DNA from: Desulfovibrio sp.
Lineage (GTDB): Bacteria; Desulfobacterota; Desulfovibrionia; Desulfovibrionales; Desulfovibrionaceae
Direction of reading: 5' to 3'
Assembly (NCBI GenBank): GCA_016208105.1
Contig: JACQYS010000025.1
Location: 1 to 61,357, forward strand
Length of the DNA stretch: 61,357 bases
Positions 1 to 61,357 of this stretch are shown piece after piece. The position numbers were made by a program, and so were the translations under genes. Every line of letters begins with the position of its first letter. Within the stretch, counting starts at the first letter, position 1. The notes beneath the pieces are model-generated. The model did not search any database. It had not been told where the DNA came from and saw nothing but the letters and a program-made list of their open reading frames with translations.

Positions 1-67
1 AGGCCTTTTCGGTTCCGAACCGGCGCTGGAATGTAATCAGGTCCATATCGTGGTAAGGTTTGGCCAT
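1..67 (-). CDS. IS1595-family transposase, N-terminal fragment (cut by contig end)
   Basis: Reading leftward from the ATG at 65-67, the frame gives MAKPYHDMDLITFQRRFGTE and then runs off the contig. The phrase DLITFQRRFGTE is typical of the N-terminus of IS1595-group (ISXO2-like) transposases, just before their Cys4 zinc-binding motif. A good ribosome binding site (GAGGAGG on the minus strand, about 73-79) precedes the start. Only 22 residues are visible, so the family call rests on this short motif and on the identical copy at the right end. The element points out of the window. Confidence 0.7.
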   Translation of the reverse strand, partial: MAKPYHDMDLITFQRRFGTEKA

Positions 68-140
68 GGCGAGCCTCCTCAACAGTCTAGATTCTTTCTA
101 TAAAGTATGGAAATTGCGGAGCGAAGGCAATAGCCACGTA
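2..140. repeat. 139-bp terminal inverted repeat (left copy), end of an IS1595-type insertion sequence
   Basis: This stretch is the exact reverse complement of 61219-61357. It contains the start of a transposase gene, its ribosome binding site and about 73 bases of upstream IS sequence. The two copies diverge abruptly at 140/141 here and 61218/61219 at the other end, which should mark the IS boundary. The eight bases next to each boundary differ (cggagaat here, gaaagaat at the right), so they are not one shared target duplication. Confidence 0.9.
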
Positions 141-201
141 CGGAGAATAATCTCCCTAATATGTATCGTGGGCATATCTCCGTGCCCGAACAGAGGTCAG
201 C

Positions 202-2091
202 ATGAAAGACATGACCCTCGGGATCAAAATCGGCATCGGCTTCGCGGTCCTCATCCTTTTTACCGTCTTTGTGGCTTCCGTCGGCTGGTTGAGCCTTGGT
301 TCGGTGACCGACCGGGCCGCCAAGTCTGAAAAAGTAAGTGAGATTTACACTGAAACCCTTCTCTCCCGCATAGATGCCCTCAACATCATGTATGCCAACG
401 ATGAGAAGCGGGTCGACTCGTTCAGAAAGAGGTTGGAGACCGCCCGTACCGATGCTTCTTCTCTCAAAAGTGGTTTCAGCGATGCATGGAACAGGGAAAA
501 GCTGGATGCGATAACCAAATCCGTTCTTCTCTATGAAGCTGACTTCGGGAAATACCGCGAAGCCAAGGAATTCAAAATGGGGGCGGTAAGGACCATGGCC
601 GCCGCTGCGGTCGGCCTGCAGCAGGCGGCGGGAGAATTGAATAAGACCCTCAGTGGAGCGTTGGACAAGGCCAACACAGCGGGCGGCTCTCAGGTCTCAG
701 CCCGAAGCATAGGGATGCACCGGAAATTGAGTGAGATAATGCAGTTCTTTCTCTCATCCCGGATCGAGGTCCTCTACTATCTGTGGCAGGACGACAAGGC
801 ACGGGCCGCCAACGCCATGAAGCACCTCGACACCGTTGGGGAGGCATGCAGAGAGCTCACCCCCATGGCCTCCACCAATGAAGAGAGATCCATGATCGAG
901 GATATCGCCCAAAAGGCTCAAGCCTACAAAGGCAGGATTGCGGATCTGCTCGCGGCTTCGGATTCACAGCTCGCTGCCGTCAAGGACATGGTGTCGCGGG
1001 CTGCTGAAATGAGCCAGCTCACCCAGGAGTCTCTGGAGTTTCAAAGAAAAAAGATGAGCTCCGACGCAACCAGTGCCAGCATGGTCAATACGGGGGTGGC
1101 TGCAGCCGCAGTATTTATCGGAATCCTGGTGGGCGTTTTTCTTACCAGAGCGATCACAGGACCAGTCACTAAGGGCGTCAATTTCGCCCGGAACATGTCC
1201 GGCGGCGATTTCACCGCAACACTGGACATCGCCCAGAAGGATGAAATCGGTATTCTGGCCCAGTCGCTCAATGTCATGGTTTCCAAGCTGCGCGATGTGG
1301 TGGCTGAAGTGCAGACCGCGTGCGATAATGTGGCGGCCGGGAGTGAAGAACTTTCCGCCACAGCCCAGACCCTGTCCCAGGGAGCTTCCCAGCAGGCCGC
1401 CAGCGTTGAGGAAGTTTCCTCCTCAATGGAACAGATGACCTCCACCATCCAGCACAACGCGGACAATTCGGCTCAGACCGAAGCTCTTGCCATGAAGGCG
1501 GCCGCCGAGGCCGAGGAAGGAGGCAAGACCGTGGCCTTGACCATGAACGCCATGAAACAGATCGCTGAGAAGATTTCCATCATCGAGGAGATCGCTCGTC
1601 AAACCAATCTGCTGGCCTTGAACGCTGCCATTGAGGCAGCCAGAGCCGGCCAGCATGGCAAGGGTTTCGCCGTTGTGGCGGCAGAAGTGCGCAAGCTGGC
1701 GGAACGCTCGGGCCTAGCGGCCGCGGAGATATCCACTCTCTCCGTCGAGTCCGTGGCCGTGGCCGAAAAGGCAGGGGCCATGCTCGCCGCCATCGTACCG
1801 GACATCAAACAGACAGCCGTTCTGGTCCAGGAGATCGCCTCATCTTCGCGTGAACAGAACTCCGGAGCCCAGCAGATCAATCAGGCCGTGAACCAGCTGA
1901 GTCAGGTGGTTCAGAACAGCGCGGCCGCTGCCGAAGAAATAGCCTCCACCGCGGAGGAGCTCTCCAGCCAGGCCGAACATCTGCAGCAGGCAATCTCCTT
2001 TTTCCATGTGGGCAATCTTGACTCGGCACGATCTTCAAGTAGTATCCGACCATCAGCAATCCGAGGGCGGCCACTTCCTCTCACAGCATAA
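202..2091 (+). CDS. Methyl-accepting chemotaxis protein
   Basis: This is a 629-residue inner-membrane chemoreceptor that would pass ligand signals to CheA/CheW. One membrane segment lies at about residues 10-30, followed by a long helical periplasmic region of about 260 residues that fits a HBM-type or four-helix sensor. A second membrane segment (about 297-316), a HAMP region and the cytoplasmic signalling coiled coil follow. The hairpin tip is clear near 460-500 ([19 protein letters not shown], then [16 protein letters not shown]). The C-terminus ends in a basic, Ser/Pro-rich tail without a CheR-binding pentapeptide. The start is supported by AGAGG at 191-195. The gene begins only 61 bases from the IS boundary, so its native promoter may be partly lost or replaced. 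The ligand is unknown. Confidence 0.93.
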
Positions 2092-2143
2092 CGTCTTTGA
2101 TGCGGCCAAGGGTCTACGCCGGGCTTTGGCAAAGGAGAACAGC

Positions 2144-2767
2144 ATGTCTGACAGGCTTAAGATATCTCTTGGGTTCACAGGACAGCAGTTCGAGCCGGGC
2201 GTTCATATCTGCCAGATATTCAGCGAGGACAACGAACGCCAGGACGCTCTCCTGCAGTTTATTTTGTCAGGACTGCAGGCGGGGGAGCGTGTCAGCTGTT
2301 TTTCGGAGAAAGCCACCGAAGAGGCCCTGGACGAATATCTGTCCAATTTCGGAATATCCTACTCCAAGGTTCGGGAGTCCGGCTCGTTGACACTTTCCGG
2401 GACCCGACAAGTCTATTATCAAGACGATCGTTTCGATCCTGAAAGGATGCTGGGTCTCTTGCGGACCTTCTATGAGGACGCCACCGGCACGGGCTACAGA
2501 GCGGCAAGGGTCATCGGTGAAATGACGCCCGAGGTGCAGCATCTGCCAGGTGGATCACGCCTTCTGGAATATGAATCACGGGTCAGCATGCTGCTGCGGC
2601 AATACCCCGTGACGGCCGTATGCCAGTACGATGCCCGTTCCTTTGATGGAGCAACCATCATGGATGTCCTCAAGGTGCACCCGTACATGATCGTCCGCAA
2701 TTCAGTGGTCCACAACCCATTTTTTATCGCACCGGAACAGTATCTCCAGAGCGAACGGCTCATGTGA
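2144..2767 (+). CDS. MEDS-domain (DcmR-like sensory) protein
   Basis: This is a 207-residue soluble protein. The pattern (FEPGVHICQIFSEDNERQDAL near the start, then GERVSCFSEK and later RVIGEMTP) matches the MEDS domain, a RecA-like sensory module found in DcmR and attached to many histidine kinases. The reading frame stays open upstream to 2006, but the start at 2144 is preceded by AAAGGAGA at 2131-2138, and the upstream part overlaps the chemoreceptor and shows no conserved sequence. The kinase gene begins 16 bases downstream, so the two are probably co-transcribed. Here the MEDS domain is a separate protein rather than fused to the kinase. Its signal is not known. Confidence 0.8.
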   Translation: MSDRLKISLGFTGQQFEPGVHICQIFSEDNERQDALLQFILSGLQAGERVSCFSEKATEEALDEYLSNFGISYSKVRESGSLTLSGTRQVYYQDDRFDPERMLGLLRTFYEDATGTGYRAARVIGEMTPEVQHLPGGSRLLEYESRVSMLLRQYPVTAVCQYDARSFDGATIMDVLKVHPYMIVRNSVVHNPFFIAPEQYLQSERLM

Positions 2768-2783
2768 AGCCAACGGCCCGCCC

Positions 2784-4361
2784 ATGCTCGACCCAAAGCC
2801 CCTGGGGCAACTCCTGCTCATGCAGAGCATCGTGGTCAACCTGCCCGATGAGCACTCCGTCTTCAGTTTCGTCTGCCGGGGCCTGACAGACGTGCCCGGC
2901 GTGGCGCGAGCCGAGTATTCGCCGTCTCCATCGGAGAGCCTCCCAGTTTCCGTCACGCGGCTGTCCATTTCCGCAGGGTCTTTCAGCAAGGGAGAACTCC
3001 TCCTAACCGTCACCGACCCTGAAGCTTTCACCCCCTACCTTGAGTATCTCCAGAACTTCTCCTTCATGCTAGGAGTCATATTTGAAGAGCGGCGGCAACG
3101 AGACCTGGTAGAATCCCACAAGAAACACCTGGAAGAGCGTGTCCTGGAGAGGACGCTCCAATTGCGCGAGCAAATCGAGGAACGCGAGCGCACCCAGGAG
3201 GACCTCCGCCAGTCCCGAGCCCTCTTGAACGACATCCTCGATTCCATGCCCTCGGTAGTGGTCGGCATCAGCGACCAGGGCCTTGTCACGCACTGGAACG
3301 AGAGCGCCGCGGCCATGACCGGGGTAGCCCGCAAGGACATCCTGGACAAACCCCCGTGGGTCGCCCTGCCCATGCTGGCCTCGCTTAAGGACAAGCTGGA
3401 CGAAGCGCTCGCCCAGAAGCAGGCGGTATTCGTGCGCAAAGTTCCTTTCACAAGAGACAACGACCTCCAACTTCTCAACATCCTGTTCTATCCATTGCAA
3501 GGCAAAAGCACGGGCGGGCTGGTTGTACGCATCGACGACGCCACGGAACAGGAGCGTCTGCACGAGATCATGATCCAAACCGAGAAGATGATGAGCGTTG
3601 GCGGGCTAGCCGCAGGCATGGCCCATGAGATCAACAATCCTCTGAGCGGAATAATGCAAAGCGCCCAGGTACTTTTGAGCCGCCTGACTGACGATTCCCC
3701 GGCCAACCTGAGGGCAAGCCGGGAGGCCGGGTGCGAACTGACCGTTATACACGACTTCCTTCGCCGCAGGGACATCCTCACCATGATCGGCATTATACAA
3801 GACGCGGCCCAGAGAGCGGCGCATATCGTCTCCGGCATGTTGGAATTCAGCCGCAAAAGCGAATCATCACTTGCTCCAACGGATATAAACCAGCTGATCG
3901 TCAAGTCTCTTGAACTTTGCTCCACGGACTACAGTCTGAAGAAAAAGTATGATTTTCGTAATATTCTGATCGTTAGGGACTTTGCCCCGAATCTTCCGGA
4001 AGTTCCCTGTTCCAAAACCCAAATCCAGCAGGTTCTCATGAACCTGCTGAGCAACGCCGCCCACGCTCTTTCCGGCCTTGAGCCCGGGCATGAGCCTGCT
4101 CGCATTGTGGTACGCACGGCAAGAGAGGACAGGTTTATTCGCATTGAAATAGAAGACAACGGCCCGGGCATGGATGAAATGACAAAACGCAAGATATTCG
4201 AGCCCTTTTTCACCACAAAGCCGGTCGGTGAAGGCACGGGCCTTGGGCTGTCGGTGTCGTACTTCATTGTCACCAGCAACCACCATGGAACCATCGAGGT
4301 GGATTCATGGCCGGGCATGGGAGCAAAATTCACCATCCGCCTGCCACTGCGGGACCAATAA
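2784..4361 (+). CDS. PAS-domain sensor histidine kinase
   Basis: This is a 525-residue cytoplasmic kinase with no membrane segment. Residues 1-100 form a GAF-like domain, 105-145 a coiled coil and about 146-255 a PAS domain. The HisKA box is GMAHEINNPLSG with the phospho-acceptor His at 281. About 40 residues containing the DFLRRRDIL stretch (near 323-331) separate the two dimerisation helices, a variant common in deltaproteobacterial kinases. The HATPase domain has an N box with Asn423, a G1 box DNGPG at 457-461 and a G2 box GEGTGLGL at 481-488. No response regulator lies beside it. The MEDS protein just upstream is its likely input partner. No strong ribosome binding site precedes 2784; ATG 2820 is an alternative start. 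Confidence 0.9.
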   Translation: MLDPKPLGQLLLMQSIVVNLPDEHSVFSFVCRGLTDVPGVARAEYSPSPSESLPVSVTRLSISAGSFSKGELLLTVTDPEAFTPYLEYLQNFSFMLGVIFEERRQRDLVESHKKHLEERVLERTLQLREQIEERERTQEDLRQSRALLNDILDSMPSVVVGISDQGLVTHWNESAAAMTGVARKDILDKPPWVALPMLASLKDKLDEALAQKQAVFVRKVPFTRDNDLQLLNILFYPLQGKSTGGLVVRIDDATEQERLHEIMIQTEKMMSVGGLAAGMAHEINNPLSGIMQSAQVLLSRLTDDSPANLRASREAGCELTVIHDFLRRRDILTMIGIIQDAAQRAAHIVSGMLEFSRKSESSLAPTDINQLIVKSLELCSTDYSLKKKYDFRNILIVRDFAPNLPEVPCSKTQIQQVLMNLLSNAAHALSGLEPGHEPARIVVRTAREDRFIRIEIEDNGPGMDEMTKRKIFEPFFTTKPVGEGTGLGLSVSYFIVTSNHHGTIEVDSWPGMGAKFTIRLPLRDQ

Positions 4362-4472
4362 TTTGCCAAGTCAAAAGTGATATTGACGCGCCTGGCATCG
4401 AAGCAGAATATCTCCCCCTCGGATTGAGCTCATCCGTGCCCCCCCAAGTAATCGCTGAAGTGGAGAAGTGTC

Positions 4473-4844
4473 ATGCTCGACAAGTCCCAAGTTCGCGAGA
4501 TTGCCCAAAGTCTGGTTGACGATTGGAACAAACACGACCTTGTGAGTATCCTCAAACACTACCACGAGGATGTTCAGGCAACCAATCCCATATTCTGTCT
4601 TCTACTTGGCAAGGAGGACGGGGTACTGTGCGGCAAAGCGACCCTTACACCATACTGGGCCAAAGCGCTGGAACAGATGCCGCACCTGCACATCAAGATA
4701 CACAACGTCTACCTGGGAGTGGACAGCTTCGTGATCCACTACCAAGGTATATTCGAACGCGACGTGGTGGAGGTCTTCAAGTTGGACAGCGCGGGTAAGA
4801 TTGTGGCCACGACAAGCTTCCTTGAATCGTTGGACATGCCCTGA
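4473..4844 (+). CDS. NTF2-like (SnoaL/DUF4440-type) protein
   Basis: This is a 123-residue protein with the NTF2-like cone fold pattern: an N-terminal helix (VDDWNKHDLVSILKHYHEDV), a GKATLTPYWAKAL helix, then alternating strands (IHNVYLGVDSFVIHYQGIF, DVVEVFKLDSAGKIV). Members act as small enzymes, ligand carriers or stress proteins, so no reaction can be assigned. A GGAGAAG ribosome binding site lies at about 4461-4467. It follows the histidine kinase by 111 bases on the same strand and converges with yifB. Confidence 0.7.
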   Translation: MLDKSQVREIAQSLVDDWNKHDLVSILKHYHEDVQATNPIFCLLLGKEDGVLCGKATLTPYWAKALEQMPHLHIKIHNVYLGVDSFVIHYQGIFERDVVEVFKLDSAGKIVATTSFLESLDMP

Positions 4845-4869
4845 AGCAACCCACGGGAATATCCGAGGT

Positions 4870-6408
4870 TCACGCCGCGGTCTGCCGGTCCAGATTCCGG
4901 TAATTTATGGCTTCGGCCAAGTGCTCCACCCGGATGTCCTTTTCTGAATCCAGGTCAGCTATGGTGCGGGCCAGCCTCAAAATTCTGGTGTGGGCCCGGG
5001 CCGAAAGCCCCAGGCGGGCGTTGGCCATTTCCAGAAAGCGGTGACTGTCTTCAGTGATGGGGCAGAACGTTCCCAGGGCCTTGCCTGAGAGCTGGCTGTT
5101 GGTGCGAATCTTTATTCCCTGGAACCGCTCGGCCTGCACGTGTCTGGCTCCAAGCACCCTTCGCCGCATGGTGGCCGAATCCACTTTTCCCGCCTCGGCC
5201 TTCAAGTCCTTGTAGGGCACCGCCGGGACCTCCACCTGCAGGTCGATGCGGTCCAGAAGCGGACCGGAAAGCTTGGACAGATACCCCCGCACCTTCATGC
5301 CCGTACAGGTGCAGTCGTGGCGTTCATCACCCCTGAAGCCACAGGGGCAAGGGTTCATGGCCGCCACCAGCATGAATTCCGCCGGGTAGGTCAGGCTCAT
5401 GGAGGCCCTTGCGATGGTCACTCGGCCATCCTCGATGGGTTGGCGGAGCACCTCCAGCACGCTTTTCTTGAACTCCGGCAGTTCGTCCAAAAACAGCACC
5501 CCCCTGTGAGCCATGGACACCTCCCCCGGCCGGGGAACGCTTCCCCCGCCGATGAGCCCGGCATCCGAAATGGTATGATGCGGAGAGCGGTAGGGGCGAA
5601 CAGTGATGAGCGATCCCCCGCGCAAAAGCTCGCCGGCCACGGAATAGATCCGGGTGACCTCCAGAGCCTCATCAAAGCTGAGGGGTGGCAAAACCGTGGG
5701 GATGCGTTTGGCCAGCATGGTCTTGCCCGATCCTGGCGGTCCCATGAACAGAAGGTTGTGTCCGCCCGCCGCAGCGATCTCGATGGCCCTCTTTGCGTGC
5801 TCCTGCCCCTTCACTTCGGCGAAATCCAGAGGGAAGAGACCCTGGTCCGGATCGAGCACAGCCGCATCGAAGGGCGTGGGGGGCAGACGTTCCTCGCCGG
5901 TCAGGTGGCGTACGGCCTGATCCAGCGAGTCCACTGCGAACACGTCCAGTCCCTTGACCACCGAGGCTTCCTGGGCGTTGGCAGCCGGGACCAGAAGGCC
6001 TCGCGCCCCTTCCCGGCTGGCCCGGATGGCCAGGGGCAGAATGCCTGACACGGGTTTTACTTCCCCGGTCAGGGAGAGCTCACCTGAAAAGAAATAACCC
6101 GCGAGCGAATCGGCTGGAATTGCCTCTGCGGCTGCCAGGAGCCCCAGCGCCAAGGGCAGGTCGTAGCCCGCACCCTCCTTGCGCATGTCGGCAGGAGCCA
6201 AATTCACGGTGATGCGCGAAGGCGGCAGCTTATAGCCCCGGTTCTTGAGCGCGGCAAACACCCGCTCCTTGCTTTCGCGCACCGCTCCTTCTGCCAAGCC
6301 TACCATGGTGAACGACGGCATGCCCTGGCGGGCCACGTCGGCTTCCAGAACGACTGTATGGGCCTCCACTCCGACAAGGGCGGCGCATAATGCACGAGAC
6401 AGGGCCAA
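4870..6408 (-). CDS. comM: YifB/ComM family Mg-chelatase-like AAA+ ATPase
   Basis: This is a protein of about 512 residues of the ComM/YifB family. ComM is a hexameric helicase that promotes branch migration during natural transformation; the role in this organism is inferred. The N-terminal ChlI-like domain (about 1-180) includes EADVARQGMPSFTMVGL. The AAA+ core has Walker A GPPGSGKT (about 225-232 counted from the GTG) and Walker B GVLFLDELPEF. A small Cys cluster (CPCGF...CTC) and a C-terminal Mg_chelatase_C domain follow. The frame opens with a GTG at 6414, but GGAGG abuts that codon. The TTG at 6408 has ideal spacing to the same GGAGG and gives a family-like N-terminus, so I chose TTG. 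Confidence 0.9.
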   Translation of the reverse strand: MALSRALCAALVGVEAHTVVLEADVARQGMPSFTMVGLAEGAVRESKERVFAALKNRGYKLPPSRITVNLAPADMRKEGAGYDLPLALGLLAAAEAIPADSLAGYFFSGELSLTGEVKPVSGILPLAIRASREGARGLLVPAANAQEASVVKGLDVFAVDSLDQAVRHLTGEERLPPTPFDAAVLDPDQGLFPLDFAEVKGQEHAKRAIEIAAAGGHNLLFMGPPGSGKTMLAKRIPTVLPPLSFDEALEVTRIYSVAGELLRGGSLITVRPYRSPHHTISDAGLIGGGSVPRPGEVSMAHRGVLFLDELPEFKKSVLEVLRQPIEDGRVTIARASMSLTYPAEFMLVAAMNPCPCGFRGDERHDCTCTGMKVRGYLSKLSGPLLDRIDLQVEVPAVPYKDLKAEAGKVDSATMRRRVLGARHVQAERFQGIKIRTNSQLSGKALGTFCPITEDSHRFLEMANARLGLSARAHTRILRLARTIADLDSEKDIRVEHLAEAINYRNLDRQTAA

Positions 6409-6625
6409 GACCACCTCCGGACATGTTCCGTTCGAAAACCAACACCCCGGCCGGGGGCATCGTTCGGGCGAACCAATACCGCTTTATGCGCTTTAAATCC
6501 ACAGTCCGTTACATGCCGCCACACCTGAAAATAGCACTTTACATACAAACCCCGACAACAGTTTTCTTGTGCTGCCCTGGTTTCAAAATTGGCAACGCCT
6601 GTGGGGAGTCTTCCGAACGGCGAAA

Positions 6626-6660
6626 TGAAAAAGCGCCCCGTCCGCATGGGACAGGGCGCT
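6626..6660 (-). terminator. Rho-independent terminator of lepB
   Basis: An 11-pair stem with one mismatch (AGCGCCC-GTCC pairing with GGAC-GGGCGCT, loop GCAT) lies at 6632-6660, and reading leftward it is followed by TTTTTCATTT. The hairpin sits 28 bases past the lepB stop codon on the minus strand. Confidence 0.85.
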
Positions 6661-6687
6661 TCAATGGACTGATGGTCGCTCGTACAG

Positions 6688-7287
6688 TTAGCGGATGACG
6701 CTTCCTATCCGTCCCCAGCGCATGTCTGTACCGCCGCCCCAGGACCAGTAGATCACCCAGGCCTTGCCCCGGATGTATTCGCGGGGAACGAACCCCCAGT
6801 AGCGTGAATCCTGCGAGTGGTCCCGGTTGTCTCCCAAGACGAAGTACTTGTCGGCAGGAACGGTGATTGGACCGAACGTGGACCTGTTGCCACCCACGGG
6901 CGCCGGATCAACCTTCTTGTAAGGCTCGTCTACTTTCTGCCCGTTGCGATAGAGGACATTGCTTTTCAACTCGATCACATCGCCGGGCAGCCCGATGATG
7001 CGTTTGATGTAATCCAGGTCGCGGTTTTCGGGGTATTCGAACACGATCACATCGCCGTGCTGCGGATCGCCGGTTTTGATGATGGTTTTGTCCATGAAAG
7101 GCAGCTTGACCCCGTAGGAGAACTTACTCACCAGCAGGTGGTCGCCCACAAGCAGGGTTTCCACCATGGATTCGGAAGGAATCTTGAAGGCCTGGACCAC
7201 GAAGGTGCGGATGATGAGCGCCAAGACCAGCGCGACGGCCAGAGCCTCAACATATTCCTTGAGCAATTTCTGCCAGCGAGGATTCAT
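6688..7287 (-). CDS. lepB: Signal peptidase I
   Basis: This 199-residue membrane-bound serine protease cleaves signal peptides from exported proteins on the outer face of the inner membrane. A single N-terminal membrane segment (about 13-31) precedes the active-site box PSESMVETLLVGDHLLVSKF with nucleophile Ser40. The general base is Lys95 in DYIKRIIGLPGD. The C-terminal box GDNRDHSQDSRYWG is present. Its length fits the short one-segment form of the family. It lies downstream of lepA on the same strand with a 114-base gap and has its own terminator, a common lepA-lepB arrangement. Confidence 0.95.
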   Translation of the reverse strand: MNPRWQKLLKEYVEALAVALVLALIIRTFVVQAFKIPSESMVETLLVGDHLLVSKFSYGVKLPFMDKTIIKTGDPQHGDVIVFEYPENRDLDYIKRIIGLPGDVIELKSNVLYRNGQKVDEPYKKVDPAPVGGNRSTFGPITVPADKYFVLGDNRDHSQDSRYWGFVPREYIRGKAWVIYWSWGGGTDMRWGRIGSVIR

Positions 7288-7315
7288 TCTGTGTCCTTTC
7301 TTTTTAGAGAGAAAC

Positions 7316-7385
7316 GGGGCACCGCCCCGTGCCCCGGCAGGGCTCCGCCCTGCACCCGCCAGGGGAATGATTCCCCTGGACCCCC
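7316..7385. repeat. Three successive GC-rich palindromes between lepA and lepB
   Basis: Three short inverted repeats follow one another: GGGGCACCGCCCC (7316-7328), CAGGGCTCCGCCCTG (7338-7352) and CCAGGGGAATGATTCCCCTGG (7359-7379), the last followed by ACCCCC. The block fills most of the gap between two minus-strand genes. Its make-up resembles the GC-rich intergenic repeats I associate with Desulfovibrio-type genomes, but no second copy is in this window. It could fold in the lepA-lepB transcript and affect mRNA stability or read-through. Confidence 0.55.
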
Positions 7386-7401
7386 AAAAGGGCCATCGGG
7401 A

Positions 7402-9204
7402 TTATTCGCCTGCTTTCAGGGCGGCCAGGAAGGCCTCCTGGGGAAGCTCCACATTGCCCATGCGCTTCATGCGCCGTTTGCCTTCTTTCTGCTTTTCCAA
7501 GAGCTTGCGCTTGCGCGTGATGTCGCCGCCGTAGCACTTGGCGATGACGTCCTTGCGCAGGGGGGCCACCCTCTCGCGCGCGATCACCTTGGCCCCGATG
7601 GCCGCCTGGATCACCACCTCGAACATCTGGCGAGGAATGACCTTTCTCAGCTTCAAGGCCACATCGCGGCCAAGATAATAGGCCTTTTCGCGGTGAACGA
7701 TCACGGCCAGGGCGTCTACGGGGTCGCCGTTCAACAGGATGTCCAGCTTGACAAGATCAGAGGCCCGGTAGTCGATCAGTTCGTAATCCAGGGAGGCGTA
7801 GCCCCGGGTGCCGGACTTGAGCCGGTCGAAAAAGTCGTAGACGATTTCCGCGAAGGGCAGCTCGTAGGTTATTATCACCCGGGTGGCGGTCAGGTAGCGG
7901 ATGTCCTTCTGGATGCCGCGTTTTTCCTCACAGAGCTTGAACACGTTGCCCACGTACTCGTTGGGAACATGGACCTCCACCCTGGCATAGGGCTCGTAGA
8001 GGGTGACCGTGTCCTGCTGTTTGGGCAGCTTGGACGGGTTGTCGATGGAAATGGTGGTGCCGTCCTGCTTCTCAACCTTGTAGACCACGGACGGGGCTGT
8101 GGCGATGAGTTCCACCTGGAACTCCCGCTCCAGGCGCTCCTGCACGATTTCCATGTGCAGAAGCCCCAGGAAGCCACACCGGTAGCCGAAACCCAGTGCC
8201 TGGGAGGTCTCGGGCTCGTAGGTGAGGGCCGCGTCATTCAGCTGGAGCTTTTCCAGGGCGTTTTTCAGCTGCTCGTAGTCGCTGGCGTCCACGGGGTAGA
8301 GCCCGCAGAACACCATGGGTTTTACTTCCTTGAACCCCGGCAGGGGTTCAGGCGCGGGATTGCCGGCCAGGGTGATGGTGTCGCCCACCCGGGCCTCGTG
8401 CAGATTCTTGATGGCTCCGCACAAGAAGCCCACCTCGCCCGGACCGAATTCGGTCATGTCCACCGGCCCCGGGGAGAACACGCCGAGTTTTGTAACCTCG
8501 AATTCCGCGCCAGTGGAAAACATCTTGGCCCTGCTGCCCACCTTCAAGGTGCCGTCCATGACCCGAAACAAAACCACCACTCCCTGGTAGGCATCGTACC
8601 AGGAGTCGAAGATGAGCGCTTTGAGCGGAGCCTTGGCATCGCCCCGTGGGGCGGGCAGGCGGTCCACAATGGCCTCGAGCACCTTGTCCACGTTAAGACC
8701 GGTCTTGGCGGACACGGACACGGAATCCTTGGTGTCCAGGCCTATGGCTTCCTCGATCTCGCTCTTGACCCGCTCCGCATCGGCGGAGGGAAGGTCGATC
8801 TTGTTGAGCACAGGAATGATTTCCAGATCGTTGTCCAAAGCCAGAAAGACGTTGGCCAGGGTCTGGGCCTCCACTCCCTGGGTGGCGTCCACCACCAGGA
8901 GCGCTCCTTCGCAAGCGGCAAGCGACCTGGACACCTCGTAGGAGAAGTCCACGTGCCCCGGGGTGTCGATCAGGTTGAGTATGTAATCTTGCCCGTCATG
9001 GGCCTTGAAGGGAATGCGTACGGTCTGGGCCTTGATGGTGATGCCCCGCTCGCGCTCCAGGTCCATCTTGTCAAGGTATTGCTCGCGCATCTCCCGGGCG
9101 GTAATCACCTTGGTGACCTCGAGGATGCGGTCGGCCAGGGTGGACTTGCCGTGATCGATGTGGGCGATGATGCTGAAGTTTCTTATGCGCGACGGATCTA
9201 CCAT
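7402..9204 (-). CDS. lepA: Elongation factor 4 (LepA), ribosomal back-translocase GTPase
   Basis: This 600-residue cytoplasmic GTPase acts on stalled or mistranslocated ribosomes. The G domain motifs are AHIDHGKST (about 14-22), the switch segment [21 protein letters not shown], and NKIDLPSAD. Domain II, the EF-G-like domains and the LepA-specific C-terminal domain ([23 protein letters not shown]) are all present, so it is full length. AGGTG precedes the ATG. It heads the lepA-lepB pair and is divergent from the rhodanese/YeeE operon. Confidence 0.97.
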
Positions 9205-9385
9205 TTTTCACCTGCTGACATATGTGCAAACGCCCTCTAAAAGATGGCGGGGGGAAGGTCAATTGCCGCTTTGAGGAGAAACGCTTCCTGGAGAGCAAAA
9301 AAAAGCTAACCTCCTCAAGGTATTGGACTCACGGGGTTGCAAAAAATCCCCTTGGTGCTACCAAGTCGATCAAGGAGAAACACAC

Positions 9386-9940
9386 ATGACACCACTTCCG
9401 CGGCTTATAGCGATCGCGGTCTTCATCGCTCTTGCCCTCGCGAGCCTTTCGGGGGACTCCCTGGCCAAGAGCGCGGCCCTTCCCAAGCCGGTCTCCCCTG
9501 AGGAGGCGGCACAGCTCCTGGCCAAACCTCCGGCCGGGTTCGAAATAGTGGACATTAGGTCCCACTTGGAGATCGCCGACTACGCTCTGCCAGGAAGCAT
9601 CGGCCTGGAGCCGGAAGCCGCGCTGGCTGATGAATCCCTGCAAAGCGGCGACGGCCCCATTCTCCTGGTGGACAAGGACGGCACCAAGGCCTTCGCCGTG
9701 GCCGGGGTGCTCTCCCAGAGGAGTTCGCGCCAGGTGCTGGTCCTCAAGGGCGGAATCACCGCATGGTGGGAAGCCAAGGAAAAAGGATTGGCCGTGAAAG
9801 AAACTCCGCTGGGCAATGCGCCAGCTCCGGCTTTTGCACCTGAGCAGGAGAAAGCTCCCGCCTCTTCCCCCGCACCCGGAGCGCCAGCTCCGGCTCCTCA
9901 GGCCCCGCAACCCCCGGCCTCCAAAAGCGCAGGATGTTAA
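9386..9940 (+). CDS. Exported rhodanese-like protein without a catalytic cysteine
   Basis: This is a 184-residue protein with a signal peptide (LIAIAVFIALALASLSGDSLAKS). One rhodanese domain follows: PEEAAQLL..., then EIVDIRSHLEIADYALPGSI and ILLVDKDGTKAFAVAGVLSQ. The place where the active-site Cys is expected reads VDKDGTKA, so sulfur transfer by this domain is unlikely and a binding role is more plausible. The tail is Ala/Pro-rich and ends in Cys. The start at 9386 has AAGGAG at 9372-9377; the frame is open from 9323, but that part has no ribosome binding site. Three bases separate it from the YeeE-like gene, so it belongs to the sulfur operon. Confidence 0.8.
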   Translation: MTPLPRLIAIAVFIALALASLSGDSLAKSAALPKPVSPEEAAQLLAKPPAGFEIVDIRSHLEIADYALPGSIGLEPEAALADESLQSGDGPILLVDKDGTKAFAVAGVLSQRSSRQVLVLKGGITAWWEAKEKGLAVKETPLGNAPAPAFAPEQEKAPASSPAPGAPAPAPQAPQPPASKSAGC

Positions 9941-9943
9941 ATC

Positions 9944-10582
9944 ATGAGCGATCAAAAGATACCAGATACTCCGCAAGATTCCGCTGAAACGCCCACCGGA
10001 GACGCCGAGCAATCCGCCGGAACCGTCAGCTCAGCCGCTGTCGGCGACACATTCAAGGGCGCTCCCGTCGCAGCCAATATCCCGAACGCTCCGCCCATGA
10101 ACCCCTATCTGGCTGGGATGTTTCTTGGGCTGACGCTTTTGGCCTCCTATCTCATTCTCGGCACTGGCCTTGGGGCATCCGGAGCTTTCGCCCGCTTCGG
10201 CGCCTGGATCGAACACCAGTTTTTCCCCTCCCGGGTGGAAGCAAGCGCCTATTTCGGGCCGTGGTTTCCGGCTCCGCTGTCCTATTACCTGATCTTCATG
10301 GTCCTTGGAGTTTTCGCGGGAGGCCTTATTTCCGCGGCATCGGGCGGGCGCATCGGTTTCAAGGTGGAACGAGGTCCGACAGCCTCCGCTTCAACACGCC
10401 TGATCCTGGCTCTCATCGGTGGCGTTCTGGCCGGCTTCGCCTCGCGTCTGGCCCAGGGCTGCACCTCGGGGCAGGGACTGAGCGGCGGAGCGCTGCTTCT
10501 CACCGGCAGCTTCGTATTCATGGGCTGCCTGTTCGCCACAGGGTATCTCACTGCCTGGGCATTCAGGAGGCAGTGGAAATGA
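9944..10582 (+). CDS. YeeE/YedE-family sulfur transport protein, first half
   Basis: This is a 212-residue membrane protein. After a hydrophilic N-terminal tail of about 55 residues come four hydrophobic segments and the family motif GCTSGQGLSGGALLLTGSF with the conserved Cys. YeeE/TsuA proteins take up thiosulfate or related sulfur compounds, with Cys residues that hand sulfur along the path. Full-length YeeE proteins carry two such halves; here the second half is in the next gene, which overlaps by four bases (ATGA). The exact substrate is inferred. Confidence 0.82.
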   Translation: MSDQKIPDTPQDSAETPTGDAEQSAGTVSSAAVGDTFKGAPVAANIPNAPPMNPYLAGMFLGLTLLASYLILGTGLGASGAFARFGAWIEHQFFPSRVEASAYFGPWFPAPLSYYLIFMVLGVFAGGLISAASGGRIGFKVERGPTASASTRLILALIGGVLAGFASRLAQGCTSGQGLSGGALLLTGSFVFMGCLFATGYLTAWAFRRQWK

Positions 10583-12651
10583 TCGACACACTCTACTCAA
10601 CAGGCCAGTTGAACGCCCCGTTGGGCTTCATGGCCGCCCTGGCCCTGGGCTTCTGCTTCGGACTCTGCCTGGAGAAAGCCGGATTCGGCAGTTCCAGGCG
10701 CCTTTCCGGCGTTTTCTATTTTACTGACATGTCCGTGGTGAAGGTGATGTTCTCGGCCATGGTCACGGCCGCCATCGGCTTGGTGGCCGCTGAACGCCTG
10801 GGAGTGGTGAGCCTTGACGCCCTCTACCAGATGCCGACCATCCTTGGTGCCCACGCCGTGGGCGGTGTCATCTTCGGCCTCGGGTTCGCCATGGGGGGCT
10901 GGTGTCCTGGCACTGCTGCGGTCGGCCTGGCTTCGGGCCGGCTGGACGCCCTGATGTTTCTTGCAGGCATCGTGCTCGGTTCCATCGGCTACAACGAGGC
11001 CTTCCCCTGGATCGCCCCGCACGCCTCGACAGGCTCGAAAGGCGTGGTGTTTCTGTACCAAAGCCTGGACATCACCAAGGACCAGCTTGTGCTGGGGCTC
11101 ACGGTATCGGCCGTGGCCATGTTCTGGATTTCCGAGGTTATAGAGCGAGGCCCGGCCATCGCCCGGCCAGGAGTGAGCCGGCTCTTCCTGGCCGGTTTCA
11201 GCGTGGCCCTGTGCATCTTCGCCCTGGTGGCCTTGAACATGCCCAAGCTGGACTTGGCCAAGGTCCGGCAAGCTCCCACCAGTGGGGTCACGCAGATCCC
11301 GGCTCAGACGCAGCCTTCGACGTCTCCATCCGAAGGCCAGATTCTGGCTGCGGTCCAGTCAGGCAGGGACCACATGGAGCCCGAAGAGCTGGCCAAACGG
11401 ATCATGGCCAACGACTCCACACTCACCCTGGTGGACATCCGTTCCAAAGAGGAATTCGACACCTTCCACCTCAAAGGCGCTTCCAACATTCCCATTTCCA
11501 AGTTGCCTGAAGCCCTTGCCCCAAAGCGCGGCCAAGGGGTCATCGTGCTCTATTCCAACGGCATGACCCACCCGGCCCAGGCCCGGGACGCCTTAGCACG
11601 TCTGGGCTTTGCAAACGTGTATATACTCACGGACGGACTCGCCGGATTCTTCGACACGGTTCTCAAGCCGGCATCGCTTCGCGAAGGTCCCGTTACGCAA
11701 GAAAAGGCCGCGGAGATCCGCGCCGCCAGGCAGTTCTTCCTGCCAGCCGAGCTGACCAAACCCACATCCCCGGCCTTGCTCTCGCCCCCAGGCCAGCTGC
11801 CCGGCTTGGTGGACACCACCTGGCTTGCGGCAAATCTCGGTAAGCCAGGGCTCAAGGTCGTGGATCTGAGGCCCCAGCCCCAGTACAACTCGGGGCACAT
11901 TCCCGGAAGCCTGTCGCTTCATCTGGAAAGCCTACGCGGCAATGTGGGCGGGCTGCCTTCCATGCTCCTGCCCGGCCCCATGATAGCCCAGCACCTGGGG
12001 CAGATGGGCATCACGTCCCGCGACCTGGTGGTGATAGTGTCCGGGGAATCGCCTCACGACGCAACGCTTCTGGCGGTTGCCCTGGAACGTGTGGGACATT
12101 CGCGCTACGCCGTGCTCTCGGGTGGCATGAAGGCCTGGGCTGCCGGGAATCTCCCCAAGGACACCGTGCTTCCCAAGGTGACGCCCGTGCGCCATCCGGC
12201 TCCAGAAACCGGAGATGCGCCTGACGGGTTTACCGTAAGCGGCAGAGAGGTCCTCGCGGCCATGAACAGCGGCAAGACCGTGATCATCGACGTGCGCCCT
12301 GTGGAATTTTACACGGGAGCAAAATCCGACGAGGCCCGGGCCGGCCACATACCTTCGGCCGTGAACCGGCCCTTCACAGAAGACCACGCCAAGGGCCAAG
12401 GGGACTTGGTGGTTCTCAAACCCGTGGCCGAGCTGGAAAAGGCCTATTCAGCCGTTATCCCCGCCAAGAACTACCCGGTCATCGTGCACTGCCGCACCGG
12501 ACACCAGGCTTCGCAGACGTGGTGGGTGCTCACCAGACTTCTGGGCTACACCAACGTGAAATACTACGACGCCGGCTGGACCGAATGGGCCGCCCGCCCG
12601 GATTGGCCTGTGACCGCTCCGGTACCCGCCGAAAAGGAACAGAAAAAATGA
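10579..12651 (+). CDS. Fusion of YeeE-type sulfur transporter half with three rhodanese domains
   Basis: This is a 690-residue fusion. Residues 10-220 are membrane-embedded YeeE/YedE sequence with the second motif GFAMGGWCPGTAAVGLASG (Cys109). A linker leads to rhodanese domain 1 (about 265-360; loop position reads SNGMTH, no Cys), domain 2 (about 408-525; SGESPHD, no Cys) and domain 3 (about 550-678) with a proper active-site loop HCRTGHQAS, Cys638. Domains 2 and 3 resemble a two-domain thiosulfate sulfurtransferase. AGGAGG at 10565-10570 and the ATGA overlap fix the start. The domain order suggests that sulfur leaving the channel is received by an attached sulfurtransferase; whether the domains face periplasm or cytoplasm cannot be settled here. 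Confidence 0.85.
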   Translation: MIDTLYSTGQLNAPLGFMAALALGFCFGLCLEKAGFGSSRRLSGVFYFTDMSVVKVMFSAMVTAAIGLVAAERLGVVSLDALYQMPTILGAHAVGGVIFGLGFAMGGWCPGTAAVGLASGRLDALMFLAGIVLGSIGYNEAFPWIAPHASTGSKGVVFLYQSLDITKDQLVLGLTVSAVAMFWISEVIERGPAIARPGVSRLFLAGFSVALCIFALVALNMPKLDLAKVRQAPTSGVTQIPAQTQPSTSPSEGQILAAVQSGRDHMEPEELAKRIMANDSTLTLVDIRSKEEFDTFHLKGASNIPISKLPEALAPKRGQGVIVLYSNGMTHPAQARDALARLGFANVYILTDGLAGFFDTVLKPASLREGPVTQEKAAEIRAARQFFLPAELTKPTSPALLSPPGQLPGLVDTTWLAANLGKPGLKVVDLRPQPQYNSGHIPGSLSLHLESLRGNVGGLPSMLLPGPMIAQHLGQMGITSRDLVVIVSGESPHDATLLAVALERVGHSRYAVLSGGMKAWAAGNLPKDTVLPKVTPVRHPAPETGDAPDGFTVSGREVLAAMNSGKTVIIDVRPVEFYTGAKSDEARAGHIPSAVNRPFTEDHAKGQGDLVVLKPVAELEKAYSAVIPAKNYPVIVHCRTGHQASQTWWVLTRLLGYTNVKYYDAGWTEWAARPDWPVTAPVPAEKEQKK

Positions 12652-12947
12652 GCGTCATTGCCGAACTCTCTCTCTTTCCTCTGGGAGCACAGGGGAGCCT
12701 GTCGCCCTATGTGGCCAAGGCCGTGGGTGTTATCAAGGATTCCGGCCTTCCCTACCAGCTTGGGCCCATGGGGACCTGTATAGAAGGGGATTGGCAGGAA
12801 GTGATGGACGTTGTGACGCGCTGTTTCAACACCCTCAAGGAGGACCAGGACCGCGTCTACCTGACCCTCAAGGTCGATTGGCGCGCCGGGCGCGCGTCAG
12901 GGCTTACTTCCAAAACCCAATCTGTGGAATCATACCTGCGGAGCTGA
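12648..12947 (+). CDS. MTH1187/YkoF-like (DUF77) thiamine-binding protein
   Basis: This 99-residue protein matches the small MTH1187 family: AELSLFPLG near the N-terminus, then SGLPYQLGPMGTCIEGDWQEVM and a C-terminal RVYLTLKVDWR strand. Family members form a ferredoxin-like fold and some bind thiamine or its precursor. It overlaps the upstream fusion gene by four bases (ATGA) and is preceded by AAAAGGAA, so it is the last cytoplasmic gene of the sulfur operon. Sulfur is needed for the thiazole ring of thiamine, a possible link, but this is inference. Confidence 0.75.
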   Translation: MSVIAELSLFPLGAQGSLSPYVAKAVGVIKDSGLPYQLGPMGTCIEGDWQEVMDVVTRCFNTLKEDQDRVYLTLKVDWRAGRASGLTSKTQSVESYLRS

Positions 12948-12949
12948 CC

Positions 12950-13711
12950 ATGAAATCTGTAATGCTCATCCTTGCGACGCTGGTTCTAACCTCCTGCGCC
13001 CCCTCTTCCAAGCCCATCGACCAGGAGCAGCTGGCCCAGGCCAACATGCAGGCCGACATGAACTCGCTCAAATCCCGCTCCCAGGAAATGCGTATGCGTT
13101 TGGAGGAGATAGAATCCATCCTGGGCAGACAGGGGAGAGGATTCACCCTGGAGGATGTCAACAAGCGCCTGGCCCAGTTGGAAGAGACCGTGGCCCGCAT
13201 GGCCGCCACCCTGGGCGTGGACACCGGGGCCCGCGCTCCTTCCTCGTCCGGTCCGGGTTTCTCTTCGTCCGGACATACTCCCTCACTCTCTGATACGGCT
13301 CCGGTTGGCCCCATCACCATGGGGCCCGACAGCACAGACCCGGCCGAAGCCATCTACAACATGGCCATGGAAGCCTTCAACCAGCGAGACTATGACCGCT
13401 CCAACACCTTGTTCTCGGAACTCGTGAAGAGCTACCCGTCCTCAAGGCAGACTCCGAACGCCCTTTTCTGGCAGGCCGAGTCCAACTACCAGCAAGGCGA
13501 CTACGCCAGGGCTGCGCTCATCTGCCAGGACCTCATCCAGAAGTATCCCAACCATCCCATGGCCCCCTCGGCCATGCTCAAGCAGGGGCTTTGCTTCCGC
13601 AAGCTGGGCAAAGTCCAGGCCGCGAAGATCGTTTTTCAGGATGTGGAGAAACGCTATCCCGGCAGCCCGGAAGCCAGGAGCGCCCAAACCCAGCTGAGGG
13701 AACTGAGATAG
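12950..13711 (+). CDS. YbgF/CpoB-like TPR lipoprotein
   Basis: This is a 253-residue predicted lipoprotein. The N-terminus MKSVMLILATLVLTSC ends in a lipobox with Cys16. A coiled coil (about 25-90, including LEEIESILGRQ and VNKRLAQLEETVARM) comes next, then a Ser/Pro-rich linker, then tetratricopeptide repeats (IYNMAMEAFNQRDYDRSNTLFSEL, then NALFWQAESNYQQGDYARA and PSAMLKQGLCFRKLGK). This order is that of YbgF/CpoB, a periplasmic partner of the Tol-Pal/PBP system. It differs in having a lipobox and in not sitting beside tol-pal genes. It starts two bases after the previous stop and is followed by a terminator, so it closes the operon. Confidence 0.82.
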   Translation: MKSVMLILATLVLTSCAPSSKPIDQEQLAQANMQADMNSLKSRSQEMRMRLEEIESILGRQGRGFTLEDVNKRLAQLEETVARMAATLGVDTGARAPSSSGPGFSSSGHTPSLSDTAPVGPITMGPDSTDPAEAIYNMAMEAFNQRDYDRSNTLFSELVKSYPSSRQTPNALFWQAESNYQQGDYARAALICQDLIQKYPNHPMAPSAMLKQGLCFRKLGKVQAAKIVFQDVEKRYPGSPEARSAQTQLRELR

Positions 13712-13733
13712 GCACCAAGCATAGCCCGCCACC

Positions 13734-13765
13734 AGCCGGAGGGAGCAATCCCTCCGGCTTTTTTT
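13734..13765 (+). terminator. Rho-independent terminator after the YbgF-like gene
   Basis: A perfect stem AGCCGGAGGGA / TCCCTCCGGCT with a short loop is followed by seven T residues. It lies 22 bases beyond the stop codon at 13711 and probably ends the operon that begins at 9386. Confidence 0.92.
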
Positions 13766-13896
13766 GCTGCCGCATCAAGCCCCATTGTGTTCCTAACCGA
13801 TCACACTTCCAGCAAATATTGACCGGATTAAGAGGCGGGAGTAGACGGATGAGCAGCCTCTCCTGTAATGTCTAGACGTTTCAATAACGAGTCGCA

Positions 13897-15120
13897 ATGC
13901 AAGCCCGCTCAAAAGAAAAAATGCCAGCCCCACGAACCAACGAACCCAATTCGCCCGCTTCTTCACAGGGGAAAACCCGGGTGCTTGTCGCCGGCTGCCT
14001 GGCTCACCTTACCCACGACGGCCTGACAGACATGCTGTATGTCTTTTTTCCCGTGTGGCAGCAGCTTTTTTCCTTGAGTTTCCTGGAGGTCGGCTTGCTC
14101 AAGACCTTCTTCTCAGGGACCATGGCCAGCTTCCAACTACCGGCGGGCAGGCTGGGAACTCGCCTGGGACTCTTGCCCACCCTGGTGACCGGCACCATGA
14201 TCACCAGCCTGGCCCTGTTCGCTACCGGTTATTGCTCAACCTTCCTGGCCATCGGCATTCTGCTCTTCCTGGGCGGCCTCGGCTCCAGCGCCCAGCACCC
14301 TCTGGCCTCCTCGGCCATCGCCAACGCCTATGCCGGCCAGGACCGCCGCACCGCGCTCAGCGCGTACAACTTCATCGGCGATGTCGGCAAATTGCTGATG
14401 CCAAGCCTCGCCGCCCTTCTCATCGCCCGCCTCGACTGGCAATCGTCCATCCGTTTCTTGAGTCTCTGCGGCATTGCCTCAGGTTTGATCGTGGCCGTTA
14501 CCCTGGCCCGCGCGAATGCATCGCTCCCGATGAACGCTCCTGCGGGCAAGACGAGAAGCGGCTGGTTTACATTTCCCATAACCCCGGCCTTCGCCTCCCT
14601 GTCCGCCATAGGCGTTCTGGACAGCGCCACCAGGGTGGGGCTCCTCACCTTCCTTCCTTTCCTGCTCAGAGACAAGGGCGCGGACCTGCCCACCCTTGGG
14701 CTGGCTCTGGGGCTAATTTTCGCAGGAGGCGCGGCCGGCAAGCTCGCCTGCGGCATACTGGCATCCCGACTGGGTATCCTGCGCTCGGTTATTCTGACAG
14801 AGACGGCCACGGCCTGCGCCATCCTGTGCATGGTCTTCCTGCCGCTTTCGGGCGAACTGCTCCTGTGCCCAGTCCTGGGGGTGGTGCTCAACGGCACCTC
14901 GAGCATCCTCTACGGCAGCGTGCCGGAACTTGTGGACCCTCCCCGCAACGAAGCGTTCGCCTTCTTCTACACGGTGGGCATCGGGTCCGGCGCGGTCGCA
15001 CCGTTTTTCTACGGGCTGTTGGGGGATGCCCTGGGCGTTGTGACCACGCTTGTAATCGTGGCCGTTATGGTCCTGGCCACCACTCCGCTCACATTTCCGC
15101 TACGTGGCAAACTCCGCTAG
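13897..15120 (+). CDS. MFS transporter, fosmidomycin-resistance (Fsr)-like
   Basis: This 407-residue protein has about 12 hydrophobic segments. The start of the transport domain (CLAHLTHDGLTDMLYVFFPVWQ) and the segment LFLGGLGSSAQHPLASSAIANAY resemble the Fsr/YfkF group of drug-proton antiporters. The substrate cannot be told from sequence. No strong ribosome binding site precedes the ATG at 13897; ATG 13921 would shorten only the hydrophilic N-terminal tail. It stands alone between a terminator and a convergent gene. Confidence 0.82.
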   Translation: MQARSKEKMPAPRTNEPNSPASSQGKTRVLVAGCLAHLTHDGLTDMLYVFFPVWQQLFSLSFLEVGLLKTFFSGTMASFQLPAGRLGTRLGLLPTLVTGTMITSLALFATGYCSTFLAIGILLFLGGLGSSAQHPLASSAIANAYAGQDRRTALSAYNFIGDVGKLLMPSLAALLIARLDWQSSIRFLSLCGIASGLIVAVTLARANASLPMNAPAGKTRSGWFTFPITPAFASLSAIGVLDSATRVGLLTFLPFLLRDKGADLPTLGLALGLIFAGGAAGKLACGILASRLGILRSVILTETATACAILCMVFLPLSGELLLCPVLGVVLNGTSSILYGSVPELVDPPRNEAFAFFYTVGIGSGAVAPFFYGLLGDALGVVTTLVIVAVMVLATTPLTFPLRGKLR

Positions 15121-15226
15121 ATACGGCTCAAAAAGACCAGCAGGGCATGGATGGAAAGGGAGTCTTCGGCTGTGGGAGGCTTCTGCGAATTACTTGCAAC
15201 CCTTTCTGGGCCGCACAGGAAACGCT

Positions 15227-16069
15227 CTAGGCCACGTCTTGAAACACCAGGATTGGCAGGGCCGGAAGCCCGAGCAGACGCTCATCCACGGACGCCGCGC
15301 GCTTGCGTTTGGCCCTGGCCAAGTTCGCGCTTCCGATGGGGTCGAAATTTTTAAGGACAGACTCTTCCGGCGAATGCAGCACATCAAAAACCGCCCGAAG
15401 GGACAACTCGAACATGTCCTCTACGGGCTTTTCTCCGTTGGGCAGTGGCATCAGACGTTGGGCGAAACGCAAGGAGCGATTCCAGCCGCGCAGTCTGGAG
15501 AGCCTGACGCTGCCACCGAAAACCCGCTTGCGGCAAAGATAGGAAAGGGGATTCTTATCCAAGGCAGCCACAAGGCTGCGGTCCACCATGCGCTGCGAGG
15601 GCCGGGACAAACGGCCTTTCAGGGCATGCCCGCCGGTGAGGTGCGAATCCGCCTGCATTTCCACGTACACATGCGCCAGATTGCCGGGCATGGCCGTACG
15701 GGCCATCACGTCGGGCACATAGTAGTTGTGGGCCACCACGTCCGCAGCCAGGTGGGACATGTAGCCCAGGGCGTGCGCCATGAGCTGGGGTGAGTGCGCC
15801 GCGTCGGCCAGGCGGAAGGCCGAATCCCAGTTGTGGCTGTGACCCGGTTTTCCTTTCGTTCCCTTGCCCACGAAGAAGTCCGCGCTCAGGCAGCCGTACA
15901 GGTATGTGTTGGGGAACTGGGTTATCAACGAGGCGACGCTCACAGGCACGAGATCGAGGTTGGCCAGCACGAACCGGGCCGCGGCGGTATGAACGCCGGG
16001 CCCCCAGGCCAGGGCCTCCCCAGGAAGCAGGAGCACCAAAAGAAATGAGAACGCTATAAGAAGCGCCAA
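15227..16069 (-). CDS. Zinc-dependent phospholipase C-like exported protein
   Basis: This 280-residue protein has a signal peptide (LLIAFSFLLVLLLPGEALA) that would leave Trp/Gly at the mature N-terminus (WGPGVHTAAA), as in the zinc-dependent phospholipase C/S1-P1 nuclease fold, where the N-terminal Trp and several His/Asp ligands bind zinc. Further candidate ligands are in GHSHNWD, HALGYMSHLAADVVAHNYY and HVYVEMQADSHL. The start is TTG at 16069, supported by GGAGG seven bases upstream. It would act outside the cytoplasm on phospholipids or related esters; activity is unproven. Confidence 0.8.
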   Translation of the reverse strand: MALLIAFSFLLVLLLPGEALAWGPGVHTAAARFVLANLDLVPVSVASLITQFPNTYLYGCLSADFFVGKGTKGKPGHSHNWDSAFRLADAAHSPQLMAHALGYMSHLAADVVAHNYYVPDVMARTAMPGNLAHVYVEMQADSHLTGGHALKGRLSRPSQRMVDRSLVAALDKNPLSYLCRKRVFGGSVRLSRLRGWNRSLRFAQRLMPLPNGEKPVEDMFELSLRAVFDVLHSPEESVLKNFDPIGSANLARAKRKRAASVDERLLGLPALPILVFQDVA

Positions 16070-16151
16070 GGCAACGCCTCCATCACCGATTGCGGACGGG
16101 GTTGTATGTATGCCTCGTAATCGTCAAGTCAAGTGACAACCACGTTCATAT

Positions 16152-17876
16152 TTAAAAGAGGGAATCCTTCCCGTCCAAAAGCGCGCCCATCACCGAGGGG
16201 TCTGCCAACCCGGAAACGTCTCCCATTCGGCCCTCGGCCGCGCCGCGCAGAGCCTGGCGGGCAATCTTGCCCGAGCGGGTTTTGGGCAGCTCCTCCACCA
16301 CGCGGATCACCAGTGGAAACTCCGGGCCTTCCACTTCCTTGCGGACCACATCGGCCAGCACATCCTCGATGCCGTAGGGTTCGGCGGCTTCGGCCCTCAA
16401 AGTGGCATAGACGACCACCTGCTCTCCGGACGCCACGGCAGCGGCCTCTGCCACGTCCGGATACGCGGCAACCGCGGCTTCCACCGCTGCCAGGGGGAAC
16501 TCGTTACCGACAAGTTCCGAGCGCCCCTGGATGATGATCTTGCCGTCTGGAGATGTGCGGGCCAGGTCTCCGGTATCGTATCGTCCTGAGAACTCCAGTG
16601 TCCCTCCCACCAGGCCAATGGCCAGACCTGGCCATGGACTGTCCAGTAAGAGCCGCCCGTCCTCGCCGGTCGAAACATCCACTCCGGTCAGGGGAGCCAA
16701 TCCTCCCTGGCTGCCGGAGATCATGAGCACGCCGCCGGTTTCGGTCTGGCCCCAGGCATCCACCACCGGGGCGCGGCCCTTGCCCACGGAGCGGGCCAGC
16801 CAGCGACGGCTCTCCGGGGTGAGCTTTTCGCCCACACTCACGATCAGCTTGAGAGCGGGAAGGTCACGCGCCGCAGGCCAGGCCTCGCCTTCGCGCATGA
16901 GTTGGCCGGTCAGGGCGGGAGTGGTGATGAGCGTTGCCACCTGGTGCTTCTGGGCGATGCGCCAGATGCGGTCCGGCCTGGGGTACCCGGGCGAGCCTTC
17001 ATAGAGAAGCGTGGTGGCCCCGAGGCACAGGGGCGCGAACACCGCGTAGGCATGCCCCATGATCCAGCCGGGCTCGGCCAGACACCACATCGTCATTCCC
17101 GGGCCGCCCCCGAAGGCCTGCCTGGCCGAATAGGCGCATGCTGTAAGGAATCCGCCCGCAGAGTGAACAAGCCCCTTGGGACAGCCGGAAGACCCAGAAG
17201 TATAGAGAATGAACAGCGGATCGGATGCACCGTGAACCGTCCCCGGGAGCATCGGTGGAGCACCCCGGGAATCCATGAGTTCGTGCCACCACAGATCATC
17301 CGGTCTCTCGTCCTCCATGGGTCTGCCCGTGCGGCGGACTACCACGCGGCGCGGCCCTCCCGGGGGCTGGCTCAGGCTGACGGCTTGGCCAGCCTTGAAA
17401 TATCCGTCGGAGGTGATGAACAGGATGGCCTTGCATGCTAGCATGCGTTCCAGCACCACCGCGGGAGCTATCCCCGCAGGAATGACAAGATGCACCGCGC
17501 CAAGCCTGGCCAGTGCGAGCATGGCGATGACCAATTCAGGCAACGCCGGCAGGGCAATCCCCACCACGTCCCCCTTGCTTACTCCGAGTCCGGCCAACAC
17601 CACGGCTGCCCTGCGCACCTGCTCCTGGAGCTTGGCGTATGTGAAGACTGCTGCCTCGTCCTCGGGCTCACCCTGCCAGATCAGGGCGGGAACATCCGCC
17701 CTGCCCGCCTCTATGTGCCGGTCCAGGCAGTTGGCGCTCACATCGAGGGTCGCCCCTTCAAACCAGTTTTCGGAGGGTGTGAATGATTCGGGGCAGGCCT
17801 TGGTCCACGGCGAGCTCCAGGTTATAAGTTCTCTGGCTCGCTCGTCCCAGAAGCGTTCACGGTTCGCGTGGTTCAT
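16152..17876 (-). CDS. Acetyl-CoA synthetase-like AMP-forming acyl-CoA ligase
   Basis: This 574-residue member of the acyl-adenylate superfamily would activate acetate or a short acid to its CoA ester. It shows the P-loop ILYTSGSSGCPKGLVH, the ACS-type segments CLDRHI and AEPGWIMGHAYAVFAPL, the aspartate motif YDTGDLAR, and the C-terminal catalytic Lys in PKTRSGKIARQAL. It is shorter than standard Acs, and the hinge (QGRSELVGNEFPLAAVE) departs from the usual DDVINVSGHR sequence, so the acid may not be acetate. AAGGAG precedes the ATG. It is divergently arranged with a Pat-type lysine acetyltransferase, and PKTRSGK is the site that such enzymes acetylate. Confidence 0.85.
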   Translation of the reverse strand: MNHANRERFWDERARELITWSSPWTKACPESFTPSENWFEGATLDVSANCLDRHIEAGRADVPALIWQGEPEDEAAVFTYAKLQEQVRRAAVVLAGLGVSKGDVVGIALPALPELVIAMLALARLGAVHLVIPAGIAPAVVLERMLACKAILFITSDGYFKAGQAVSLSQPPGGPRRVVVRRTGRPMEDERPDDLWWHELMDSRGAPPMLPGTVHGASDPLFILYTSGSSGCPKGLVHSAGGFLTACAYSARQAFGGGPGMTMWCLAEPGWIMGHAYAVFAPLCLGATTLLYEGSPGYPRPDRIWRIAQKHQVATLITTPALTGQLMREGEAWPAARDLPALKLIVSVGEKLTPESRRWLARSVGKGRAPVVDAWGQTETGGVLMISGSQGGLAPLTGVDVSTGEDGRLLLDSPWPGLAIGLVGGTLEFSGRYDTGDLARTSPDGKIIIQGRSELVGNEFPLAAVEAAVAAYPDVAEAAAVASGEQVVVYATLRAEAAEPYGIEDVLADVVRKEVEGPEFPLVIRVVEELPKTRSGKIARQALRGAAEGRMGDVSGLADPSVMGALLDGKDSLF

Positions 17877-17988
17877 GGCTCTCCTTGGCGCAACGAAAAT
17901 GAGGCTTGCCGTATTGTTGCGGGACTACTATCCTGCAAAAAGTAAGGTAGTAATAGCCCAACCTCAGGATATCAACAAGCGGCGGACC
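17877..17988. promoter_or_regulatory. Divergent promoter region between acetyl-CoA synthetase and Pat-like genes
   Basis: This 112-base gap separates two divergent genes and must contain the start signals of both. It is less GC-rich than the flanking coding sequence. No operator or activator site is recognisable by eye. Confidence 0.5.
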
Positions 17989-20676
17989 ATGAGCGTTGCC
18001 AATCTAGACGGACTCTTTAAGCCCAACTCCGTGGCTGTCATCGGTGCCTCCAACCAGCCCGGACACGTTGGGCGGGTGGTGATGGAAAACTTGCTGGCCG
18101 GAGCATTTCTGGGCCCGGTGATGCCACTGTGCCTGGACGAGGACGAAGTGCTTGGCGTCGAGGCGTACAAGGGGGTCGACACCCTTCCCCTTACTCCTGA
18201 CCTGGCCATCCTGTGCATACCCCCCGCAGAAGCCCCGGACTACATTTTCCGGCTTGGCCGGCGCGGCGTCAAGGCTGCGGTGGCCCTCTGCCCTGGATAT
18301 GCCAAACTGACGCCAGCGGAAAAATGGGAGATTCAGGAAAAGATGCTCGCCGCGGCCGAGGACGAGGACATCCGCATCCTCGGACCCTCCGGTCTGGGGC
18401 TCATCATTCCTCCCATCGGCTTGAACGCCAGCCTGGTGGCTGCGGAGCCGCCCAAGGGGCGAATCGCCTTCATCTCTCAATCCGCCTCGCTGTTCACCGG
18501 TGTTCTTGACTGGGCCAGGGGGCACGGAATCGGCTTCTCCTACGTGGTATCGCTTGGCGACCGCCTGGACCTCAAATACCATGACCTTTTCGACTATCTC
18601 TCCCAGGACCCCAACACCCGCTCCATCCTGCTCTATCTGGAGTCGGTGTCCGACGCCCGCAAGTTCATGAGCGCGGCCCGGGCCGCCGCGCGCAACAAAC
18701 CTGTTCTGGTGGTCAAGCCCGGACGCAGGCGTGGCCCTGGCGGCGAATCAATCGCCAGGCCTGGCCAGGGACTGGACGAGGTCTACCACGAGGCTTTCCG
18801 CCGCGCGGGCATGCTGCGTGTTTTCGAGATCGACGCCCTGTTCGACGCCGCCCAGACCCTGGCCCGCTCCCAGCAGCTCAAGGGCGACAAACTGGCCATC
18901 CTCACTAACGGCGGATCCATCGGCGTCATGAGCGCGGACACCCTTGTGGAACGCGGTGGCAAGCTCTCTGGCGTGTCCGAACAGACCGGCCAAACCTTGC
19001 GTGAACTCTTGGGCCCCAACTGGCTTCGCGAGAGCATCATCGACATGGGACTCACGGCCACTCCTGAACACTATCACGACGCCCTGGCCGCCGTACTAAA
19101 GGATAAGGAGCCCAACGCGGTTCTCGTGATGCACGTTCCTTTCGCCGCGGTTCAAGGTGAAGAGGCCGCCAAGGCCGTGATAAAAGCCGCATCGAAGAGC
19201 CAGCGCCCTGTATTCACCTGCTGGCTGGGACACGGCATGGCCGAACCGGCACGCACTCTTTTCAGCCAGGCCGGAATTCCCACGTACAATACTCCGGACA
19301 CCGCAGTACGAGCCTTCCTGGACATGGCAAACCACCGCCGCACCCAGGAACTGCTTATGGAAATGCCTGCCAGCATTCCGGCCGGGTTCACCCCGGACAG
19401 CGAGTGCGCCCAGGGAGTGGTGCAGGCGGTTCTCGAAGAAGGGCGCAGCGAGCTGACAGAACCCGAGGCCAAGGTGGTGCTTGCCGCCTATGGCATCCCG
19501 GTAATCCACTCCAGACTGGTGCAGACCACGGAGGAGGTGCTGGAGGCGGCCGAGGAGCTGGGCTATCCCGTGGCCATCAAGGTGGTCTCCCCTGACATTC
19601 CCCAGCCTTTCGACGTGGGCGGCGTGGTACTCGATATCGAGGACAGGGAAGAACTCAAACAGGCAGCGCTGGCGGTAAAAGCCCGAGCGCGCAAGCTGGA
19701 ACTCGGCGCCAGAATCAAGGGCTTCATCGTCCAGAAGATGGGGCGCCGGGGAGCCCAGGAGCTCTTGCTCCAGGCTCAGGTGGACCCCGTGTTCGGCCCG
19801 TACCTCCGCTTCGGCCAGGGCGGCCTTGCTGCCAAGCTCTCTCAGGACAAGGCCATCGCCCTGCCGCCACTCAACATGAGCCTGGCCCGCGACCTCATCA
19901 ACCGGACCCGCGTGTCAGCCTTCCTGCGTGGTTTGGGCGGCCGGGCGGCAGCGGACATAGACGCCATCTGCCTGACCATCATACAGGTGGCCCAGTTGCT
20001 CATTGACGTCCCGCAGATACAGGAGATCGACATCAATCCCCTCTTCGCGGACAGCCAGGGGGTGGCTGTACTGGGGACGCGCATCCGCGTCGCCGACGTG
20101 ATGGCTTCCGGGCAGGACCGGTTGGCCATCCGCCCCTACCCCAAAGAACTGGAGGAATCCGCCGTCCTCAAGAACGGGCGCAAAATCATGATCCGCCCCA
20201 TCCGCCCGGAAGACGAGCCAGCCCACTACGAGTTCTTCAAGCACCTCTCGCCGGAGGATCTGCGCTTCCGTTTTTTCGGGGTGGTGCGCGAACTTTCCCA
20301 TATGGAAATGACCCGGCTCACCCAGATCGACTACGAACGCGAAATGGCCTTCATTGCCACTGCGCCCAATGAAGAGGGCGTGAGCGAAACCCTGGGGGTT
20401 GTGAGGGCTTCGGCCAAGCCGGACAACAGCTCGGCGGAATTCGCCATCATTGTCCGCTCCGACCAGAAGGGTCAGGGGCTTGGGAGGCGCTTGATGGAGA
20501 AAATCATTCAATATTGCCGTGACAGGGGCACGGGGTCCATTACCGGCCAGGCCCTTCTGGACAACAAAGGCATGCAGGGGCTGGCCGAAAAAGTGGGATT
20601 TGACGTGTGGCGCAACACGGACGACGAAGTGGTCGAAATGCTCCTGGACCTCAAACAACCGTCAACTGTACGATAA
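17989..20676 (+). CDS. pat: Pat/YfiQ-type protein lysine acetyltransferase (ADP-forming CoA ligase-like domain + GNAT)
   Basis: This 895-residue protein has the Pat architecture. A CoA-binding domain starts with LFKPNSVAVIGAS and is followed by succinyl-CoA-ligase-like and ATP-grasp regions (LTEPEAKVVLAAYGIPVI and later VDPVFGPYLRFGQGG). A C-terminal GNAT domain (about 730-890) has acetyl-CoA-binding motif RSDQKGQGLGRRLM. In enteric bacteria Pat acetylates and switches off acetyl-CoA synthetase. The gene lies head to head with an acetyl-CoA synthetase-like gene. The frame is open upstream to 17275, but that part is antisense to the neighbour. The start at 17989 matches the Pat N-terminus, though its ribosome binding site is weak. 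An ADP-forming acyl-CoA ligase with a GNAT tail is the alternative reading. Confidence 0.87.
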   Translation: MSVANLDGLFKPNSVAVIGASNQPGHVGRVVMENLLAGAFLGPVMPLCLDEDEVLGVEAYKGVDTLPLTPDLAILCIPPAEAPDYIFRLGRRGVKAAVALCPGYAKLTPAEKWEIQEKMLAAAEDEDIRILGPSGLGLIIPPIGLNASLVAAEPPKGRIAFISQSASLFTGVLDWARGHGIGFSYVVSLGDRLDLKYHDLFDYLSQDPNTRSILLYLESVSDARKFMSAARAAARNKPVLVVKPGRRRGPGGESIARPGQGLDEVYHEAFRRAGMLRVFEIDALFDAAQTLARSQQLKGDKLAILTNGGSIGVMSADTLVERGGKLSGVSEQTGQTLRELLGPNWLRESIIDMGLTATPEHYHDALAAVLKDKEPNAVLVMHVPFAAVQGEEAAKAVIKAASKSQRPVFTCWLGHGMAEPARTLFSQAGIPTYNTPDTAVRAFLDMANHRRTQELLMEMPASIPAGFTPDSECAQGVVQAVLEEGRSELTEPEAKVVLAAYGIPVIHSRLVQTTEEVLEAAEELGYPVAIKVVSPDIPQPFDVGGVVLDIEDREELKQAALAVKARARKLELGARIKGFIVQKMGRRGAQELLLQAQVDPVFGPYLRFGQGGLAAKLSQDKAIALPPLNMSLARDLINRTRVSAFLRGLGGRAAADIDAICLTIIQVAQLLIDVPQIQEIDINPLFADSQGVAVLGTRIRVADVMASGQDRLAIRPYPKELEESAVLKNGRKIMIRPIRPEDEPAHYEFFKHLSPEDLRFRFFGVVRELSHMEMTRLTQIDYEREMAFIATAPNEEGVSETLGVVRASAKPDNSSAEFAIIVRSDQKGQGLGRRLMEKIIQYCRDRGTGSITGQALLDNKGMQGLAEKVGFDVWRNTDDEVVEMLLDLKQPSTVR

Positions 20677-20720
20677 GTATCCAAACATTCTTACTGTAAA
20701 CTGTGGCCGGCTGGAGTCTC

Positions 20721-21884
20721 CTACCCCGACCTGAGCGCTTCAACGATATTCAAGCGTGAGGCTCGAAGCGCGGGTAAAAAACCGCCAGCCACGCCCATGA
20801 ACAGGGCGAACCCCAGAGACCAGGTGACAATCTCGCCTGTGAGCGTGAACCGGAAGGCCAGCTCCGCGAAGGTCTGGAAGTTGGTGGTGGAAAAGGTCAA
20901 AAAAGACAGAAACGACGAGAAGAAGAGCCCCCCTGCCCCGCCCAAGAAACCCAGCAGGAGCGACTCCGCCAGGAAAGCCGCCAGTATCGCCCGGCGCTTG
21001 AACCCAAGCGCCCTCATTGTGCCGATCTCCCCCACCCTGGTGGCCACGGCCGAGTACATGGTGATCATTGCACCGAGCATTGCCCCTATGGAAAAAATGC
21101 CCGTGAGAGTTATACCCAGCACCCGCAGAAAGCGCGACAAGGCCTTGGACTGGTCCTCGTAGTACTGGCGCTCCTCCTTCACTTCCGCTTGCAAACGCGG
21201 GTCCGCCTCTATGGCTGTCTTGAAGGCGTTAAAGTCATCGCGTGACTTGAGCTTCACCACGGTGACGGAATAGGCTTGGCGTCGAAAAGCCTGCATGAGC
21301 TGCTCCGCATCACCCCAAATCTCAGAGGCGAATCCGGTGTTTCCGGCGTCGAAGACACCAACAACAGTCCAGTCGCGCTGTCCGAAACGAAGCGATTGCC
21401 CAAGGCTCACCCCAGAGAATTTGGAAATCACGCTTTGGCCAACCATGATCTCCGTTGAGCCGGGTTCTGGCAGGCGACCTTCCCGGAGCACGACCTGCGG
21501 TCGCAATTCGATGGAAGCGTAGTTGGTTCCCCTTATGGCCACATTTGAGGATGTGCCGCTTTTTTTGGGCAGAGAGATCAGAACCACCAGTTCCTTGGCT
21601 GCGGAAAGCCGCCCTTCACCATCCACCGCGACCTCTGGCCTGGAGGCAACCACGTTGGCCGCGCTGCGCTCCATCGATGACTGGACCTCGGTCTCGGAGC
21701 TTTTACGGAGCACCACCGCGTTGTCAGGGCTTCCGGTTGCCACCAGAGTCTGGCGCAGCCCCTCGGCCAACATGAGGGTGGCCGTAAACACGAAAACCAC
21801 CAAGGCCATGCCTCCAGCGGTGAGGATGGTGGTGGCCCTGCGGGTGAGCAGGTTGCGCCAGGAGTAGCTCAACGGGATGGCCAC
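20721..21884 (-). CDS. ABC transporter permease, MacB/FtsX type (second permease)
   Basis: This permease of about 387 residues has one N-terminal membrane segment (ILTAGGMALVVFVFTATLML), a large periplasmic domain, and three C-terminal segments in the FtsX order (GIFSIGAMLGAMITMYSAVATRVGEIGTMRALG...). The phrase RVGEIGTMRALGFKRRAI is diagnostic. The frame opens with TTG 21893, directly on a GGAAGG, while GTG 21884 has nine bases of spacing and is preferred. It is the last gene of a four-gene efflux operon and converges with pat. Confidence 0.88.
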   Translation of the reverse strand: MAIPLSYSWRNLLTRRATTILTAGGMALVVFVFTATLMLAEGLRQTLVATGSPDNAVVLRKSSETEVQSSMERSAANVVASRPEVAVDGEGRLSAAKELVVLISLPKKSGTSSNVAIRGTNYASIELRPQVVLREGRLPEPGSTEIMVGQSVISKFSGVSLGQSLRFGQRDWTVVGVFDAGNTGFASEIWGDAEQLMQAFRRQAYSVTVVKLKSRDDFNAFKTAIEADPRLQAEVKEERQYYEDQSKALSRFLRVLGITLTGIFSIGAMLGAMITMYSAVATRVGEIGTMRALGFKRRAILAAFLAESLLLGFLGGAGGLFFSSFLSFLTFSTTNFQTFAELAFRFTLTGEIVTWSLGFALFMGVAGGFLPALRASRLNIVEALRSG

Positions 21885-21885
21885 G

Positions 21886-23046
21886 CTATCCAACCTTCCG
21901 CAGAGCGACAGCTATGCGCACCCGGGCCGCGTACCAGGCAGGATAGATACCCGACAGCACTCCCACCGCAAGACCGGCGAGCATGCCCCACAGGATGGTC
22001 TCGTCCGACACTGCGAATACCGGGAAGAAATCGGTCATGAATGTCCCGAAAGCGCTGGCGCAAGGTCCAATGAGAACCAGGCCCAAAGCCGCCCCGGAAA
22101 GGCTTATCACCAGAGCTTCTCCAGCTATGAGCACGGCCACTGTTGAAGCGCGAAAGCCCAGAGTTTTGAGAACCGCATACTCACCCGTACGTTCCCTGGC
22201 GGACATGGCCATGGTGTTGGCCGCCACGGCCAGGATTATGAGCACAACAACAACGCTGACCAGCCTGATGGCCAGAATTATGGCCTCGGACATGGACACG
22301 AAGCTCATCTGGAAGGATTTTTCTGTTTCCGTGAGCGTTTCGGCGAGTGAGTTGACAAACTGGGCGTCCACGGCGCGGGAAATGTCAGCGGCCTTGTCCG
22401 CTTCCTTTATTCCCACAAGATAAAAGCCCACCTGTCCGGCCCGCTGGGGATAATTCACCCGCATGGTTTCATCCAGATAGGCCCAGTGGAAAAAAAACTG
22501 GGTTTCATCCGTGTTGGCCCGCCCTCCCCGGTAGATGGCCCTCACGGTCATACTCCAGTCACCAGGGAAGATTGTTCCGCGAAGTGTGACGCTATCCCCT
22601 ACTTTCCAACCGAAACGCTTGGCGAGCTTTGCCCCGACGAGACATCCTTTTCGATCCTTCAGAAAATCCGCCTTCTGTCCCGCATCGTCGATGACAAATT
22701 CAGGGTAGAGTTCCAGGAGCGTCTGGGGCTCGTAGGCGAAGTTGGCGAAGAAGTTCTTCTCGTCGATGTAGATGCCGCCGAACCAATTGCCGGGGCAGAC
22801 CTGCGTTACCCCTGGCACCGCCCTTATCTTTTCCCTGTACGCCAGAGGCAGGGAGAAGGTCATTGAGATGGCGTTGCGAGTGACCAGACGATTGGCGGAA
22901 CTGGATTCCACTCCGGAATACCAGGCGTCGATGACAGTGCGCAAAAGGCCGAAGGCCAGGATGGCCACCATGACCCCAAGAATGGTCAGAAGCGAGCGCA
23001 GTCTGTGGCGGAAGGCGTTCCTAATGGCCAGCTTGACCAGCAACAC
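21886..23046 (-). CDS. ABC transporter permease, MacB/FtsX type (first permease)
   Basis: This 386-residue permease has the same layout as the gene downstream: N-terminal segment (RSLLTILGVMVAILAFGLLRTV), periplasmic domain, then three C-terminal segments with RTGEYAVLKTLGFRASTV. The chosen GTG start at 23046 has GGGGGAG seven bases upstream and gives LLVKLAIRNAFRHRLRS, a usual FtsX-family beginning. The gene overlaps the ATPase gene by 26 bases. Two different permeases suggest a heterodimeric channel in place of a MacB homodimer. Confidence 0.87.
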   Translation of the reverse strand: MLLVKLAIRNAFRHRLRSLLTILGVMVAILAFGLLRTVIDAWYSGVESSSANRLVTRNAISMTFSLPLAYREKIRAVPGVTQVCPGNWFGGIYIDEKNFFANFAYEPQTLLELYPEFVIDDAGQKADFLKDRKGCLVGAKLAKRFGWKVGDSVTLRGTIFPGDWSMTVRAIYRGGRANTDETQFFFHWAYLDETMRVNYPQRAGQVGFYLVGIKEADKAADISRAVDAQFVNSLAETLTETEKSFQMSFVSMSEAIILAIRLVSVVVVLIILAVAANTMAMSARERTGEYAVLKTLGFRASTVAVLIAGEALVISLSGAALGLVLIGPCASAFGTFMTDFFPVFAVSDETILWGMLAGLAVGVLSGIYPAWYAARVRIAVALRKVG

Positions 23047-23785
23047 GGGAGAGCTCCCCCTTGTCCAGCTGGAGCTGGATATGGGCCTGCTGGGCAGCGC
23101 GGGGATCATGAGTGACCATGATGATTGTCTTGCCAAGCTCGACGTTCAAGCGCTCAAGAAGCCCAAGAATCTCCTCGGCGCTCACCCGGTCCAGATCTCC
23201 TGTTGGCTCGTCCGCAACCAGGATGTCAGGGTCGGTGACTATGGCCCGGGCAATGGCCACCCTTTGCTGCTGGCCGCCCGAGAGTTGGGCCGGGTAATGG
23301 TCCATGCGGTCGCCCAATCCCACCGCCGCCAGAGCATGCTCAGCGTGTTCGCGCCGCTCGCGCCCAGAAAGGCTTGTGAGCAGCAAGGGCAGTTCAACAT
23401 TCTCCAAGGCGGTGAGCACCGGGATGAGATTGTAGAACTGGAAGATGAAGCCAACGCTCTGGCTTCGCCACTCGGCCAGCTCCGTTTCGCCGAGCAGGGT
23501 AATATCCTGGCTGTTGACTGCGATGCTGCCTGAATCGACCCGGTCGATGCCTGCCAGGCAGTTGAGCAGTGTGGACTTGCCAGAACCCGAAGGCCCCATG
23601 AGAGCCAGGAACTCCCCGCGTTCGATGTCGAAGGAGATGTCTGCTAGTACCGGGATCACTTGTCCGCCGCGCTGGTAGGTTTTTGTGAGCCCTCTGATTT
23701 CGATCAGGATTTCCGCGTTCCGCGAACTGGCGTCAGAGGTTCCGGGCGTGCCTGCACCTGAAGAAGAAAGGGCGTCCCCGGTCAC
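23021..23785 (-). CDS. ABC transporter ATP-binding protein, LolD/MacB type
   Basis: This 254-residue ATPase has Walker [11 protein letters not shown]-loop FIFQFYNLIPVLTALENVELPL, signature [15 protein letters not shown], Walker B ILVADEPTGDLD and the switch His in VTHDPRAAQ. The Q-loop wording is that of the LolD/MacB/FtsE class. It starts with GTG at 23785, overlapping the adaptor gene stop by four bases. It would power the two FtsX-like permeases. Confidence 0.93.
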   Translation of the reverse strand: MTGDALSSSGAGTPGTSDASSRNAEILIEIRGLTKTYQRGGQVIPVLADISFDIERGEFLALMGPSGSGKSTLLNCLAGIDRVDSGSIAVNSQDITLLGETELAEWRSQSVGFIFQFYNLIPVLTALENVELPLLLTSLSGRERREHAEHALAAVGLGDRMDHYPAQLSGGQQQRVAIARAIVTDPDILVADEPTGDLDRVSAEEILGLLERLNVELGKTIIMVTHDPRAAQQAHIQLQLDKGELSRVAGQAGH

Positions 23786-24987
23786 TTTGTGGCCGCCGCT
23801 ATCTTGTCGCCGTCCTTTAACGAGGACGGTGGGGAAAGGACCACCCGGTCACCTGGCTGTATACCTTCGACAATCTCCAGCATATCTCCAAGAGCCATTC
23901 CATCCTTTACCAGAGCCAATCGGGCCACCCCGTCCCTCACCACAAACACGGCTTTGCCAGAGGCAACTCCCACCACTGCCTTCAGTGGCACCGCCAATCG
24001 GGGGTTTCTTTCTTCCGACGATGGCGCACGCTCCAGAAAGGCCACCTTGGCGCTCATCTGGGGGAGCACCCGGGGGTCGAGCGTGTCGAAACGAACCTTG
24101 ACCATGACCGTTGCCTTGGTCTTGTCCGCAGTGGGCACCACCATGTGCACATAGCCCGGGAAGCGCTCCTCGCCGAAAGCGTCCAGCATGATCTCCGTGG
24201 GCTGACCCGTCCGCACCTTGGCCAAATTGGATTCGGACACATCTGCCTCGACCTGCAAAGACCCAAGGTCCGCAAGGGTAACAACCGAGGCTTTGGATGT
24301 GGTGGAGGCGCCGATGGGAGTCACGATGTCGCCCACATCGGCGCTCTTGGTGAGCACAACCGCGTCAAAGGGAGCCCGTATCTCGGTGTAGCCCGCCTGG
24401 GCTCTTGCCACATCCAAGGCGGCCGTGAAAGAAGCCACCTGCCGCACCGCGTTGCCGTAGGCTCCCTTGGCCTTATGGTAGCGAGCCACTGCGGTGTCGT
24501 AATCAGCCCGAGCCACCAAGGCCTGGTCCACGAGCTTCTTGAACCGGTCGAGGTTGAGTTTGGAATCGGCAAGCTCGGCCTTGGCCACATCCACGTTGAA
24601 TTCAGCGGCATTCAAGTCGGCCTGGGCCTTGACCAAGGCGGCAGACACGTCCAGGGCTTCAAGCTTGGCGATCAGCTGTCCGGCCTTCACTCGGTTTCCT
24701 TCCTCCACCCCGAGCCATATCAAGGTGCTGGTGACCTTTGCGGCCACGGCGGCCTTGCGGTCGGCCACAACGTAACCAGTTGCGTTCACCAGGGTGAAGG
24801 ACCTCGTTGGGTAGACAAGTCCGGCCTGGGCCGTTTCCACTTCGTACTTGCGGGGCATGATCCACCACGCGCTCAAGAGCACTATTGCTGCAGCCAGCAC
24901 CCAAACCCACCGGCCAATCTTTCTCCGAGCGGGCTGCTGCGGTGAAGCGGAACGGTTTATGCGAAGATTTCCGAGATCCTGGTTCAT
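23782..24987 (-). CDS. HlyD/MacA-type periplasmic adaptor (membrane fusion) protein
   Basis: This 401-residue protein is anchored by one N-terminal membrane helix (KIGRWVWVLAAAIVLLSAWW). A split lipoyl domain (VAAKVTSTLIWLGVEEGNRVKAGQLIAKLE ... EIRAPFDAVVLTKSADVGDIVTP) flanks a helical hairpin with heptads (about 120-210), followed by a beta-barrel and membrane-proximal domain. It is the first gene of the MacA-MacB-like operon and would bridge the ABC pump to an outer-membrane channel, which is not encoded nearby. Substrate unknown. Confidence 0.88.
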   Translation of the reverse strand: MNQDLGNLRINRSASPQQPARRKIGRWVWVLAAAIVLLSAWWIMPRKYEVETAQAGLVYPTRSFTLVNATGYVVADRKAAVAAKVTSTLIWLGVEEGNRVKAGQLIAKLEALDVSAALVKAQADLNAAEFNVDVAKAELADSKLNLDRFKKLVDQALVARADYDTAVARYHKAKGAYGNAVRQVASFTAALDVARAQAGYTEIRAPFDAVVLTKSADVGDIVTPIGASTTSKASVVTLADLGSLQVEADVSESNLAKVRTGQPTEIMLDAFGEERFPGYVHMVVPTADKTKATVMVKVRFDTLDPRVLPQMSAKVAFLERAPSSEERNPRLAVPLKAVVGVASGKAVFVVRDGVARLALVKDGMALGDMLEIVEGIQPGDRVVLSPPSSLKDGDKIAAATK

Positions 24988-25095
24988 GTCGCCGGAACTA
25001 TAGCCAAGGCCTGGCCGAAGGTCACCAGCAATTTCGGTCAGCTGCGCCCGACGTGGACACTACCGAGACGTTGATATAAGGATCACAATACCGCC

Positions 25096-25920
25096 ATGGC
25101 TCAGCAAAACACCAAAAAAACCCCCGCGCAGCCCTTACGCGGGGTCTTTTCCACCGAGACCGTCACCACGGTCGGCTTCGGCGCAACCAAACGCAGGGTC
25201 AAGCAAGCGGTTCATGTGTTCGCGGTGGAAACATCTGACGGCATGATCGAATACCAACCGCTGAGCACGCAGTACGTTCCCTTGAATGAAAAGCATCAGA
25301 TAACCAAGGAAGAGCTCTTCGAGAAATTCATCCCTGCCCCGCACATATACCACGACAAGGTCCTCCCCGCCCTGGCCGCGCTGGAACGGGTAGTGGACAA
25401 CGCGGACCGTTGCCGCGAGCAGGACCAGCTCTTTACCGCCGAATTCGAATACAAGAACGCCTTGCGCATAGACGAAAACCACATCCGTGCTTCTTTTGGC
25501 CTCGGCCTCACCTACCTGGAGCGGGGAGACGCGCCCAACGCGGATATCGTATTCCGCAAACTGTCCAGGCTCGAAGGGACATTTAGCCCTGACTACAAAC
25601 ACCTTTTCAACGAATTCGGCATACAGCTCCGCAAAAACGGCATGTATTCCCAGGCTCTCGGCCACTACGCCAAGGCCCTCAAGTTAAGCCCGACGGACGA
25701 GCACCTGCTCTACAACCTTGCCAGGGCCCTTTATGAAAAAGGCCGCGCCGTTCCTGCCGGCAAAATGATCGCCCGAGCCCTGGATGTCCGCCCCGACTTT
25801 CCAGAGGCAGAGAAGTTCCTCACTTTCTTGAAAAAGAAAGCCGCCCAGGCCAAAACAGCACACGCCAAGTCCACACCCGGCGCGAAATCATCCCACCCGG
25901 CAAAGCCGGAGGGCGCATGA
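25096..25920 (+). CDS. Tetratricopeptide repeat protein
   Basis: This is a 274-residue soluble protein. An N-terminal beta-rich region (RGVFSTETVTTVGFGATKRRVKQAVHVFAVE) is followed by three to four TPR units (QLFTAEFEYKNALRIDENHIRASFGLGLTYLERGD, then QLRKNGMYSQALGHYAKALKLSPTDEHLLYNLARALYEKG). The tail is Lys/Ala/Pro-rich. TPRs imply a protein-binding scaffold; the partner is unknown. It overlaps the next gene by four bases (ATGA), so the two are translationally coupled. Confidence 0.78.
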   Translation: MAQQNTKKTPAQPLRGVFSTETVTTVGFGATKRRVKQAVHVFAVETSDGMIEYQPLSTQYVPLNEKHQITKEELFEKFIPAPHIYHDKVLPALAALERVVDNADRCREQDQLFTAEFEYKNALRIDENHIRASFGLGLTYLERGDAPNADIVFRKLSRLEGTFSPDYKHLFNEFGIQLRKNGMYSQALGHYAKALKLSPTDEHLLYNLARALYEKGRAVPAGKMIARALDVRPDFPEAEKFLTFLKKKAAQAKTAHAKSTPGAKSSHPAKPEGA

Positions 25921-26780
25921 ACTTTCAGTTTCTTGGTGCTTTCCTGCTGGAACAGGGGATCATCACCCAGCAGCAAATCGATGAGGCAACAGCTTTCCAG
26001 GCCGAAACGAACCACCGACTTGGAACGTATGCCCTCGAAGCGGGACTGCTCACCCAGCAACAGGTGAATATTGTTCTTGGTTTGCAGCGCGAAACTGATT
26101 TGAGTTTTGGTGAACTCGCCGTCCTCAATGGGTTTGTTCCGAAACGAGATTTGGACTCATTGCTTTTTCGCCAGCGAGTAAATCAGATTCACCTTGGCGA
26201 AGCCTTGCTGATGCTTGGCCACCTCAGTTCCGAACAATTCAGCGACATGCTGGGAAGATACATCGCGCGCGAAAACCGCCGTCGGGCCAAATTAGCCAGA
26301 CTTTACAGCCATCGTTGCGACTGTGACCTGCTTGACGTGCTCATCACCTCGATTGAAAGGGCATTCCTTCGTTTCGCCCATTGTCCCCTCAAGGCCCAGG
26401 GTGAACTCTCAGCGAACGAACTCGAGGGCCTCACCCTGGGCTTCTCTTCAGGAATTTTCATCGAGGAAGACGCAATGCTTCGGTTCACCCTGCACCTTGG
26501 CCCGGACATGCTTTCGATAATAAGCCGCGCAGCCGCGGGCGAGGACCTCCCCGAGGCAGAGACCGTGGAAGCGGCACGAGAGATCGTTGATGTGGTTTGC
26601 CGTTATCTGCGCAAAGCGGTCGACGCTTCCTCCACAGTAATTGAGCCTTGTGCGCGTGCTCTTTCAGACAACACGCCGGACGAAGAGTGTCTTCGGTTGA
26701 AACTCGCCTGCCCGAGAGCGGCTATCGGGTTGACCGTCTGCCTAGTCACCGGACAACCGGAAATAGCTTCTTTATGCTGA
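25917..26780 (+). CDS. GspE/PilB N-terminal-like protein with a CheX-like C-terminal domain
   Basis: This is a 287-residue cytoplasmic protein. The first 130 residues repeat the MshEN/GspE-N pattern (FLLEQGIITQQQIDEATAFQ, then LGTYALEAGLLTQQQVNIVL and LGEALLMLGHLSSEQFSDML), a fold that binds cyclic di-GMP in some proteins. The second half (about 145-285) has the CheX/CheC-like pattern: short strands (GIFIEEDAMLRFTLHLG) around EAAREIVDVVCRYLRKAV. No ATPase motifs are present, so it is not a PilB. A role linking second-messenger sensing to chemotaxis or pili is inference. Confidence 0.6.
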   Translation: MNFQFLGAFLLEQGIITQQQIDEATAFQAETNHRLGTYALEAGLLTQQQVNIVLGLQRETDLSFGELAVLNGFVPKRDLDSLLFRQRVNQIHLGEALLMLGHLSSEQFSDMLGRYIARENRRRAKLARLYSHRCDCDLLDVLITSIERAFLRFAHCPLKAQGELSANELEGLTLGFSSGIFIEEDAMLRFTLHLGPDMLSIISRAAAGEDLPEAETVEAAREIVDVVCRYLRKAVDASSTVIEPCARALSDNTPDEECLRLKLACPRAAIGLTVCLVTGQPEIASLC

Positions 26781-26973
26781 TGTTCGGTCCTGGCTGTTGC
26801 GTCGCTCTTGGAAGATCGGGTTCCATTCCCTGCGTAGCCTTTTCTCATGGATACCCAGACACTTGGTTCCAAGATTAGCGCCCGTCGCCTGGCATTCTTG
26901 ACAAGAGGCCACAACCGGGTAATCTCCTGGGGTTTAGCATTATTGCCATTTCATTCCGCGAGGTGACCGTCCA

Positions 26974-27702
26974 ATGCCCATGATAGAATTCAAGGATGTC
27001 CACAAGTGGTACGGGGATTTCCACGTGCTCAAGGGCATCGAGGAATCAGTCGAGCAGGGCGAGGTCCTGGTCATCTGCGGCCCCTCCGGTTCGGGTAAAT
27101 CCACTCTCATCCGGTGTGTGAACCGACTGGAGGAATACCAGCGCGGTACGATCAATTTCGACGGCAAGGACATCCATGACCGCACCGTGGACGTCAACCT
27201 GCTGCGCGCCGAAATCGGAATTGTCTTCCAGCAGTTCAATTTGTACCCGCACCTCTCAGTCCTGAAAAACGTTACGTTGGCGCCCATCAAGGTGCGCAAG
27301 GCGGACAAGTCTGAAGCCGAACGTCTCGCCCTTGACCTCCTGGAGCGGGTCGGCATCCATGATCAGGCGCACAAATTTCCGGCTGAGCTTTCCGGAGGCC
27401 AGCAGCAGCGGGTTGCCATTGCCCGTGCCCTGGCCATGCGCCCCAAGGTCATGCTTTTCGACGAGCCCACCTCCGCTCTCGACCCGGAGATGATCAATGA
27501 AGTTCTGAACGTCATGAAGGACCTGGCCCGCGACGGCATGACCATGCTCTGCGTCACCCATGAAATGGGTTTTGCGCGCGAAGTGGCCGACCGCATCATC
27601 TTCATGGACGGCGGGGAAATCATCGAGAGCGGGCCGCCCCAAGAGTTCTTCAAGAACCCCAGACACGAGCGCACACGCGCTTTCCTCAAGGAAATCCTCT
27701 AA
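26974..27702 (+). CDS. Polar amino acid ABC transporter ATP-binding protein (GlnQ-like)
   Basis: This 242-residue ATPase has Walker [11 protein letters not shown]-loop [21 protein letters not shown], signature [15 protein letters not shown], Walker [16 protein letters not shown] and the switch His in [21 protein letters not shown]. These read as the GlnQ/HisP class. GCGAGGTGA upstream supports ATG 26974; ATG 26980 is a close alternative. It is the first gene of the transporter operon. Confidence 0.94.
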
Positions 27703-27729
27703 CAACATCAACTCAGGAGGAGGTTTTCG

Positions 27730-28545
27730 ATGAAACGTCTTGCCGTGGCCCTTACGGCCATTCTGGCCCTGGCCCTTTTTGTTTCCCCCGCCTTTGCGGG
27801 CAAGATCGACGACATCAAGAAACGAGGCACCCTGATCGCCGGGGTGAAGGATTCGCAGCCTCCCTTCGGCTACGTTGACGAGAAAACCAAGCAGATCGTC
27901 GGCTTTGAAATCGACATCATGAAATTTTTGGCTGACAAACTTGGCGTGAAACTCGACGTCAAGGCCGTCACCTCCTCGACCCGCATCCCAATGCTCACCC
28001 AGGGCGAAGTGGACATCGTGGCTGCCACCATGACCCACAAGAAAGACCGCGAGGGTCAGGTGGACTTTTCCATCACCTATTTCATGACCGGTCAACGCCT
28101 GCTTGTGAAAAAGGGCGGTCCCATCAAGGGAGTGAAGGACCTTGCCAGCAAAAAGATCGGCTCCGTGAAGGGCTCCACCTCCGAGCAGAACGCCAAGAAA
28201 GCAGAGCCTTCCGCCACCATCGTCTCCTTTGAAACCTACCCCGAGGCCTTCCTGGCCCTCAAGCAGGGGAAGGTCGAAGCCGTCACCACCGACGAAGCCA
28301 TCCTGGTTGGGCTTAAATACTCTGACGACAAGCCCGACGCCTGGGACATCGTGGGCGACTACATCTCCCCCGAGCCTTACGGGTTCGGTCTGATCGAGAA
28401 CGACTCCAAATTCCGTGACTTCGTCAACATCTCACTGATGGAGATGTGGGAGTCCGGCGAGTACAAAAAGGTCTACGACAAGTGGTTCGGCAAGGACACC
28501 AAGAACTACATCCCCCTGACCTGGACCATGGAGCTTTGGCCCTAA
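27730..28545 (+). CDS. Periplasmic amino acid-binding protein of an ABC transporter
   Basis: This 271-residue solute-binding protein has a Sec signal peptide (AVALTAILALALFVSPAFAG). The mature protein starts with DDIKKRGTLIAGVKDSQPPFGYVDEKTKQIVGFEIDI, the SBP_bac_3 opening, with later ligand-pocket segments TSSTRIPMLTQGEVDIVAATMTH and SVKGSTSEQNAKK. Family members bind glutamate, aspartate, glutamine or similar polar amino acids; which one is not decidable here. GGAGGAGG lies just before the ATG, a very strong ribosome binding site that fits the high amounts needed. Confidence 0.93.
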   Translation: MKRLAVALTAILALALFVSPAFAGKIDDIKKRGTLIAGVKDSQPPFGYVDEKTKQIVGFEIDIMKFLADKLGVKLDVKAVTSSTRIPMLTQGEVDIVAATMTHKKDREGQVDFSITYFMTGQRLLVKKGGPIKGVKDLASKKIGSVKGSTSEQNAKKAEPSATIVSFETYPEAFLALKQGKVEAVTTDEAILVGLKYSDDKPDAWDIVGDYISPEPYGFGLIENDSKFRDFVNISLMEMWESGEYKKVYDKWFGKDTKNYIPLTWTMELWP

Positions 28546-28560
28546 ACGGCGTTTACACCA

Positions 28561-28585
28561 GCCGGGGGGCATCACGCCCCCCGGC
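28561..28585 (+). promoter_or_regulatory. Intercistronic hairpin between binding protein and permeases
   Basis: GCCGGGGGGC / GCCCCCCGGC form a perfect 10-pair stem with loop ATCAC, directly after the binding-protein gene. No T-run follows. Such hairpins usually protect the upstream mRNA and let the binding protein be made in excess over the membrane subunits. Confidence 0.65.
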
Positions 28586-28629
28586 ATTCATGGCCGGCTC
28601 ACGACGGTCTTAGCTACTGGAGCAGCACG

Positions 28630-29328
28630 TTGGCGTATCAATTTGATTTCGGTCTTGTGGTTTCAGGCCAGTACGGCGACTGGATCGTCGACGGCCTTGT
28701 AACCACCCTCAAAATATCCGGGCTCGCCATCGCTTTTTCTCTGGCTCTTGGCACGCTGGTCTGCATCATGCGCCTCTCCAGGCTCAAACCTCTGGAGTGG
28801 ATATCCTGGACCTACATCGAATTCTTTCGCAACACGCCGCTTCTCGTTCAAATTTTCTTCTGGTATTTCGGTTCTTACACCATACTCCCTGAATTCGCGA
28901 CCAATTGGCTCAACAGCGTTGACCAGGAATTCGCCTGCGGCGTCATCGCCCTGACATTTTACACCGGGGCCTTTATTGCCGAGGATCTGCGCTCGGGAAT
29001 CTTTGCCATCCCCAAAACGCAACTCGAGGCATCGCGCGCCTGCGGGCTCACCTTCATTCAGGCCATGGGCTACGTCATTCTCCCTCAGGCTTTTAGAATC
29101 ATAGTACCGCCGCTCATTTCCCAGTTCCTGAACCTCATCAAGAACTCGTCTCTGGTCATGACCATCGGCGTGGCCGAGTTGACCTACATGGCACGCCAGA
29201 TCGAGGCTCACACTTTCCATGGCCTGGAGGCGTTCACGGTCACGACACTCATTTACCTGACTATTTCACTCACCGTTTCCTTCACCATCCAACAGTACAA
29301 TCTGCGCGTTTTGCGCACGGCAAGGTAG
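28630..29328 (+). CDS. Polar amino acid ABC transporter permease (first)
   Basis: This is a 232-residue inner-membrane protein of the HisM/GlnP type with about five membrane segments and the characteristic EFFRNTPLLVQIFFWYFG segment. The EAA-loop (EASRACGLTFIQAMGYVILPQAFRIIVPPL) contacts the ATPase. The start is TTG at 28630 with GGAG upstream. It pairs with the permease that begins ten bases after its stop. Confidence 0.92.
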   Translation: MAYQFDFGLVVSGQYGDWIVDGLVTTLKISGLAIAFSLALGTLVCIMRLSRLKPLEWISWTYIEFFRNTPLLVQIFFWYFGSYTILPEFATNWLNSVDQEFACGVIALTFYTGAFIAEDLRSGIFAIPKTQLEASRACGLTFIQAMGYVILPQAFRIIVPPLISQFLNLIKNSSLVMTIGVAELTYMARQIEAHTFHGLEAFTVTTLIYLTISLTVSFTIQQYNLRVLRTAR

Positions 29329-29337
29329 CGGTCGGCC

Positions 29338-30033
29338 ATGCATTGGGATGTCGTCTGGAACAACTTTGGCTTCTTTCTCTGGGGCGCATACCCCACGGGT
29401 CCACTTGGCGGCCTGGCCATGTCCATCCTCATGGCCCTGGGCGGCATCTTCGGAGCCTTCTGGCTGGGGCTCATTATCGGCGTATGCAGACTCTCGAAGC
29501 GGGCTGCGCTCAAATATCCGGCCATGGTCTACATCGAAATCATCCGGGGAACCCCGCTTCTCATGGTGATCTTCTGGTTCTATTTCCTGGCTCCGGTACT
29601 TTTTGGACGCAGCCTGCCGGATTGGCAGTCGGCTATCTTGGCGCTCATCGTGTTCACCAGCGCCTACATTGCCGAAATCGTGCGTGCGGGCGTACTGTCC
29701 CTGCCCAAAGGGCAGATGGAGGCAGCGCGTGGTTCCGGGCTCACGCACACTCAGACCATGATCCACATCATCCTTCCCCAGGCGCTCTTCAACATGGTCC
29801 CGTCCTTCGTGAATCAGTTCGTCTCCCTCACCAAAGACACTTCCCTGGCCTATATCATCGGAGTCGGGGAACTCACCAAAGCGGCCACACAGGTGAACAG
29901 CCGGACCATGAAGGCCCCCTTCGAGATATTCCTGACCGTGGCCCTGCTCTATTTCGTGATTTGCTTTGTCTTAACTGAGCTTTCCAGGCGGCTTGAGACG
30001 AAGATTAATAGGTACCAGGCCAGGGGGAGGTAG
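29338..30033 (+). CDS. Polar amino acid ABC transporter permease (second)
   Basis: This is a 231-residue inner-membrane permease with the same fold: EIIRGTPLLMVIFWFYF near residue 70 and the EAA-loop EAARGSGLTHTQTMIHIILPQALFNMVPSF. It forms the heterodimeric channel with the preceding permease. It is the last gene of the operon and the last intact gene before the AT-rich gap that starts the island. Confidence 0.92.
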   Translation: MHWDVVWNNFGFFLWGAYPTGPLGGLAMSILMALGGIFGAFWLGLIIGVCRLSKRAALKYPAMVYIEIIRGTPLLMVIFWFYFLAPVLFGRSLPDWQSAILALIVFTSAYIAEIVRAGVLSLPKGQMEAARGSGLTHTQTMIHIILPQALFNMVPSFVNQFVSLTKDTSLAYIIGVGELTKAATQVNSRTMKAPFEIFLTVALLYFVICFVLTELSRRLETKINRYQARGR

Positions 30034-30492
30034 GAGCACTGCTTTCTTAGCCTTTATCTAATCTCATCATTATTATTCAATCCATGCGGACCACCTCCAA
30101 TCTTACCAAGAAAATTCTTCTCATCACAATTAATACACGTTAGAGTATACTATTATCAGGTCGATTATTTATTACACTTACGCACTTTCCTAGTTGACTC
30201 CCAGGGATAAATGACCATGAAACAATGAGAAGGCATTGAGGTAGAAATAGCAATCGTCTTTGAATGTGCCCAGGATGAATAAGTGGTAAATTATACACCT
30301 AACACAGCATTACTCAGATGTAATATACCAGCTGGCGACGTTCTCCAGACAATACAGCCATAATATTGTTATTTTCATTATGTACAATATGCTCGGATCG
30401 CACCAGAAGGGGAAAATTAAGCTCGTAGATTGGCCTGCCAGTTACTCTTTGAGTAAAATACAGATCGTTGCCCTCGATGAAGCGCGGCCTGC
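30034..30492. other. AT-rich non-coding stretch, no gene recognised
   Basis: Base composition drops sharply right after the transporter operon. All frames are broken by stops and I see no conserved protein fragment, RNA gene or repeat. It probably marks the junction between ordinary chromosome and the acquired island. Confidence 0.6.
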
Positions 30493-31703
30493 TGTGTCCC
30501 GATAAGTTGGACAGGTTGGCGGCGTTTCTAAACTATTGGCCGGTTGATTGTTATGCCTCCTTCAGTGAGGCCGTTTCTTCCCGGTAGACATCCACGAACC
30601 GCTGTTCGTTGAAATGGCCCCAGTGTTCAAACGCCCGCCGCGTCTGGCTTCCGGTCTCAAGCTCTTTCAGGTAGAGGCATACCCACCTCACCGAGCCCAA
30701 CAGCGCGTAGGCTGAAGACGTTGTCCGTCCAGCGCCCTTTGCCGTCCATGAAAAAAGAGACTCCTGCGTTTTAAACACCTGAGTAAATACCTGGAGGCTA
30801 AATTGCGCTCCCTGGTCAGTGTTGAAGTTTTTTGGAACTCCATATCGATTCATGACCTCTTCCAAGAACGCAACACAGAAGCTCGTGTCCATGATGCTGG
30901 ACAGCCTTCAGGATAGCACAGCCCGGCTGTGCCAATCCATGATCGCCAACAAGTACAAGAATTCCCGCTTCATCGGTACATACGTGAAGTCCGCACACCA
31001 CACATGATTCGGTCGATCAATTCGCATCCCTCGCAAAGATACAGGTAGACCCTGTGATCAGGGTGTGGGGCGTCCTGGGCTTCTAGTAAATCGCCGTCAG
31101 CTCAATCTTGCGCATCAAACGTCGAACTCGCCCCCCACCAAGATGCCCTGATTCTTGAAATGGAGTCGCCTGGCATGAGCTGTTAGTGGGCGCACCCAGA
31201 AACTGGGCATCATTGATACGTATCAGCCCACGATTCATGACACTCTCTTGGGGCGATGATGCAGTGAGGACCGTGGCAAGCCGAGGACCCAGCATTGCCG
31301 GGAGATAACGAGGCTTGGATGACCAGTTTCGACACTCCCACGCCTCCGCTTCCGACTCACCGTCGTGCGAAGGTACTCTCCAAAAAGAATCCTTTTTCAC
31401 GGTCAGTTGGCCGATCTTCGCATGCAGATCGTGGATCTCGCCTAGCCATCCTTCCTCACGGCAGCGGCCTTCCCGGAGAATGCCGACATTCTGCTGTCCC
31501 TGGCTTGGCGCTTCCAGGACGCGATCGTCGTGGGGTGCACGTCTTACTTGCTCGCCAGTTCAGATAAGGTGAAATCGTCTATCAAGGCCTCTAGAGCCAC
31601 CTTGGCTTTTAACTCTGCAGAAAACTTACTTCGCTCGGACATCGTAGGCCGTCCTCCTCACTTGAGGGCTACAACTGAGCGAACTGTCCAATATCCCGCA
31701 CCA
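30493..31703 (-). pseudogene. Decayed IS3-family insertion sequence (orfA and orfB remnants)
   Basis: On the minus strand from about 31643 an orfA beginning MSERSKFSAELKAKVALEAL is readable. It is cut by a TAA where a Tyr codon is expected, then resumes as DVHPTTIASWKRQARDSR and AFSGKAAAVRKDG before more stops. Downstream orfB pieces appear in shifting frames: RVRRLMRKIELTAIY, RPNHVWCADFTYVPMKREF, LYLLAIMDWHSRAVLS, DTSFCVAFLEEVMNRYGVPK with FNTDQGAQF (the catalytic DDE region), and near the end FNEQRFVDVYREE. Imperfect inverted repeats bound the element: TGTGTCCCGATAAGTTGGACAG at 30493-30514, and 31684-31703, whose reverse complement ends GGGATATTGGACAG. The element is inactive. Confidence 0.85.
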
Positions 31704-32257
31704 ACTTCAATATATTTGCTTAACTCTTCGCTGTTCAGATCCAAAATGGTCAGACGATGCAATCCCAATCTGGTAGCGTGCTGTCACTAGGAAAGGCATG
31801 CGCTCGATGCTTTGTCGCATGCCCAAACAGCACTCGGCTGGCTCTACGATTATTTACAAAGATATCCTTGAAGACCAACTTGCCTACATTAATTCAGTAA
31901 CGTGGTGTTTAAGCCTCAACTTTCACCTCCCAGCCGCCTAAATCATGAATTTCGTAAATTCAACCCGCCACCTGTTGCTCCGTTTGCAGACACCGGCCAA
32001 ACGTCACGCTCTGTTTGTATTACTCGTTCAAGACTAAGCTTGTTGAAGACACAAATTGCTTCCTCATCGAAGAAACGGCCGTCCTTATGATTAAAACCTT
32101 GCGACTAAACTCACGAAAATCAACAGGACTATCCTTTGGGAAGATCCTTGACTCGTCCTGAAGCTTCGCATATGGCCCCACAGTCTAGCTTGAGCAGCAA
32201 TATTGTCGAACATCTTCTTCGATTTATATTCCCGCGATGCGCCTTCATGGAGAACTT
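31704..32257. other. AT-rich gap before the glycan cluster, no intact gene
   Basis: This 554-base stretch holds only short open frames without recognisable similarity. It must include the promoter for the first glycan gene, but no clear -35/-10 pair, hairpin or JUMPstart-like element can be picked out by eye. Confidence 0.5.
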
Positions 32258-33271
32258 ATGACCCCGCGCGCTCTGATCACCGGCATTACCGGCATGGTCG
32301 GTTCCCATCTGGCCGACTACCTTCTGGAAAAAACCGATTGGGATGTACACGGCATGTGCCGCTGGCGCAGCCCTCTCGACAATGTTTCTCATCTGTTGAA
32401 ACGGGTCAACCAGTGCGACAGGGTCTATTTCCATGATGGTGACCTAACCGACTCTTTTTCCCTGGGGCGGGTGATGGAGGCTGTGCAACCTGATTACGTC
32501 TTTCATCTGGCGGCCCAGAGTTATCCTTCCACCAGCTTTACCTCCCCCATCCAGACCTACGACACCAACATCCTTGGTACCCACCGCCTGCTGGAAGTCA
32601 TTCTGCGTACCGAAGGTGTTGATCCAGTTATTCATGTCTGCTCCTCCTCGGAGGTTTTCGGCCGAGTCAGCCGGGACAAGCTGCCCATAAACGAGTTCTG
32701 CGCCTTCCACCCGGCTTCGCCTTACGCTATCTCCAAGATCGGCACGGATATGATCGGGCAGTACTTTGCCGAGGCTCACGGTTTGAAATGCTTAGTTACC
32801 CGCATGTTCACTCACACTGGTCCGCGTCGTGGTGATGTGTTCGCCGAGTCAACCTTCGCCAAGCAAATCGCCATGATTGAGGCCGGACTCATCCCCCCAG
32901 TGGTGAAAACCGGCAACCTGGAGTCGCTTCGAACCTGGGCTGACGTTCGTGACGCCGTGCGAGCTTATCACCTGCTGGTGACGGTGAATCCCATACCTGG
33001 CCAGTGCTACAACATCGGCGGAAGCTTTTCCTGCGGAGTGGGCGACATGCTGGCCCATTTGGTGTCCATCTCTACCCGGCGCGATGACATCCGCGTGGAG
33101 CAGGAACCTTTGCGCCTGCGCCCCTTGGACGCCGACCTCCAGATTCCCGACACCTCCAAATTTAGGAACCACACTGGCTGGGAGCCTCGCATCCCATTTG
33201 AAAAGACCATGCAGGATTTGCTGGACTACTGGCGTGAACGCGTGCGCCACGGCACCTTCCTGACGCGCTGA
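32258..33271 (+). CDS. GDP-mannose (or GDP-manno-heptose) 4,6-dehydratase-like SDR
   Basis: This 337-residue extended SDR has the nucleotide-binding motif GITGMVGSHLADYL at the N-terminus. The catalytic set is of dehydratase type: SSSEVFGRV (Ser/Glu) followed by SPYAISK (Tyr-xxx-Lys). The loop TRMFTHTGPRRGDVFAEST parallels the HESPRRGETF substrate loop of GDP-mannose 4,6-dehydratases. Relatives such as DmhA act on GDP-manno-heptose, and HddA/HddC-like genes later in the cluster favour that substrate here. GDP-4-keto-6-deoxymannose reductase is the other option. The frame is open from 32237, but GGAG at 32249-32252 supports ATG 32258. It heads the plus-strand glycan operon. Confidence 0.82.
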   Translation: MTPRALITGITGMVGSHLADYLLEKTDWDVHGMCRWRSPLDNVSHLLKRVNQCDRVYFHDGDLTDSFSLGRVMEAVQPDYVFHLAAQSYPSTSFTSPIQTYDTNILGTHRLLEVILRTEGVDPVIHVCSSSEVFGRVSRDKLPINEFCAFHPASPYAISKIGTDMIGQYFAEAHGLKCLVTRMFTHTGPRRGDVFAESTFAKQIAMIEAGLIPPVVKTGNLESLRTWADVRDAVRAYHLLVTVNPIPGQCYNIGGSFSCGVGDMLAHLVSISTRRDDIRVEQEPLRLRPLDADLQIPDTSKFRNHTGWEPRIPFEKTMQDLLDYWRERVRHGTFLTR

Positions 33272-33288
33272 CGGCGGGCCTGAAACGA

Positions 33289-34266
33289 ATGGATTCCTTG
33301 GCCGGGCAGACCGTATTCATTGCAGGAGCATCAAGCGCAGCAGGTATGGGCGTCGTGGAACAACTGCTGGCGCTCTGCCCCGAGACACGCATACGGGCCT
33401 GCTGGAATCACACCAAGCCTCAGTTGAGAAACGACCGAGTGGAACTCGTCCAGGCCGATCTGCGCCTGGAACAAGACTGCCGCAGGGTCGTGGCTGGTTG
33501 CACTGCGGCTGTCATGACCGCCGCCGTCTCGGTTGGCTCGGCCGGGCTCAGGAACCGGCCCTGGGAATCGGTGAACGCCAACCTCGCCATGAATGCCGCC
33601 ATGCTGGAGGCATTCCACCAAGCCAGCATTGGCAAGATTGTTTTCGTTGGATCGGCCACGGTATACCAACCCTTCGATGGATTCATCTCGGAAGAGGATC
33701 TTGACCTCAACCAGGACCCGCACCCGGCCTATATGGGCGTGGGCTGGGCTATGCGCTACCTTGAGAAACTGTGCCTGTTCTGGCACAAGACCACGGGCAT
33801 GCGCTTCGGCGTTGTTCGGGCGGCTAACATATACGGCCCCTTCTCACGGTTTGATCCGGCCACAGCCAACGTCATTCCCGCTCTTATCCGAAAGGCCGAG
33901 GCCCGGCTCGACCCTTTCGAGGTGTGGGGAGCGCCCCAGGTGAGTCGGGACGTCATTTTTCATACGGATTTCGGCCTGGCCATCGTGGAGCTCCTTCGGG
34001 CGGACCTCGAATTCGAATGCTTCAACATCGGCTCGGGCCGGCCAGCCACGGTGGCGGACATAGTGTGCCTGGCGCTCGCCTCTGCTGGACATACCCCCGG
34101 CAGCGTGGTCTACCTGGGCGACCAGCCCACGACCATCGCCTTCCGGGGCCTGGATTGTACCAAGGCCCAGCGGCTCCTGGGTTGGCGGAGCGAAACGCCG
34201 CTGGCTGAAGGCATCGCCAGAACCGCCACATGGTGGCGGGATAACCAATCAAGGTGGACCAAATAA
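33289..34266 (+). CDS. NAD-dependent epimerase/dehydratase-like SDR with a degenerate active site
   Basis: This 325-residue extended SDR has an altered dinucleotide motif (IAGASSAAGMGVVEQLL) and normal later landmarks (GSATVYQPFDGF, VVRAANIYGPFSRFDPATANVIPALI, DVIFHTDFGLAIVELL). Where Tyr-xxx-Lys is expected the protein reads V151-GWA-M155 in YMGVGWAMRYLEKL, so the standard catalytic pair is missing. It belongs with two other SDRs in this cluster (38669, 39666) that share the GW..RxxxE arrangement. It may bind a nucleotide sugar without normal redox chemistry. Its stop overlaps the next start (TAATG). Confidence 0.78.
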   Translation: MDSLAGQTVFIAGASSAAGMGVVEQLLALCPETRIRACWNHTKPQLRNDRVELVQADLRLEQDCRRVVAGCTAAVMTAAVSVGSAGLRNRPWESVNANLAMNAAMLEAFHQASIGKIVFVGSATVYQPFDGFISEEDLDLNQDPHPAYMGVGWAMRYLEKLCLFWHKTTGMRFGVVRAANIYGPFSRFDPATANVIPALIRKAEARLDPFEVWGAPQVSRDVIFHTDFGLAIVELLRADLEFECFNIGSGRPATVADIVCLALASAGHTPGSVVYLGDQPTTIAFRGLDCTKAQRLLGWRSETPLAEGIARTATWWRDNQSRWTK

Positions 34267-35024
34267 TGAAGACCAAAGAGCATCAGGCCATTTTCATGTC
34301 CAGCAGCCAGGAAAAGAACGGGTACGAGCGATTCGCCGAATGCCTGCACAACACCCCACTGCCCACTGGCGAGCTGGCGCATAACTCCGCGCTGTACGTT
34401 CCCTCGAAGACCATGACGCGAATGCTGTTCTTCTACGAGTTGTACAAGAAGCTGGTGAACACCCACGGCGTTATCATCGAGTTCGGCGTGCGCTGGGGCC
34501 AGAGCCTGTCCATCCTCTCCGCCCTGCGTGGTATCTTCGAGCCTTTCAACCGCCACCGTAAAATCATCGGCTTCGACACCTTCGAAGGTTTCGCCGGAGT
34601 CAGCGACAAGGACGGTGAACGCTCCGGCTGCGATGAAGGCGCCTATTCCGTGCCTAGCGGCTACGAAGCCCACCTATCTGAAATCCTGTCCCTTCAGGAA
34701 GAACTGAACCCCATTAGCCACCTCAAAAAGTTCGAGTTGGTCAAGGGCGATGTACGCCAGACCGTGAGCGAATACCTGGCCCGCCAGCCCGAGACCGTGG
34801 TCTCCATGGCTATCTTCGACCTGGATATCTACGAGCCCACCAAAGTAGCCCTGGAAGCCATTCTGCCCCATCTGTGCAAGGGATCCATCCTGGTGTTCGA
34901 CGAACTTTCCGACGACATCTTTCCCGGCGAAACTTTGGCCCTGGACGAAGTCCTCGGGCTCCGCAACATCCGCTTGCAGCGCTTCCCCATGACCGCCCGC
35001 ATGTCTTATCTGGAGATCGAATAA
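34266..35024 (+). CDS. TylF/MycF-like SAM-dependent sugar O-methyltransferase (copy 1)
   Basis: This 252-residue class I methyltransferase of the TylF group, enzymes that methylate sugar hydroxyls in a metal-dependent way, has SAM-binding segments GVIIEFGVRWGQSLSIL and IIGFDTFEGFAGV. The metal/substrate region is DLDIYEPTKVALEAILPHL...GSILVFDEL. It is the most divergent of three paralogues here. It overlaps the SDR upstream and the transketolase downstream by one base each, so the three are translationally coupled. Acceptor sugar unknown. Confidence 0.8.
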   Translation: MKTKEHQAIFMSSSQEKNGYERFAECLHNTPLPTGELAHNSALYVPSKTMTRMLFFYELYKKLVNTHGVIIEFGVRWGQSLSILSALRGIFEPFNRHRKIIGFDTFEGFAGVSDKDGERSGCDEGAYSVPSGYEAHLSEILSLQEELNPISHLKKFELVKGDVRQTVSEYLARQPETVVSMAIFDLDIYEPTKVALEAILPHLCKGSILVFDELSDDIFPGETLALDEVLGLRNIRLQRFPMTARMSYLEIE

Positions 35025-35803
35025 TGCTGGAATCATGCAAAGCCATCCGCCGCGAGATTCTGCAAATCGCCCGGCACACCGGCCATGGCCACATCCCGTC
35101 GTGTTTTTCCGTGGTAGAGGCCTTGACCGCCGTCTACTCGGTGATGCGTCACAACCCCGCCCAGCCGGACATGCCCGGCCGGGACGTGTTCATCCTGAGT
35201 AAAGGTCACGCCTCGCTGGCCCAGTATACCCTCCTGGCCCAGATGGGCTACGTGTCCATGGAGGAGGTCTACACCTACGGCGCGCTCAACGCCCGCTTCG
35301 GCTGCCACCCGGACCGCACCAAGATTCCTGGCGTGGAAGCCTCCACCGGCTCGCTTGGCCACGGCATCGGCCTGGCCGTGGGCGTGGCAATGGCCTTCCA
35401 GATAAAGGGCACGGACCAGCGGGTATACACCCTGGTGGGAGATGGCGAAGCCAACGAAGGCAGCGTGTGGGAAGCCGTGCTTGTGGCCGTGGACCAGAAG
35501 CTCAACAACCTGACCGTCATTTACGACAATAATCGTTCCCATGCGCGCGGCCTGCAAATCGAGGATCCAGCCGCTCACTTCGCGGGGTTCGATTGCGAGG
35601 TGGCAGTAGTGGACGGCCACGACGTCCCCGCCCTCACCGCGGCCCTGAAAGCCAAAAACGACAGGCCCAGGGCCATCGTGGCCAATACCACCAAGGGTTA
35701 TGGCTGCCCCTCCATGACGGAAAATCATTACGCTTGGCACCGCCGTTCGCCCAAGGACGACGAACTTGCGGCGCTGCTGGCCGAACTTGAGGTGGCCCAA
35801 TGA
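35024..35803 (+). CDS. Transketolase-like protein, N-terminal (thiamine diphosphate-binding) subunit
   Basis: This 259-residue subunit corresponds to the first third of transketolase. It has HGHIPSCFSVVEAL, the SKGHASLAQYTLL segment, STGSLGHGIGLAVGVAMAF, and the thiamine diphosphate/Mg motif GDGEANEGSVWEAVLVAV ending in YDNN. The partner half is the next gene. Split transketolases inside glycan clusters are thought to act on unusual sugars, for example moving a two-carbon ketol unit onto a keto-sugar, instead of serving the pentose phosphate pathway; that is inference here. GGAG lies before the start, which overlaps the previous stop. Confidence 0.88.
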   Translation: MLESCKAIRREILQIARHTGHGHIPSCFSVVEALTAVYSVMRHNPAQPDMPGRDVFILSKGHASLAQYTLLAQMGYVSMEEVYTYGALNARFGCHPDRTKIPGVEASTGSLGHGIGLAVGVAMAFQIKGTDQRVYTLVGDGEANEGSVWEAVLVAVDQKLNNLTVIYDNNRSHARGLQIEDPAAHFAGFDCEVAVVDGHDVPALTAALKAKNDRPRAIVANTTKGYGCPSMTENHYAWHRRSPKDDELAALLAELEVAQ

Positions 35804-36669
35804 GAAAGCAGTTCAAAGACACAGTGATGGATCTGGCCACCACGGATGGATCCATTGTCATCCTGCTAGGTGATGTCAGCGTCTATCTGTTCAACGAATT
35901 CAAGGAACGCCACCCCCATCGCTTCTATAACATGGGCATATGTGAGAACACGCTCATCAGCATGGCCGGAGGCATGGCCGCCCAGGGATTGACCCCTTTC
36001 GTGCACACCATTGCCCCCTTCCTCACCGAGCGCAGCTACGAACAGATCAAGCTGGACCTGTGCTACAACCGCTTCCCGGCCAACATCCTCACCTGCGGCG
36101 CCACCTTCGACTATGCCTGGGACGGTCCTTCCCACCATTGCTATACCGACCTGGCCATCCTGCGCCTGCTGCCCGGCATGGAAGTGCTGCAGCCCGGCTC
36201 ACGCAAGGAACTCGACGTGTTGCTGCGCAGCCACTACAACAACGGCAACCCTACATATTTTCGACTCTCGGACTTTCCCCACGGGGTAGACATCCCTGTG
36301 GCGCCCGGCAAGGCCGTTGTGCTCAAGGATGAGGGTTCGACGGTGACGGTGATGACCGCAGGCCCCCTTCTGGGCGAAGTGTTCGAGGCCTGCAAGGATC
36401 TGGCGGTCAACCTGGTTTACCACCACACCATCAAGCCCCTGGACGCCGCTACCGTGGAACGCTTCCGCGATACGCACATCCTGTCCTTCCACGATGCTTT
36501 CGGCCTCAAGGAAGCCCTGGCCGACATCCCAGAGCTGCGCGTCACCGGTTACGGCCTGCGCGACGAGTTCTGCACCTGCTACGGACGGGTGGGAGACATG
36601 CGCAGCATGTTGGGGCTCGACGCCGCCTCCATCCGGGAAACCGTGCGCCGTAAGCTTGAAAGCGCCTAG
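35800..36669 (+). CDS. Transketolase-like protein, C-terminal subunit
   Basis: This 289-residue subunit contains the pyrimidine-binding and C-terminal transketolase domains. Landmarks are NMGICENTLISMAGGMAAQGLTPFVHTIAPFLTERSYEQIK, with the conserved Glu that activates thiamine, and TFDYAWDGPSHHCYTDLAILRLLPGMEVLQPGS. It overlaps the N-terminal subunit by four bases (ATGA) and should form the heteromeric enzyme with it. Confidence 0.88.
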   Translation: MRKQFKDTVMDLATTDGSIVILLGDVSVYLFNEFKERHPHRFYNMGICENTLISMAGGMAAQGLTPFVHTIAPFLTERSYEQIKLDLCYNRFPANILTCGATFDYAWDGPSHHCYTDLAILRLLPGMEVLQPGSRKELDVLLRSHYNNGNPTYFRLSDFPHGVDIPVAPGKAVVLKDEGSTVTVMTAGPLLGEVFEACKDLAVNLVYHHTIKPLDAATVERFRDTHILSFHDAFGLKEALADIPELRVTGYGLRDEFCTCYGRVGDMRSMLGLDAASIRETVRRKLESA

Positions 36670-36673
36670 CTCC

Positions 36674-38653
36674 ATGGATGCGGTGGCCCAGGCAACACCC
36701 GACGAGCGCCTGCGCGTCGGGTTCGTGCAGATAGGCAACAGCTTCGCGGACGCCTGCTATTTCCCGTATTCCGTCGGGCTCTTGCAGGCGTATGTCCAGC
36801 GGCACGCCGCAAGGCCCTGCCGCTACGTCTTTCTGGACCCACTCTACCAGCGCCAGCCCTGGATCCAGGCCGTGGAGAGCATGCTTGAGACCGACGTGGC
36901 CGCCTTCAGCGTCTACGTCTGGAATCACAACCTCTCGCTCAAGATCGCCCGGGAGCTTAAACGCGCCCGGCCCGGCATCTTCATAGTCTTCGGCGGCCCT
37001 CACGTGCCCGACAGGGCTGAGGACTACCTACACGAGCATGCCTTCATCGATCTGGCCTGCCATGGCGAAGGGGAGCAGACCTTCCTCTCGGTGCTCGAGG
37101 CCCTTCCGGGGCGGGATTTTTCCGCCATCCCCTCCGTGAGCTGGCTGGAGAACGGCAGATTCCGCTCCACCCCGCGGGCTCCCCGGCTGGAAGACTACTC
37201 CACTATACCGTCGCCTTACCTGGAAGGGGTCTTTGACAAACTTATGGCCGCCCATCCCGAGCATAAATGGCTCGGTGTCTGGGAAACCAACCGTGGCTGT
37301 CCCTTCACCTGTGCCTACTGCGATTGGGGTTCGGCCAATGCCTCCAAGGTGCATCATTTCGAAATGGACCGCCTGCGGCGCGAAGCCTTGTGGTTCGCCC
37401 GCAGCAAGGTTGAATTCATATTCTGCTGCGACGGCAACTTCGGCATGTTCAAGCGAGACCGGGACATCGCGGCTATGGTGGCAGAGATCAAGGCTGAGTA
37501 TGGCTATCCCCAGGCCCTGTCGGTGCAGAACACCAAGAACGCGGCGGAACGCTCCTTCGAAATTCAGGAGATCCTCTCGCGTGGCGGTCTGAACAAGGGT
37601 GTAACCCTGGCCATGCAGACAATGAACCCCACTGCCCTGGAACTGGTGGGGCGCCAAAACATCTCCACCCAAGCCTTCCAAGAGCTGCAAAGCCGGTTTG
37701 CCGCAGCAAAGGTGGAAACGTACACCGATCTCATCCTGGCCTTGCCTGGGGAGACCTACCGGTCATTCGCTGAAGGGGTCTCGGAGATCGTCGTTGGCGG
37801 GCAGCACAACCGCATACAGTTCATCAACCTGTCCATCCTGCCCAACGCCCGCATGGGCGCACCTGAGTACCAGCGTCTCCACGACATGGTCACCGTGGAA
37901 TCCAAGGTCATCAACATCCATGGCGCCCTGGCCATGGAGGATGACGACGTGGCCGAAACCCAGGTGCTGGTGGTGGGCACGGGCACCATGCCTGTGGAAG
38001 ACTGGGTGCGAACCCGAGCCTTCTCTTGGATGACGGCGCTTCTGTACTTCGACAAGCTGTTGCAGATTCCCATGCTGCTCCTGCAGGCCCACCACGGCCT
38101 GGCCTGCCACGAACTTGTTGAAGCCTTTCTGGAATCGGACGAGGCTGCGCCGCTGCTGGGCGAAATCAGGGATTTTTTTTTCGAGCAGGCCCGTGCGGTA
38201 TCACGGGGAGCGCCAGAATACTTCGGCGCATCTGAGTGCCTGGGTATTTTCTGGCCCCATGACGAATACGTCTTCATCACCTTAAGCCGCGACGGCAAGC
38301 TGCCCAGGTTTTACCAGGAGGCCGAGGAAGCCCTTTCACGGGTCTGCCTGAAACGAATGGAGCAAATTCCGGCATTTCTGAGCGACGCCGTAGCCCTGAA
38401 CCAGGCTCTGGTGAAGCAGCCCTTCATCGTGGAGGAATCCGAACTCCGCTTGGAGCACGATGTGTACGGGGCTTACCGAGCCGCCTTGGCCGGAGAAACG
38501 AGCCTCTCCGTTTCGGAGATGGACAATCCGGCGACCTACCGGATAAAAAGCGCAGACACATCCTGGTCCTCCTGGGAGGACTGGATGCGCAAGGTCGTCT
38601 GGTACGGCAACAAGAAAGGGGACTACCTCTACACTGCGGACGTCCAACGCTAA
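36674..38653 (+). CDS. B12-binding-domain radical SAM enzyme
   Basis: This is a 659-residue protein. Residues about 15-145 resemble a cobalamin-binding Rossmann domain (YFPYSVGLLQAYVQ, then FIVFGGPHVPDRAEDYL and CHGEGEQTFLSVLEAL). The radical SAM core carries the 4Fe-4S motif C209-PFT-C213-AY-C216, followed by VEFIFCCDGNFGM and ETYTDLILALPGETYRSF. The C-terminal 250 residues are unassigned. The B12-dependent class often methylates unactivated carbons or rearranges rings. In a sugar cluster it may C-methylate or otherwise change a nucleotide-linked sugar; the substrate is unknown. The start ATG has only a weak ribosome binding site. Confidence 0.85.
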   Translation: MDAVAQATPDERLRVGFVQIGNSFADACYFPYSVGLLQAYVQRHAARPCRYVFLDPLYQRQPWIQAVESMLETDVAAFSVYVWNHNLSLKIARELKRARPGIFIVFGGPHVPDRAEDYLHEHAFIDLACHGEGEQTFLSVLEALPGRDFSAIPSVSWLENGRFRSTPRAPRLEDYSTIPSPYLEGVFDKLMAAHPEHKWLGVWETNRGCPFTCAYCDWGSANASKVHHFEMDRLRREALWFARSKVEFIFCCDGNFGMFKRDRDIAAMVAEIKAEYGYPQALSVQNTKNAAERSFEIQEILSRGGLNKGVTLAMQTMNPTALELVGRQNISTQAFQELQSRFAAAKVETYTDLILALPGETYRSFAEGVSEIVVGGQHNRIQFINLSILPNARMGAPEYQRLHDMVTVESKVINIHGALAMEDDDVAETQVLVVGTGTMPVEDWVRTRAFSWMTALLYFDKLLQIPMLLLQAHHGLACHELVEAFLESDEAAPLLGEIRDFFFEQARAVSRGAPEYFGASECLGIFWPHDEYVFITLSRDGKLPRFYQEAEEALSRVCLKRMEQIPAFLSDAVALNQALVKQPFIVEESELRLEHDVYGAYRAALAGETSLSVSEMDNPATYRIKSADTSWSSWEDWMRKVVWYGNKKGDYLYTADVQR

Positions 38654-38668
38654 AACATAAGGCACATC

Positions 38669-39640
38669 ATGTACTTCAAAAATAAACGCGTGTTGGTTGC
38701 CGGAGGTACAGGCCTCATCGGCATCCCCTTGGTTGAGTTGCTTCTGGAGCAAGGTGCCGAGGTGCATATCGCCTCTCTTGACGACCCCGCCCGGGCGCAC
38801 CCGGACGCTGAGTTCACCCGCGCCGACATGATGCAGCCTGAAAACTGCCTCTCGGCCTGTAAGGGCAAGGACTTCGTTTTCAACATGCTTGGCGTGAAAG
38901 GCTCGCCCAAAGTGACCACCACCAAACCCGCAAGTTTCCTGGTTCCCACCATTGGCCTGGCCTTCAACCTGCTTGAAGCCACTCGCAAGCAGGGCGTGGG
39001 GGGGTATCTCTATGCCAGCTCCATTGCCGTATATTCCCCCTCGGAAGTGATGCACGAGGACGAAGTGTGGAAATCCTTCCCCTCGCCTAACGACTTCTAT
39101 GGTGGATGGGCCAAACGTACCGGTGAATTGCACGTGGAGGCCTGCCGTAAGGAGTACGGGTTGGAAAACCTAACTATCGTCCGCCCAGCCAACGTTTACG
39201 GTCCCTTCGATAATTTCGACTCACAGAATGCAATGGTGGTACCCTCACTAATCCGCCGAGCCCTCTCCGGCGAGCCGGAGCTGACCGTATGGGGCGACGG
39301 ATCCCCTGTGCGCGATTTCATACATGCTCGCGACGTGGCCCGCTGTATGTTGCTTGTCGCCGAAAAAGCACCTCAGCAACCCATCAATATCGGGAGTGGT
39401 GAAGGCGTTTCCATCCGGCAGCTTGTCGAGGTGATCGTTGATCAGCTGGACATGAAGCCCAAAGTGGTCTGGGATACATCCAAACCTACGGGTGATGCCA
39501 AACGCATCTTGGATGTGGCTCGCTCACGCGAACTCGGCTTCACCCCTCGGATTTCCCTGAAGGAAGGCGTGCGTGAAGTGATTGAATGGTACAAGGCCAA
39601 CCGAGAAGCTGGCGACCGGCGTTACGACATCTTCGCGTAG
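38669..39640 (+). CDS. NAD-dependent epimerase/dehydratase SDR with shifted catalytic Tyr
   Basis: This 323-residue extended SDR has NAD-binding GGTGLIGIPLVELLLEQGA and later motifs ASSIAVYSPSE, IVRPANVYGPFDNFDSQNAMVVPSLI and VRDFIHARDVARCML. The active-site stretch reads FY144-GGWA-K149, so Tyr sits one position earlier than in Tyr-xxx-Lys. It resembles 39666-40613 in the second half, which suggests duplication. It likely epimerises or reduces a 4-keto sugar from the 4,6-dehydratase. AAGG lies before the ATG. Confidence 0.82.
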   Translation: MYFKNKRVLVAGGTGLIGIPLVELLLEQGAEVHIASLDDPARAHPDAEFTRADMMQPENCLSACKGKDFVFNMLGVKGSPKVTTTKPASFLVPTIGLAFNLLEATRKQGVGGYLYASSIAVYSPSEVMHEDEVWKSFPSPNDFYGGWAKRTGELHVEACRKEYGLENLTIVRPANVYGPFDNFDSQNAMVVPSLIRRALSGEPELTVWGDGSPVRDFIHARDVARCMLLVAEKAPQQPINIGSGEGVSIRQLVEVIVDQLDMKPKVVWDTSKPTGDAKRILDVARSRELGFTPRISLKEGVREVIEWYKANREAGDRRYDIFA

Positions 39641-39665
39641 ATGAACATCTCAAGCAGAGTTTTCA

Positions 39666-40613
39666 TTGTTCTACAATAACGCCAAAGTGCTCGTAACCGG
39701 CGGGGCAGGATTCGTGGGATCCCACTTTGTGGACGCATTACTCGCCCTGGGAGCGCGTGTTCGGACCACTACTCATCGCCGCTCCCTGTACGTCCAACAT
39801 CCAAACCTAGAAGCCATTCAGGTCGATCTGACCCGCAAGGAAGATTGCCTTGCGGTCTGCCGCGATGTTGACTATGTCATCCACGCCGCAGGTTCTGTCG
39901 GGGCTGCGGGGATCGGCGCCGCTGGGGTGATGGCCTCCATTACCGGCAACCTGGTGCAGACCTCGCAGATGCTGGAAGCCGCCTGGGGCTCCGGGGTCAA
40001 ACGGATGCTCGTCTTCAGCAGCAGCACGGTCTACCCGCCGACCGAACACCCCGTTCGCGAAGAGGAGATGTGGTCCGGCCCGCCGTATCCGGGATATTTC
40101 GGGTACGGGTGGATGCGACGCTACCTGGAGCGCCTAGCGGAATTCACGGCTCATAATGCGGACATGGGCGTAGCCATCTGTCGTCCAACGGCAGTATATG
40201 GGCCTCGCGACAATTTCGAACCGGCCACCAGCCACGTTATTCCAGCTCTTATTCGCCGCGCCGTGGCCAAGGAAAACCCTTTCCTCGTGTGGGGCACGGG
40301 GGAGGAAGTGCGCGACTTCTTGTACGTGACCGACCTTGTTCAGGGTTGCCTCACATTATTAGAAAAAAAAGCTGATGCCGACCCGGTCAATATCGGTTTT
40401 GGGCAAAGCGTACCTATCCGAGAAGTTGTTAACACCATTCTTAAATTTGCAGGACATGATCAAATTAATGTGATTTTTGATGCAACTAAACCGGTCGCGC
40501 TCCCTGTCCGGATGGTAAGTATCAATAAGGCCAGGAAGGATATTGTTTTTTCTCCTATGATTTCTTTGCAAGAAGGCATCCGATTGACAATAGAATGGTA
40601 CAATGCTCAATAA
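39666..40613 (+). CDS. NAD-dependent epimerase/dehydratase SDR; mosaic gene with a composition break
   Basis: This 315-residue extended SDR has NAD-binding TGGAGFVGSHFVDALLALGA and landmarks FSSSTVYPPTE, CRPTAVYGPRDNFEPATSHVIPALI and VRDFLYVTDLVQGCL. The catalytic pair is Y147-GWM-R151, with Arg in place of Lys. The start is TTG at 39666; an ATG at 39641 is out of frame. The TTG matches the beginning of the neighbouring paralogue (MYFKNKRVLV against MFYNNAKVLV). The first two thirds are GC-rich like the genes before it, but after about 40355 the codons become AT-rich, matching the following genes. This indicates a recombination join inside the gene. Confidence 0.8.
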   Translation: MFYNNAKVLVTGGAGFVGSHFVDALLALGARVRTTTHRRSLYVQHPNLEAIQVDLTRKEDCLAVCRDVDYVIHAAGSVGAAGIGAAGVMASITGNLVQTSQMLEAAWGSGVKRMLVFSSSTVYPPTEHPVREEEMWSGPPYPGYFGYGWMRRYLERLAEFTAHNADMGVAICRPTAVYGPRDNFEPATSHVIPALIRRAVAKENPFLVWGTGEEVRDFLYVTDLVQGCLTLLEKKADADPVNIGFGQSVPIREVVNTILKFAGHDQINVIFDATKPVALPVRMVSINKARKDIVFSPMISLQEGIRLTIEWYNAQ

Positions 40614-40657
40614 TGTACCATTTTTGTGTAAGGATTGACGAGAAGGGGTGACTAGCT

Positions 40658-41833
40658 ATGCGCGTATATATAAAAGGGCTGAATACTTGCGTAATGAGAA
40701 AGCAAAAAGTACTCCAGTATATGGCGTATATTACTGCAAATGGACATATGCTGGTAAACTCGCCTGAGGAAGCAGACTATTCAATAATCTGGACCTGTTC
40801 TTTTCGGCAAGATGTCCGAGATAATTCCTTGAGTGAGATTCAACGCTACGTGAATGGATATGATACGGAGGTCATCGTTGCGGGATGCATGCCTGATATT
40901 GACCCTGAGTTCTTAGCAGATGGCTTCGATGGGAAAATTGTTAACTGGAAAGATGATGCGCTTAAATTAGAGGCGATTTTTGGAGACAAGATCAAACTCG
41001 ATGACATGTCATCGATATTCATAGAACCGAAGTTGTACGACGATGTTGCAGCTTATAAGAAATCGAACCCACAAGCCGAAGCAACTTTTTATGACCAGTT
41101 TATCAAACTCTTGATTTCCGAGGGGTGCAATTATTCCTGTACATATTGTTCCGAACGGCTAATGTTCCCAAAATTTAAAAGTTTTTCCATGGATTCTCTT
41201 TTCAAAAAATGTGAATTGATGGTAAACGAAACCGGATTCACGAAAGTTGCACTGTTTGCGGATAGTCTCGGAGAGTATGGGAAGGACATCGGCACAGATT
41301 TTCCTTCCCTATTGCGAAGACTTCGGAAAATTCATCGAGAGTTACAATTTGTTCTTTTTAATTTCAATCCGACTCATTTCATATCATTTTTTGATGAGAT
41401 GAAAGAATTATTTGAGGAGAACTCTTTTTTCCATTTAAACCTACCGATACAGTCGGCCTCAGATAGAATATTACAGCTGATGCAACGGCCATACAGTCGT
41501 ATCGATATTGATCGAATCTACTCGTTTCTTAATGACATTAAGTTTGTAGAATTTGACACGCACATTATTGTAGGTTTTCCAGGTGAAACTGAAGAGGAAT
41601 TCCAGGAAACTGTGAACTTTGTATCACGCCATTGCCCAAAGTATGTCCTATTAAGCAAATGCCTTCTCAACAAACAAATTCCAGCATCCTTTCTTCCTGG
41701 GCGCATTGACTCTTGTACAATGCAAAATCGGATACAAAGCTTCGAGCAGCAAATAAAACCTCTTGGAATCATATGCAACTCGGACGGAAGCGACCACATA
41801 CAGGATCGCTTTAGAAGACTTAACAAATCTTAG
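40658..41833 (+). CDS. MiaB/RimO-like radical SAM (methylthiotransferase-type) protein, AT-rich copy
   Basis: This 391-residue protein is built like a methylthiotransferase without the TRAM domain. Three N-terminal Cys (C11 in LNTC, C47 in IWTC, C77 in AGC) match the second iron-sulfur cluster of MiaB/RimO, and C157-NYS-C161-TY-C164 is the radical SAM motif. Later parts, HLNLPIQSASDRILQLMQRPY and HIIVGFPGETEEEFQETV, are typical of the family. Methylthiotransferases normally modify tRNA or ribosomal protein S12. Without TRAM and inside a glycan cluster, the target here may be different. It is about as long as, and aligns without gaps over the first 170 residues with, the copy at 43537. Its codons are AT-rich. 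Confidence 0.85.
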   Translation: MRVYIKGLNTCVMRKQKVLQYMAYITANGHMLVNSPEEADYSIIWTCSFRQDVRDNSLSEIQRYVNGYDTEVIVAGCMPDIDPEFLADGFDGKIVNWKDDALKLEAIFGDKIKLDDMSSIFIEPKLYDDVAAYKKSNPQAEATFYDQFIKLLISEGCNYSCTYCSERLMFPKFKSFSMDSLFKKCELMVNETGFTKVALFADSLGEYGKDIGTDFPSLLRRLRKIHRELQFVLFNFNPTHFISFFDEMKELFEENSFFHLNLPIQSASDRILQLMQRPYSRIDIDRIYSFLNDIKFVEFDTHIIVGFPGETEEEFQETVNFVSRHCPKYVLLSKCLLNKQIPASFLPGRIDSCTMQNRIQSFEQQIKPLGIICNSDGSDHIQDRFRRLNKS

Positions 41834-41888
41834 TTGTTACAAGCAGCACGTAACCACGGTTTCACAAGCCAACTCTGAGGAGCTCAAT

Positions 41889-42686
41889 ATGGATTCTAAA
41901 ATAAATATTTCAAAAAAAGACACCCCAAAAAGCGAGATTCAGGGGTCTCGTCGGAAAGAAGACTTTGAATACTGGGATGAAATGATCGGTCTTATCACCA
42001 ATCATGATCATACAATTAAGCACGTCTTAGAGCAATGGCCTGTGTACGCTCGACGCATGCACCTTCAACGATTTCTTGCACATTACGAACTTTTTAAAAA
42101 TATCATAGACCTACCTGGGTGCATTGTCGAGCTAGGTGTTTACCGTGGAGCAAGTTTTTTCACTTGGTCGAAATTACTCGAGACATTTTGTCCTACCGAC
42201 AGGCGCCGCAAAGTTTTTGGCTTTGATCATTTTCGTGGGCTCCAGGACTTCCACTCTAAAGATGGCGCTCTCGATCCCATGGACGGGAAGATTCCGGGTG
42301 GCTACGATACCTCGGATGTTAAAACAGAAGTTGAAGGCTTAGTCAGATTGCACAACATGGACAATTTGATAAGTGGCATTGAAAGATGCCGAATCATTGA
42401 TGGCGACATTAAGGAAACTATTCCTCGCTTTCTTGAAGAAAATCCAGGCCTTCGAATCAGCCTCCTTCACTTTGACGTAGACCTGTATGAACCGACACTG
42501 TTGGGATTAGAGTATCTATTCCCTCTGGTGGTTAATGGAGGTGTTGTGATGTTCGATGAGTATGGATTGATTCCATGGGAAGGAGAAAGCCGCGCCGTGG
42601 ACGAGTATTTTGAAAAAATCGGGTACAGGCCAATGATAAAAAAATTCCCCTTTTCTGTTCAGCCTCACGGTTTTTTTTTCAAGTAA
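41889..42686 (+). CDS. TylF/MycF-like methyltransferase (copy 2, AT-rich)
   Basis: This 265-residue methyltransferase has FPVYARR-like QWPVYARRMHLQRFLAHYEL, SAM-binding CIVELGVYRGASFFTWSKLL and VFGFDHFRGLQDF, and the metal/catalytic region HFDVDLYEPTLLGLEYLFPLV with GGVVMFDEYGLIPWEGESRAVDEYF. The last segment is the TylF signature. The best match in this window is the copy at 44728. AGGAG at 41878-41882 supports ATG 41889; the frame is open further upstream into the previous gene. It directly follows the MiaB-like gene, as copy 3 does. Confidence 0.83.
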   Translation: MDSKINISKKDTPKSEIQGSRRKEDFEYWDEMIGLITNHDHTIKHVLEQWPVYARRMHLQRFLAHYELFKNIIDLPGCIVELGVYRGASFFTWSKLLETFCPTDRRRKVFGFDHFRGLQDFHSKDGALDPMDGKIPGGYDTSDVKTEVEGLVRLHNMDNLISGIERCRIIDGDIKETIPRFLEENPGLRISLLHFDVDLYEPTLLGLEYLFPLVVNGGVVMFDEYGLIPWEGESRAVDEYFEKIGYRPMIKKFPFSVQPHGFFFK

Positions 42687-42764
42687 CGGACACCACTTAA
42701 CACCCAGTGGCTCACGCAACACTACCAACGTCAACTATTCAATTACATCGAGTACACTAAAATC

Positions 42765-43505
42765 ATGACACAGAAACTTGACTTTACATTAATATTGCCT
42801 ACACTTAACGAAATTGAAGGATTACGGGTGATTATTGCCCAATTTGACCCTGCTATGATAAACAATATCATTGTTGTAGATGGTGGCTCAACAGATGGCA
42901 CCATTGAATATCTGAAAGATATTGGCATCAATGTTTTCATTCAATCCGGAAAACTTCTATCTAACGCCCTTGAAGAAGCTGTTGAAAGATCTGAATATGA
43001 TACTATCGTAACATTCAGCCCAGACGGGAACTGCCTCCCTGAGCGTATCACTCCACTTGTCAACAAGCTACAGGAAGGATACGACATGGTTGTTGTTTCC
43101 CGCTATTATAAAACAGCTTCCAGTGAAGATGACGACTTTGCCACAAGTCTTGGAAATAAATTTTTCACGAAACTCGTAAACATACTATTTAAGGCAAACT
43201 ATACAGACACACTTGGAATATTTCGCGCTTATACAAAATCTGCAATCATAAAAATGGCTTTACCTGGTATGATAGAAGAAAATTTTTTACGGAAAAATTT
43301 CGGATATATGAACAGTTGGGAACTTGGATCGTGTATTCGTGCCGCAAAGCTTAAGCTCAAAACTGCTGAAATCCCCGGTGACGAACCGGCTCGGATTGGA
43401 GGAACCCGAAAACTGTCAATACTTAAGAATGGAGTTGGTGCGTTGCTCCAGGTCTTCTATGAGTTCCTCCTTGGAAACCGCGTATTTAAAAAAAAGCAGA
43501 TCTAA
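42765..43505 (+). CDS. Glycosyltransferase family 2 (polyprenyl-phosphate sugar transferase-like)
   Basis: This 246-residue GT-A glycosyltransferase has the nucleotide-sugar motif IVVDGGSTDGTIEYLKD and acceptor-site Asp in TFSPDGNCLPERI, where DPM1 enzymes have a comparable SPDG/DADG stretch. VSRYYK and LGIFRAYTKSAIIKM follow. There is no clear C-terminal membrane helix. It may load a sugar on polyprenyl phosphate or transfer to a glycan. It is AT-rich and is the last gene of the AT-rich block. Confidence 0.82.
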   Translation: MTQKLDFTLILPTLNEIEGLRVIIAQFDPAMINNIIVVDGGSTDGTIEYLKDIGINVFIQSGKLLSNALEEAVERSEYDTIVTFSPDGNCLPERITPLVNKLQEGYDMVVVSRYYKTASSEDDDFATSLGNKFFTKLVNILFKANYTDTLGIFRAYTKSAIIKMALPGMIEENFLRKNFGYMNSWELGSCIRAAKLKLKTAEIPGDEPARIGGTRKLSILKNGVGALLQVFYEFLLGNRVFKKKQI

Positions 43506-43536
43506 TTGTCACTCAAATTAAGCATTGATGTATACA

Positions 43537-44718
43537 ATGAAAATCTGCATAGTATCTTTGAACTCGTGTGTCATGCGCAAGCAGAAGCTTGAGCAGTATG
43601 CACTGTTTTTCCGCGCCAACAACCATATCATGGTAGACAATGTCGACGAGGCCGACTGTTGTCTCGTTTGGACGTGCGGTTTTCGCTCTGATTTCCGAGA
43701 CGCCTGCCTGCTAGCCCTGGACGCCGTGCTGGCCAAATGCCCTGGCGAGACGATCATATCTGGCTGCCTGCCAGACATTTGCCCGGAGCTGCTTCCCCGC
43801 ACCCCGCGAAGCCGCATCGTAGCCTGGCGAGACGACGCCGAGGTGCTGGAGGGGCTGTTCGGCCAGGACGCAGCCCTGGACTCCTTCAGCCCTATCTTTG
43901 CCGAGCCCCGCAAATGCGAGGACACTGCTGCGTTTCGCAAACTCCATCCCGGCGCGGACGTGACCTTCCACGACCAGTTCATCAAGCTGGTGATCTCGGA
44001 AGGCTGCTTGTTCGACTGCACGTACTGCTCTGAAAAACTTGCCTTCCCCCCCTTCCGGAGTTTCCCTCTTGACGGACTTCTCTCCGCGGCCAAGGACATG
44101 ATGGAGCAGACGGGCGTCTACGACCTCATCCTCATGGCCGACTCCCTGGGCCAGTACGGGCTGGATATAGGCGAAACCTTCCCGGGTCTGCTGAACGCCC
44201 TATGCGCCCTAGACGCGCGCGTGGGCATAGCCCTGAACAATCTAAATCCCGCCAACTTTGCAGCGCAGATCGATGACATGTCCGAACTGATCCGACAGGG
44301 GCGCTTGCGCCACCTGAATCTGCCTATCCAATCCGCCTCGGACAGGATTCTCAAGCTGATGAACAGAGCGTACAATCAGAGGGATCTTCATCTCATCTAC
44401 GAGCGGCTGGCCTCGCTTGGTTTCACTGCCCACGACACCCACCTCATCGCGGGCTTTCCCGGCGAAACGGCTGAGGATTTCCAGAAATCCATCGACTTCA
44501 TCCTCTGCCACAGGCCTCGCTATGTTTTGCTGTCCCAGTATATGGAGTCCCAGGCCGCGCCTTCCGCTCGCCTGGGGAACAAGGTCGATGCTTCCACTGT
44601 ACGATCACGTTTGCAGGCAGCCGAAGCTGCTTTTGCAAAGGCCGGAATCATCTGTAACTGTGACGACAGTGAACTCAGCCGGCAGCGCCTCGTGACACTT
44701 TTCCTGAACAAAAGTTAA
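43537..44718 (+). CDS. MiaB/RimO-like radical SAM (methylthiotransferase-type) protein, GC-rich copy
   Basis: This 393-residue paralogue of 40658-41833 has identical Cys spacing: C11, C47 and C77 for the second cluster and C157-LFD-C161-TY-C164 for the radical SAM cluster. The shared core HLNLPIQSASDRILKLMNRAYN and HLIAGFPGETAEDFQKS is clear, and again there is no TRAM domain. I chose ATG 43537 because it aligns exactly with the paralogue start; TTG 43525 and ATG 43528 are in frame upstream and none has a good ribosome binding site. Composition is GC-rich from the first codons onward, unlike the genes just upstream. Confidence 0.85.
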   Translation: MKICIVSLNSCVMRKQKLEQYALFFRANNHIMVDNVDEADCCLVWTCGFRSDFRDACLLALDAVLAKCPGETIISGCLPDICPELLPRTPRSRIVAWRDDAEVLEGLFGQDAALDSFSPIFAEPRKCEDTAAFRKLHPGADVTFHDQFIKLVISEGCLFDCTYCSEKLAFPPFRSFPLDGLLSAAKDMMEQTGVYDLILMADSLGQYGLDIGETFPGLLNALCALDARVGIALNNLNPANFAAQIDDMSELIRQGRLRHLNLPIQSASDRILKLMNRAYNQRDLHLIYERLASLGFTAHDTHLIAGFPGETAEDFQKSIDFILCHRPRYVLLSQYMESQAAPSARLGNKVDASTVRSRLQAAEAAFAKAGIICNCDDSELSRQRLVTLFLNKS

Positions 44719-44727
44719 GGAGCCCCC

Positions 44728-45507
44728 ATGCCTACATCAAATGCCGATGGCGAACGCATATTCGATGGACGCGCAAAGTTTACAGCCGACAACTCCATCG
44801 AAGAGCTCCTCCTTAAGCATTTCGAGAAATTCGATGTTTCCCATACGGAAATCTGCAACAACTTTCCTATCTACGCCCGGCGCATCTTTTTAAAACGCTT
44901 TCTTGCCCATTATGAATTCTACCAGAGAGTAGTAGATCTCCCAGGCGACATCGTCGAGCTTGGGGTTTATCGCGGCACAAGCCTCATGTCCTGGGCCAAC
45001 TTCCTGGAAATCCGCAACATGGGCGACCGCCAGAAGCAGGTCTTCGGCTTCGACAACTTCGTGGGTTTCACCTCCATGCACGAGAAGGACGGCAAGGAAG
45101 ACGCCAACGTGGGGAAAACCCTCTCCGGGTTCAACAGTCACGCCTTCGCCGAAATGCTCGAGGACGCAATCTCCATTTACGATCAGGACCGCTTCATTCC
45201 CTACAAGCCACGGGTCAAGCTGATCAAGGGCGACATCGAAACCACCGTTCCCAGGTTCGTGGAGGACAATCCCGGCTTGCGCATCTGCCTGCTGCATTTC
45301 GACTGCGACATGTACCTGCCCACGAAAACAGGTCTGGAGCACCTCTGGCCCCTGGTGGTCCCGGGAGGCGTGGTGCTCTTCGACGAGTACGCCATCCGGC
45401 CGTGGGAAGGCGAAAGCGCCGCAGTGGACGAATTCTTCAAGGGCAAGGTGAAAATACGTCGTTTGGATTGGGCTCCGAACCCCGGTGGATACGTCATCAA
45501 GGAATAA
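44728..45507 (+). CDS. TylF/MycF-like methyltransferase (copy 3, GC-rich)
   Basis: This 259-residue methyltransferase closely resembles copy 2: NFPIYARRIFLKRFLAHYEF, DIVELGVYRGTSLMSWANFL, VFGFDNFVGFTSM, CLLHFDCDMYLPTKTGLEHL and GGVVLFDEYAIRPWEGESAAVDEFF. It follows a MiaB-like gene with a nine-base gap and AAGGAG. The paired order in both places suggests the two proteins work on the same substrate. The expected reaction is SAM-dependent O-methylation of a sugar. Confidence 0.84.
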   Translation: MPTSNADGERIFDGRAKFTADNSIEELLLKHFEKFDVSHTEICNNFPIYARRIFLKRFLAHYEFYQRVVDLPGDIVELGVYRGTSLMSWANFLEIRNMGDRQKQVFGFDNFVGFTSMHEKDGKEDANVGKTLSGFNSHAFAEMLEDAISIYDQDRFIPYKPRVKLIKGDIETTVPRFVEDNPGLRICLLHFDCDMYLPTKTGLEHLWPLVVPGGVVLFDEYAIRPWEGESAAVDEFFKGKVKIRRLDWAPNPGGYVIKE

Positions 45508-45530
45508 CCCATTCCTTAATGGACTCCGTT

Positions 45531-46526
45531 ATGATCATAACAAGAACACCTTTTCGCATTTCCTTTTTCGGCGGCGGTTCCGATTACCCGGCCTATTACA
45601 ATGACAATGGCGGAGCTGTACTGGCCACCACTATCAATCGCTACTGTTACATATCGTTGCGCAATCTTCCGCCGTTCTTCAACTATAAATATCGTATCGT
45701 ATACTCGAAAACAGAGCTGACGAAAACGATCCAGGACATCGTTCACCCCTCTGCACGGGAATGCCTGAACTACATGGATATTGCCGAGGGGCTTGAAATC
45801 CACCATGATGGAGATCTGCCGGCGCGAACCGGACTTGGCTCCAGCTCGGCTTTCACGGTGGGCCTGTTGCATGCCTTACACGCCCACATAGGGAAAATGG
45901 TAAGCAAACATGACCTGGCCGAGACGGCTATCCACATTGAGCAAAATGTCATCAAGGAGAACGTGGGATCGCAGGATCAAACCATGACCGCGTTTGGAGG
46001 GCTGAACCTCATACGCTTCAACTGCGGAGACTCCCACCTCCAGGTTACTCCGATGTGCCTTACGGGAAAACGTCTCGAAGAACTCCAAAACCATCTCTTG
46101 CTGTTCTTCACGGGTTTCGTGCGCTACGCTTCGGATATTGCCGCCGAGCAGATTCGCCAAACGCCCAGCAAAAGATGCGAACTCAACATGATGGCCCAGA
46201 TGGTGGACCAGGCGGCAGAAATCCTCTGCGGGCAAGGTGACATCATCGATTTCGGAAAGCTACTCAACGAATCCTGGCTTCTCAAACGAAGCCTGACTGA
46301 CCTTATCAGCACCTCCGATATTGACAACATCTACTCCCGTGCGCTGAAAGCAGGTGCAGTCGGCGGCAAGCTGCTAGGGGCGGGTGGAGGCGGATTCATA
46401 TTATTCATGGCCCCCCCGGAGCGCCACCAAGAAATCATAGATCGTCTTGGCATCCTCCATGTGCCGTTCCGATTCGAAAACGCTGGAAGCCAAGTCATCT
46501 TCTATGAACCTGACAAAAAAGGCTAA
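45531..46526 (+). CDS. hddA: GHMP kinase, D-glycero-D-manno-heptose 7-phosphate kinase-like (HddA)
   Basis: This is a 331-residue GHMP kinase. The N-terminus MIITRTPFRISFFGGGSDYPAYY is the HddA pattern, the ATP motif is DLPARTGLGSSSAFTVGLLHAL, and the C-terminal motif is GAVGGKLLGAGGGGFILFM. HddA phosphorylates heptose 7-phosphate at C1 on the way to GDP-D-glycero-alpha-D-manno-heptose. ATG 45519 is in frame and would add four residues; ATG 45531 matches the family start. An HddC-like guanylyltransferase lies at 50973, but the isomerase (GmhA) and phosphatase (GmhB) steps are not in the window. Confidence 0.87.
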   Translation: MIITRTPFRISFFGGGSDYPAYYNDNGGAVLATTINRYCYISLRNLPPFFNYKYRIVYSKTELTKTIQDIVHPSARECLNYMDIAEGLEIHHDGDLPARTGLGSSSAFTVGLLHALHAHIGKMVSKHDLAETAIHIEQNVIKENVGSQDQTMTAFGGLNLIRFNCGDSHLQVTPMCLTGKRLEELQNHLLLFFTGFVRYASDIAAEQIRQTPSKRCELNMMAQMVDQAAEILCGQGDIIDFGKLLNESWLLKRSLTDLISTSDIDNIYSRALKAGAVGGKLLGAGGGGFILFMAPPERHQEIIDRLGILHVPFRFENAGSQVIFYEPDKKG

Positions 46527-46604
46527 TGTCCTTTTCCCAGTCTGTGTTGCGCTGGTCCGAATTGCTTGGAACCCATGTTTCACAACGTCTGACTAGGCTA
46601 GACC

Positions 46605-47504
46605 ATGCTTTATCTCACCTCCTGCTGTTCACCCAGTCGAGCCATTGTCGAAGCCGTGGCAAGCATAGTCGCTCTGGGCATCACAAACATCGAACTGACT
46701 GGAGGGACCCTCTATGAACACTATGATTTAAGCGCCTTAAGAGCTTTGAAAACGAAACATAACCTGAACTTTCTCATCCATAACTACTTTCCTCCCCAGT
46801 CCGAGGAGTTTGTACTCAATCCGGCCTCGACAAACCCGGAAATCCGCTCCCGTGTGCACCAAACCTTGGCCGACAGCATCTCCCTGGCCCAGTCTTTCGG
46901 CCACAACCTCTACAGCCTGCATGCAGGATTCAGTTACGACCAGATACCGATTTTCCGCGATGACGGCCTCTTTACGCCCATGAGCGGGCCGCGTTTCTGC
47001 CGGGACAATCTTTACGAAGGGGTGGAACGTATCGCCGCTACTATCCTACCGCCAGAGGTCAACCTAGCTTTAGAGAACGCGTTTCCCCTGTCCAAGGCAG
47101 GGCGATTCTCGCTCATGGCTTCGCCCGAGGACATCCTGGCATTTCTTGAGCGTTTCGCCGACAGCAAAAACGTCGGGCTACTGCTTGACCTGGGGCACCT
47201 GAACCTGTCCGCCTGCCGTCTGGGATTTGATAAGATCGCATTCTTGGACAGACTGCTTGGCGATTGGGGGCACAAGATTTTCGAGGTCCACGCCAGCGCC
47301 AACAATGGCGAGCACGACAGCCATAACCTGAACACGGTGGACGACTTCGAGATTCAGTTTATCAAGGGTGCCCGGAAGATTTTGGAACATGCCCCCATCA
47401 TCCTGGAGTGGCATGACTGTCTCTCGCAGCAGGCGGCCGAAACTTATTTCGACATCGCCCGGTATCTTGATCTTATACCCTCACCCCTGGACGCAAACCC
47501 ATGA
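46605..47504 (+). CDS. Xylose isomerase-like TIM-barrel protein
   Basis: This 299-residue protein fits the AP-endonuclease-2/xylose-isomerase barrel. Candidate metal ligands occur at the expected strand ends: Glu in VNLALENAFPL, Asp/His in GLLLDLGHLNL, His in IFEVHASANNGEHDSHN and Glu in PIILEWHD. Family members isomerise or epimerise sugars and inosose, or cut DNA. In this position, between the heptose kinase and a PLP 3-dehydratase, a sugar isomerase is most plausible. It overlaps the next gene by four bases. Confidence 0.75.
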   Translation: MLYLTSCCSPSRAIVEAVASIVALGITNIELTGGTLYEHYDLSALRALKTKHNLNFLIHNYFPPQSEEFVLNPASTNPEIRSRVHQTLADSISLAQSFGHNLYSLHAGFSYDQIPIFRDDGLFTPMSGPRFCRDNLYEGVERIAATILPPEVNLALENAFPLSKAGRFSLMASPEDILAFLERFADSKNVGLLLDLGHLNLSACRLGFDKIAFLDRLLGDWGHKIFEVHASANNGEHDSHNLNTVDDFEIQFIKGARKILEHAPIILEWHDCLSQQAAETYFDIARYLDLIPSPLDANP

Positions 47505-48697
47505 GAATTCCTTTCGGAACCCTTACCATCACCAGTAAGGCCAAGCAGCTCGTAATGGAATGCCTCGACAAAGGCCGAGTCTCCAGCGGGCGCCTCGTCC
47601 GGGAACTGGAGGAGCGCATCGCCGACCTTATCGGTGTCAAGGAAGCCGTGGCTGTCTCCAGCGGCACCGACGCCGACACCCTAGCCCTGGCTGTGGTTCA
47701 CGATCTAGGCGCTCAGCGCGGCGATGAGGTCATAATTCCGGCCCTTTCGTTCGTGGCCACGGGCAACGCAGTGCTCCACGCCGGGCTCACTCCCGTGTTT
47801 GTTGATGTTGACCCTGAGACCCTGAACATCGATCCGGCCCGAATCGAGGCGGCCATCACCCCCCGCACCAGAGCCATCATGCCAGTGCACCTCATGGGCA
47901 AGCCCGCCGACATTGATGCCATAAACTCCATCGCTAGGCGGTACGATCTTCTGGTGGCCGAAGACGCTGCCGAGGCTTGGGGAGCACGCTACAAGGACCG
48001 GACTATCGGCTCTCTGGGGGATATGGGCGCGTTCAGCCTCTACGTGGCCCACGTAATCACCAGCATCGAGGGCGGCGTCATAACCACAGACAACGAGCAC
48101 TACGCCGAAATTCTGCGATCTCTGCGCTCCCATGGCCGCTCCTGCACCTGCAAGACCTGCGTCTCCAACACCACATCGGGGTTCTGCGAGAAGCGCTTCG
48201 ATCCCAAGCTGGGCGACATCCGTTTCCGGTTCCAACGGGCGGGATATTCTTGCAAGATGAACGAGTTAGAAGCCGCTGTGGGAATAGGCGGATTCGACAT
48301 GTTTGAAGAAATCCGTGCCATCCGCCACGCCAACCTCATGGCCATGATTGATGGATTCCAGGCCTTCAAGGACGTACTGTGGACCTACCGGGAAGAACCC
48401 CACGAACTCATCGGCCCCCACGCATTCCCCTTTGTGGTGCGCAAGGGCGCCCCTTTCACTCGGGACGAGCTTATGATCCACTTGGAGCGCAACGGGGTGG
48501 ACGCTAGGACGCTCTTCACCTCTATCCCCACCCAGTGCGGCGGGTACGAATTCCTGGGGTATAGTTTGGGAAACTTCCCCAATGCGGAATATATCGGCGA
48601 CAATGGCATCCATATCGGCGTACACCAAGACGTGACCGTCTCGGACATCGACTGCTTCCTCGAATGCATTCAGGGATTCGTGCGGGAAAAGTGTTGA
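47501..48697 (+). CDS. E1/RfbH-like PLP-dependent sugar 3-dehydratase (DegT fold)
   Basis: This 398-residue DegT/DnrJ-fold protein has the usual PLP-binding segments (VSSGTDADTLAL, LLVAEDAAEAWGARY). The Schiff-base Lys of aminotransferases is replaced by His184 in FSLYVAHVITSIEGG, the hallmark of 3-dehydratases such as ColD and RfbH/E1. It also has a Cys group C215-x-C217-xx-C220-x8-C229 in the place where E1 enzymes hold a 2Fe-2S cluster. I therefore read it as an E1-like 3-dehydratase that removes the C3 hydroxyl from a 4-keto-6-deoxy sugar nucleotide. No E3 reductase gene is visible. A plain aminotransferase is unlikely without the Lys. Confidence 0.83.
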   Translation: MRIPFGTLTITSKAKQLVMECLDKGRVSSGRLVRELEERIADLIGVKEAVAVSSGTDADTLALAVVHDLGAQRGDEVIIPALSFVATGNAVLHAGLTPVFVDVDPETLNIDPARIEAAITPRTRAIMPVHLMGKPADIDAINSIARRYDLLVAEDAAEAWGARYKDRTIGSLGDMGAFSLYVAHVITSIEGGVITTDNEHYAEILRSLRSHGRSCTCKTCVSNTTSGFCEKRFDPKLGDIRFRFQRAGYSCKMNELEAAVGIGGFDMFEEIRAIRHANLMAMIDGFQAFKDVLWTYREEPHELIGPHAFPFVVRKGAPFTRDELMIHLERNGVDARTLFTSIPTQCGGYEFLGYSLGNFPNAEYIGDNGIHIGVHQDVTVSDIDCFLECIQGFVREKC

Positions 48698-48718
48698 CCA
48701 TGAATCGCTTGAAAAGCG

Positions 48719-50962
48719 GTGTTTGACCGGAAACCTCGACCGCAGCCCGAGCAGAACTTGTCCAAATCCCTTCCCAAGCACCTTACCGGAGTCGGACTAG
48801 CCCTCGTCTTTGCAGGGTTGGTTATCTCACTGCGCCGCATCGCCCTTTGGAAGGAGCACTACTCCGGTGGTGGGACGCTGTACCCATTTAACAACTGCCT
48901 CAAACTGGCCTTCTTCGCCCTGGTCTGTTGGCAGCTCTACGCCGTGGGCCGGTTCATCTTGGGGAAATGGCGTGCTGGAAACGCGCTGAGGCAAAGCGTC
49001 GTCTGTCTATTATGTGGAATGGGGATCGTCTCAATATCCATACATGGGTTGGGTTTGCTTCACATCATGTATTTCCCGGTAGTTTTCATTTCTTCTTTGG
49101 CGGTGATAGCGCTTTCCGGTCCTCTGTTTTGCGATGCAGTGTCAGGCGCCTGGGAGAAGCTTGCCACCTTGCGGAACGAAACTATTGTCACCACAGCATT
49201 GTCGGTAGTGCTATGGCTCGTTGCCGGTGCGATCTTCTTGTATATGGCCATGGCCAAGGGCATTTATCCGGATGTAATCACCATGGACACGGTAGGGCAT
49301 TACTTGCCCTTTTTCCGGGACAGCCTCTCAATGGGTAGCCTGGACATCTTCCCGTATTTCGTCAACTTTTACATTTCAAAAGGAGCCGGGCTTTCCTTTT
49401 TTTTCGCGGCCCTGTCCGACGTGCAATCTCTGCAACTCGCTTCCTTAACGGCGATCCTGCTCATCTGTCTCATACTGGCCGGAGTGGTACGGGCCCTGGA
49501 CAGTGGCCCGTCTTTCCTAGCCCCAGCGGCGGTGGTGACATTCCTGTCAGTTTCCGACCTCTACCAATTGGAGTTTCAGAAGCAGCATGCCTTGGTGGCG
49601 GGGCTTATCTTCGGCCAATGGCTTATCCTTTTGCTGCTCCTTACCTGCAGAAATAACAACTGTAGCGGGTTATTCTTTGCAGGGATTATTAACGCCTTAC
49701 ACCTCGTCATTCTTCTCCCTGCCGCCGCCTTGACCATATTGACCCCGCTGACCGTATTGGCTCTGGTTGCCTCCCTCTGGACGAAACATCCAGGCAACAG
49801 GTGGATTTTCTGTTTATTCGTTTTGACACTATTCACTCCGCTGGCCTTGTATATCTCATATAATACCATGCTCGGCCTGGCGGATCTGAACCCGGCTCAT
49901 TTTTTCAACAAGTTCCGGGATGAAACCGTTCTCGCCAGACATATTGATGTACAGGCTCTGGATTTTCTCCTGTCAGTGCAAAATTACGATAGCAAAGTAG
50001 CAGCTTCGGCAAGCTTCCTCCTTGACCGTTTCCTCCATGTGAATCCGCTGGACTACTGGTGGTCGCGCCAGCTGCCCCCGTTGTGGCTCGTGGCGACCGT
50101 CTTCCTTCTGGCCGTCTGGCATCTGCGTCGTACCGGTGGCGCTGGAACTTTGGCCTGGACCGTGGCTGGCGGCGCGTTTTCCCTCCAGTTCATGGCCTAC
50201 GCTCTGAACCTCGCGGTCAAACAGGAATCCTTTGCCTTAAGCCGAATGGGGTTCTTCGTTTACGCGCCTATGATCATGCTCTACTCCCTGTCGGCCGTGG
50301 TAACTTGCCGGGCGGCCGAAGACTGGTTTGGCCTCAAAAAAAATACGGGCGCTGTCCAGGCCTTCGTGGCTATGGCCATGATCCTCCTCGCCCTGACGCG
50401 TTTTCCCCACAACCTGGGGGACGACGTGCGGGAAACCCTTGAATTCTTCACGGGCAAGGCCAGCTACGAGCTGCGCTATTCCAGGGTGCACCGGGAAATT
50501 CCAGCGTGCCTGGCCTTTAGCGCTATCACTGACGGGGAGGCCATCACGCCCCTGTACTACGCCGCCGGGTGCTACGGCTTGCCGCTAAGGATATTCCGTC
50601 CGCCTTATTTCGACACCCAGGACAAAAACTTCACTGCCCTGGTGCGAGAGGATGCCGATTCCGAGGGACAGCTTCTAAGAGCCGGCAACCGCATCTATTT
50701 CTCCGTGAGCCTGGTCGCGAACCCCTCGCCTTACCTGTATCTCCCCCTCTTTGCACCGGAGAGCATCGCCGCGAGGTTCTCTGTGGTCGCGTCCCATGGG
50801 GATGACACGTTTCTTCTCAGGCTTGGGGGACCGGGAGACCCGGTAGCCATGCGCGAGTTTCTTCCCCGGTACGCCCTCTATCGTGAAGCCCACAATAACG
50901 GGAGAGAAGCCACCACCATGGACAGATTCCGAAGTTCGCTGCCTCCCGCCCCGAATCAGTGA
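48719..50962 (+). CDS. Large polytopic membrane protein, possibly a GT-C-type glycosyltransferase
   Basis: This 747-residue protein has about a dozen hydrophobic segments over the first 550 residues and a hydrophilic C-terminal domain of about 180 residues. No family motif is certain. The segment YPDVITMDTVGHYLPFFRDSLSMGSLDIFPYF, with an acidic residue between the first helices, and the overall layout suggest a GT-C lipid-linked sugar transferase or a polymerase-like protein. The start is GTG at 48719, the only start codon after an in-frame stop just upstream. It lies between the 3-dehydratase and the guanylyltransferase. Confidence 0.65.
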   Translation: MFDRKPRPQPEQNLSKSLPKHLTGVGLALVFAGLVISLRRIALWKEHYSGGGTLYPFNNCLKLAFFALVCWQLYAVGRFILGKWRAGNALRQSVVCLLCGMGIVSISIHGLGLLHIMYFPVVFISSLAVIALSGPLFCDAVSGAWEKLATLRNETIVTTALSVVLWLVAGAIFLYMAMAKGIYPDVITMDTVGHYLPFFRDSLSMGSLDIFPYFVNFYISKGAGLSFFFAALSDVQSLQLASLTAILLICLILAGVVRALDSGPSFLAPAAVVTFLSVSDLYQLEFQKQHALVAGLIFGQWLILLLLLTCRNNNCSGLFFAGIINALHLVILLPAAALTILTPLTVLALVASLWTKHPGNRWIFCLFVLTLFTPLALYISYNTMLGLADLNPAHFFNKFRDETVLARHIDVQALDFLLSVQNYDSKVAASASFLLDRFLHVNPLDYWWSRQLPPLWLVATVFLLAVWHLRRTGGAGTLAWTVAGGAFSLQFMAYALNLAVKQESFALSRMGFFVYAPMIMLYSLSAVVTCRAAEDWFGLKKNTGAVQAFVAMAMILLALTRFPHNLGDDVRETLEFFTGKASYELRYSRVHREIPACLAFSAITDGEAITPLYYAAGCYGLPLRIFRPPYFDTQDKNFTALVREDADSEGQLLRAGNRIYFSVSLVANPSPYLYLPLFAPESIAARFSVVASHGDDTFLLRLGGPGDPVAMREFLPRYALYREAHNNGREATTMDRFRSSLPPAPNQ

Positions 50963-50972
50963 GGATATCCGG

Positions 50973-51686
50973 ATGAACATGACTGACGTCACGGCGATCA
51001 TTCTGGCGGGAGGTCTGGGCACGCGGCTGCGCCAGGCCATCCCGGACAGGCCCAAGGCATTGGCCCACGTGGCTGGCCGTCCTTTCCTGGATTACATTCT
51101 CGACTGGCTGACGGATTCCGGCATCACCCAGGCCGTACTGTGCACCGGACACATGGCCGACATGGTCCAACAGCACTATGGGGACCGGCACGGCGACCTG
51201 CACCTGGCCTATTCCCGCGAGGAGACGCCCCTCGGCACGGGCGGGGCCCTGCGCCTGGCGGCCCCTTTGGTGCGGACCGACCTGGCCTTGGTGCTCAACG
51301 GAGATTCGTTCGTTGAGGCCGACTTGCGGGAATTCGCCGATTGGTTTCACGAGAGGAAGGCCCGGGTGGGGATACTGGCCGTGGCGGTTCAGGATGCGAG
51401 CCGCTTCGGCAGACTTGTGCTGGACCGGGAGGGCGCTGTTCAAGCCTTTCTGGAAAAAGAACCCGACGCGGGGCCGGGCGACATAAACTCGGGGGTGTAT
51501 CTCATGGAACGCGATGTACTCTCGCATCTGTCCCCGGCCACGCCTTTGTCACTGGAGCACGATGTATTTCCCGCGCTCATCGGCCAGGGCTTATACGCCT
51601 ATACGGCGCAAGGACGTTTCCTGGATATTGGCACGCCGGCCAGCTACGCCGAGGCGCAGGTTTTTTTCTCCCCTGGCCCCCAGTGA
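50973..51686 (+). CDS. hddC: HddC-like D-glycero-alpha-D-manno-heptose 1-phosphate guanylyltransferase
   Basis: This 237-residue sugar nucleotidyltransferase has the signature AIILAGGLGTRLRQAIPDRPKALAHVAGRPFLDYIL. The substrate segments YSREETPLGTGGALRLA and VLNGDSFVE, and C-terminal DIGTPASYAEAQ, are those of the HddC/mannose-1-phosphate guanylyltransferase group. With HddA upstream, GDP-manno-heptose is the likely product; GDP-mannose or another nucleotide cannot be excluded. GAGG upstream supports the ATG. It is the last plus-strand gene of the island. Confidence 0.83.
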   Translation: MNMTDVTAIILAGGLGTRLRQAIPDRPKALAHVAGRPFLDYILDWLTDSGITQAVLCTGHMADMVQQHYGDRHGDLHLAYSREETPLGTGGALRLAAPLVRTDLALVLNGDSFVEADLREFADWFHERKARVGILAVAVQDASRFGRLVLDREGAVQAFLEKEPDAGPGDINSGVYLMERDVLSHLSPATPLSLEHDVFPALIGQGLYAYTAQGRFLDIGTPASYAEAQVFFSPGPQ

Positions 51687-51759
51687 GCCGCCGACATCCC
51701 CAGCCTGGTGTTCAGCATCCGTCCGCATCAGGCGTGCAAAACCAAGCCTCCAAGGCCGA

Positions 51760-52878
51760 TCAGGACGTCACCGCCAGGACCTGCTCCACAACGTAATCAA
51801 CTTCCGCATCGCTTAGCCTGGGGTAGAACGGCAACGATATTGTACTGTCACCGATTAACTCGGCGGCAGGGAAGTCGCCCGGCTTGAAACCGTAGGTTTC
51901 CCGGAAGTAGGTGAGCAAGTGGATGGCACGGAAGTTGACGGCCACGCCCACCCCGCGCTGCTGCAAGGAGTGCAGGATGTCGTCGCGTCGGGCTGGGTCC
52001 ACCCAGATGGTGTAGAGGTGATGGCCGCTCTTTCCAACCACCAAAGGCCGCCCCACGCCTAGCTTTCCTGCCAGGCTACGCTCGTAGCGCTGAAAGACCT
52101 CGTTGCGCTTGGCCCACAAATCGTCCAGGCGATCCAGTTGATCCACCAGCAGGGCGGCATGGATGTCGTCCAGATTGCATTTCCAACCCAGGGTGAGCAT
52201 GTCCCAATGCTGATAGGCGCCGTGGTAGCGGCCCGCGGCGTTCTTGCTCATTCCGTGCAGGCTGATGAGTTTCACCTTCCTTGCCAGTTTTTCGTGGCGG
52301 GTGATCACCACCCCGCCTTCGCCGCAGGTGAGATTCTTGGTGGCGTACAGGCTGAAGCAGGCTGCGTCCGAGAGCTGTCCCGGACGCACTCCATCGCGTT
52401 CGCCCTCAACGCAGTGGGCGCAATCCTCGACCAAATAAAGGCCATGCCTGTCCGCGATTGCGCGCAGGGCGCGCATGTCGCACATCACGCCGTACAGATG
52501 CACCGGGAGGATGGCCTTGGTGCGAGGGGTGATGGCCGCCTCCACGGCGGCTGGATCAATGCAGCCCGTGGCCGGGTCCACGTCCACAAGCACCGGTTTG
52601 GCGCCCGTATGCTCCACGCAGGTGGCCGAAGCGATGAAGGTCATAGCTGTGGTGATCACTTCGTCGCCCGGTCCGATGCCCAGGGCGGCCAGCGTCAGAT
52701 GCATGGCCGCCGTGCAAGAATTAACGGCCACCACGTGAGGTAGGCTCGTATAGGCCGAAAATTTGCGTTCGAACTCAGCGGTCATAGGACCCGTGGTCAG
52801 AAAGACAGAATTGAGTACCTTGACAACATTGGCGATGTCAGTCGCATCAAGATTATGGCGATAGAACTCAACGCGCAT
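51760..52878 (-). CDS. DegT/DnrJ/EryC1 aminotransferase (ArnB-like)
   Basis: This 372-residue PLP aminotransferase for a 4-keto sugar nucleotide resembles ArnB in layout: VFLTTGPMTAEFERKF, CTAAMHLTLAALGIGPGDEVITTAMTF, AITPRTKAILPVHLYG and HGLYLVEDCAHCV. The PLP Lys is present in FSLYATKNLTCGEGG, in contrast to the 47501 protein. It is the last gene of the minus-strand arm and follows a second aminotransferase by ten bases. Whether both act on the same sugar is unknown. Confidence 0.87.
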   Translation of the reverse strand: MRVEFYRHNLDATDIANVVKVLNSVFLTTGPMTAEFERKFSAYTSLPHVVAVNSCTAAMHLTLAALGIGPGDEVITTAMTFIASATCVEHTGAKPVLVDVDPATGCIDPAAVEAAITPRTKAILPVHLYGVMCDMRALRAIADRHGLYLVEDCAHCVEGERDGVRPGQLSDAACFSLYATKNLTCGEGGVVITRHEKLARKVKLISLHGMSKNAAGRYHGAYQHWDMLTLGWKCNLDDIHAALLVDQLDRLDDLWAKRNEVFQRYERSLAGKLGVGRPLVVGKSGHHLYTIWVDPARRDDILHSLQQRGVGVAVNFRAIHLLTYFRETYGFKPGDFPAAELIGDSTISLPFYPRLSDAEVDYVVEQVLAVTS

Positions 52879-52888
52879 GAATGATCCT

Positions 52889-54025
52889 TTAGGGTGTAAA
52901 GCTTGTGACAGCGTTAATTACTGCTGCTTGATCATCAGCGCACAGGTCATTGTAATAGGGCAAGCGCACAAGTCTGTCCGAAATGTCTTCCGTTACCGGG
53001 CACTGCCCCGGAAGTCCCCCGTAAGTAGATCCCATAGGTGAAAGATGCAGCGGCACGTAGTGGAAAACTGCTAAAATACGTTGAGATTTCAACGTTTCGA
53101 TCAACCTTGTGCGGCTTTCTGGGGTAGGCATTTTGAGATAGAACATATGGTAGGATTGGTCGCAATGATCAGGCACAAACGGCAGTCCGACCCCGTTTCG
53201 TTCAGCCCAATCCGCCAGACCTTGGCGGTATCGCTGCCAGATGATCTGACGCTTAACCTGGATTTCCGAGCTTTTTTCCAGTTGGGCGAATAGAAACGCA
53301 GCCAATACTTCCGATGGAAGATAACTCGACCCCACATCCACCCAGGTGTATTTGTCCACCTCGCCGCGAAAGAACCTAGAGCGATTGGTCCCTTTCTCCC
53401 GCAAAATTTCCGCCCTGGCGACCAGCCCTGGGTCGTTCAGGACCAGAGCACCGCCTTCTCCGCAGGTGAAATTTTTAGTCTCGTGGAAGCTCTGGGTGGC
53501 CATCAGCCCGAATGATCCTAGCAGCCGGCCCTTATAGCGGCCGAACAGCCCATGAGCGTTGTCTTCCACGAGCACGACACCCCACCTGTCACAAATCTCA
53601 ACGATAGGGTCCATTTCACAGGCAACACCACCGTAGTGCACCACAACAACAGCCTTAGTTCGGGGGGTCATCAACGCTTCCAGGGAATTCTCATCGAGGT
53701 TAAGCGTATCCGGCCGGATGTCGGAGAACACCGGTTGTGCCCCACGTAACAAAAAAGCATTCACGGAGGAAACAAAGGTGAACGAAGGTACGATTATCTC
53801 GTCCCCAGGCTGAAGATTCACTAACAAACCTGCCATTTCCAAGGCATGGGTGCATGAGGTGGTCAGAAGCACCCTTGGGGCACCTAGAATGTCTTCCAGC
53901 AAGGCATGGCAGCGCTTCGTGAACTCTCCGTCCCCGGAAATCTTGCCCGAAGCAATGGCTTCCTGGATGTAAAGCTGTTCATTGCCTACGAAACAAGGGC
54001 GATTGAAGGGGATGCGGTACTGCAT
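52889..54025 (-). CDS. dTDP-4-keto-sugar aminotransferase, WecE/RffA-like
   Basis: This 378-residue DegT-family aminotransferase has IPFNRPCFVGNEQLYIQEAI, the WecE-type beginning, then GDGEFTKRCHALLE, TTSCTHALEMAGLL and the PLP Lys in QSFHETKNFTCGEGGALVLND. WecE makes dTDP-4-amino-4,6-dideoxygalactose. A formyltransferase in the same operon fits a 4-formamido sugar. The frame is open to 54166, but the start at 54025 overlaps the glycosyltransferase stop (TGATG) and matches the family N-terminus. Confidence 0.88.
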   Translation of the reverse strand: MQYRIPFNRPCFVGNEQLYIQEAIASGKISGDGEFTKRCHALLEDILGAPRVLLTTSCTHALEMAGLLVNLQPGDEIIVPSFTFVSSVNAFLLRGAQPVFSDIRPDTLNLDENSLEALMTPRTKAVVVVHYGGVACEMDPIVEICDRWGVVLVEDNAHGLFGRYKGRLLGSFGLMATQSFHETKNFTCGEGGALVLNDPGLVARAEILREKGTNRSRFFRGEVDKYTWVDVGSSYLPSEVLAAFLFAQLEKSSEIQVKRQIIWQRYRQGLADWAERNGVGLPFVPDHCDQSYHMFYLKMPTPESRTRLIETLKSQRILAVFHYVPLHLSPMGSTYGGLPGQCPVTEDISDRLVRLPYYNDLCADDQAAVINAVTSFTP

Positions 54026-54978
54026 CAGCTGCCGTTTCCCTCTGAGTAGAAATTCAGGCGTTCCGCTTCCGTGTAGACGGGCTTCTCCATGAGTCGCATA
54101 TGCATACGCGCGAAATATTCCCCCAAGATGCCCAAGGCGAAAAGCTGCGCTCCGGAAAACAGACATATCATGGAGGCCAGGAAGGGAAAGCCCTGCAGGG
54201 TTGTCCCTTCGAACAGGTAGCGGCCCAGGACAAAAATCAATAGCACGAAACCCATGAATGTCAGCGCGAAACCTATCAGGCTGGCCAGTTGCAGAGGGAG
54301 AATGGTGAAACCAGTAATCATATTCACAGCGTGTATTGCAAGCTTGCGCAAGGTGTATCCTGAGGTCCCACTCACCCGCGTGTCCTGGCGGACAGTTACA
54401 GCTCCAAACCTAGTGGTGCCCCAGGAAAGCATGACATCGATATTGGGAAGCGGTCCCTGATAACCTGCAAAGGCTTGGCGAAGCTCCGTATTGAAAACAC
54501 GAAAGGCCGACACTTTGTTAGCAGCGTTGACGCCCATGGCATTCTGCAGAACTTTCTTGGTAAGCCGCGAGGCAAAATTGCGCAGTGCCCCATGGTGTTC
54601 TTCCAGAAATGCCCCATAGACCACATCATGCCCTTGGGAAAAGACCTCTAGAAGACAGGGGATCTCTTCTGGAGGGTGTTGGAGGTCGTCGTCCATGGTC
54701 AACACCACGGGGTATGAGGCTGCCCGGATGCCACATAGCAGGGCGTTGTGCTGGCCGTGATTACGCATGAGCCTAATGGCTTTACAGCGAGAATCTTTTA
54801 AAGCTAAATCGCACAGGGCGGTCCAGCTACCGTCTTGGCTTCCGTCGTCAACGAATATCACCTCAAACTGTTCGGAATGGGCTGTTAGCACATCATTCAG
54901 GCGTGACCACAAGTGTGACAGGGTTTCACGCCCATTATAGACTGGGATGACCACTGAAATGGAAAAGCGACCGGACAT
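54025..54978 (-). CDS. ArnC/GtrB-like undecaprenyl-phosphate glycosyltransferase
   Basis: This 317-residue protein has a GT2 domain (SVVIPVYNGRETL, FVDDGSQDGSW, LTMDDDLQHPPEEIP) and two C-terminal membrane helices (about 230-255 and 265-295) ending in GILGEYFARMHMRLMEKPVY, the ArnC/GtrB layout. These enzymes attach a sugar to undecaprenyl phosphate on the inner face of the membrane. It sits directly upstream of the aminotransferases and downstream of the methyltransferase on the minus strand, with an ArnT-like GT-C gene further up. Confidence 0.88.
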   Translation of the reverse strand: MSGRFSISVVIPVYNGRETLSHLWSRLNDVLTAHSEQFEVIFVDDGSQDGSWTALCDLALKDSRCKAIRLMRNHGQHNALLCGIRAASYPVVLTMDDDLQHPPEEIPCLLEVFSQGHDVVYGAFLEEHHGALRNFASRLTKKVLQNAMGVNAANKVSAFRVFNTELRQAFAGYQGPLPNIDVMLSWGTTRFGAVTVRQDTRVSGTSGYTLRKLAIHAVNMITGFTILPLQLASLIGFALTFMGFVLLIFVLGRYLFEGTTLQGFPFLASMICLFSGAQLFALGILGEYFARMHMRLMEKPVYTEAERLNFYSEGNGS

Positions 54979-55152
54979 AATTAGTTGAGCCTCTTTAGTT
55001 AGGGCACTCCTGGGATGGCGACATCAATCCAGAGCTCTTAGTGCCGGAGGTATCCACAATCACAGCATGAGTGGAAATGGCATTATCGCGTATCAATACC
55101 CGCCGCAACCAGTCATCAACCGTCGTAGAAAAGGTAGGTTACGCCCAGAGCT

Positions 55153-55995
55153 CTACTTCCGCCCCCGCAAATATAGACCGGAAGCGATGCGCTCGGCGTC
55201 AGGGTGGCGCTCCATCAGGCGGTCAAGATGCTTGAGAGGAAAGAACAACAGCATGAACGCCAATGCGAGGAGGTCCTTGAGGGTAGTACTTCCAAAAGAG
55301 AGGAGCATTGACATCCATTCTACAGTTATCCACAGCCAACCGGACGTCGGCCCTGCGCCCACGCCGGATTCGACGATTTCGAAGGAGTCGAAAAGTTCGC
55401 ATGCCCCACTAAGAGTCCACCTGCAAAAGTCAGATGGGGCGGCGTGAAGTGGCTGACAGAAAGGCACATACCCGAAAATCGTTCCGCCGGGTTTGAGCAC
55501 GCGATGCATTTCCTCGATCACCTTCTGAGCGTGTCGGACGTGCTCGAGCATAGCCAAGTTGAGGATACAATCCACGGTGCTGTCGCCAAAGGGCAAATCC
55601 GTGGCGTTTGCGCAGATGTCAACTTGATCGAACGACGCAATATCCACATTGATGATGTCGGGGCGTCCCGGCAACCCCCGTGGGCCACATCCCAGGTTGA
55701 CTACAGCTGAGTCTGGACCATGGCAGGCCAGCACGTCAGCAAGGCAAGTCCTCATATTTTTTGAGAGAAGTACGGGGGAGAAGGTGTCCACCAGAAACTG
55801 ATAAAGCTGCGGCCAGCGTTTGAGAACCCCCTGAAGTTTGGATGCAGCCCCAGTGCCCACGCTACCACTGATGGGAATGAACTGGGTGCAATGGTACTTT
55901 CCCTCTACTACATTGAATGGCTTGGCAAGCAACGTGAGAATTTTTTCGTGTTTGGTCATTTTTGGAGCAGGCTCATGTGTGGCGCAGCACGACAT
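55153..55995 (-). CDS. Class I SAM-dependent methyltransferase
   Basis: This 280-residue protein has SAM motif I VVNLGCGPRGLPG, acidic loop IINVDIASFD, motif DLPFGDSTVDCILNLAMLEHV and MHRVLKPGGTIFGYVPF, so it is a Methyltransf_11-like enzyme. The C-terminus has a hydrophobic stretch (LLALAFMLLFFPLKHL) that may touch the membrane. The acceptor is unknown; a sugar or lipid-linked glycan is likely from context. ATG 55959 is an alternative start; neither has a strong ribosome binding site. Confidence 0.8.
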   Translation of the reverse strand: MSCCATHEPAPKMTKHEKILTLLAKPFNVVEGKYHCTQFIPISGSVGTGAASKLQGVLKRWPQLYQFLVDTFSPVLLSKNMRTCLADVLACHGPDSAVVNLGCGPRGLPGRPDIINVDIASFDQVDICANATDLPFGDSTVDCILNLAMLEHVRHAQKVIEEMHRVLKPGGTIFGYVPFCQPLHAAPSDFCRWTLSGACELFDSFEIVESGVGAGPTSGWLWITVEWMSMLLSFGSTTLKDLLALAFMLLFFPLKHLDRLMERHPDAERIASGLYLRGRK

Positions 55996-56053
55996 TTTTT
56001 TCTTGCTATACTAAAGTATTCTTGCCCACAAGCCATGGTAAGACAACCGATTC

Positions 56054-58705
56054 TCAGCGTTTGAAATACAAGGCTACGAAATGTGTCCCCTCCGGAACCG
56101 GCACAGCTACGACCCCCGCAGGCCCCTTTTGGGGAAGAACCGTCTCGCTGTCCACCTGAGCCACCCAGTGCCTGTGCCACGGCAAAGCGAAAAAAACCCG
56201 GCCCGCAGACGGCGCGGCTACGGTTGCAAATGCCTCACGGGGGGTTACGCTGGCATGGGTGACCAGAGGTGCGCCATGCAAAGACATGGGCCTGGCAGCG
56301 GCGGTAAGCAGGCGGACCATTCCCCCAGCCTTCGTGGGGTTAATCTCGTACTCGACATCCGCACCGCTCCCCCTCCCTAAACGGACTTCATATGGCACCA
56401 ACATGGTGGTCTGGCCTGCCCCCATGACATAGGCTCGGCGTTCACCCCCCCCCTTCACCAGGACATCCACAGGCGCATCAGCGTCCACCTCCAGTCTGAC
56501 CTCGATCATATCCGCTCCTACACGATCCAAGACTTCACTACTGATCAGTTTACCCGCTCCCGGCAGGGGGCGTAGTCGCACCAAACCACGGCCGGCTTTT
56601 CGCTCGTCCCAGGCGGTATCCGGCGCGAACAGAGCCTGCCCCAGATACCCCTCGAACAGGAACGCGCCAAACCCAGAATGATCTTTGACCTCTAGCCCAG
56701 GAAGCTCCACCGGACTTAGCGGATACTTTCCCTGCAGGACATTCTCAGTAAAAGCCTCATCAAGCATGGCCCACACATATTTCACACCCCAAAGGGTTAG
56801 CGTGGCTGGCCCGACATGGTGCACATAAGCCACAGGTGAACTCTCGTGCCTCAGACTGCGAGCGAGCAACCCCATGGGGAATGGCACCAGAGTGTCCGCC
56901 TGCTTGCGGAGGAGGTTCACGGTAATGGGGTAGAAACGCATAGCCTGGTATTGTAGCAAATTGAAATTCCGTTCCGGATCATTGTACACTAGACTGCCCA
57001 CCCCATGTTCCCACGACGCAGGACCAACTGTCTTACCAGAAGGTCCGAGGCGCTCAAAAATTATAAAAGGTTCGTCCTGGAACATACCCACCCGAGACCT
57101 GGGAAGATTGTCACCCTGGGCGAAGATGGCAATCGGGTTGTAGTGTGGTATCCTAGCATTGGGCGTGGTTTCGCCAGATTCAAGTAGAAGGAAGCGCGGC
57201 TTTAGCTCTTCCAGATGCTCAAGCCCGATGCCCAGAGTTTCAACCTGATAGCGGAATGGATTCACGCGTACGTACTGATTAACAGGCTGTCCTTTGGATG
57301 GCAGTCGCACACCTACGGAAGCATCTTCAGGTAGGTTGGATTCAATCCACCCGTGAGCCATTTGACGGTTCGACGGGTAGGTGACGTAGTTCACCACCTG
57401 AACATTCACCACGACCATGGGCAGCAACACAAGAAACACCAAGCTCGCTCCCCACAACCGCCGATATGCATTTGCGGCAATCGCCGTCTGGAGGAAATCC
57501 AAACAGCAGGCAATGAGCAGAAGCCCCAATATGGAAACAGCATAATAGTAATACGTTGTCTGTAATGTTGCACTTCCACCAACCAGGACGATGTAAATCA
57601 GCTGCAAAAAACAACATACTGACAGTACTGAAAAACCATCTGTAGGACCACCTCGACAGATGAACCGCACCATAAGAATCACTAAAACTGGCAAAAAAAA
57701 CCAACGAAGCACGGGGCCGAAGAACACCTGCAGTTCAAAGAGGTTACGTACTACAGTTGCAGGAACGCTTTTCGAAGCAGCTGATTCAGCAATCGGTGAA
57801 TGCATAGCACTAAGATAGCCCCACATCCAGGCGACAATGTTATCCAGCCCAAACAGTACCAAAGGGTTTGCAGCCAGGAAGACGGCCAAGAAGATAACCC
57901 CAGCCAGGGACAGATCTCCAAACCACTTTACCCCGGACCGCCTTGCCCGAATGACTAAAAGCCATATCAGAACAGCTGCCAGGGGTACACACGTGAGCTT
58001 GATTGAAAAGGACAACCCCATCAACGCCCACGAGGTGAACAAGTGCGACTTGCGTCCGCTCCTCGCGTAATTAAGCCCAAAATAAAGACAGAGCAGGCCG
58101 AACAGCAATGCGGGGGTGTCAGGTTTTATTCGTGTTTCAAAGGCCGAAAGAAAGGGTGTCAGAGCCACGAGCCATGCTCCCCAGAAGCCCGCTCGAGGGG
58201 AAACATGACGGGAGAGCAGTAGATAGCCCGCAGCTGGCAGCCACAATGTGAAAGCAAGCAACTGATACAGGGCAAACGCTCGATAGCATTTGTCCAACGC
58301 CTGGGGATACAGTTGATAAAGCTCAGGGTCCTCGAACCGGGTGATGAAGCCGAGTGCATCCAGACCCGACATCACCGGCCTAGCCAGATGCAATACTGGC
58401 CCACCGATACCAAAGAGATAGGAAAAACGGTCACCATGAATACTGTTGTACCCTAACGCCGTGTACAGACTGATAATCCCGTCATCTTCGTAAACATTCA
58501 ACCCGAATTTTTTGGATGTATTCAGCCCATATCCGTGCTGATCGTCTACTCCACGCAAACCTCCAATTACTAACAACTGAAATAACAACAGCACGGCTAT
58601 GGAAGCTATGACGCTCCATGGCAGCAGGCACTTGGCACCTTTATCAGTGACACCGGAATTAAACAAACCTTTTACAATATCAATAAACTGTGTCTTCATA
58701 ATCAT
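56054..58705 (-). CDS. GT39-type (ArnT-like) integral membrane glycosyltransferase
   Basis: This protein of about 883 residues has roughly a dozen membrane segments in the first 450 residues and a large extracytoplasmic C-terminal region. The first external loop has GVDDQHGYG with the acidic pair typical of dolichol/undecaprenyl-phosphate-sugar-dependent GT-C enzymes. ETRIKPDTPALLFGLLCLYFGL and ALMGLSFSIKLTCVPLA match PMT/GT39 helices. It would transfer a sugar from undecaprenyl phosphate to lipid A, glycan or protein outside the membrane. Start choices are TTG 58714, ATG 58705 and ATG 58699. Confidence 0.8.
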   Translation of the reverse strand: MIMKTQFIDIVKGLFNSGVTDKGAKCLLPWSVIASIAVLLLFQLLVIGGLRGVDDQHGYGLNTSKKFGLNVYEDDGIISLYTALGYNSIHGDRFSYLFGIGGPVLHLARPVMSGLDALGFITRFEDPELYQLYPQALDKCYRAFALYQLLAFTLWLPAAGYLLLSRHVSPRAGFWGAWLVALTPFLSAFETRIKPDTPALLFGLLCLYFGLNYARSGRKSHLFTSWALMGLSFSIKLTCVPLAAVLIWLLVIRARRSGVKWFGDLSLAGVIFLAVFLAANPLVLFGLDNIVAWMWGYLSAMHSPIAESAASKSVPATVVRNLFELQVFFGPVLRWFFLPVLVILMVRFICRGGPTDGFSVLSVCCFLQLIYIVLVGGSATLQTTYYYYAVSILGLLLIACCLDFLQTAIAANAYRRLWGASLVFLVLLPMVVVNVQVVNYVTYPSNRQMAHGWIESNLPEDASVGVRLPSKGQPVNQYVRVNPFRYQVETLGIGLEHLEELKPRFLLLESGETTPNARIPHYNPIAIFAQGDNLPRSRVGMFQDEPFIIFERLGPSGKTVGPASWEHGVGSLVYNDPERNFNLLQYQAMRFYPITVNLLRKQADTLVPFPMGLLARSLRHESSPVAYVHHVGPATLTLWGVKYVWAMLDEAFTENVLQGKYPLSPVELPGLEVKDHSGFGAFLFEGYLGQALFAPDTAWDERKAGRGLVRLRPLPGAGKLISSEVLDRVGADMIEVRLEVDADAPVDVLVKGGGERRAYVMGAGQTTMLVPYEVRLGRGSGADVEYEINPTKAGGMVRLLTAAARPMSLHGAPLVTHASVTPREAFATVAAPSAGRVFFALPWHRHWVAQVDSETVLPQKGPAGVVAVPVPEGTHFVALYFKR

Positions 58706-58735
58706 AATTTTCAAACATCAACGCTCGAAGTTATT

Positions 58736-59626
58736 TCATTCCAACCGCGTTCTAAATTTTATAAATGGCGTAAAACTACTATCGTCAGCAACGCACTTAA
58801 TAATCTTTAACAAACCCGTCCCACATATCACTACCGGCTTATCATCTTGCACAAGCAATACTTTACCAGCATCTCGGTTCTCAATCCTCATATCCGGGAC
58901 TTCCTCTGCATCCAATATCCTTATTTTTTTTCCTGACATATTCGTAGCCGCTCCTTTAAATGGATAGCCCAAAGCATGGATAGTACGCACGATTCTTGAT
59001 GCATGGTCATGCCAACATATGTTATAATCTTTTTCATCTCTCCAAACACTGTAGCTTGCCTGTGAATGATCTTGCGCCACAGAGGGAAGTTCTTCACCAC
59101 TCTCTATTATATTGAAAACAAAATGTGAAACTTCAGAATAGTTTTTATCAATAACATCTATTGCCTCACTAACCGTGATTGGATAAGAAATATTTGATTT
59201 CGATTGAGTTATGATATTTCCTGCATCATATTCCTTTGCACCAAATAGCGCTGTAACTCCGATCTCACTTTCGCCATTTATTAACATATTAACAAGAGGA
59301 GAAAACCCACGATACCTAGGAAGTATGGAGTCATGAAAGATTATTAGGTTTTTTTCTTGGTGCTTAATAAGCCATCTCCAAGCCACAGCAACTACGAACC
59401 TAGTTTCAATGCCACTAAAATCCGAACGTTTCACAAAGTTTATATTGTTTTCAATGCAGTATTCAATAATATCTTTTTCATAGTCATTCACCAAGTTTCT
59501 ATCACTCCCAACGACAATAACATTGAATAAATGTTTATACCGAGGTGCTACATTCTTAAGGAAACGATACCCACGCTCAGTCATCAACATCACCGTAACT
59601 GACCCACGCAACCCGCCCCTCGACAT
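58736..59626 (-). CDS. Sugar N-formyltransferase (Fmt/ArnA-N-like)
   Basis: This protein of about 296 residues has the formyltransferase core: FHDSILPRYRGFSPLVNMLINGESEIGVTALF, with the catalytic His and LPRYRG loop, then EYDAGNIITQ with the conserved Asp. The C-terminal 100 residues carry KGAATNMSGKKIRIL, an Fmt_C-like barrel. It transfers formyl from N10-formyl-tetrahydrofolate to the amino group of a 4-amino sugar nucleotide, matching the aminotransferases downstream. ATG 59626 has AGGAAG nine bases upstream; GTG 59632 is the alternative. The gene is AT-rich compared with its neighbours. It is the first gene of the minus-strand arm. Confidence 0.85.
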   Translation of the reverse strand: MSRGGLRGSVTVMLMTERGYRFLKNVAPRYKHLFNVIVVGSDRNLVNDYEKDIIEYCIENNINFVKRSDFSGIETRFVVAVAWRWLIKHQEKNLIIFHDSILPRYRGFSPLVNMLINGESEIGVTALFGAKEYDAGNIITQSKSNISYPITVSEAIDVIDKNYSEVSHFVFNIIESGEELPSVAQDHSQASYSVWRDEKDYNICWHDHASRIVRTIHALGYPFKGAATNMSGKKIRILDAEEVPDMRIENRDAGKVLLVQDDKPVVICGTGLLKIIKCVADDSSFTPFIKFRTRLE

Positions 59627-59879
59627 ATTCACATTCTTCCTCTCATTTTACAACATCTACCACCTTCACCCACAACACGCACAATAAACACTATTTGCTC
59701 CAAAAATCTTAGCTCACATTAACACATCACAATCAACAAATCGCGAAACACACCATCACAACCAAATACTTATGAAGTAAAAAAATCCACAAGTCTACAC
59801 GAAACACTTTTCTTCAAGCATAATCAAAATTATCATTATATCAATACCATGGGAAATACGGCTCTTTAGCATGGTAAAT
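59627..59879. other. AT-rich intergenic region upstream of the formyltransferase
   Basis: This stretch is strongly AT-rich, with long runs of A and C on the plus strand and no open frame. It must hold the promoter of the minus-strand arm, but no clear -35/-10 pair can be assigned by eye. Confidence 0.45.
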
Positions 59880-60513
59880 TCGAGGAGGGTCTAAGAGATA
59901 CCCACCACCTAGTTTAAACCGAAACTTGCATTTCTACAAATGCTAGAGAAACGTGATTGCTGGGCCTCTAACTTGGCAAACCATTGGCATAGCACGAGAA
60001 GCTCTCTGCCCATTGATATGGGTGTGCCTGTCGGTAAAGCGCTCCGAATGATTGATGTGAACATGATAAAAATCAGAAACAACAAGGGCATCTTAGCTCG
60101 TGAACCCATCGGCGTAGACAATGCTGCCAGGGAGAATCATCCGCTCCACGAACGGAAGCAAAGTGTCGTTGCGGGAACTGGGGATCAATACCGTAAAGAC
60201 CCGATCTCCACGCTTCAACAGCCCAAAAATTGAAACCGTTCCTGGAGCCTCCGAAATAGCTCTCGCCAACTAACACTTCGCCAGCGAAAGGGAATGCCTC
60301 TTGCATATCCTCGGCATGAGACTTTCCGCAAATGAGTGAAGAAAGCCATTGCAGTGTTGCGATGCACGCCAATGACCTGCGTGCTCCACGGGCCGCTGCC
60401 ACGGCAACAAAGTGCCCCATGAGCCGCATCCTTTTTTTGGCACTGAACTTGCCCTTGCGAGAATACTCGGAGTCACCCTAGCATCAGGCAGCGGGTTTAG
60501 CTAGGACAGCCCC
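59880..60513 (-). pseudogene. Decayed IS1595-family (ISSod11-type) transposase
   Basis: Reading the minus strand from right to left, pieces of one transposase appear in changing frames. They are KKRMRLMGHFVAVAA, AFPFAGEVLVGESYFGGSRN (the catalytic Asp is replaced by Gly in VGESYFGG), FGLLKRGDRVFTVLIP with SSRNDTLLPFVERMILPGS and IVYADGFTS, a TAA stop, then VSDFYHVHINHSERFTDRHTHING and a weak C-terminal end. The right edge TTTAGCTAGGACAGCCCC at 60496-60513 reads GGGGCTGTCCTAGCTAAA outward and looks like a terminal repeat; the left end is not clear. Frameshifts and the lost catalytic residue make it inactive. It is not the same element as the one at the contig ends. Confidence 0.82.
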
Positions 60514-60567
60514 TAGATTGATTTCAAGGACACAACACTTGCCCCACTTAGGGCATGCTTAACCTAG

Positions 60568-61218
60568 CTAGGGGCAGACAGCTATGTGGTTTTGATAGAG
60601 CACCCAACAACCGCCAGACGCCAACATGGTCAACTTATTATAGCGTTTGGCGGAGGCAGCAGCCTCCTCGCCAGAGATGATTATATATTTGGCCAGAAAG
60701 GGTTGCTGCTCTGGCCGACCAAACAGATACGGCGCGCTTTTATCCGAGTAAAACCGGATGTTGTTTATGGCCACGCCTGGCGGGACACCCTGCCACAAAA
60801 TGGTCGACGTTCCGTTTACGAAGAGGACCGTATTACACCAGGGATTCGAGGCTGTCGGATCATACTTAATATGTGACCTCAATTTCTCAACCTCATTTTT
60901 TAGAAAAACTCCATCGCCTCTTTCATATTCATCAATCGCAATTTTCTGAAAATCCCCAACGATTGCCGGAACAAGAACGGCAAACACCGCCAAGAAGGGA
61001 AAAAACCAACGTGTTGGTACGGTCCGTAGCATAAGAAGGAACGAAAGTATGAAATGCGGGGTAACCATCCGAAGCCCGGCGTTTCCCAACATAGTATAAT
61101 AATAGATAATATTTATCACGATAATCAATCCTACGTTTGAGACATGCAGGATTATTTCCAACAACTTTCGCTTATTATCTAACTGAGAAGTAGGTGCTAG
61201 ATGCTCTTGGGAAAGAAT
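60568..61218 (-). pseudogene. Membrane protein gene truncated by the terminal IS
   Basis: The minus-strand frame ends at 60568 and runs upstream into the IS at 61219. The native part starts near ILSQEHLAPTSQ and has at least three membrane segments (NVGLIIVINIIYYYTML, HFILSFLLMLRTV, WFFPFLAVFAVLVPAIV), followed by a soluble C-terminal domain of about 125 residues ending in YQNHIAVCP. The layout resembles the last helices and external domain of a GT-C-like membrane protein. The first 27 residues of the open frame (from 61299) are read from IS sequence and do not belong to it. The N-terminal part lies beyond the contig end. Confidence 0.75.
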
Positions 61219-61357
61219 TACGTGGCTATTGCCTTCGCTCCGCAATTTCCATACTTTATAGAAAGAATCTAGACTGTTGAGGAGGCTCGCCATGGCCAAA
61301 CCTTACCACGATATGGACCTGATTACATTCCAGCGCCGGTTCGGAACCGAAAAGGCC
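61219..61357. repeat. 139-bp terminal inverted repeat (right copy), end of an IS1595-type insertion sequence
   Basis: This is the exact reverse complement of 2-140. It contains the IS end, a GAGGAGG ribosome binding site (about 61280-61286) and the transposase start. It interrupts the membrane-protein gene to its left. Confidence 0.9.
61292..61357 (+). CDS. IS1595-family transposase, N-terminal fragment (cut by contig end)
   Basis: ATG 61292 starts MAKPYHDMDLITFQRRFGTE, 22 residues in all before the sequence ends. It is identical to the fragment at 1-67 and also faces outward. The rest of the element is outside the window. Confidence 0.7.
   Translation, partial: MAKPYHDMDLITFQRRFGTEKA

Follow-up and report, generated by a model that had tools for sequence, protein, structure and literature searches.

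The radical SAM proteins described here are closest to the methylthiotransferases MiaB, RimO and MtaB. According to a 2023 study, the ribosomal protein S12 is the sole known methylthiotransferase substrate besides tRNA (PMC10702137), and the spacing quoted for the three UPF0004 cysteines of these enzymes is CX35-36CX32-33C (PMC5352715). Methylthio sugars do occur naturally in bacterial glycans, an example being the 5-deoxy-5-methylthio-xylofuranose of mycobacterial lipoarabinomannan (PMC3229680). CalS11, the TDP-rhamnose 3'-O-methyltransferase of the calicheamicin pathway, is described as acting at the sugar-nucleotide stage (PMC4760980).

In the open-licence literature, no TRAM-less or sugar-acting methylthiotransferase was found in the titles and abstract starts among the matches listed. 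To our knowledge, sulfur addition to sugars is not known for MiaB/RimO-type relatives, and we know of no earlier methylthiotransferase acting on a small molecule, so that the family presented below, if truly such an enzyme, would be the first.

Two gene pairs in a nucleotide-sugar cluster

The window, a stretch of 61,357 nucleotides from Desulfovibrio sp., contains two pairs of genes (40658-42686 and 43537-45507) in which a radical SAM gene precedes a gene for a TylF-like methyltransferase. A check of the open reading frames, with start codons (40658, 41889, 43537 and 44728) as in the original prediction, bears out the identical order of the pairs on one strand. The genes concerned are as follows; related loci elsewhere carry L numbers.

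32237-33271, + strand: GDP-mannose 4,6-dehydratase-like protein (Pfam; relatives in L021, L027, L071)
33289-34266, + strand: NAD-dependent epimerase/dehydratase (Pfam; relatives in L021, L022, L024 (33%), L071)
34254-35024, + strand: TylF-B methyltransferase (Methyltransf_24 26.6 bits, cut-off 26.3; TylF 20.2, below cut-off 23)
35024-35803, + strand: transketolase N-terminal half, start codon inferred (Transketolase_N 5.2e-40; in 7/12 related loci, two at 37%)
35800-36669, + strand: transketolase pyrimidine-binding/C-terminal half (Transket_pyr 8.2e-25; same 7/12 loci, two at 31-33%)
36674-38653, + strand: B12-binding radical SAM protein, nearest KedN5-type C-methyltransferases, start codon inferred (257.3 bits, below cut-off 700; relatives in L021, 47%, and L022, 40%)
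38669-39640, + strand: NAD-dependent epimerase/dehydratase (Pfam)
39666-40613, + strand: NAD-dependent epimerase (Pfam)
40658-41833, + strand: TRAM-less methylthiotransferase-like radical SAM protein 1, 391 aa (UPF0004 and Radical_SAM, six Cys, GC3 0.41)
41889-42686, + strand: pair 1 TylF/CalS11-like methyltransferase, 265 aa (TylF 57.6 bits; CalS11 E = 1.6e-31)
42765-43505, + strand: GT2 glycosyltransferase, third gene of the apparent low-GC insert (Pfam; GC3 0.36; a 49% identical GT2 adjoins the pair in L070)
43537-44718, + strand: TRAM-less methylthiotransferase-like radical SAM protein 2, 393 aa (UPF0004 and Radical_SAM, six Cys, GC3 0.72)
44728-45507, + strand: pair 2 TylF-A methyltransferase, 259 aa (TylF 66.6 bits; CalS11 E = 8e-28)
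45519-46526, + strand: GHMP sugar kinase, HddA-like, start codon inferred (144.2 bits, below cut-off 600; in 7/12 related loci at 52-64%)
47501-48697, + strand: DegT/DnrJ sugar aminotransferase (Pfam/NCBIfam; 62% relative in L022)
50973-51686, + strand: sugar-1-phosphate nucleotidyltransferase, HddC/ManC-like, start codon inferred (domain matches; in 6/12 related loci)

The genes around both pairs are thus nucleotide-sugar genes by Pfam and NCBIfam, in keeping with the glycan setting originally proposed. A common cassette of sugar kinase and split transketolase is seen in 8 of 13 loci, the window and seven of the 12 others, with the transketolases of L023 and L025 only 31-37% identical to that of the window. 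A Pfam scan of 20 of the window's genes recognized no gene dedicated to sulfur mobilization.

The HddA-like kinase of L021 scores 148.4 bits, similarly below the cut-off of 600, and the HddC-like transferases reach 142.5 bits in the window and 152.3 in L021 against a cut-off of 300. The window nucleotidyltransferase does better on the mannose-1-phosphate model (169.9), likewise below its cut-off. L021 additionally encodes a GmhA-like SIS protein, below cut-off, and a GmhB above it, while window ORFs of at least 80 aa gave no convincing match to GmhA or GmhB (best E = 0.17). The heptose assignment rests on models mostly below their own cut-offs.

Promoter-like sites numbered 10, against 7.5 +/- 2.5 in shuffled sequences, and terminator-like sites five, against 8.0 +/- 3.1. 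Matches in phage and plasmid records were at most 28.2% identical, among the best 20 of 26 and the best 20 of 25.

A TRAM-less relative of MiaB, RimO and MtaB

The two window radical SAM proteins, 46% identical to each other, share C11, C47, C77, C157, C161 and C164, and Pfam finds UPF0004 and Radical_SAM but TRAM in neither, so that both the cysteine pattern and the missing domain stand as first described. Their UPF0004 scores fall on either side of the cut-off of 27 bits (42.4 for pair 1, 23.0 for pair 2). On TIGR00089, the NCBIfam model of the MiaB/RimO subfamily, they reach 185.9 and 154.3 bits for proteins 1 and 2, respectively, below a cut-off of 251 that all eight ordinary enzymes scanned pass.

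Together with 12 proteins from outside the window they form a rare and scattered family of 14 members at 13 loci, with one member in an archaeon and another (L015) on a phage contig, where its gene sits between terminase and portal. All 14 keep the six cysteines in alignment, as well as the CX3CX2C radical SAM motif, and match UPF0004 at an E threshold of 0.01. TRAM is matched by none of the 14. Of 19 ordinary enzymes 13 match TRAM and eight match TRAM_2, two counts that may overlap. In the family 84-91 residues follow P308; of 21 ordinary rows, 20 have 127-146 there and L048 has 78.

Smaller features also set the family apart. All members have R14 near the first cysteine, where ordinary enzymes have N, and FP (170-171) after CX3CX2C, where ordinary enzymes have R(K)G, at positions that are fixed or nearly fixed in the 21 ordinary rows. 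The first UPF0004 gap is X35 in 14/14 and the second X28-30 (X29 in 12). Since the two measured MtaB homologues have a second gap of X30, and X34 is among the ordinary first gaps, the quoted CX35-36CX32-33C range appears too narrow.

In the tree the 14 members form a single clade (support 100/100), with the MiaB, RimO and MtaB rows each separate. Clustering with tRNA- or S12-modifying enzymes, named at the outset as an outcome that would count against a new function, was not seen. Searching with a profile built from the 14 recovers RimO (8e-47) and MiaB (5e-34) over almost its whole length. The AF2 model of a family protein (mean pLDDT 89.7) has a methylthiotransferase-like predicted fold, its best PDB matches being an MtaB structure (an integrative model), MiaB and RimO (TM 0.69-0.74 by query length).

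Ordinary methylthiotransferases, eight of them typed by NCBIfam and the remainder by motif and tree, are present too in the window's genome, which carries MiaB-, RimO- and MtaB-like genes, and in all but one (G625) of seven related genomes that were searched. None of 20 ordinary methylthiotransferase loci, with flanks of about 1.0-1.5 kb, has any cassette gene at 1e-10.

TylF-like partners and the origin of the first pair

The TylF scores of the two paired methyltransferases exceed the 23-bit Pfam cut-off, and for both proteins the nearest solved relative by sequence is CalS11 (113 and 101 bits), another near named relative being mycinamicin III 3''-O-methyltransferase. A TylF gene of the pair type lies next downstream in seven of the 14 members and one gene further in L070. 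This linkage in eight of 14, together with the six cysteines kept by the 12 outside members, puts the observation beyond chance. Relatives of the pair 2 TylF-A, 63-77% identical, are found in L016, L021, L022, L023, L025 and L070, and relatives of TylF-B, at 44-65%, in L016, L021, L022, L024, L027 and L071. At L027 and L071 TylF-B is the sole TylF gene of the locus, although the L027 radical SAM gene is near a contig end, so that an upstream partner may exist, and in L024 the gene immediately downstream encodes another kind of methyltransferase. The predicted pairing holds for eight members, but L015, L066 and L072 have no TylF on the locus, and an obligatory TylF partner is rejected. Divergence of the partners is correlated (Mantel r 0.48, p 0.016, over the eight pairs; with pair 1 left out, r 0.69, p 0.004), which may reflect relatedness alone.

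The two window pairs had been taken for a duplication. Against this speak the GT2 gene that separates them, the contrast in GC3 and the TylF tree. GC3 is 0.41, 0.43 and 0.36 in the pair 1 genes and GT2, against 0.72 in both genes of pair 2 and 0.60-0.79 in nine other genes. The pair 1 methyltransferase joins TylF genes that neighbour SPASM radical SAM genes, at moderate support (87/84), and a topology uniting it with the pair 2 enzyme is rejected, if narrowly (AU p 0.035). The two radical SAM proteins are non-sisters in the best tree, but a sister relationship passes the AU test (p 0.076). A recent tandem duplication is accordingly rejected for the methyltransferase and unlikely from GC3, but only disfavoured for the radical SAM protein.

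Relatives of the epimerase at 39666, at least 50% identical, directly precede the single radical SAM gene in each of L021, L022, L024 and L071. Taken with the intervening GT2, the low GC3, the TylF grouping and the non-sister radical SAM proteins, this gives pair 1 plus GT2 the look of an insert of three genes, placed between 40613 and 43537. No direct repeat of at least 14 bp was found in 40400-43700. The supposed duplication is better read as the import of a second, different pair.

Proposed function and comparison with known systems

That these TRAM-less relatives of methylthiotransferases lie mostly in sugar clusters, often beside a sugar methyltransferase, makes sulfur addition to sugars possible. 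We give an even chance to the family being a methylthiotransferase-type enzyme shifted from RNA or protein to a nucleotide sugar, to which it would probably add sulfur or a methylthio group, while a CalS11-like protein O-methylates that sugar. Homology, the kept cysteines, the predicted fold, the missing TRAM, the clade, the linkage and the low GC of pair 1 are observed; the clusters, substrate, sulfur chemistry and step order that we infer are these. The two-cluster core would be kept, the three UPF0004 cysteines holding an auxiliary [4Fe-4S] cluster in which one iron site is free and CX3CX2C the cluster that binds SAM. On the model of RimO and MiaB, one SAM would first methylate a sulfide of the auxiliary cluster, and a second would be cleaved to a 5'-deoxyadenosyl radical that abstracts hydrogen from a sugar carbon, onto which S-CH3 (or S) would then be moved. 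The substrate, probably a nucleotide-activated and possibly a heptose-derived sugar, would come from the surrounding split transketolase, HddA-like kinase, HddC-like nucleotidyltransferase, 4,6-dehydratase and epimerases, and the adjoining TylF protein would O-methylate (or S-methylate) it. Pair 2 would be the cassette's own, and pair 1 would have been imported as a second pair that brought along a glycosyltransferase.

In its full form, to which we give somewhat less than an even chance, the proposal is of glycan methylthiotransferases converting C-H to C-SCH3 on a nucleotide-activated, perhaps heptose-type, sugar, often together with a dedicated O-methyltransferase of the sugar, and spread horizontally among bacteria, an archaeon and a phage. 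The cell from which the window comes may then make two differently methylthiolated sugars, the second by way of a ready-made three-gene insert.

The main rival arises from the wider relatives of TylF-A. Among 395 sampled genomes of the phylum, only two, the window's genome and G199, have a match above 450 bits, and the radical SAM gene is present in both. Less similar relatives, at 259-321 bits, are found close to SPASM radical SAM genes (G025, G055 and C8 of the window's genome), two of these three neighbourhoods also having a split transketolase, and four others score 174-182 bits (G149, G242, G152, G125). The pairing alone therefore gives no pointer to sulfur; there may be a theme of radical SAM plus TylF in which the type of radical SAM protein is swapped. 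The methylthiotransferase core might then serve a non-sulfur radical reaction on the sugar, such as epimerization, dehydration or oxidation, with TylF methylating the product. The sugar diol-dehydratase AprD4 is indeed a lower-ranking structural match (TM 0.65-0.67, rmsd 8-9, 10% identity), but the profile search that finds RimO and MiaB does not have AprD4 among its listed matches at E 0.1, and the invariance of the UPF0004 cysteines is hard to explain without a need for an open-site auxiliary cluster. We regard this reading as unlikely, though a serious contender.

More doubtful still is a reading in which the radical SAM protein does no more than insert sulfur; TylF, as an S-methyltransferase, would then turn the resulting thiol into the finished methylthio sugar. 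The tight co-directional pairing would suit such a division of labour, for which LipA, described as a sulfur-inserting radical SAM enzyme with an auxiliary cluster, offers a precedent (PMC5352715); yet the same source has known methylthiotransferases supplying the methyl group themselves, and the nearest named TylF relatives are O-methyltransferases. An enzyme for tRNA or a ribosomal protein that merely happens to be located in a glycan cluster is very improbable, since recognizable MiaB/RimO/MtaB homology, and a report that MiaB contacts tRNA with all three domains and not TRAM alone (PMC10702137), have to be set against the lack of TRAM, the separate clade, the MiaB-, RimO- and MtaB-like genes of the same genome, and the rare, scattered distribution with repeated linkage to sugar genes.

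If sulfur is transferred to a sugar, as in the reading we prefer, methylthiotransferase chemistry widens to small molecules and a radical route to thiosugars is added, and the choice of substrate by methylthiotransferases becomes testable with a small substrate. Should the reaction be of another kind, the clade still marks out a sugar pathway that includes a radical SAM step.

Among known systems, the GDP-D-glycero-D-manno-heptose pathway (GmhA, HddA, GmhB, HddC) resembles the cluster in the HddA-like kinase and HddC-like transferase of the window and in L021, which has all four types, its GmhB above cut-off; it differs in that the HddA-, HddC- and GmhA-like proteins here fall below equivalog cut-offs and that split transketolase and radical SAM genes are added. 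CalS11 and the TylF family supply the nearest solved relative and a model that both pair methyltransferases match above cut-off, but the window proteins are paired with a radical SAM gene. The mycobacterial methylthio-xylofuranose is a precedent solely for the occurrence of such sugars, not for a gene link. With RimO, MiaB and MtaB, radical SAM enzymes that carry two [4Fe-4S] clusters, the family has in common both domains (UPF0004 and radical SAM), the six cysteines, the fold as predicted and a near full-length profile match. It differs from them in having no TRAM, in forming its own clade, in the changes of N to R14 and RG to FP, in its second cysteine gap (X28-30 against the quoted X32-33, with X30 in the measured MtaB homologues) and in its nucleotide-sugar context.

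The paired genes and their surroundings

Two pairs, each a radical SAM gene followed by a TylF methyltransferase gene, flank a glycosyltransferase gene.

Genes of the paired region, with the basis of assignment
40658-41833, + strand, radical SAM protein of pair 1 (ORF, Pfam)
41889-42686, + strand, TylF methyltransferase of pair 1 (ORF, Pfam)
42765-43505, + strand, GT2 glycosyltransferase (Pfam)
43537-44718, + strand, radical SAM protein of pair 2 (ORF, Pfam)
44728-45507, + strand, TylF methyltransferase of pair 2 (ORF, Pfam)

The two radical SAM proteins are 46% identical. The original prediction, that they share six cysteines at matching positions and lack TRAM, was borne out: all six align in register, and Pfam finds Radical_SAM and UPF0004 in each, with no TRAM. 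Both score highest in NCBIfam against the MiaB/RimO subfamily model, with 185.9 and 154.3 bits, under its cut-off of 251. Identity with MiaB, RimO or MtaB was considered and rejected, since the TRAM, cut-off and clade tests all failed, and the proteins are therefore assigned to none of the three; both count as a variant methylthiotransferase type without TRAM. Besides these two, the window's genome yielded weaker matches. Among them, L004 is above the NCBIfam RimO cut-off, L005 is closest to MtaB yet scores 329.8 bits against that model's cut-off of 357, and L003 is a putative MiaB, labelled from its motif and tree position.

By its gene content, the 32-52 kb part of the window reads as a nucleotide-sugar cassette. 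It encodes a 4,6-dehydratase and three epimerases, together with aminotransferases, a nucleotidyltransferase and an HddA-like sugar kinase; also present are a split transketolase, a further TylF-like methyltransferase (TylF-B, 34254-35024) and a B12 radical SAM protein resembling KedN5. The KedN5-like protein (36674-38653), possibly a C-methyltransferase, has counterparts in the cassettes of L021 and L022. Also inside the cassette, 46605-47504 encodes a xylose-isomerase-like TIM barrel that weakly matches the MbnB/TglH/ChrH family (26.3 bits, cut-off 25) and has no counterpart in 12 related loci at 1e-10.

GC3 is low in pair 1 (radical SAM 0.41, TylF 0.43) and GT2 (0.36), and higher in pair 2 (0.72 for both genes) and nine further measured genes (0.60-0.79). 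The pair 1 TylF clusters, at moderate support (87/84), with TylF genes that have SPASM radical SAM genes nearby. A joint clade with the pair 2 TylF is rejected (p 0.035); the same test fails to reject one for the two radical SAM proteins (p 0.076). An epimerase equivalent to that at 39666 lies immediately upstream of the radical SAM gene in four loci (L021, L022, L024, L071). From GC3, the TylF grouping and this epimerase order, we take pair 2 to belong to the cassette and pair 1 with GT2 to interrupt it.

A TRAM-less clade of scattered distribution

Fourteen non-redundant proteins make up the clade set: the two from the window and those of L015, L016 (one contig with L026), L021-L025, L027, L066, L070, L071 and L072. 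All 14 retain the six cysteines and none has TRAM by Pfam; among 19 ordinary enzymes (typical MiaB, RimO or MtaB), 13 have TRAM and eight TRAM_2. A 46-row tree places the 14 in a single clade (100/100) on a long stem. Together with 11 more distant rows, taken as TRAM-less from the length after the radical SAM domain, they separate at 100/100 from 21 ordinary rows, eight typed by NCBIfam and the others by N-terminal motif and tree position. At sites fixed or nearly so in the ordinary rows, all 14 replace N near the first cysteine by R14, and R(K)G after CX3CX2C by FP. An AF2 model from ten members (pLDDT 89.7) best matches an MtaB integrative model, MiaB and RimO, and a profile of all 14 matches RimO and MiaB over almost full length.

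More distant relatives, TRAM-less judging by length, occur in L017, L018, L019 and L020; the gene in L018 (L011) reaches 289 bits, exceeding the MiaB/RimO subfamily cut-off. A Thermoplasmata contig (L028, 9968-16547) has clustered radical SAM relatives at 9968, 11272 and 13814, with pieces at 15293 and 15606. In an Omnitrophota genome, a MiaB-typed ORF (L048, 1492-2634) stops at 380 aa, too short for TRAM.

A GTDB contig scan with a four-row alignment reduced 62 pattern matches to 13 relatives, seven of them close (41-50%): from Methanoperedens (an archaeon), three Geobacter/Geobacteraceae, Omnitrophota, a deltaproteobacterium and Magnetococcales. Two viral-contig scans both returned a single relative, L015 (40%), a phage contig where the gene (3867-5060) lies between those for large terminase (1909-3867) and the portal protein (5865-7388). 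Counting the genome that centred each search, and with matches required to reach E 1e-70, sampled genomes were positive in 2/247 for the window's order (its own and G519), 3/141 for the order of L022, 1/185 for the order of L021, 1/334 for the phylum of L024 and 4/48 for the class of L027; none of five same-genus genomes listed in the window-order search has the gene. A phylum sample gave six matches in 395 genomes (two-row query, E 1e-40), strong in the window's genome and G199, the remaining four (1e-41 to 1e-49) falling outside the clade in the tree. This rare, scattered occurrence in both domains suggests spread by horizontal transfer. The Methanoperedens radical SAM protein (L021) is placed beside two Geobacteraceae ones (94/68). 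On its archaeal contig, most cassette genes are present in an order similar to the window's, plus GmhA-like and GmhB genes. Cross-domain transfer is the likely source, with assembly contamination as the alternative.

Linkage to TylF and cassette genes

The proposed pairing does recur: an A-type TylF gene (TylF-A) lies directly downstream in 7/14 members (both window copies, L016, L021, L022, L023, L025), and L070, where GT2 intervenes, raises linkage to 8/14. The pair 2 TylF has relatives 63-77% identical in six other loci; that of pair 1 is more distant (45%). With either A type or TylF-B counted, 11/14 members have TylF on the locus, those without being L015, L066 and L072. The 15 kb of L015 matched no cassette gene, and L066 has FkbM and rhamnosyl O-methyltransferase (CmcI-type) neighbours. 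The sugar kinase and both transketolase halves were matched in 7/12 non-window loci, the transketolase in L023 and L025 being only 31-37% identical. Cassette genes were found in none of 20 ordinary methylthiotransferase loci, with flanks of just ~1.0-1.5 kb.

Proposed chemistry

In methylthiotransferases, as outlined in PMC5352715, the UPF0004 cluster carries a sulfide that is methylated by one SAM; the 5'-deoxyadenosyl radical comes from a second SAM, and transfer of the methylthio group follows. Known substrates, according to PMC10702137, are tRNA and S12 only, and no sugar-acting member was found among the matches listed from open-licence literature. The clade retains all six cysteine ligands needed for this chemistry; that retention and the family chemistry point to a sulfur step. 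Gene context and the missing TRAM argue for a small substrate.

Radical SAM and TylF together may instead be a wider theme with varied reactions. The strongest counter-argument to a sulfur step comes from two sampled genomes (G025, G055) and another contig of the window's own genome (C8), where weaker TylF relatives have SPASM radical SAM genes close by, accompanied by split transketolase in two of the three. The C8 locus (L085, 142000-158000) has a TylF relative (261 bits), split transketolase, two SPASM radical SAM genes and, judged by eye, E1-dehydrogenase-like ORFs; the G025 cluster (L083) resembles it.

On our best reading, the radical SAM enzyme would put a sulfur or methylthio group on a nucleotide sugar, and TylF would methylate earlier or later than the sulfur step. 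By sequence, the solved protein closest to the TylF proteins here is CalS11, whose substrate, as described in PMC4760980, is a sugar nucleotide.
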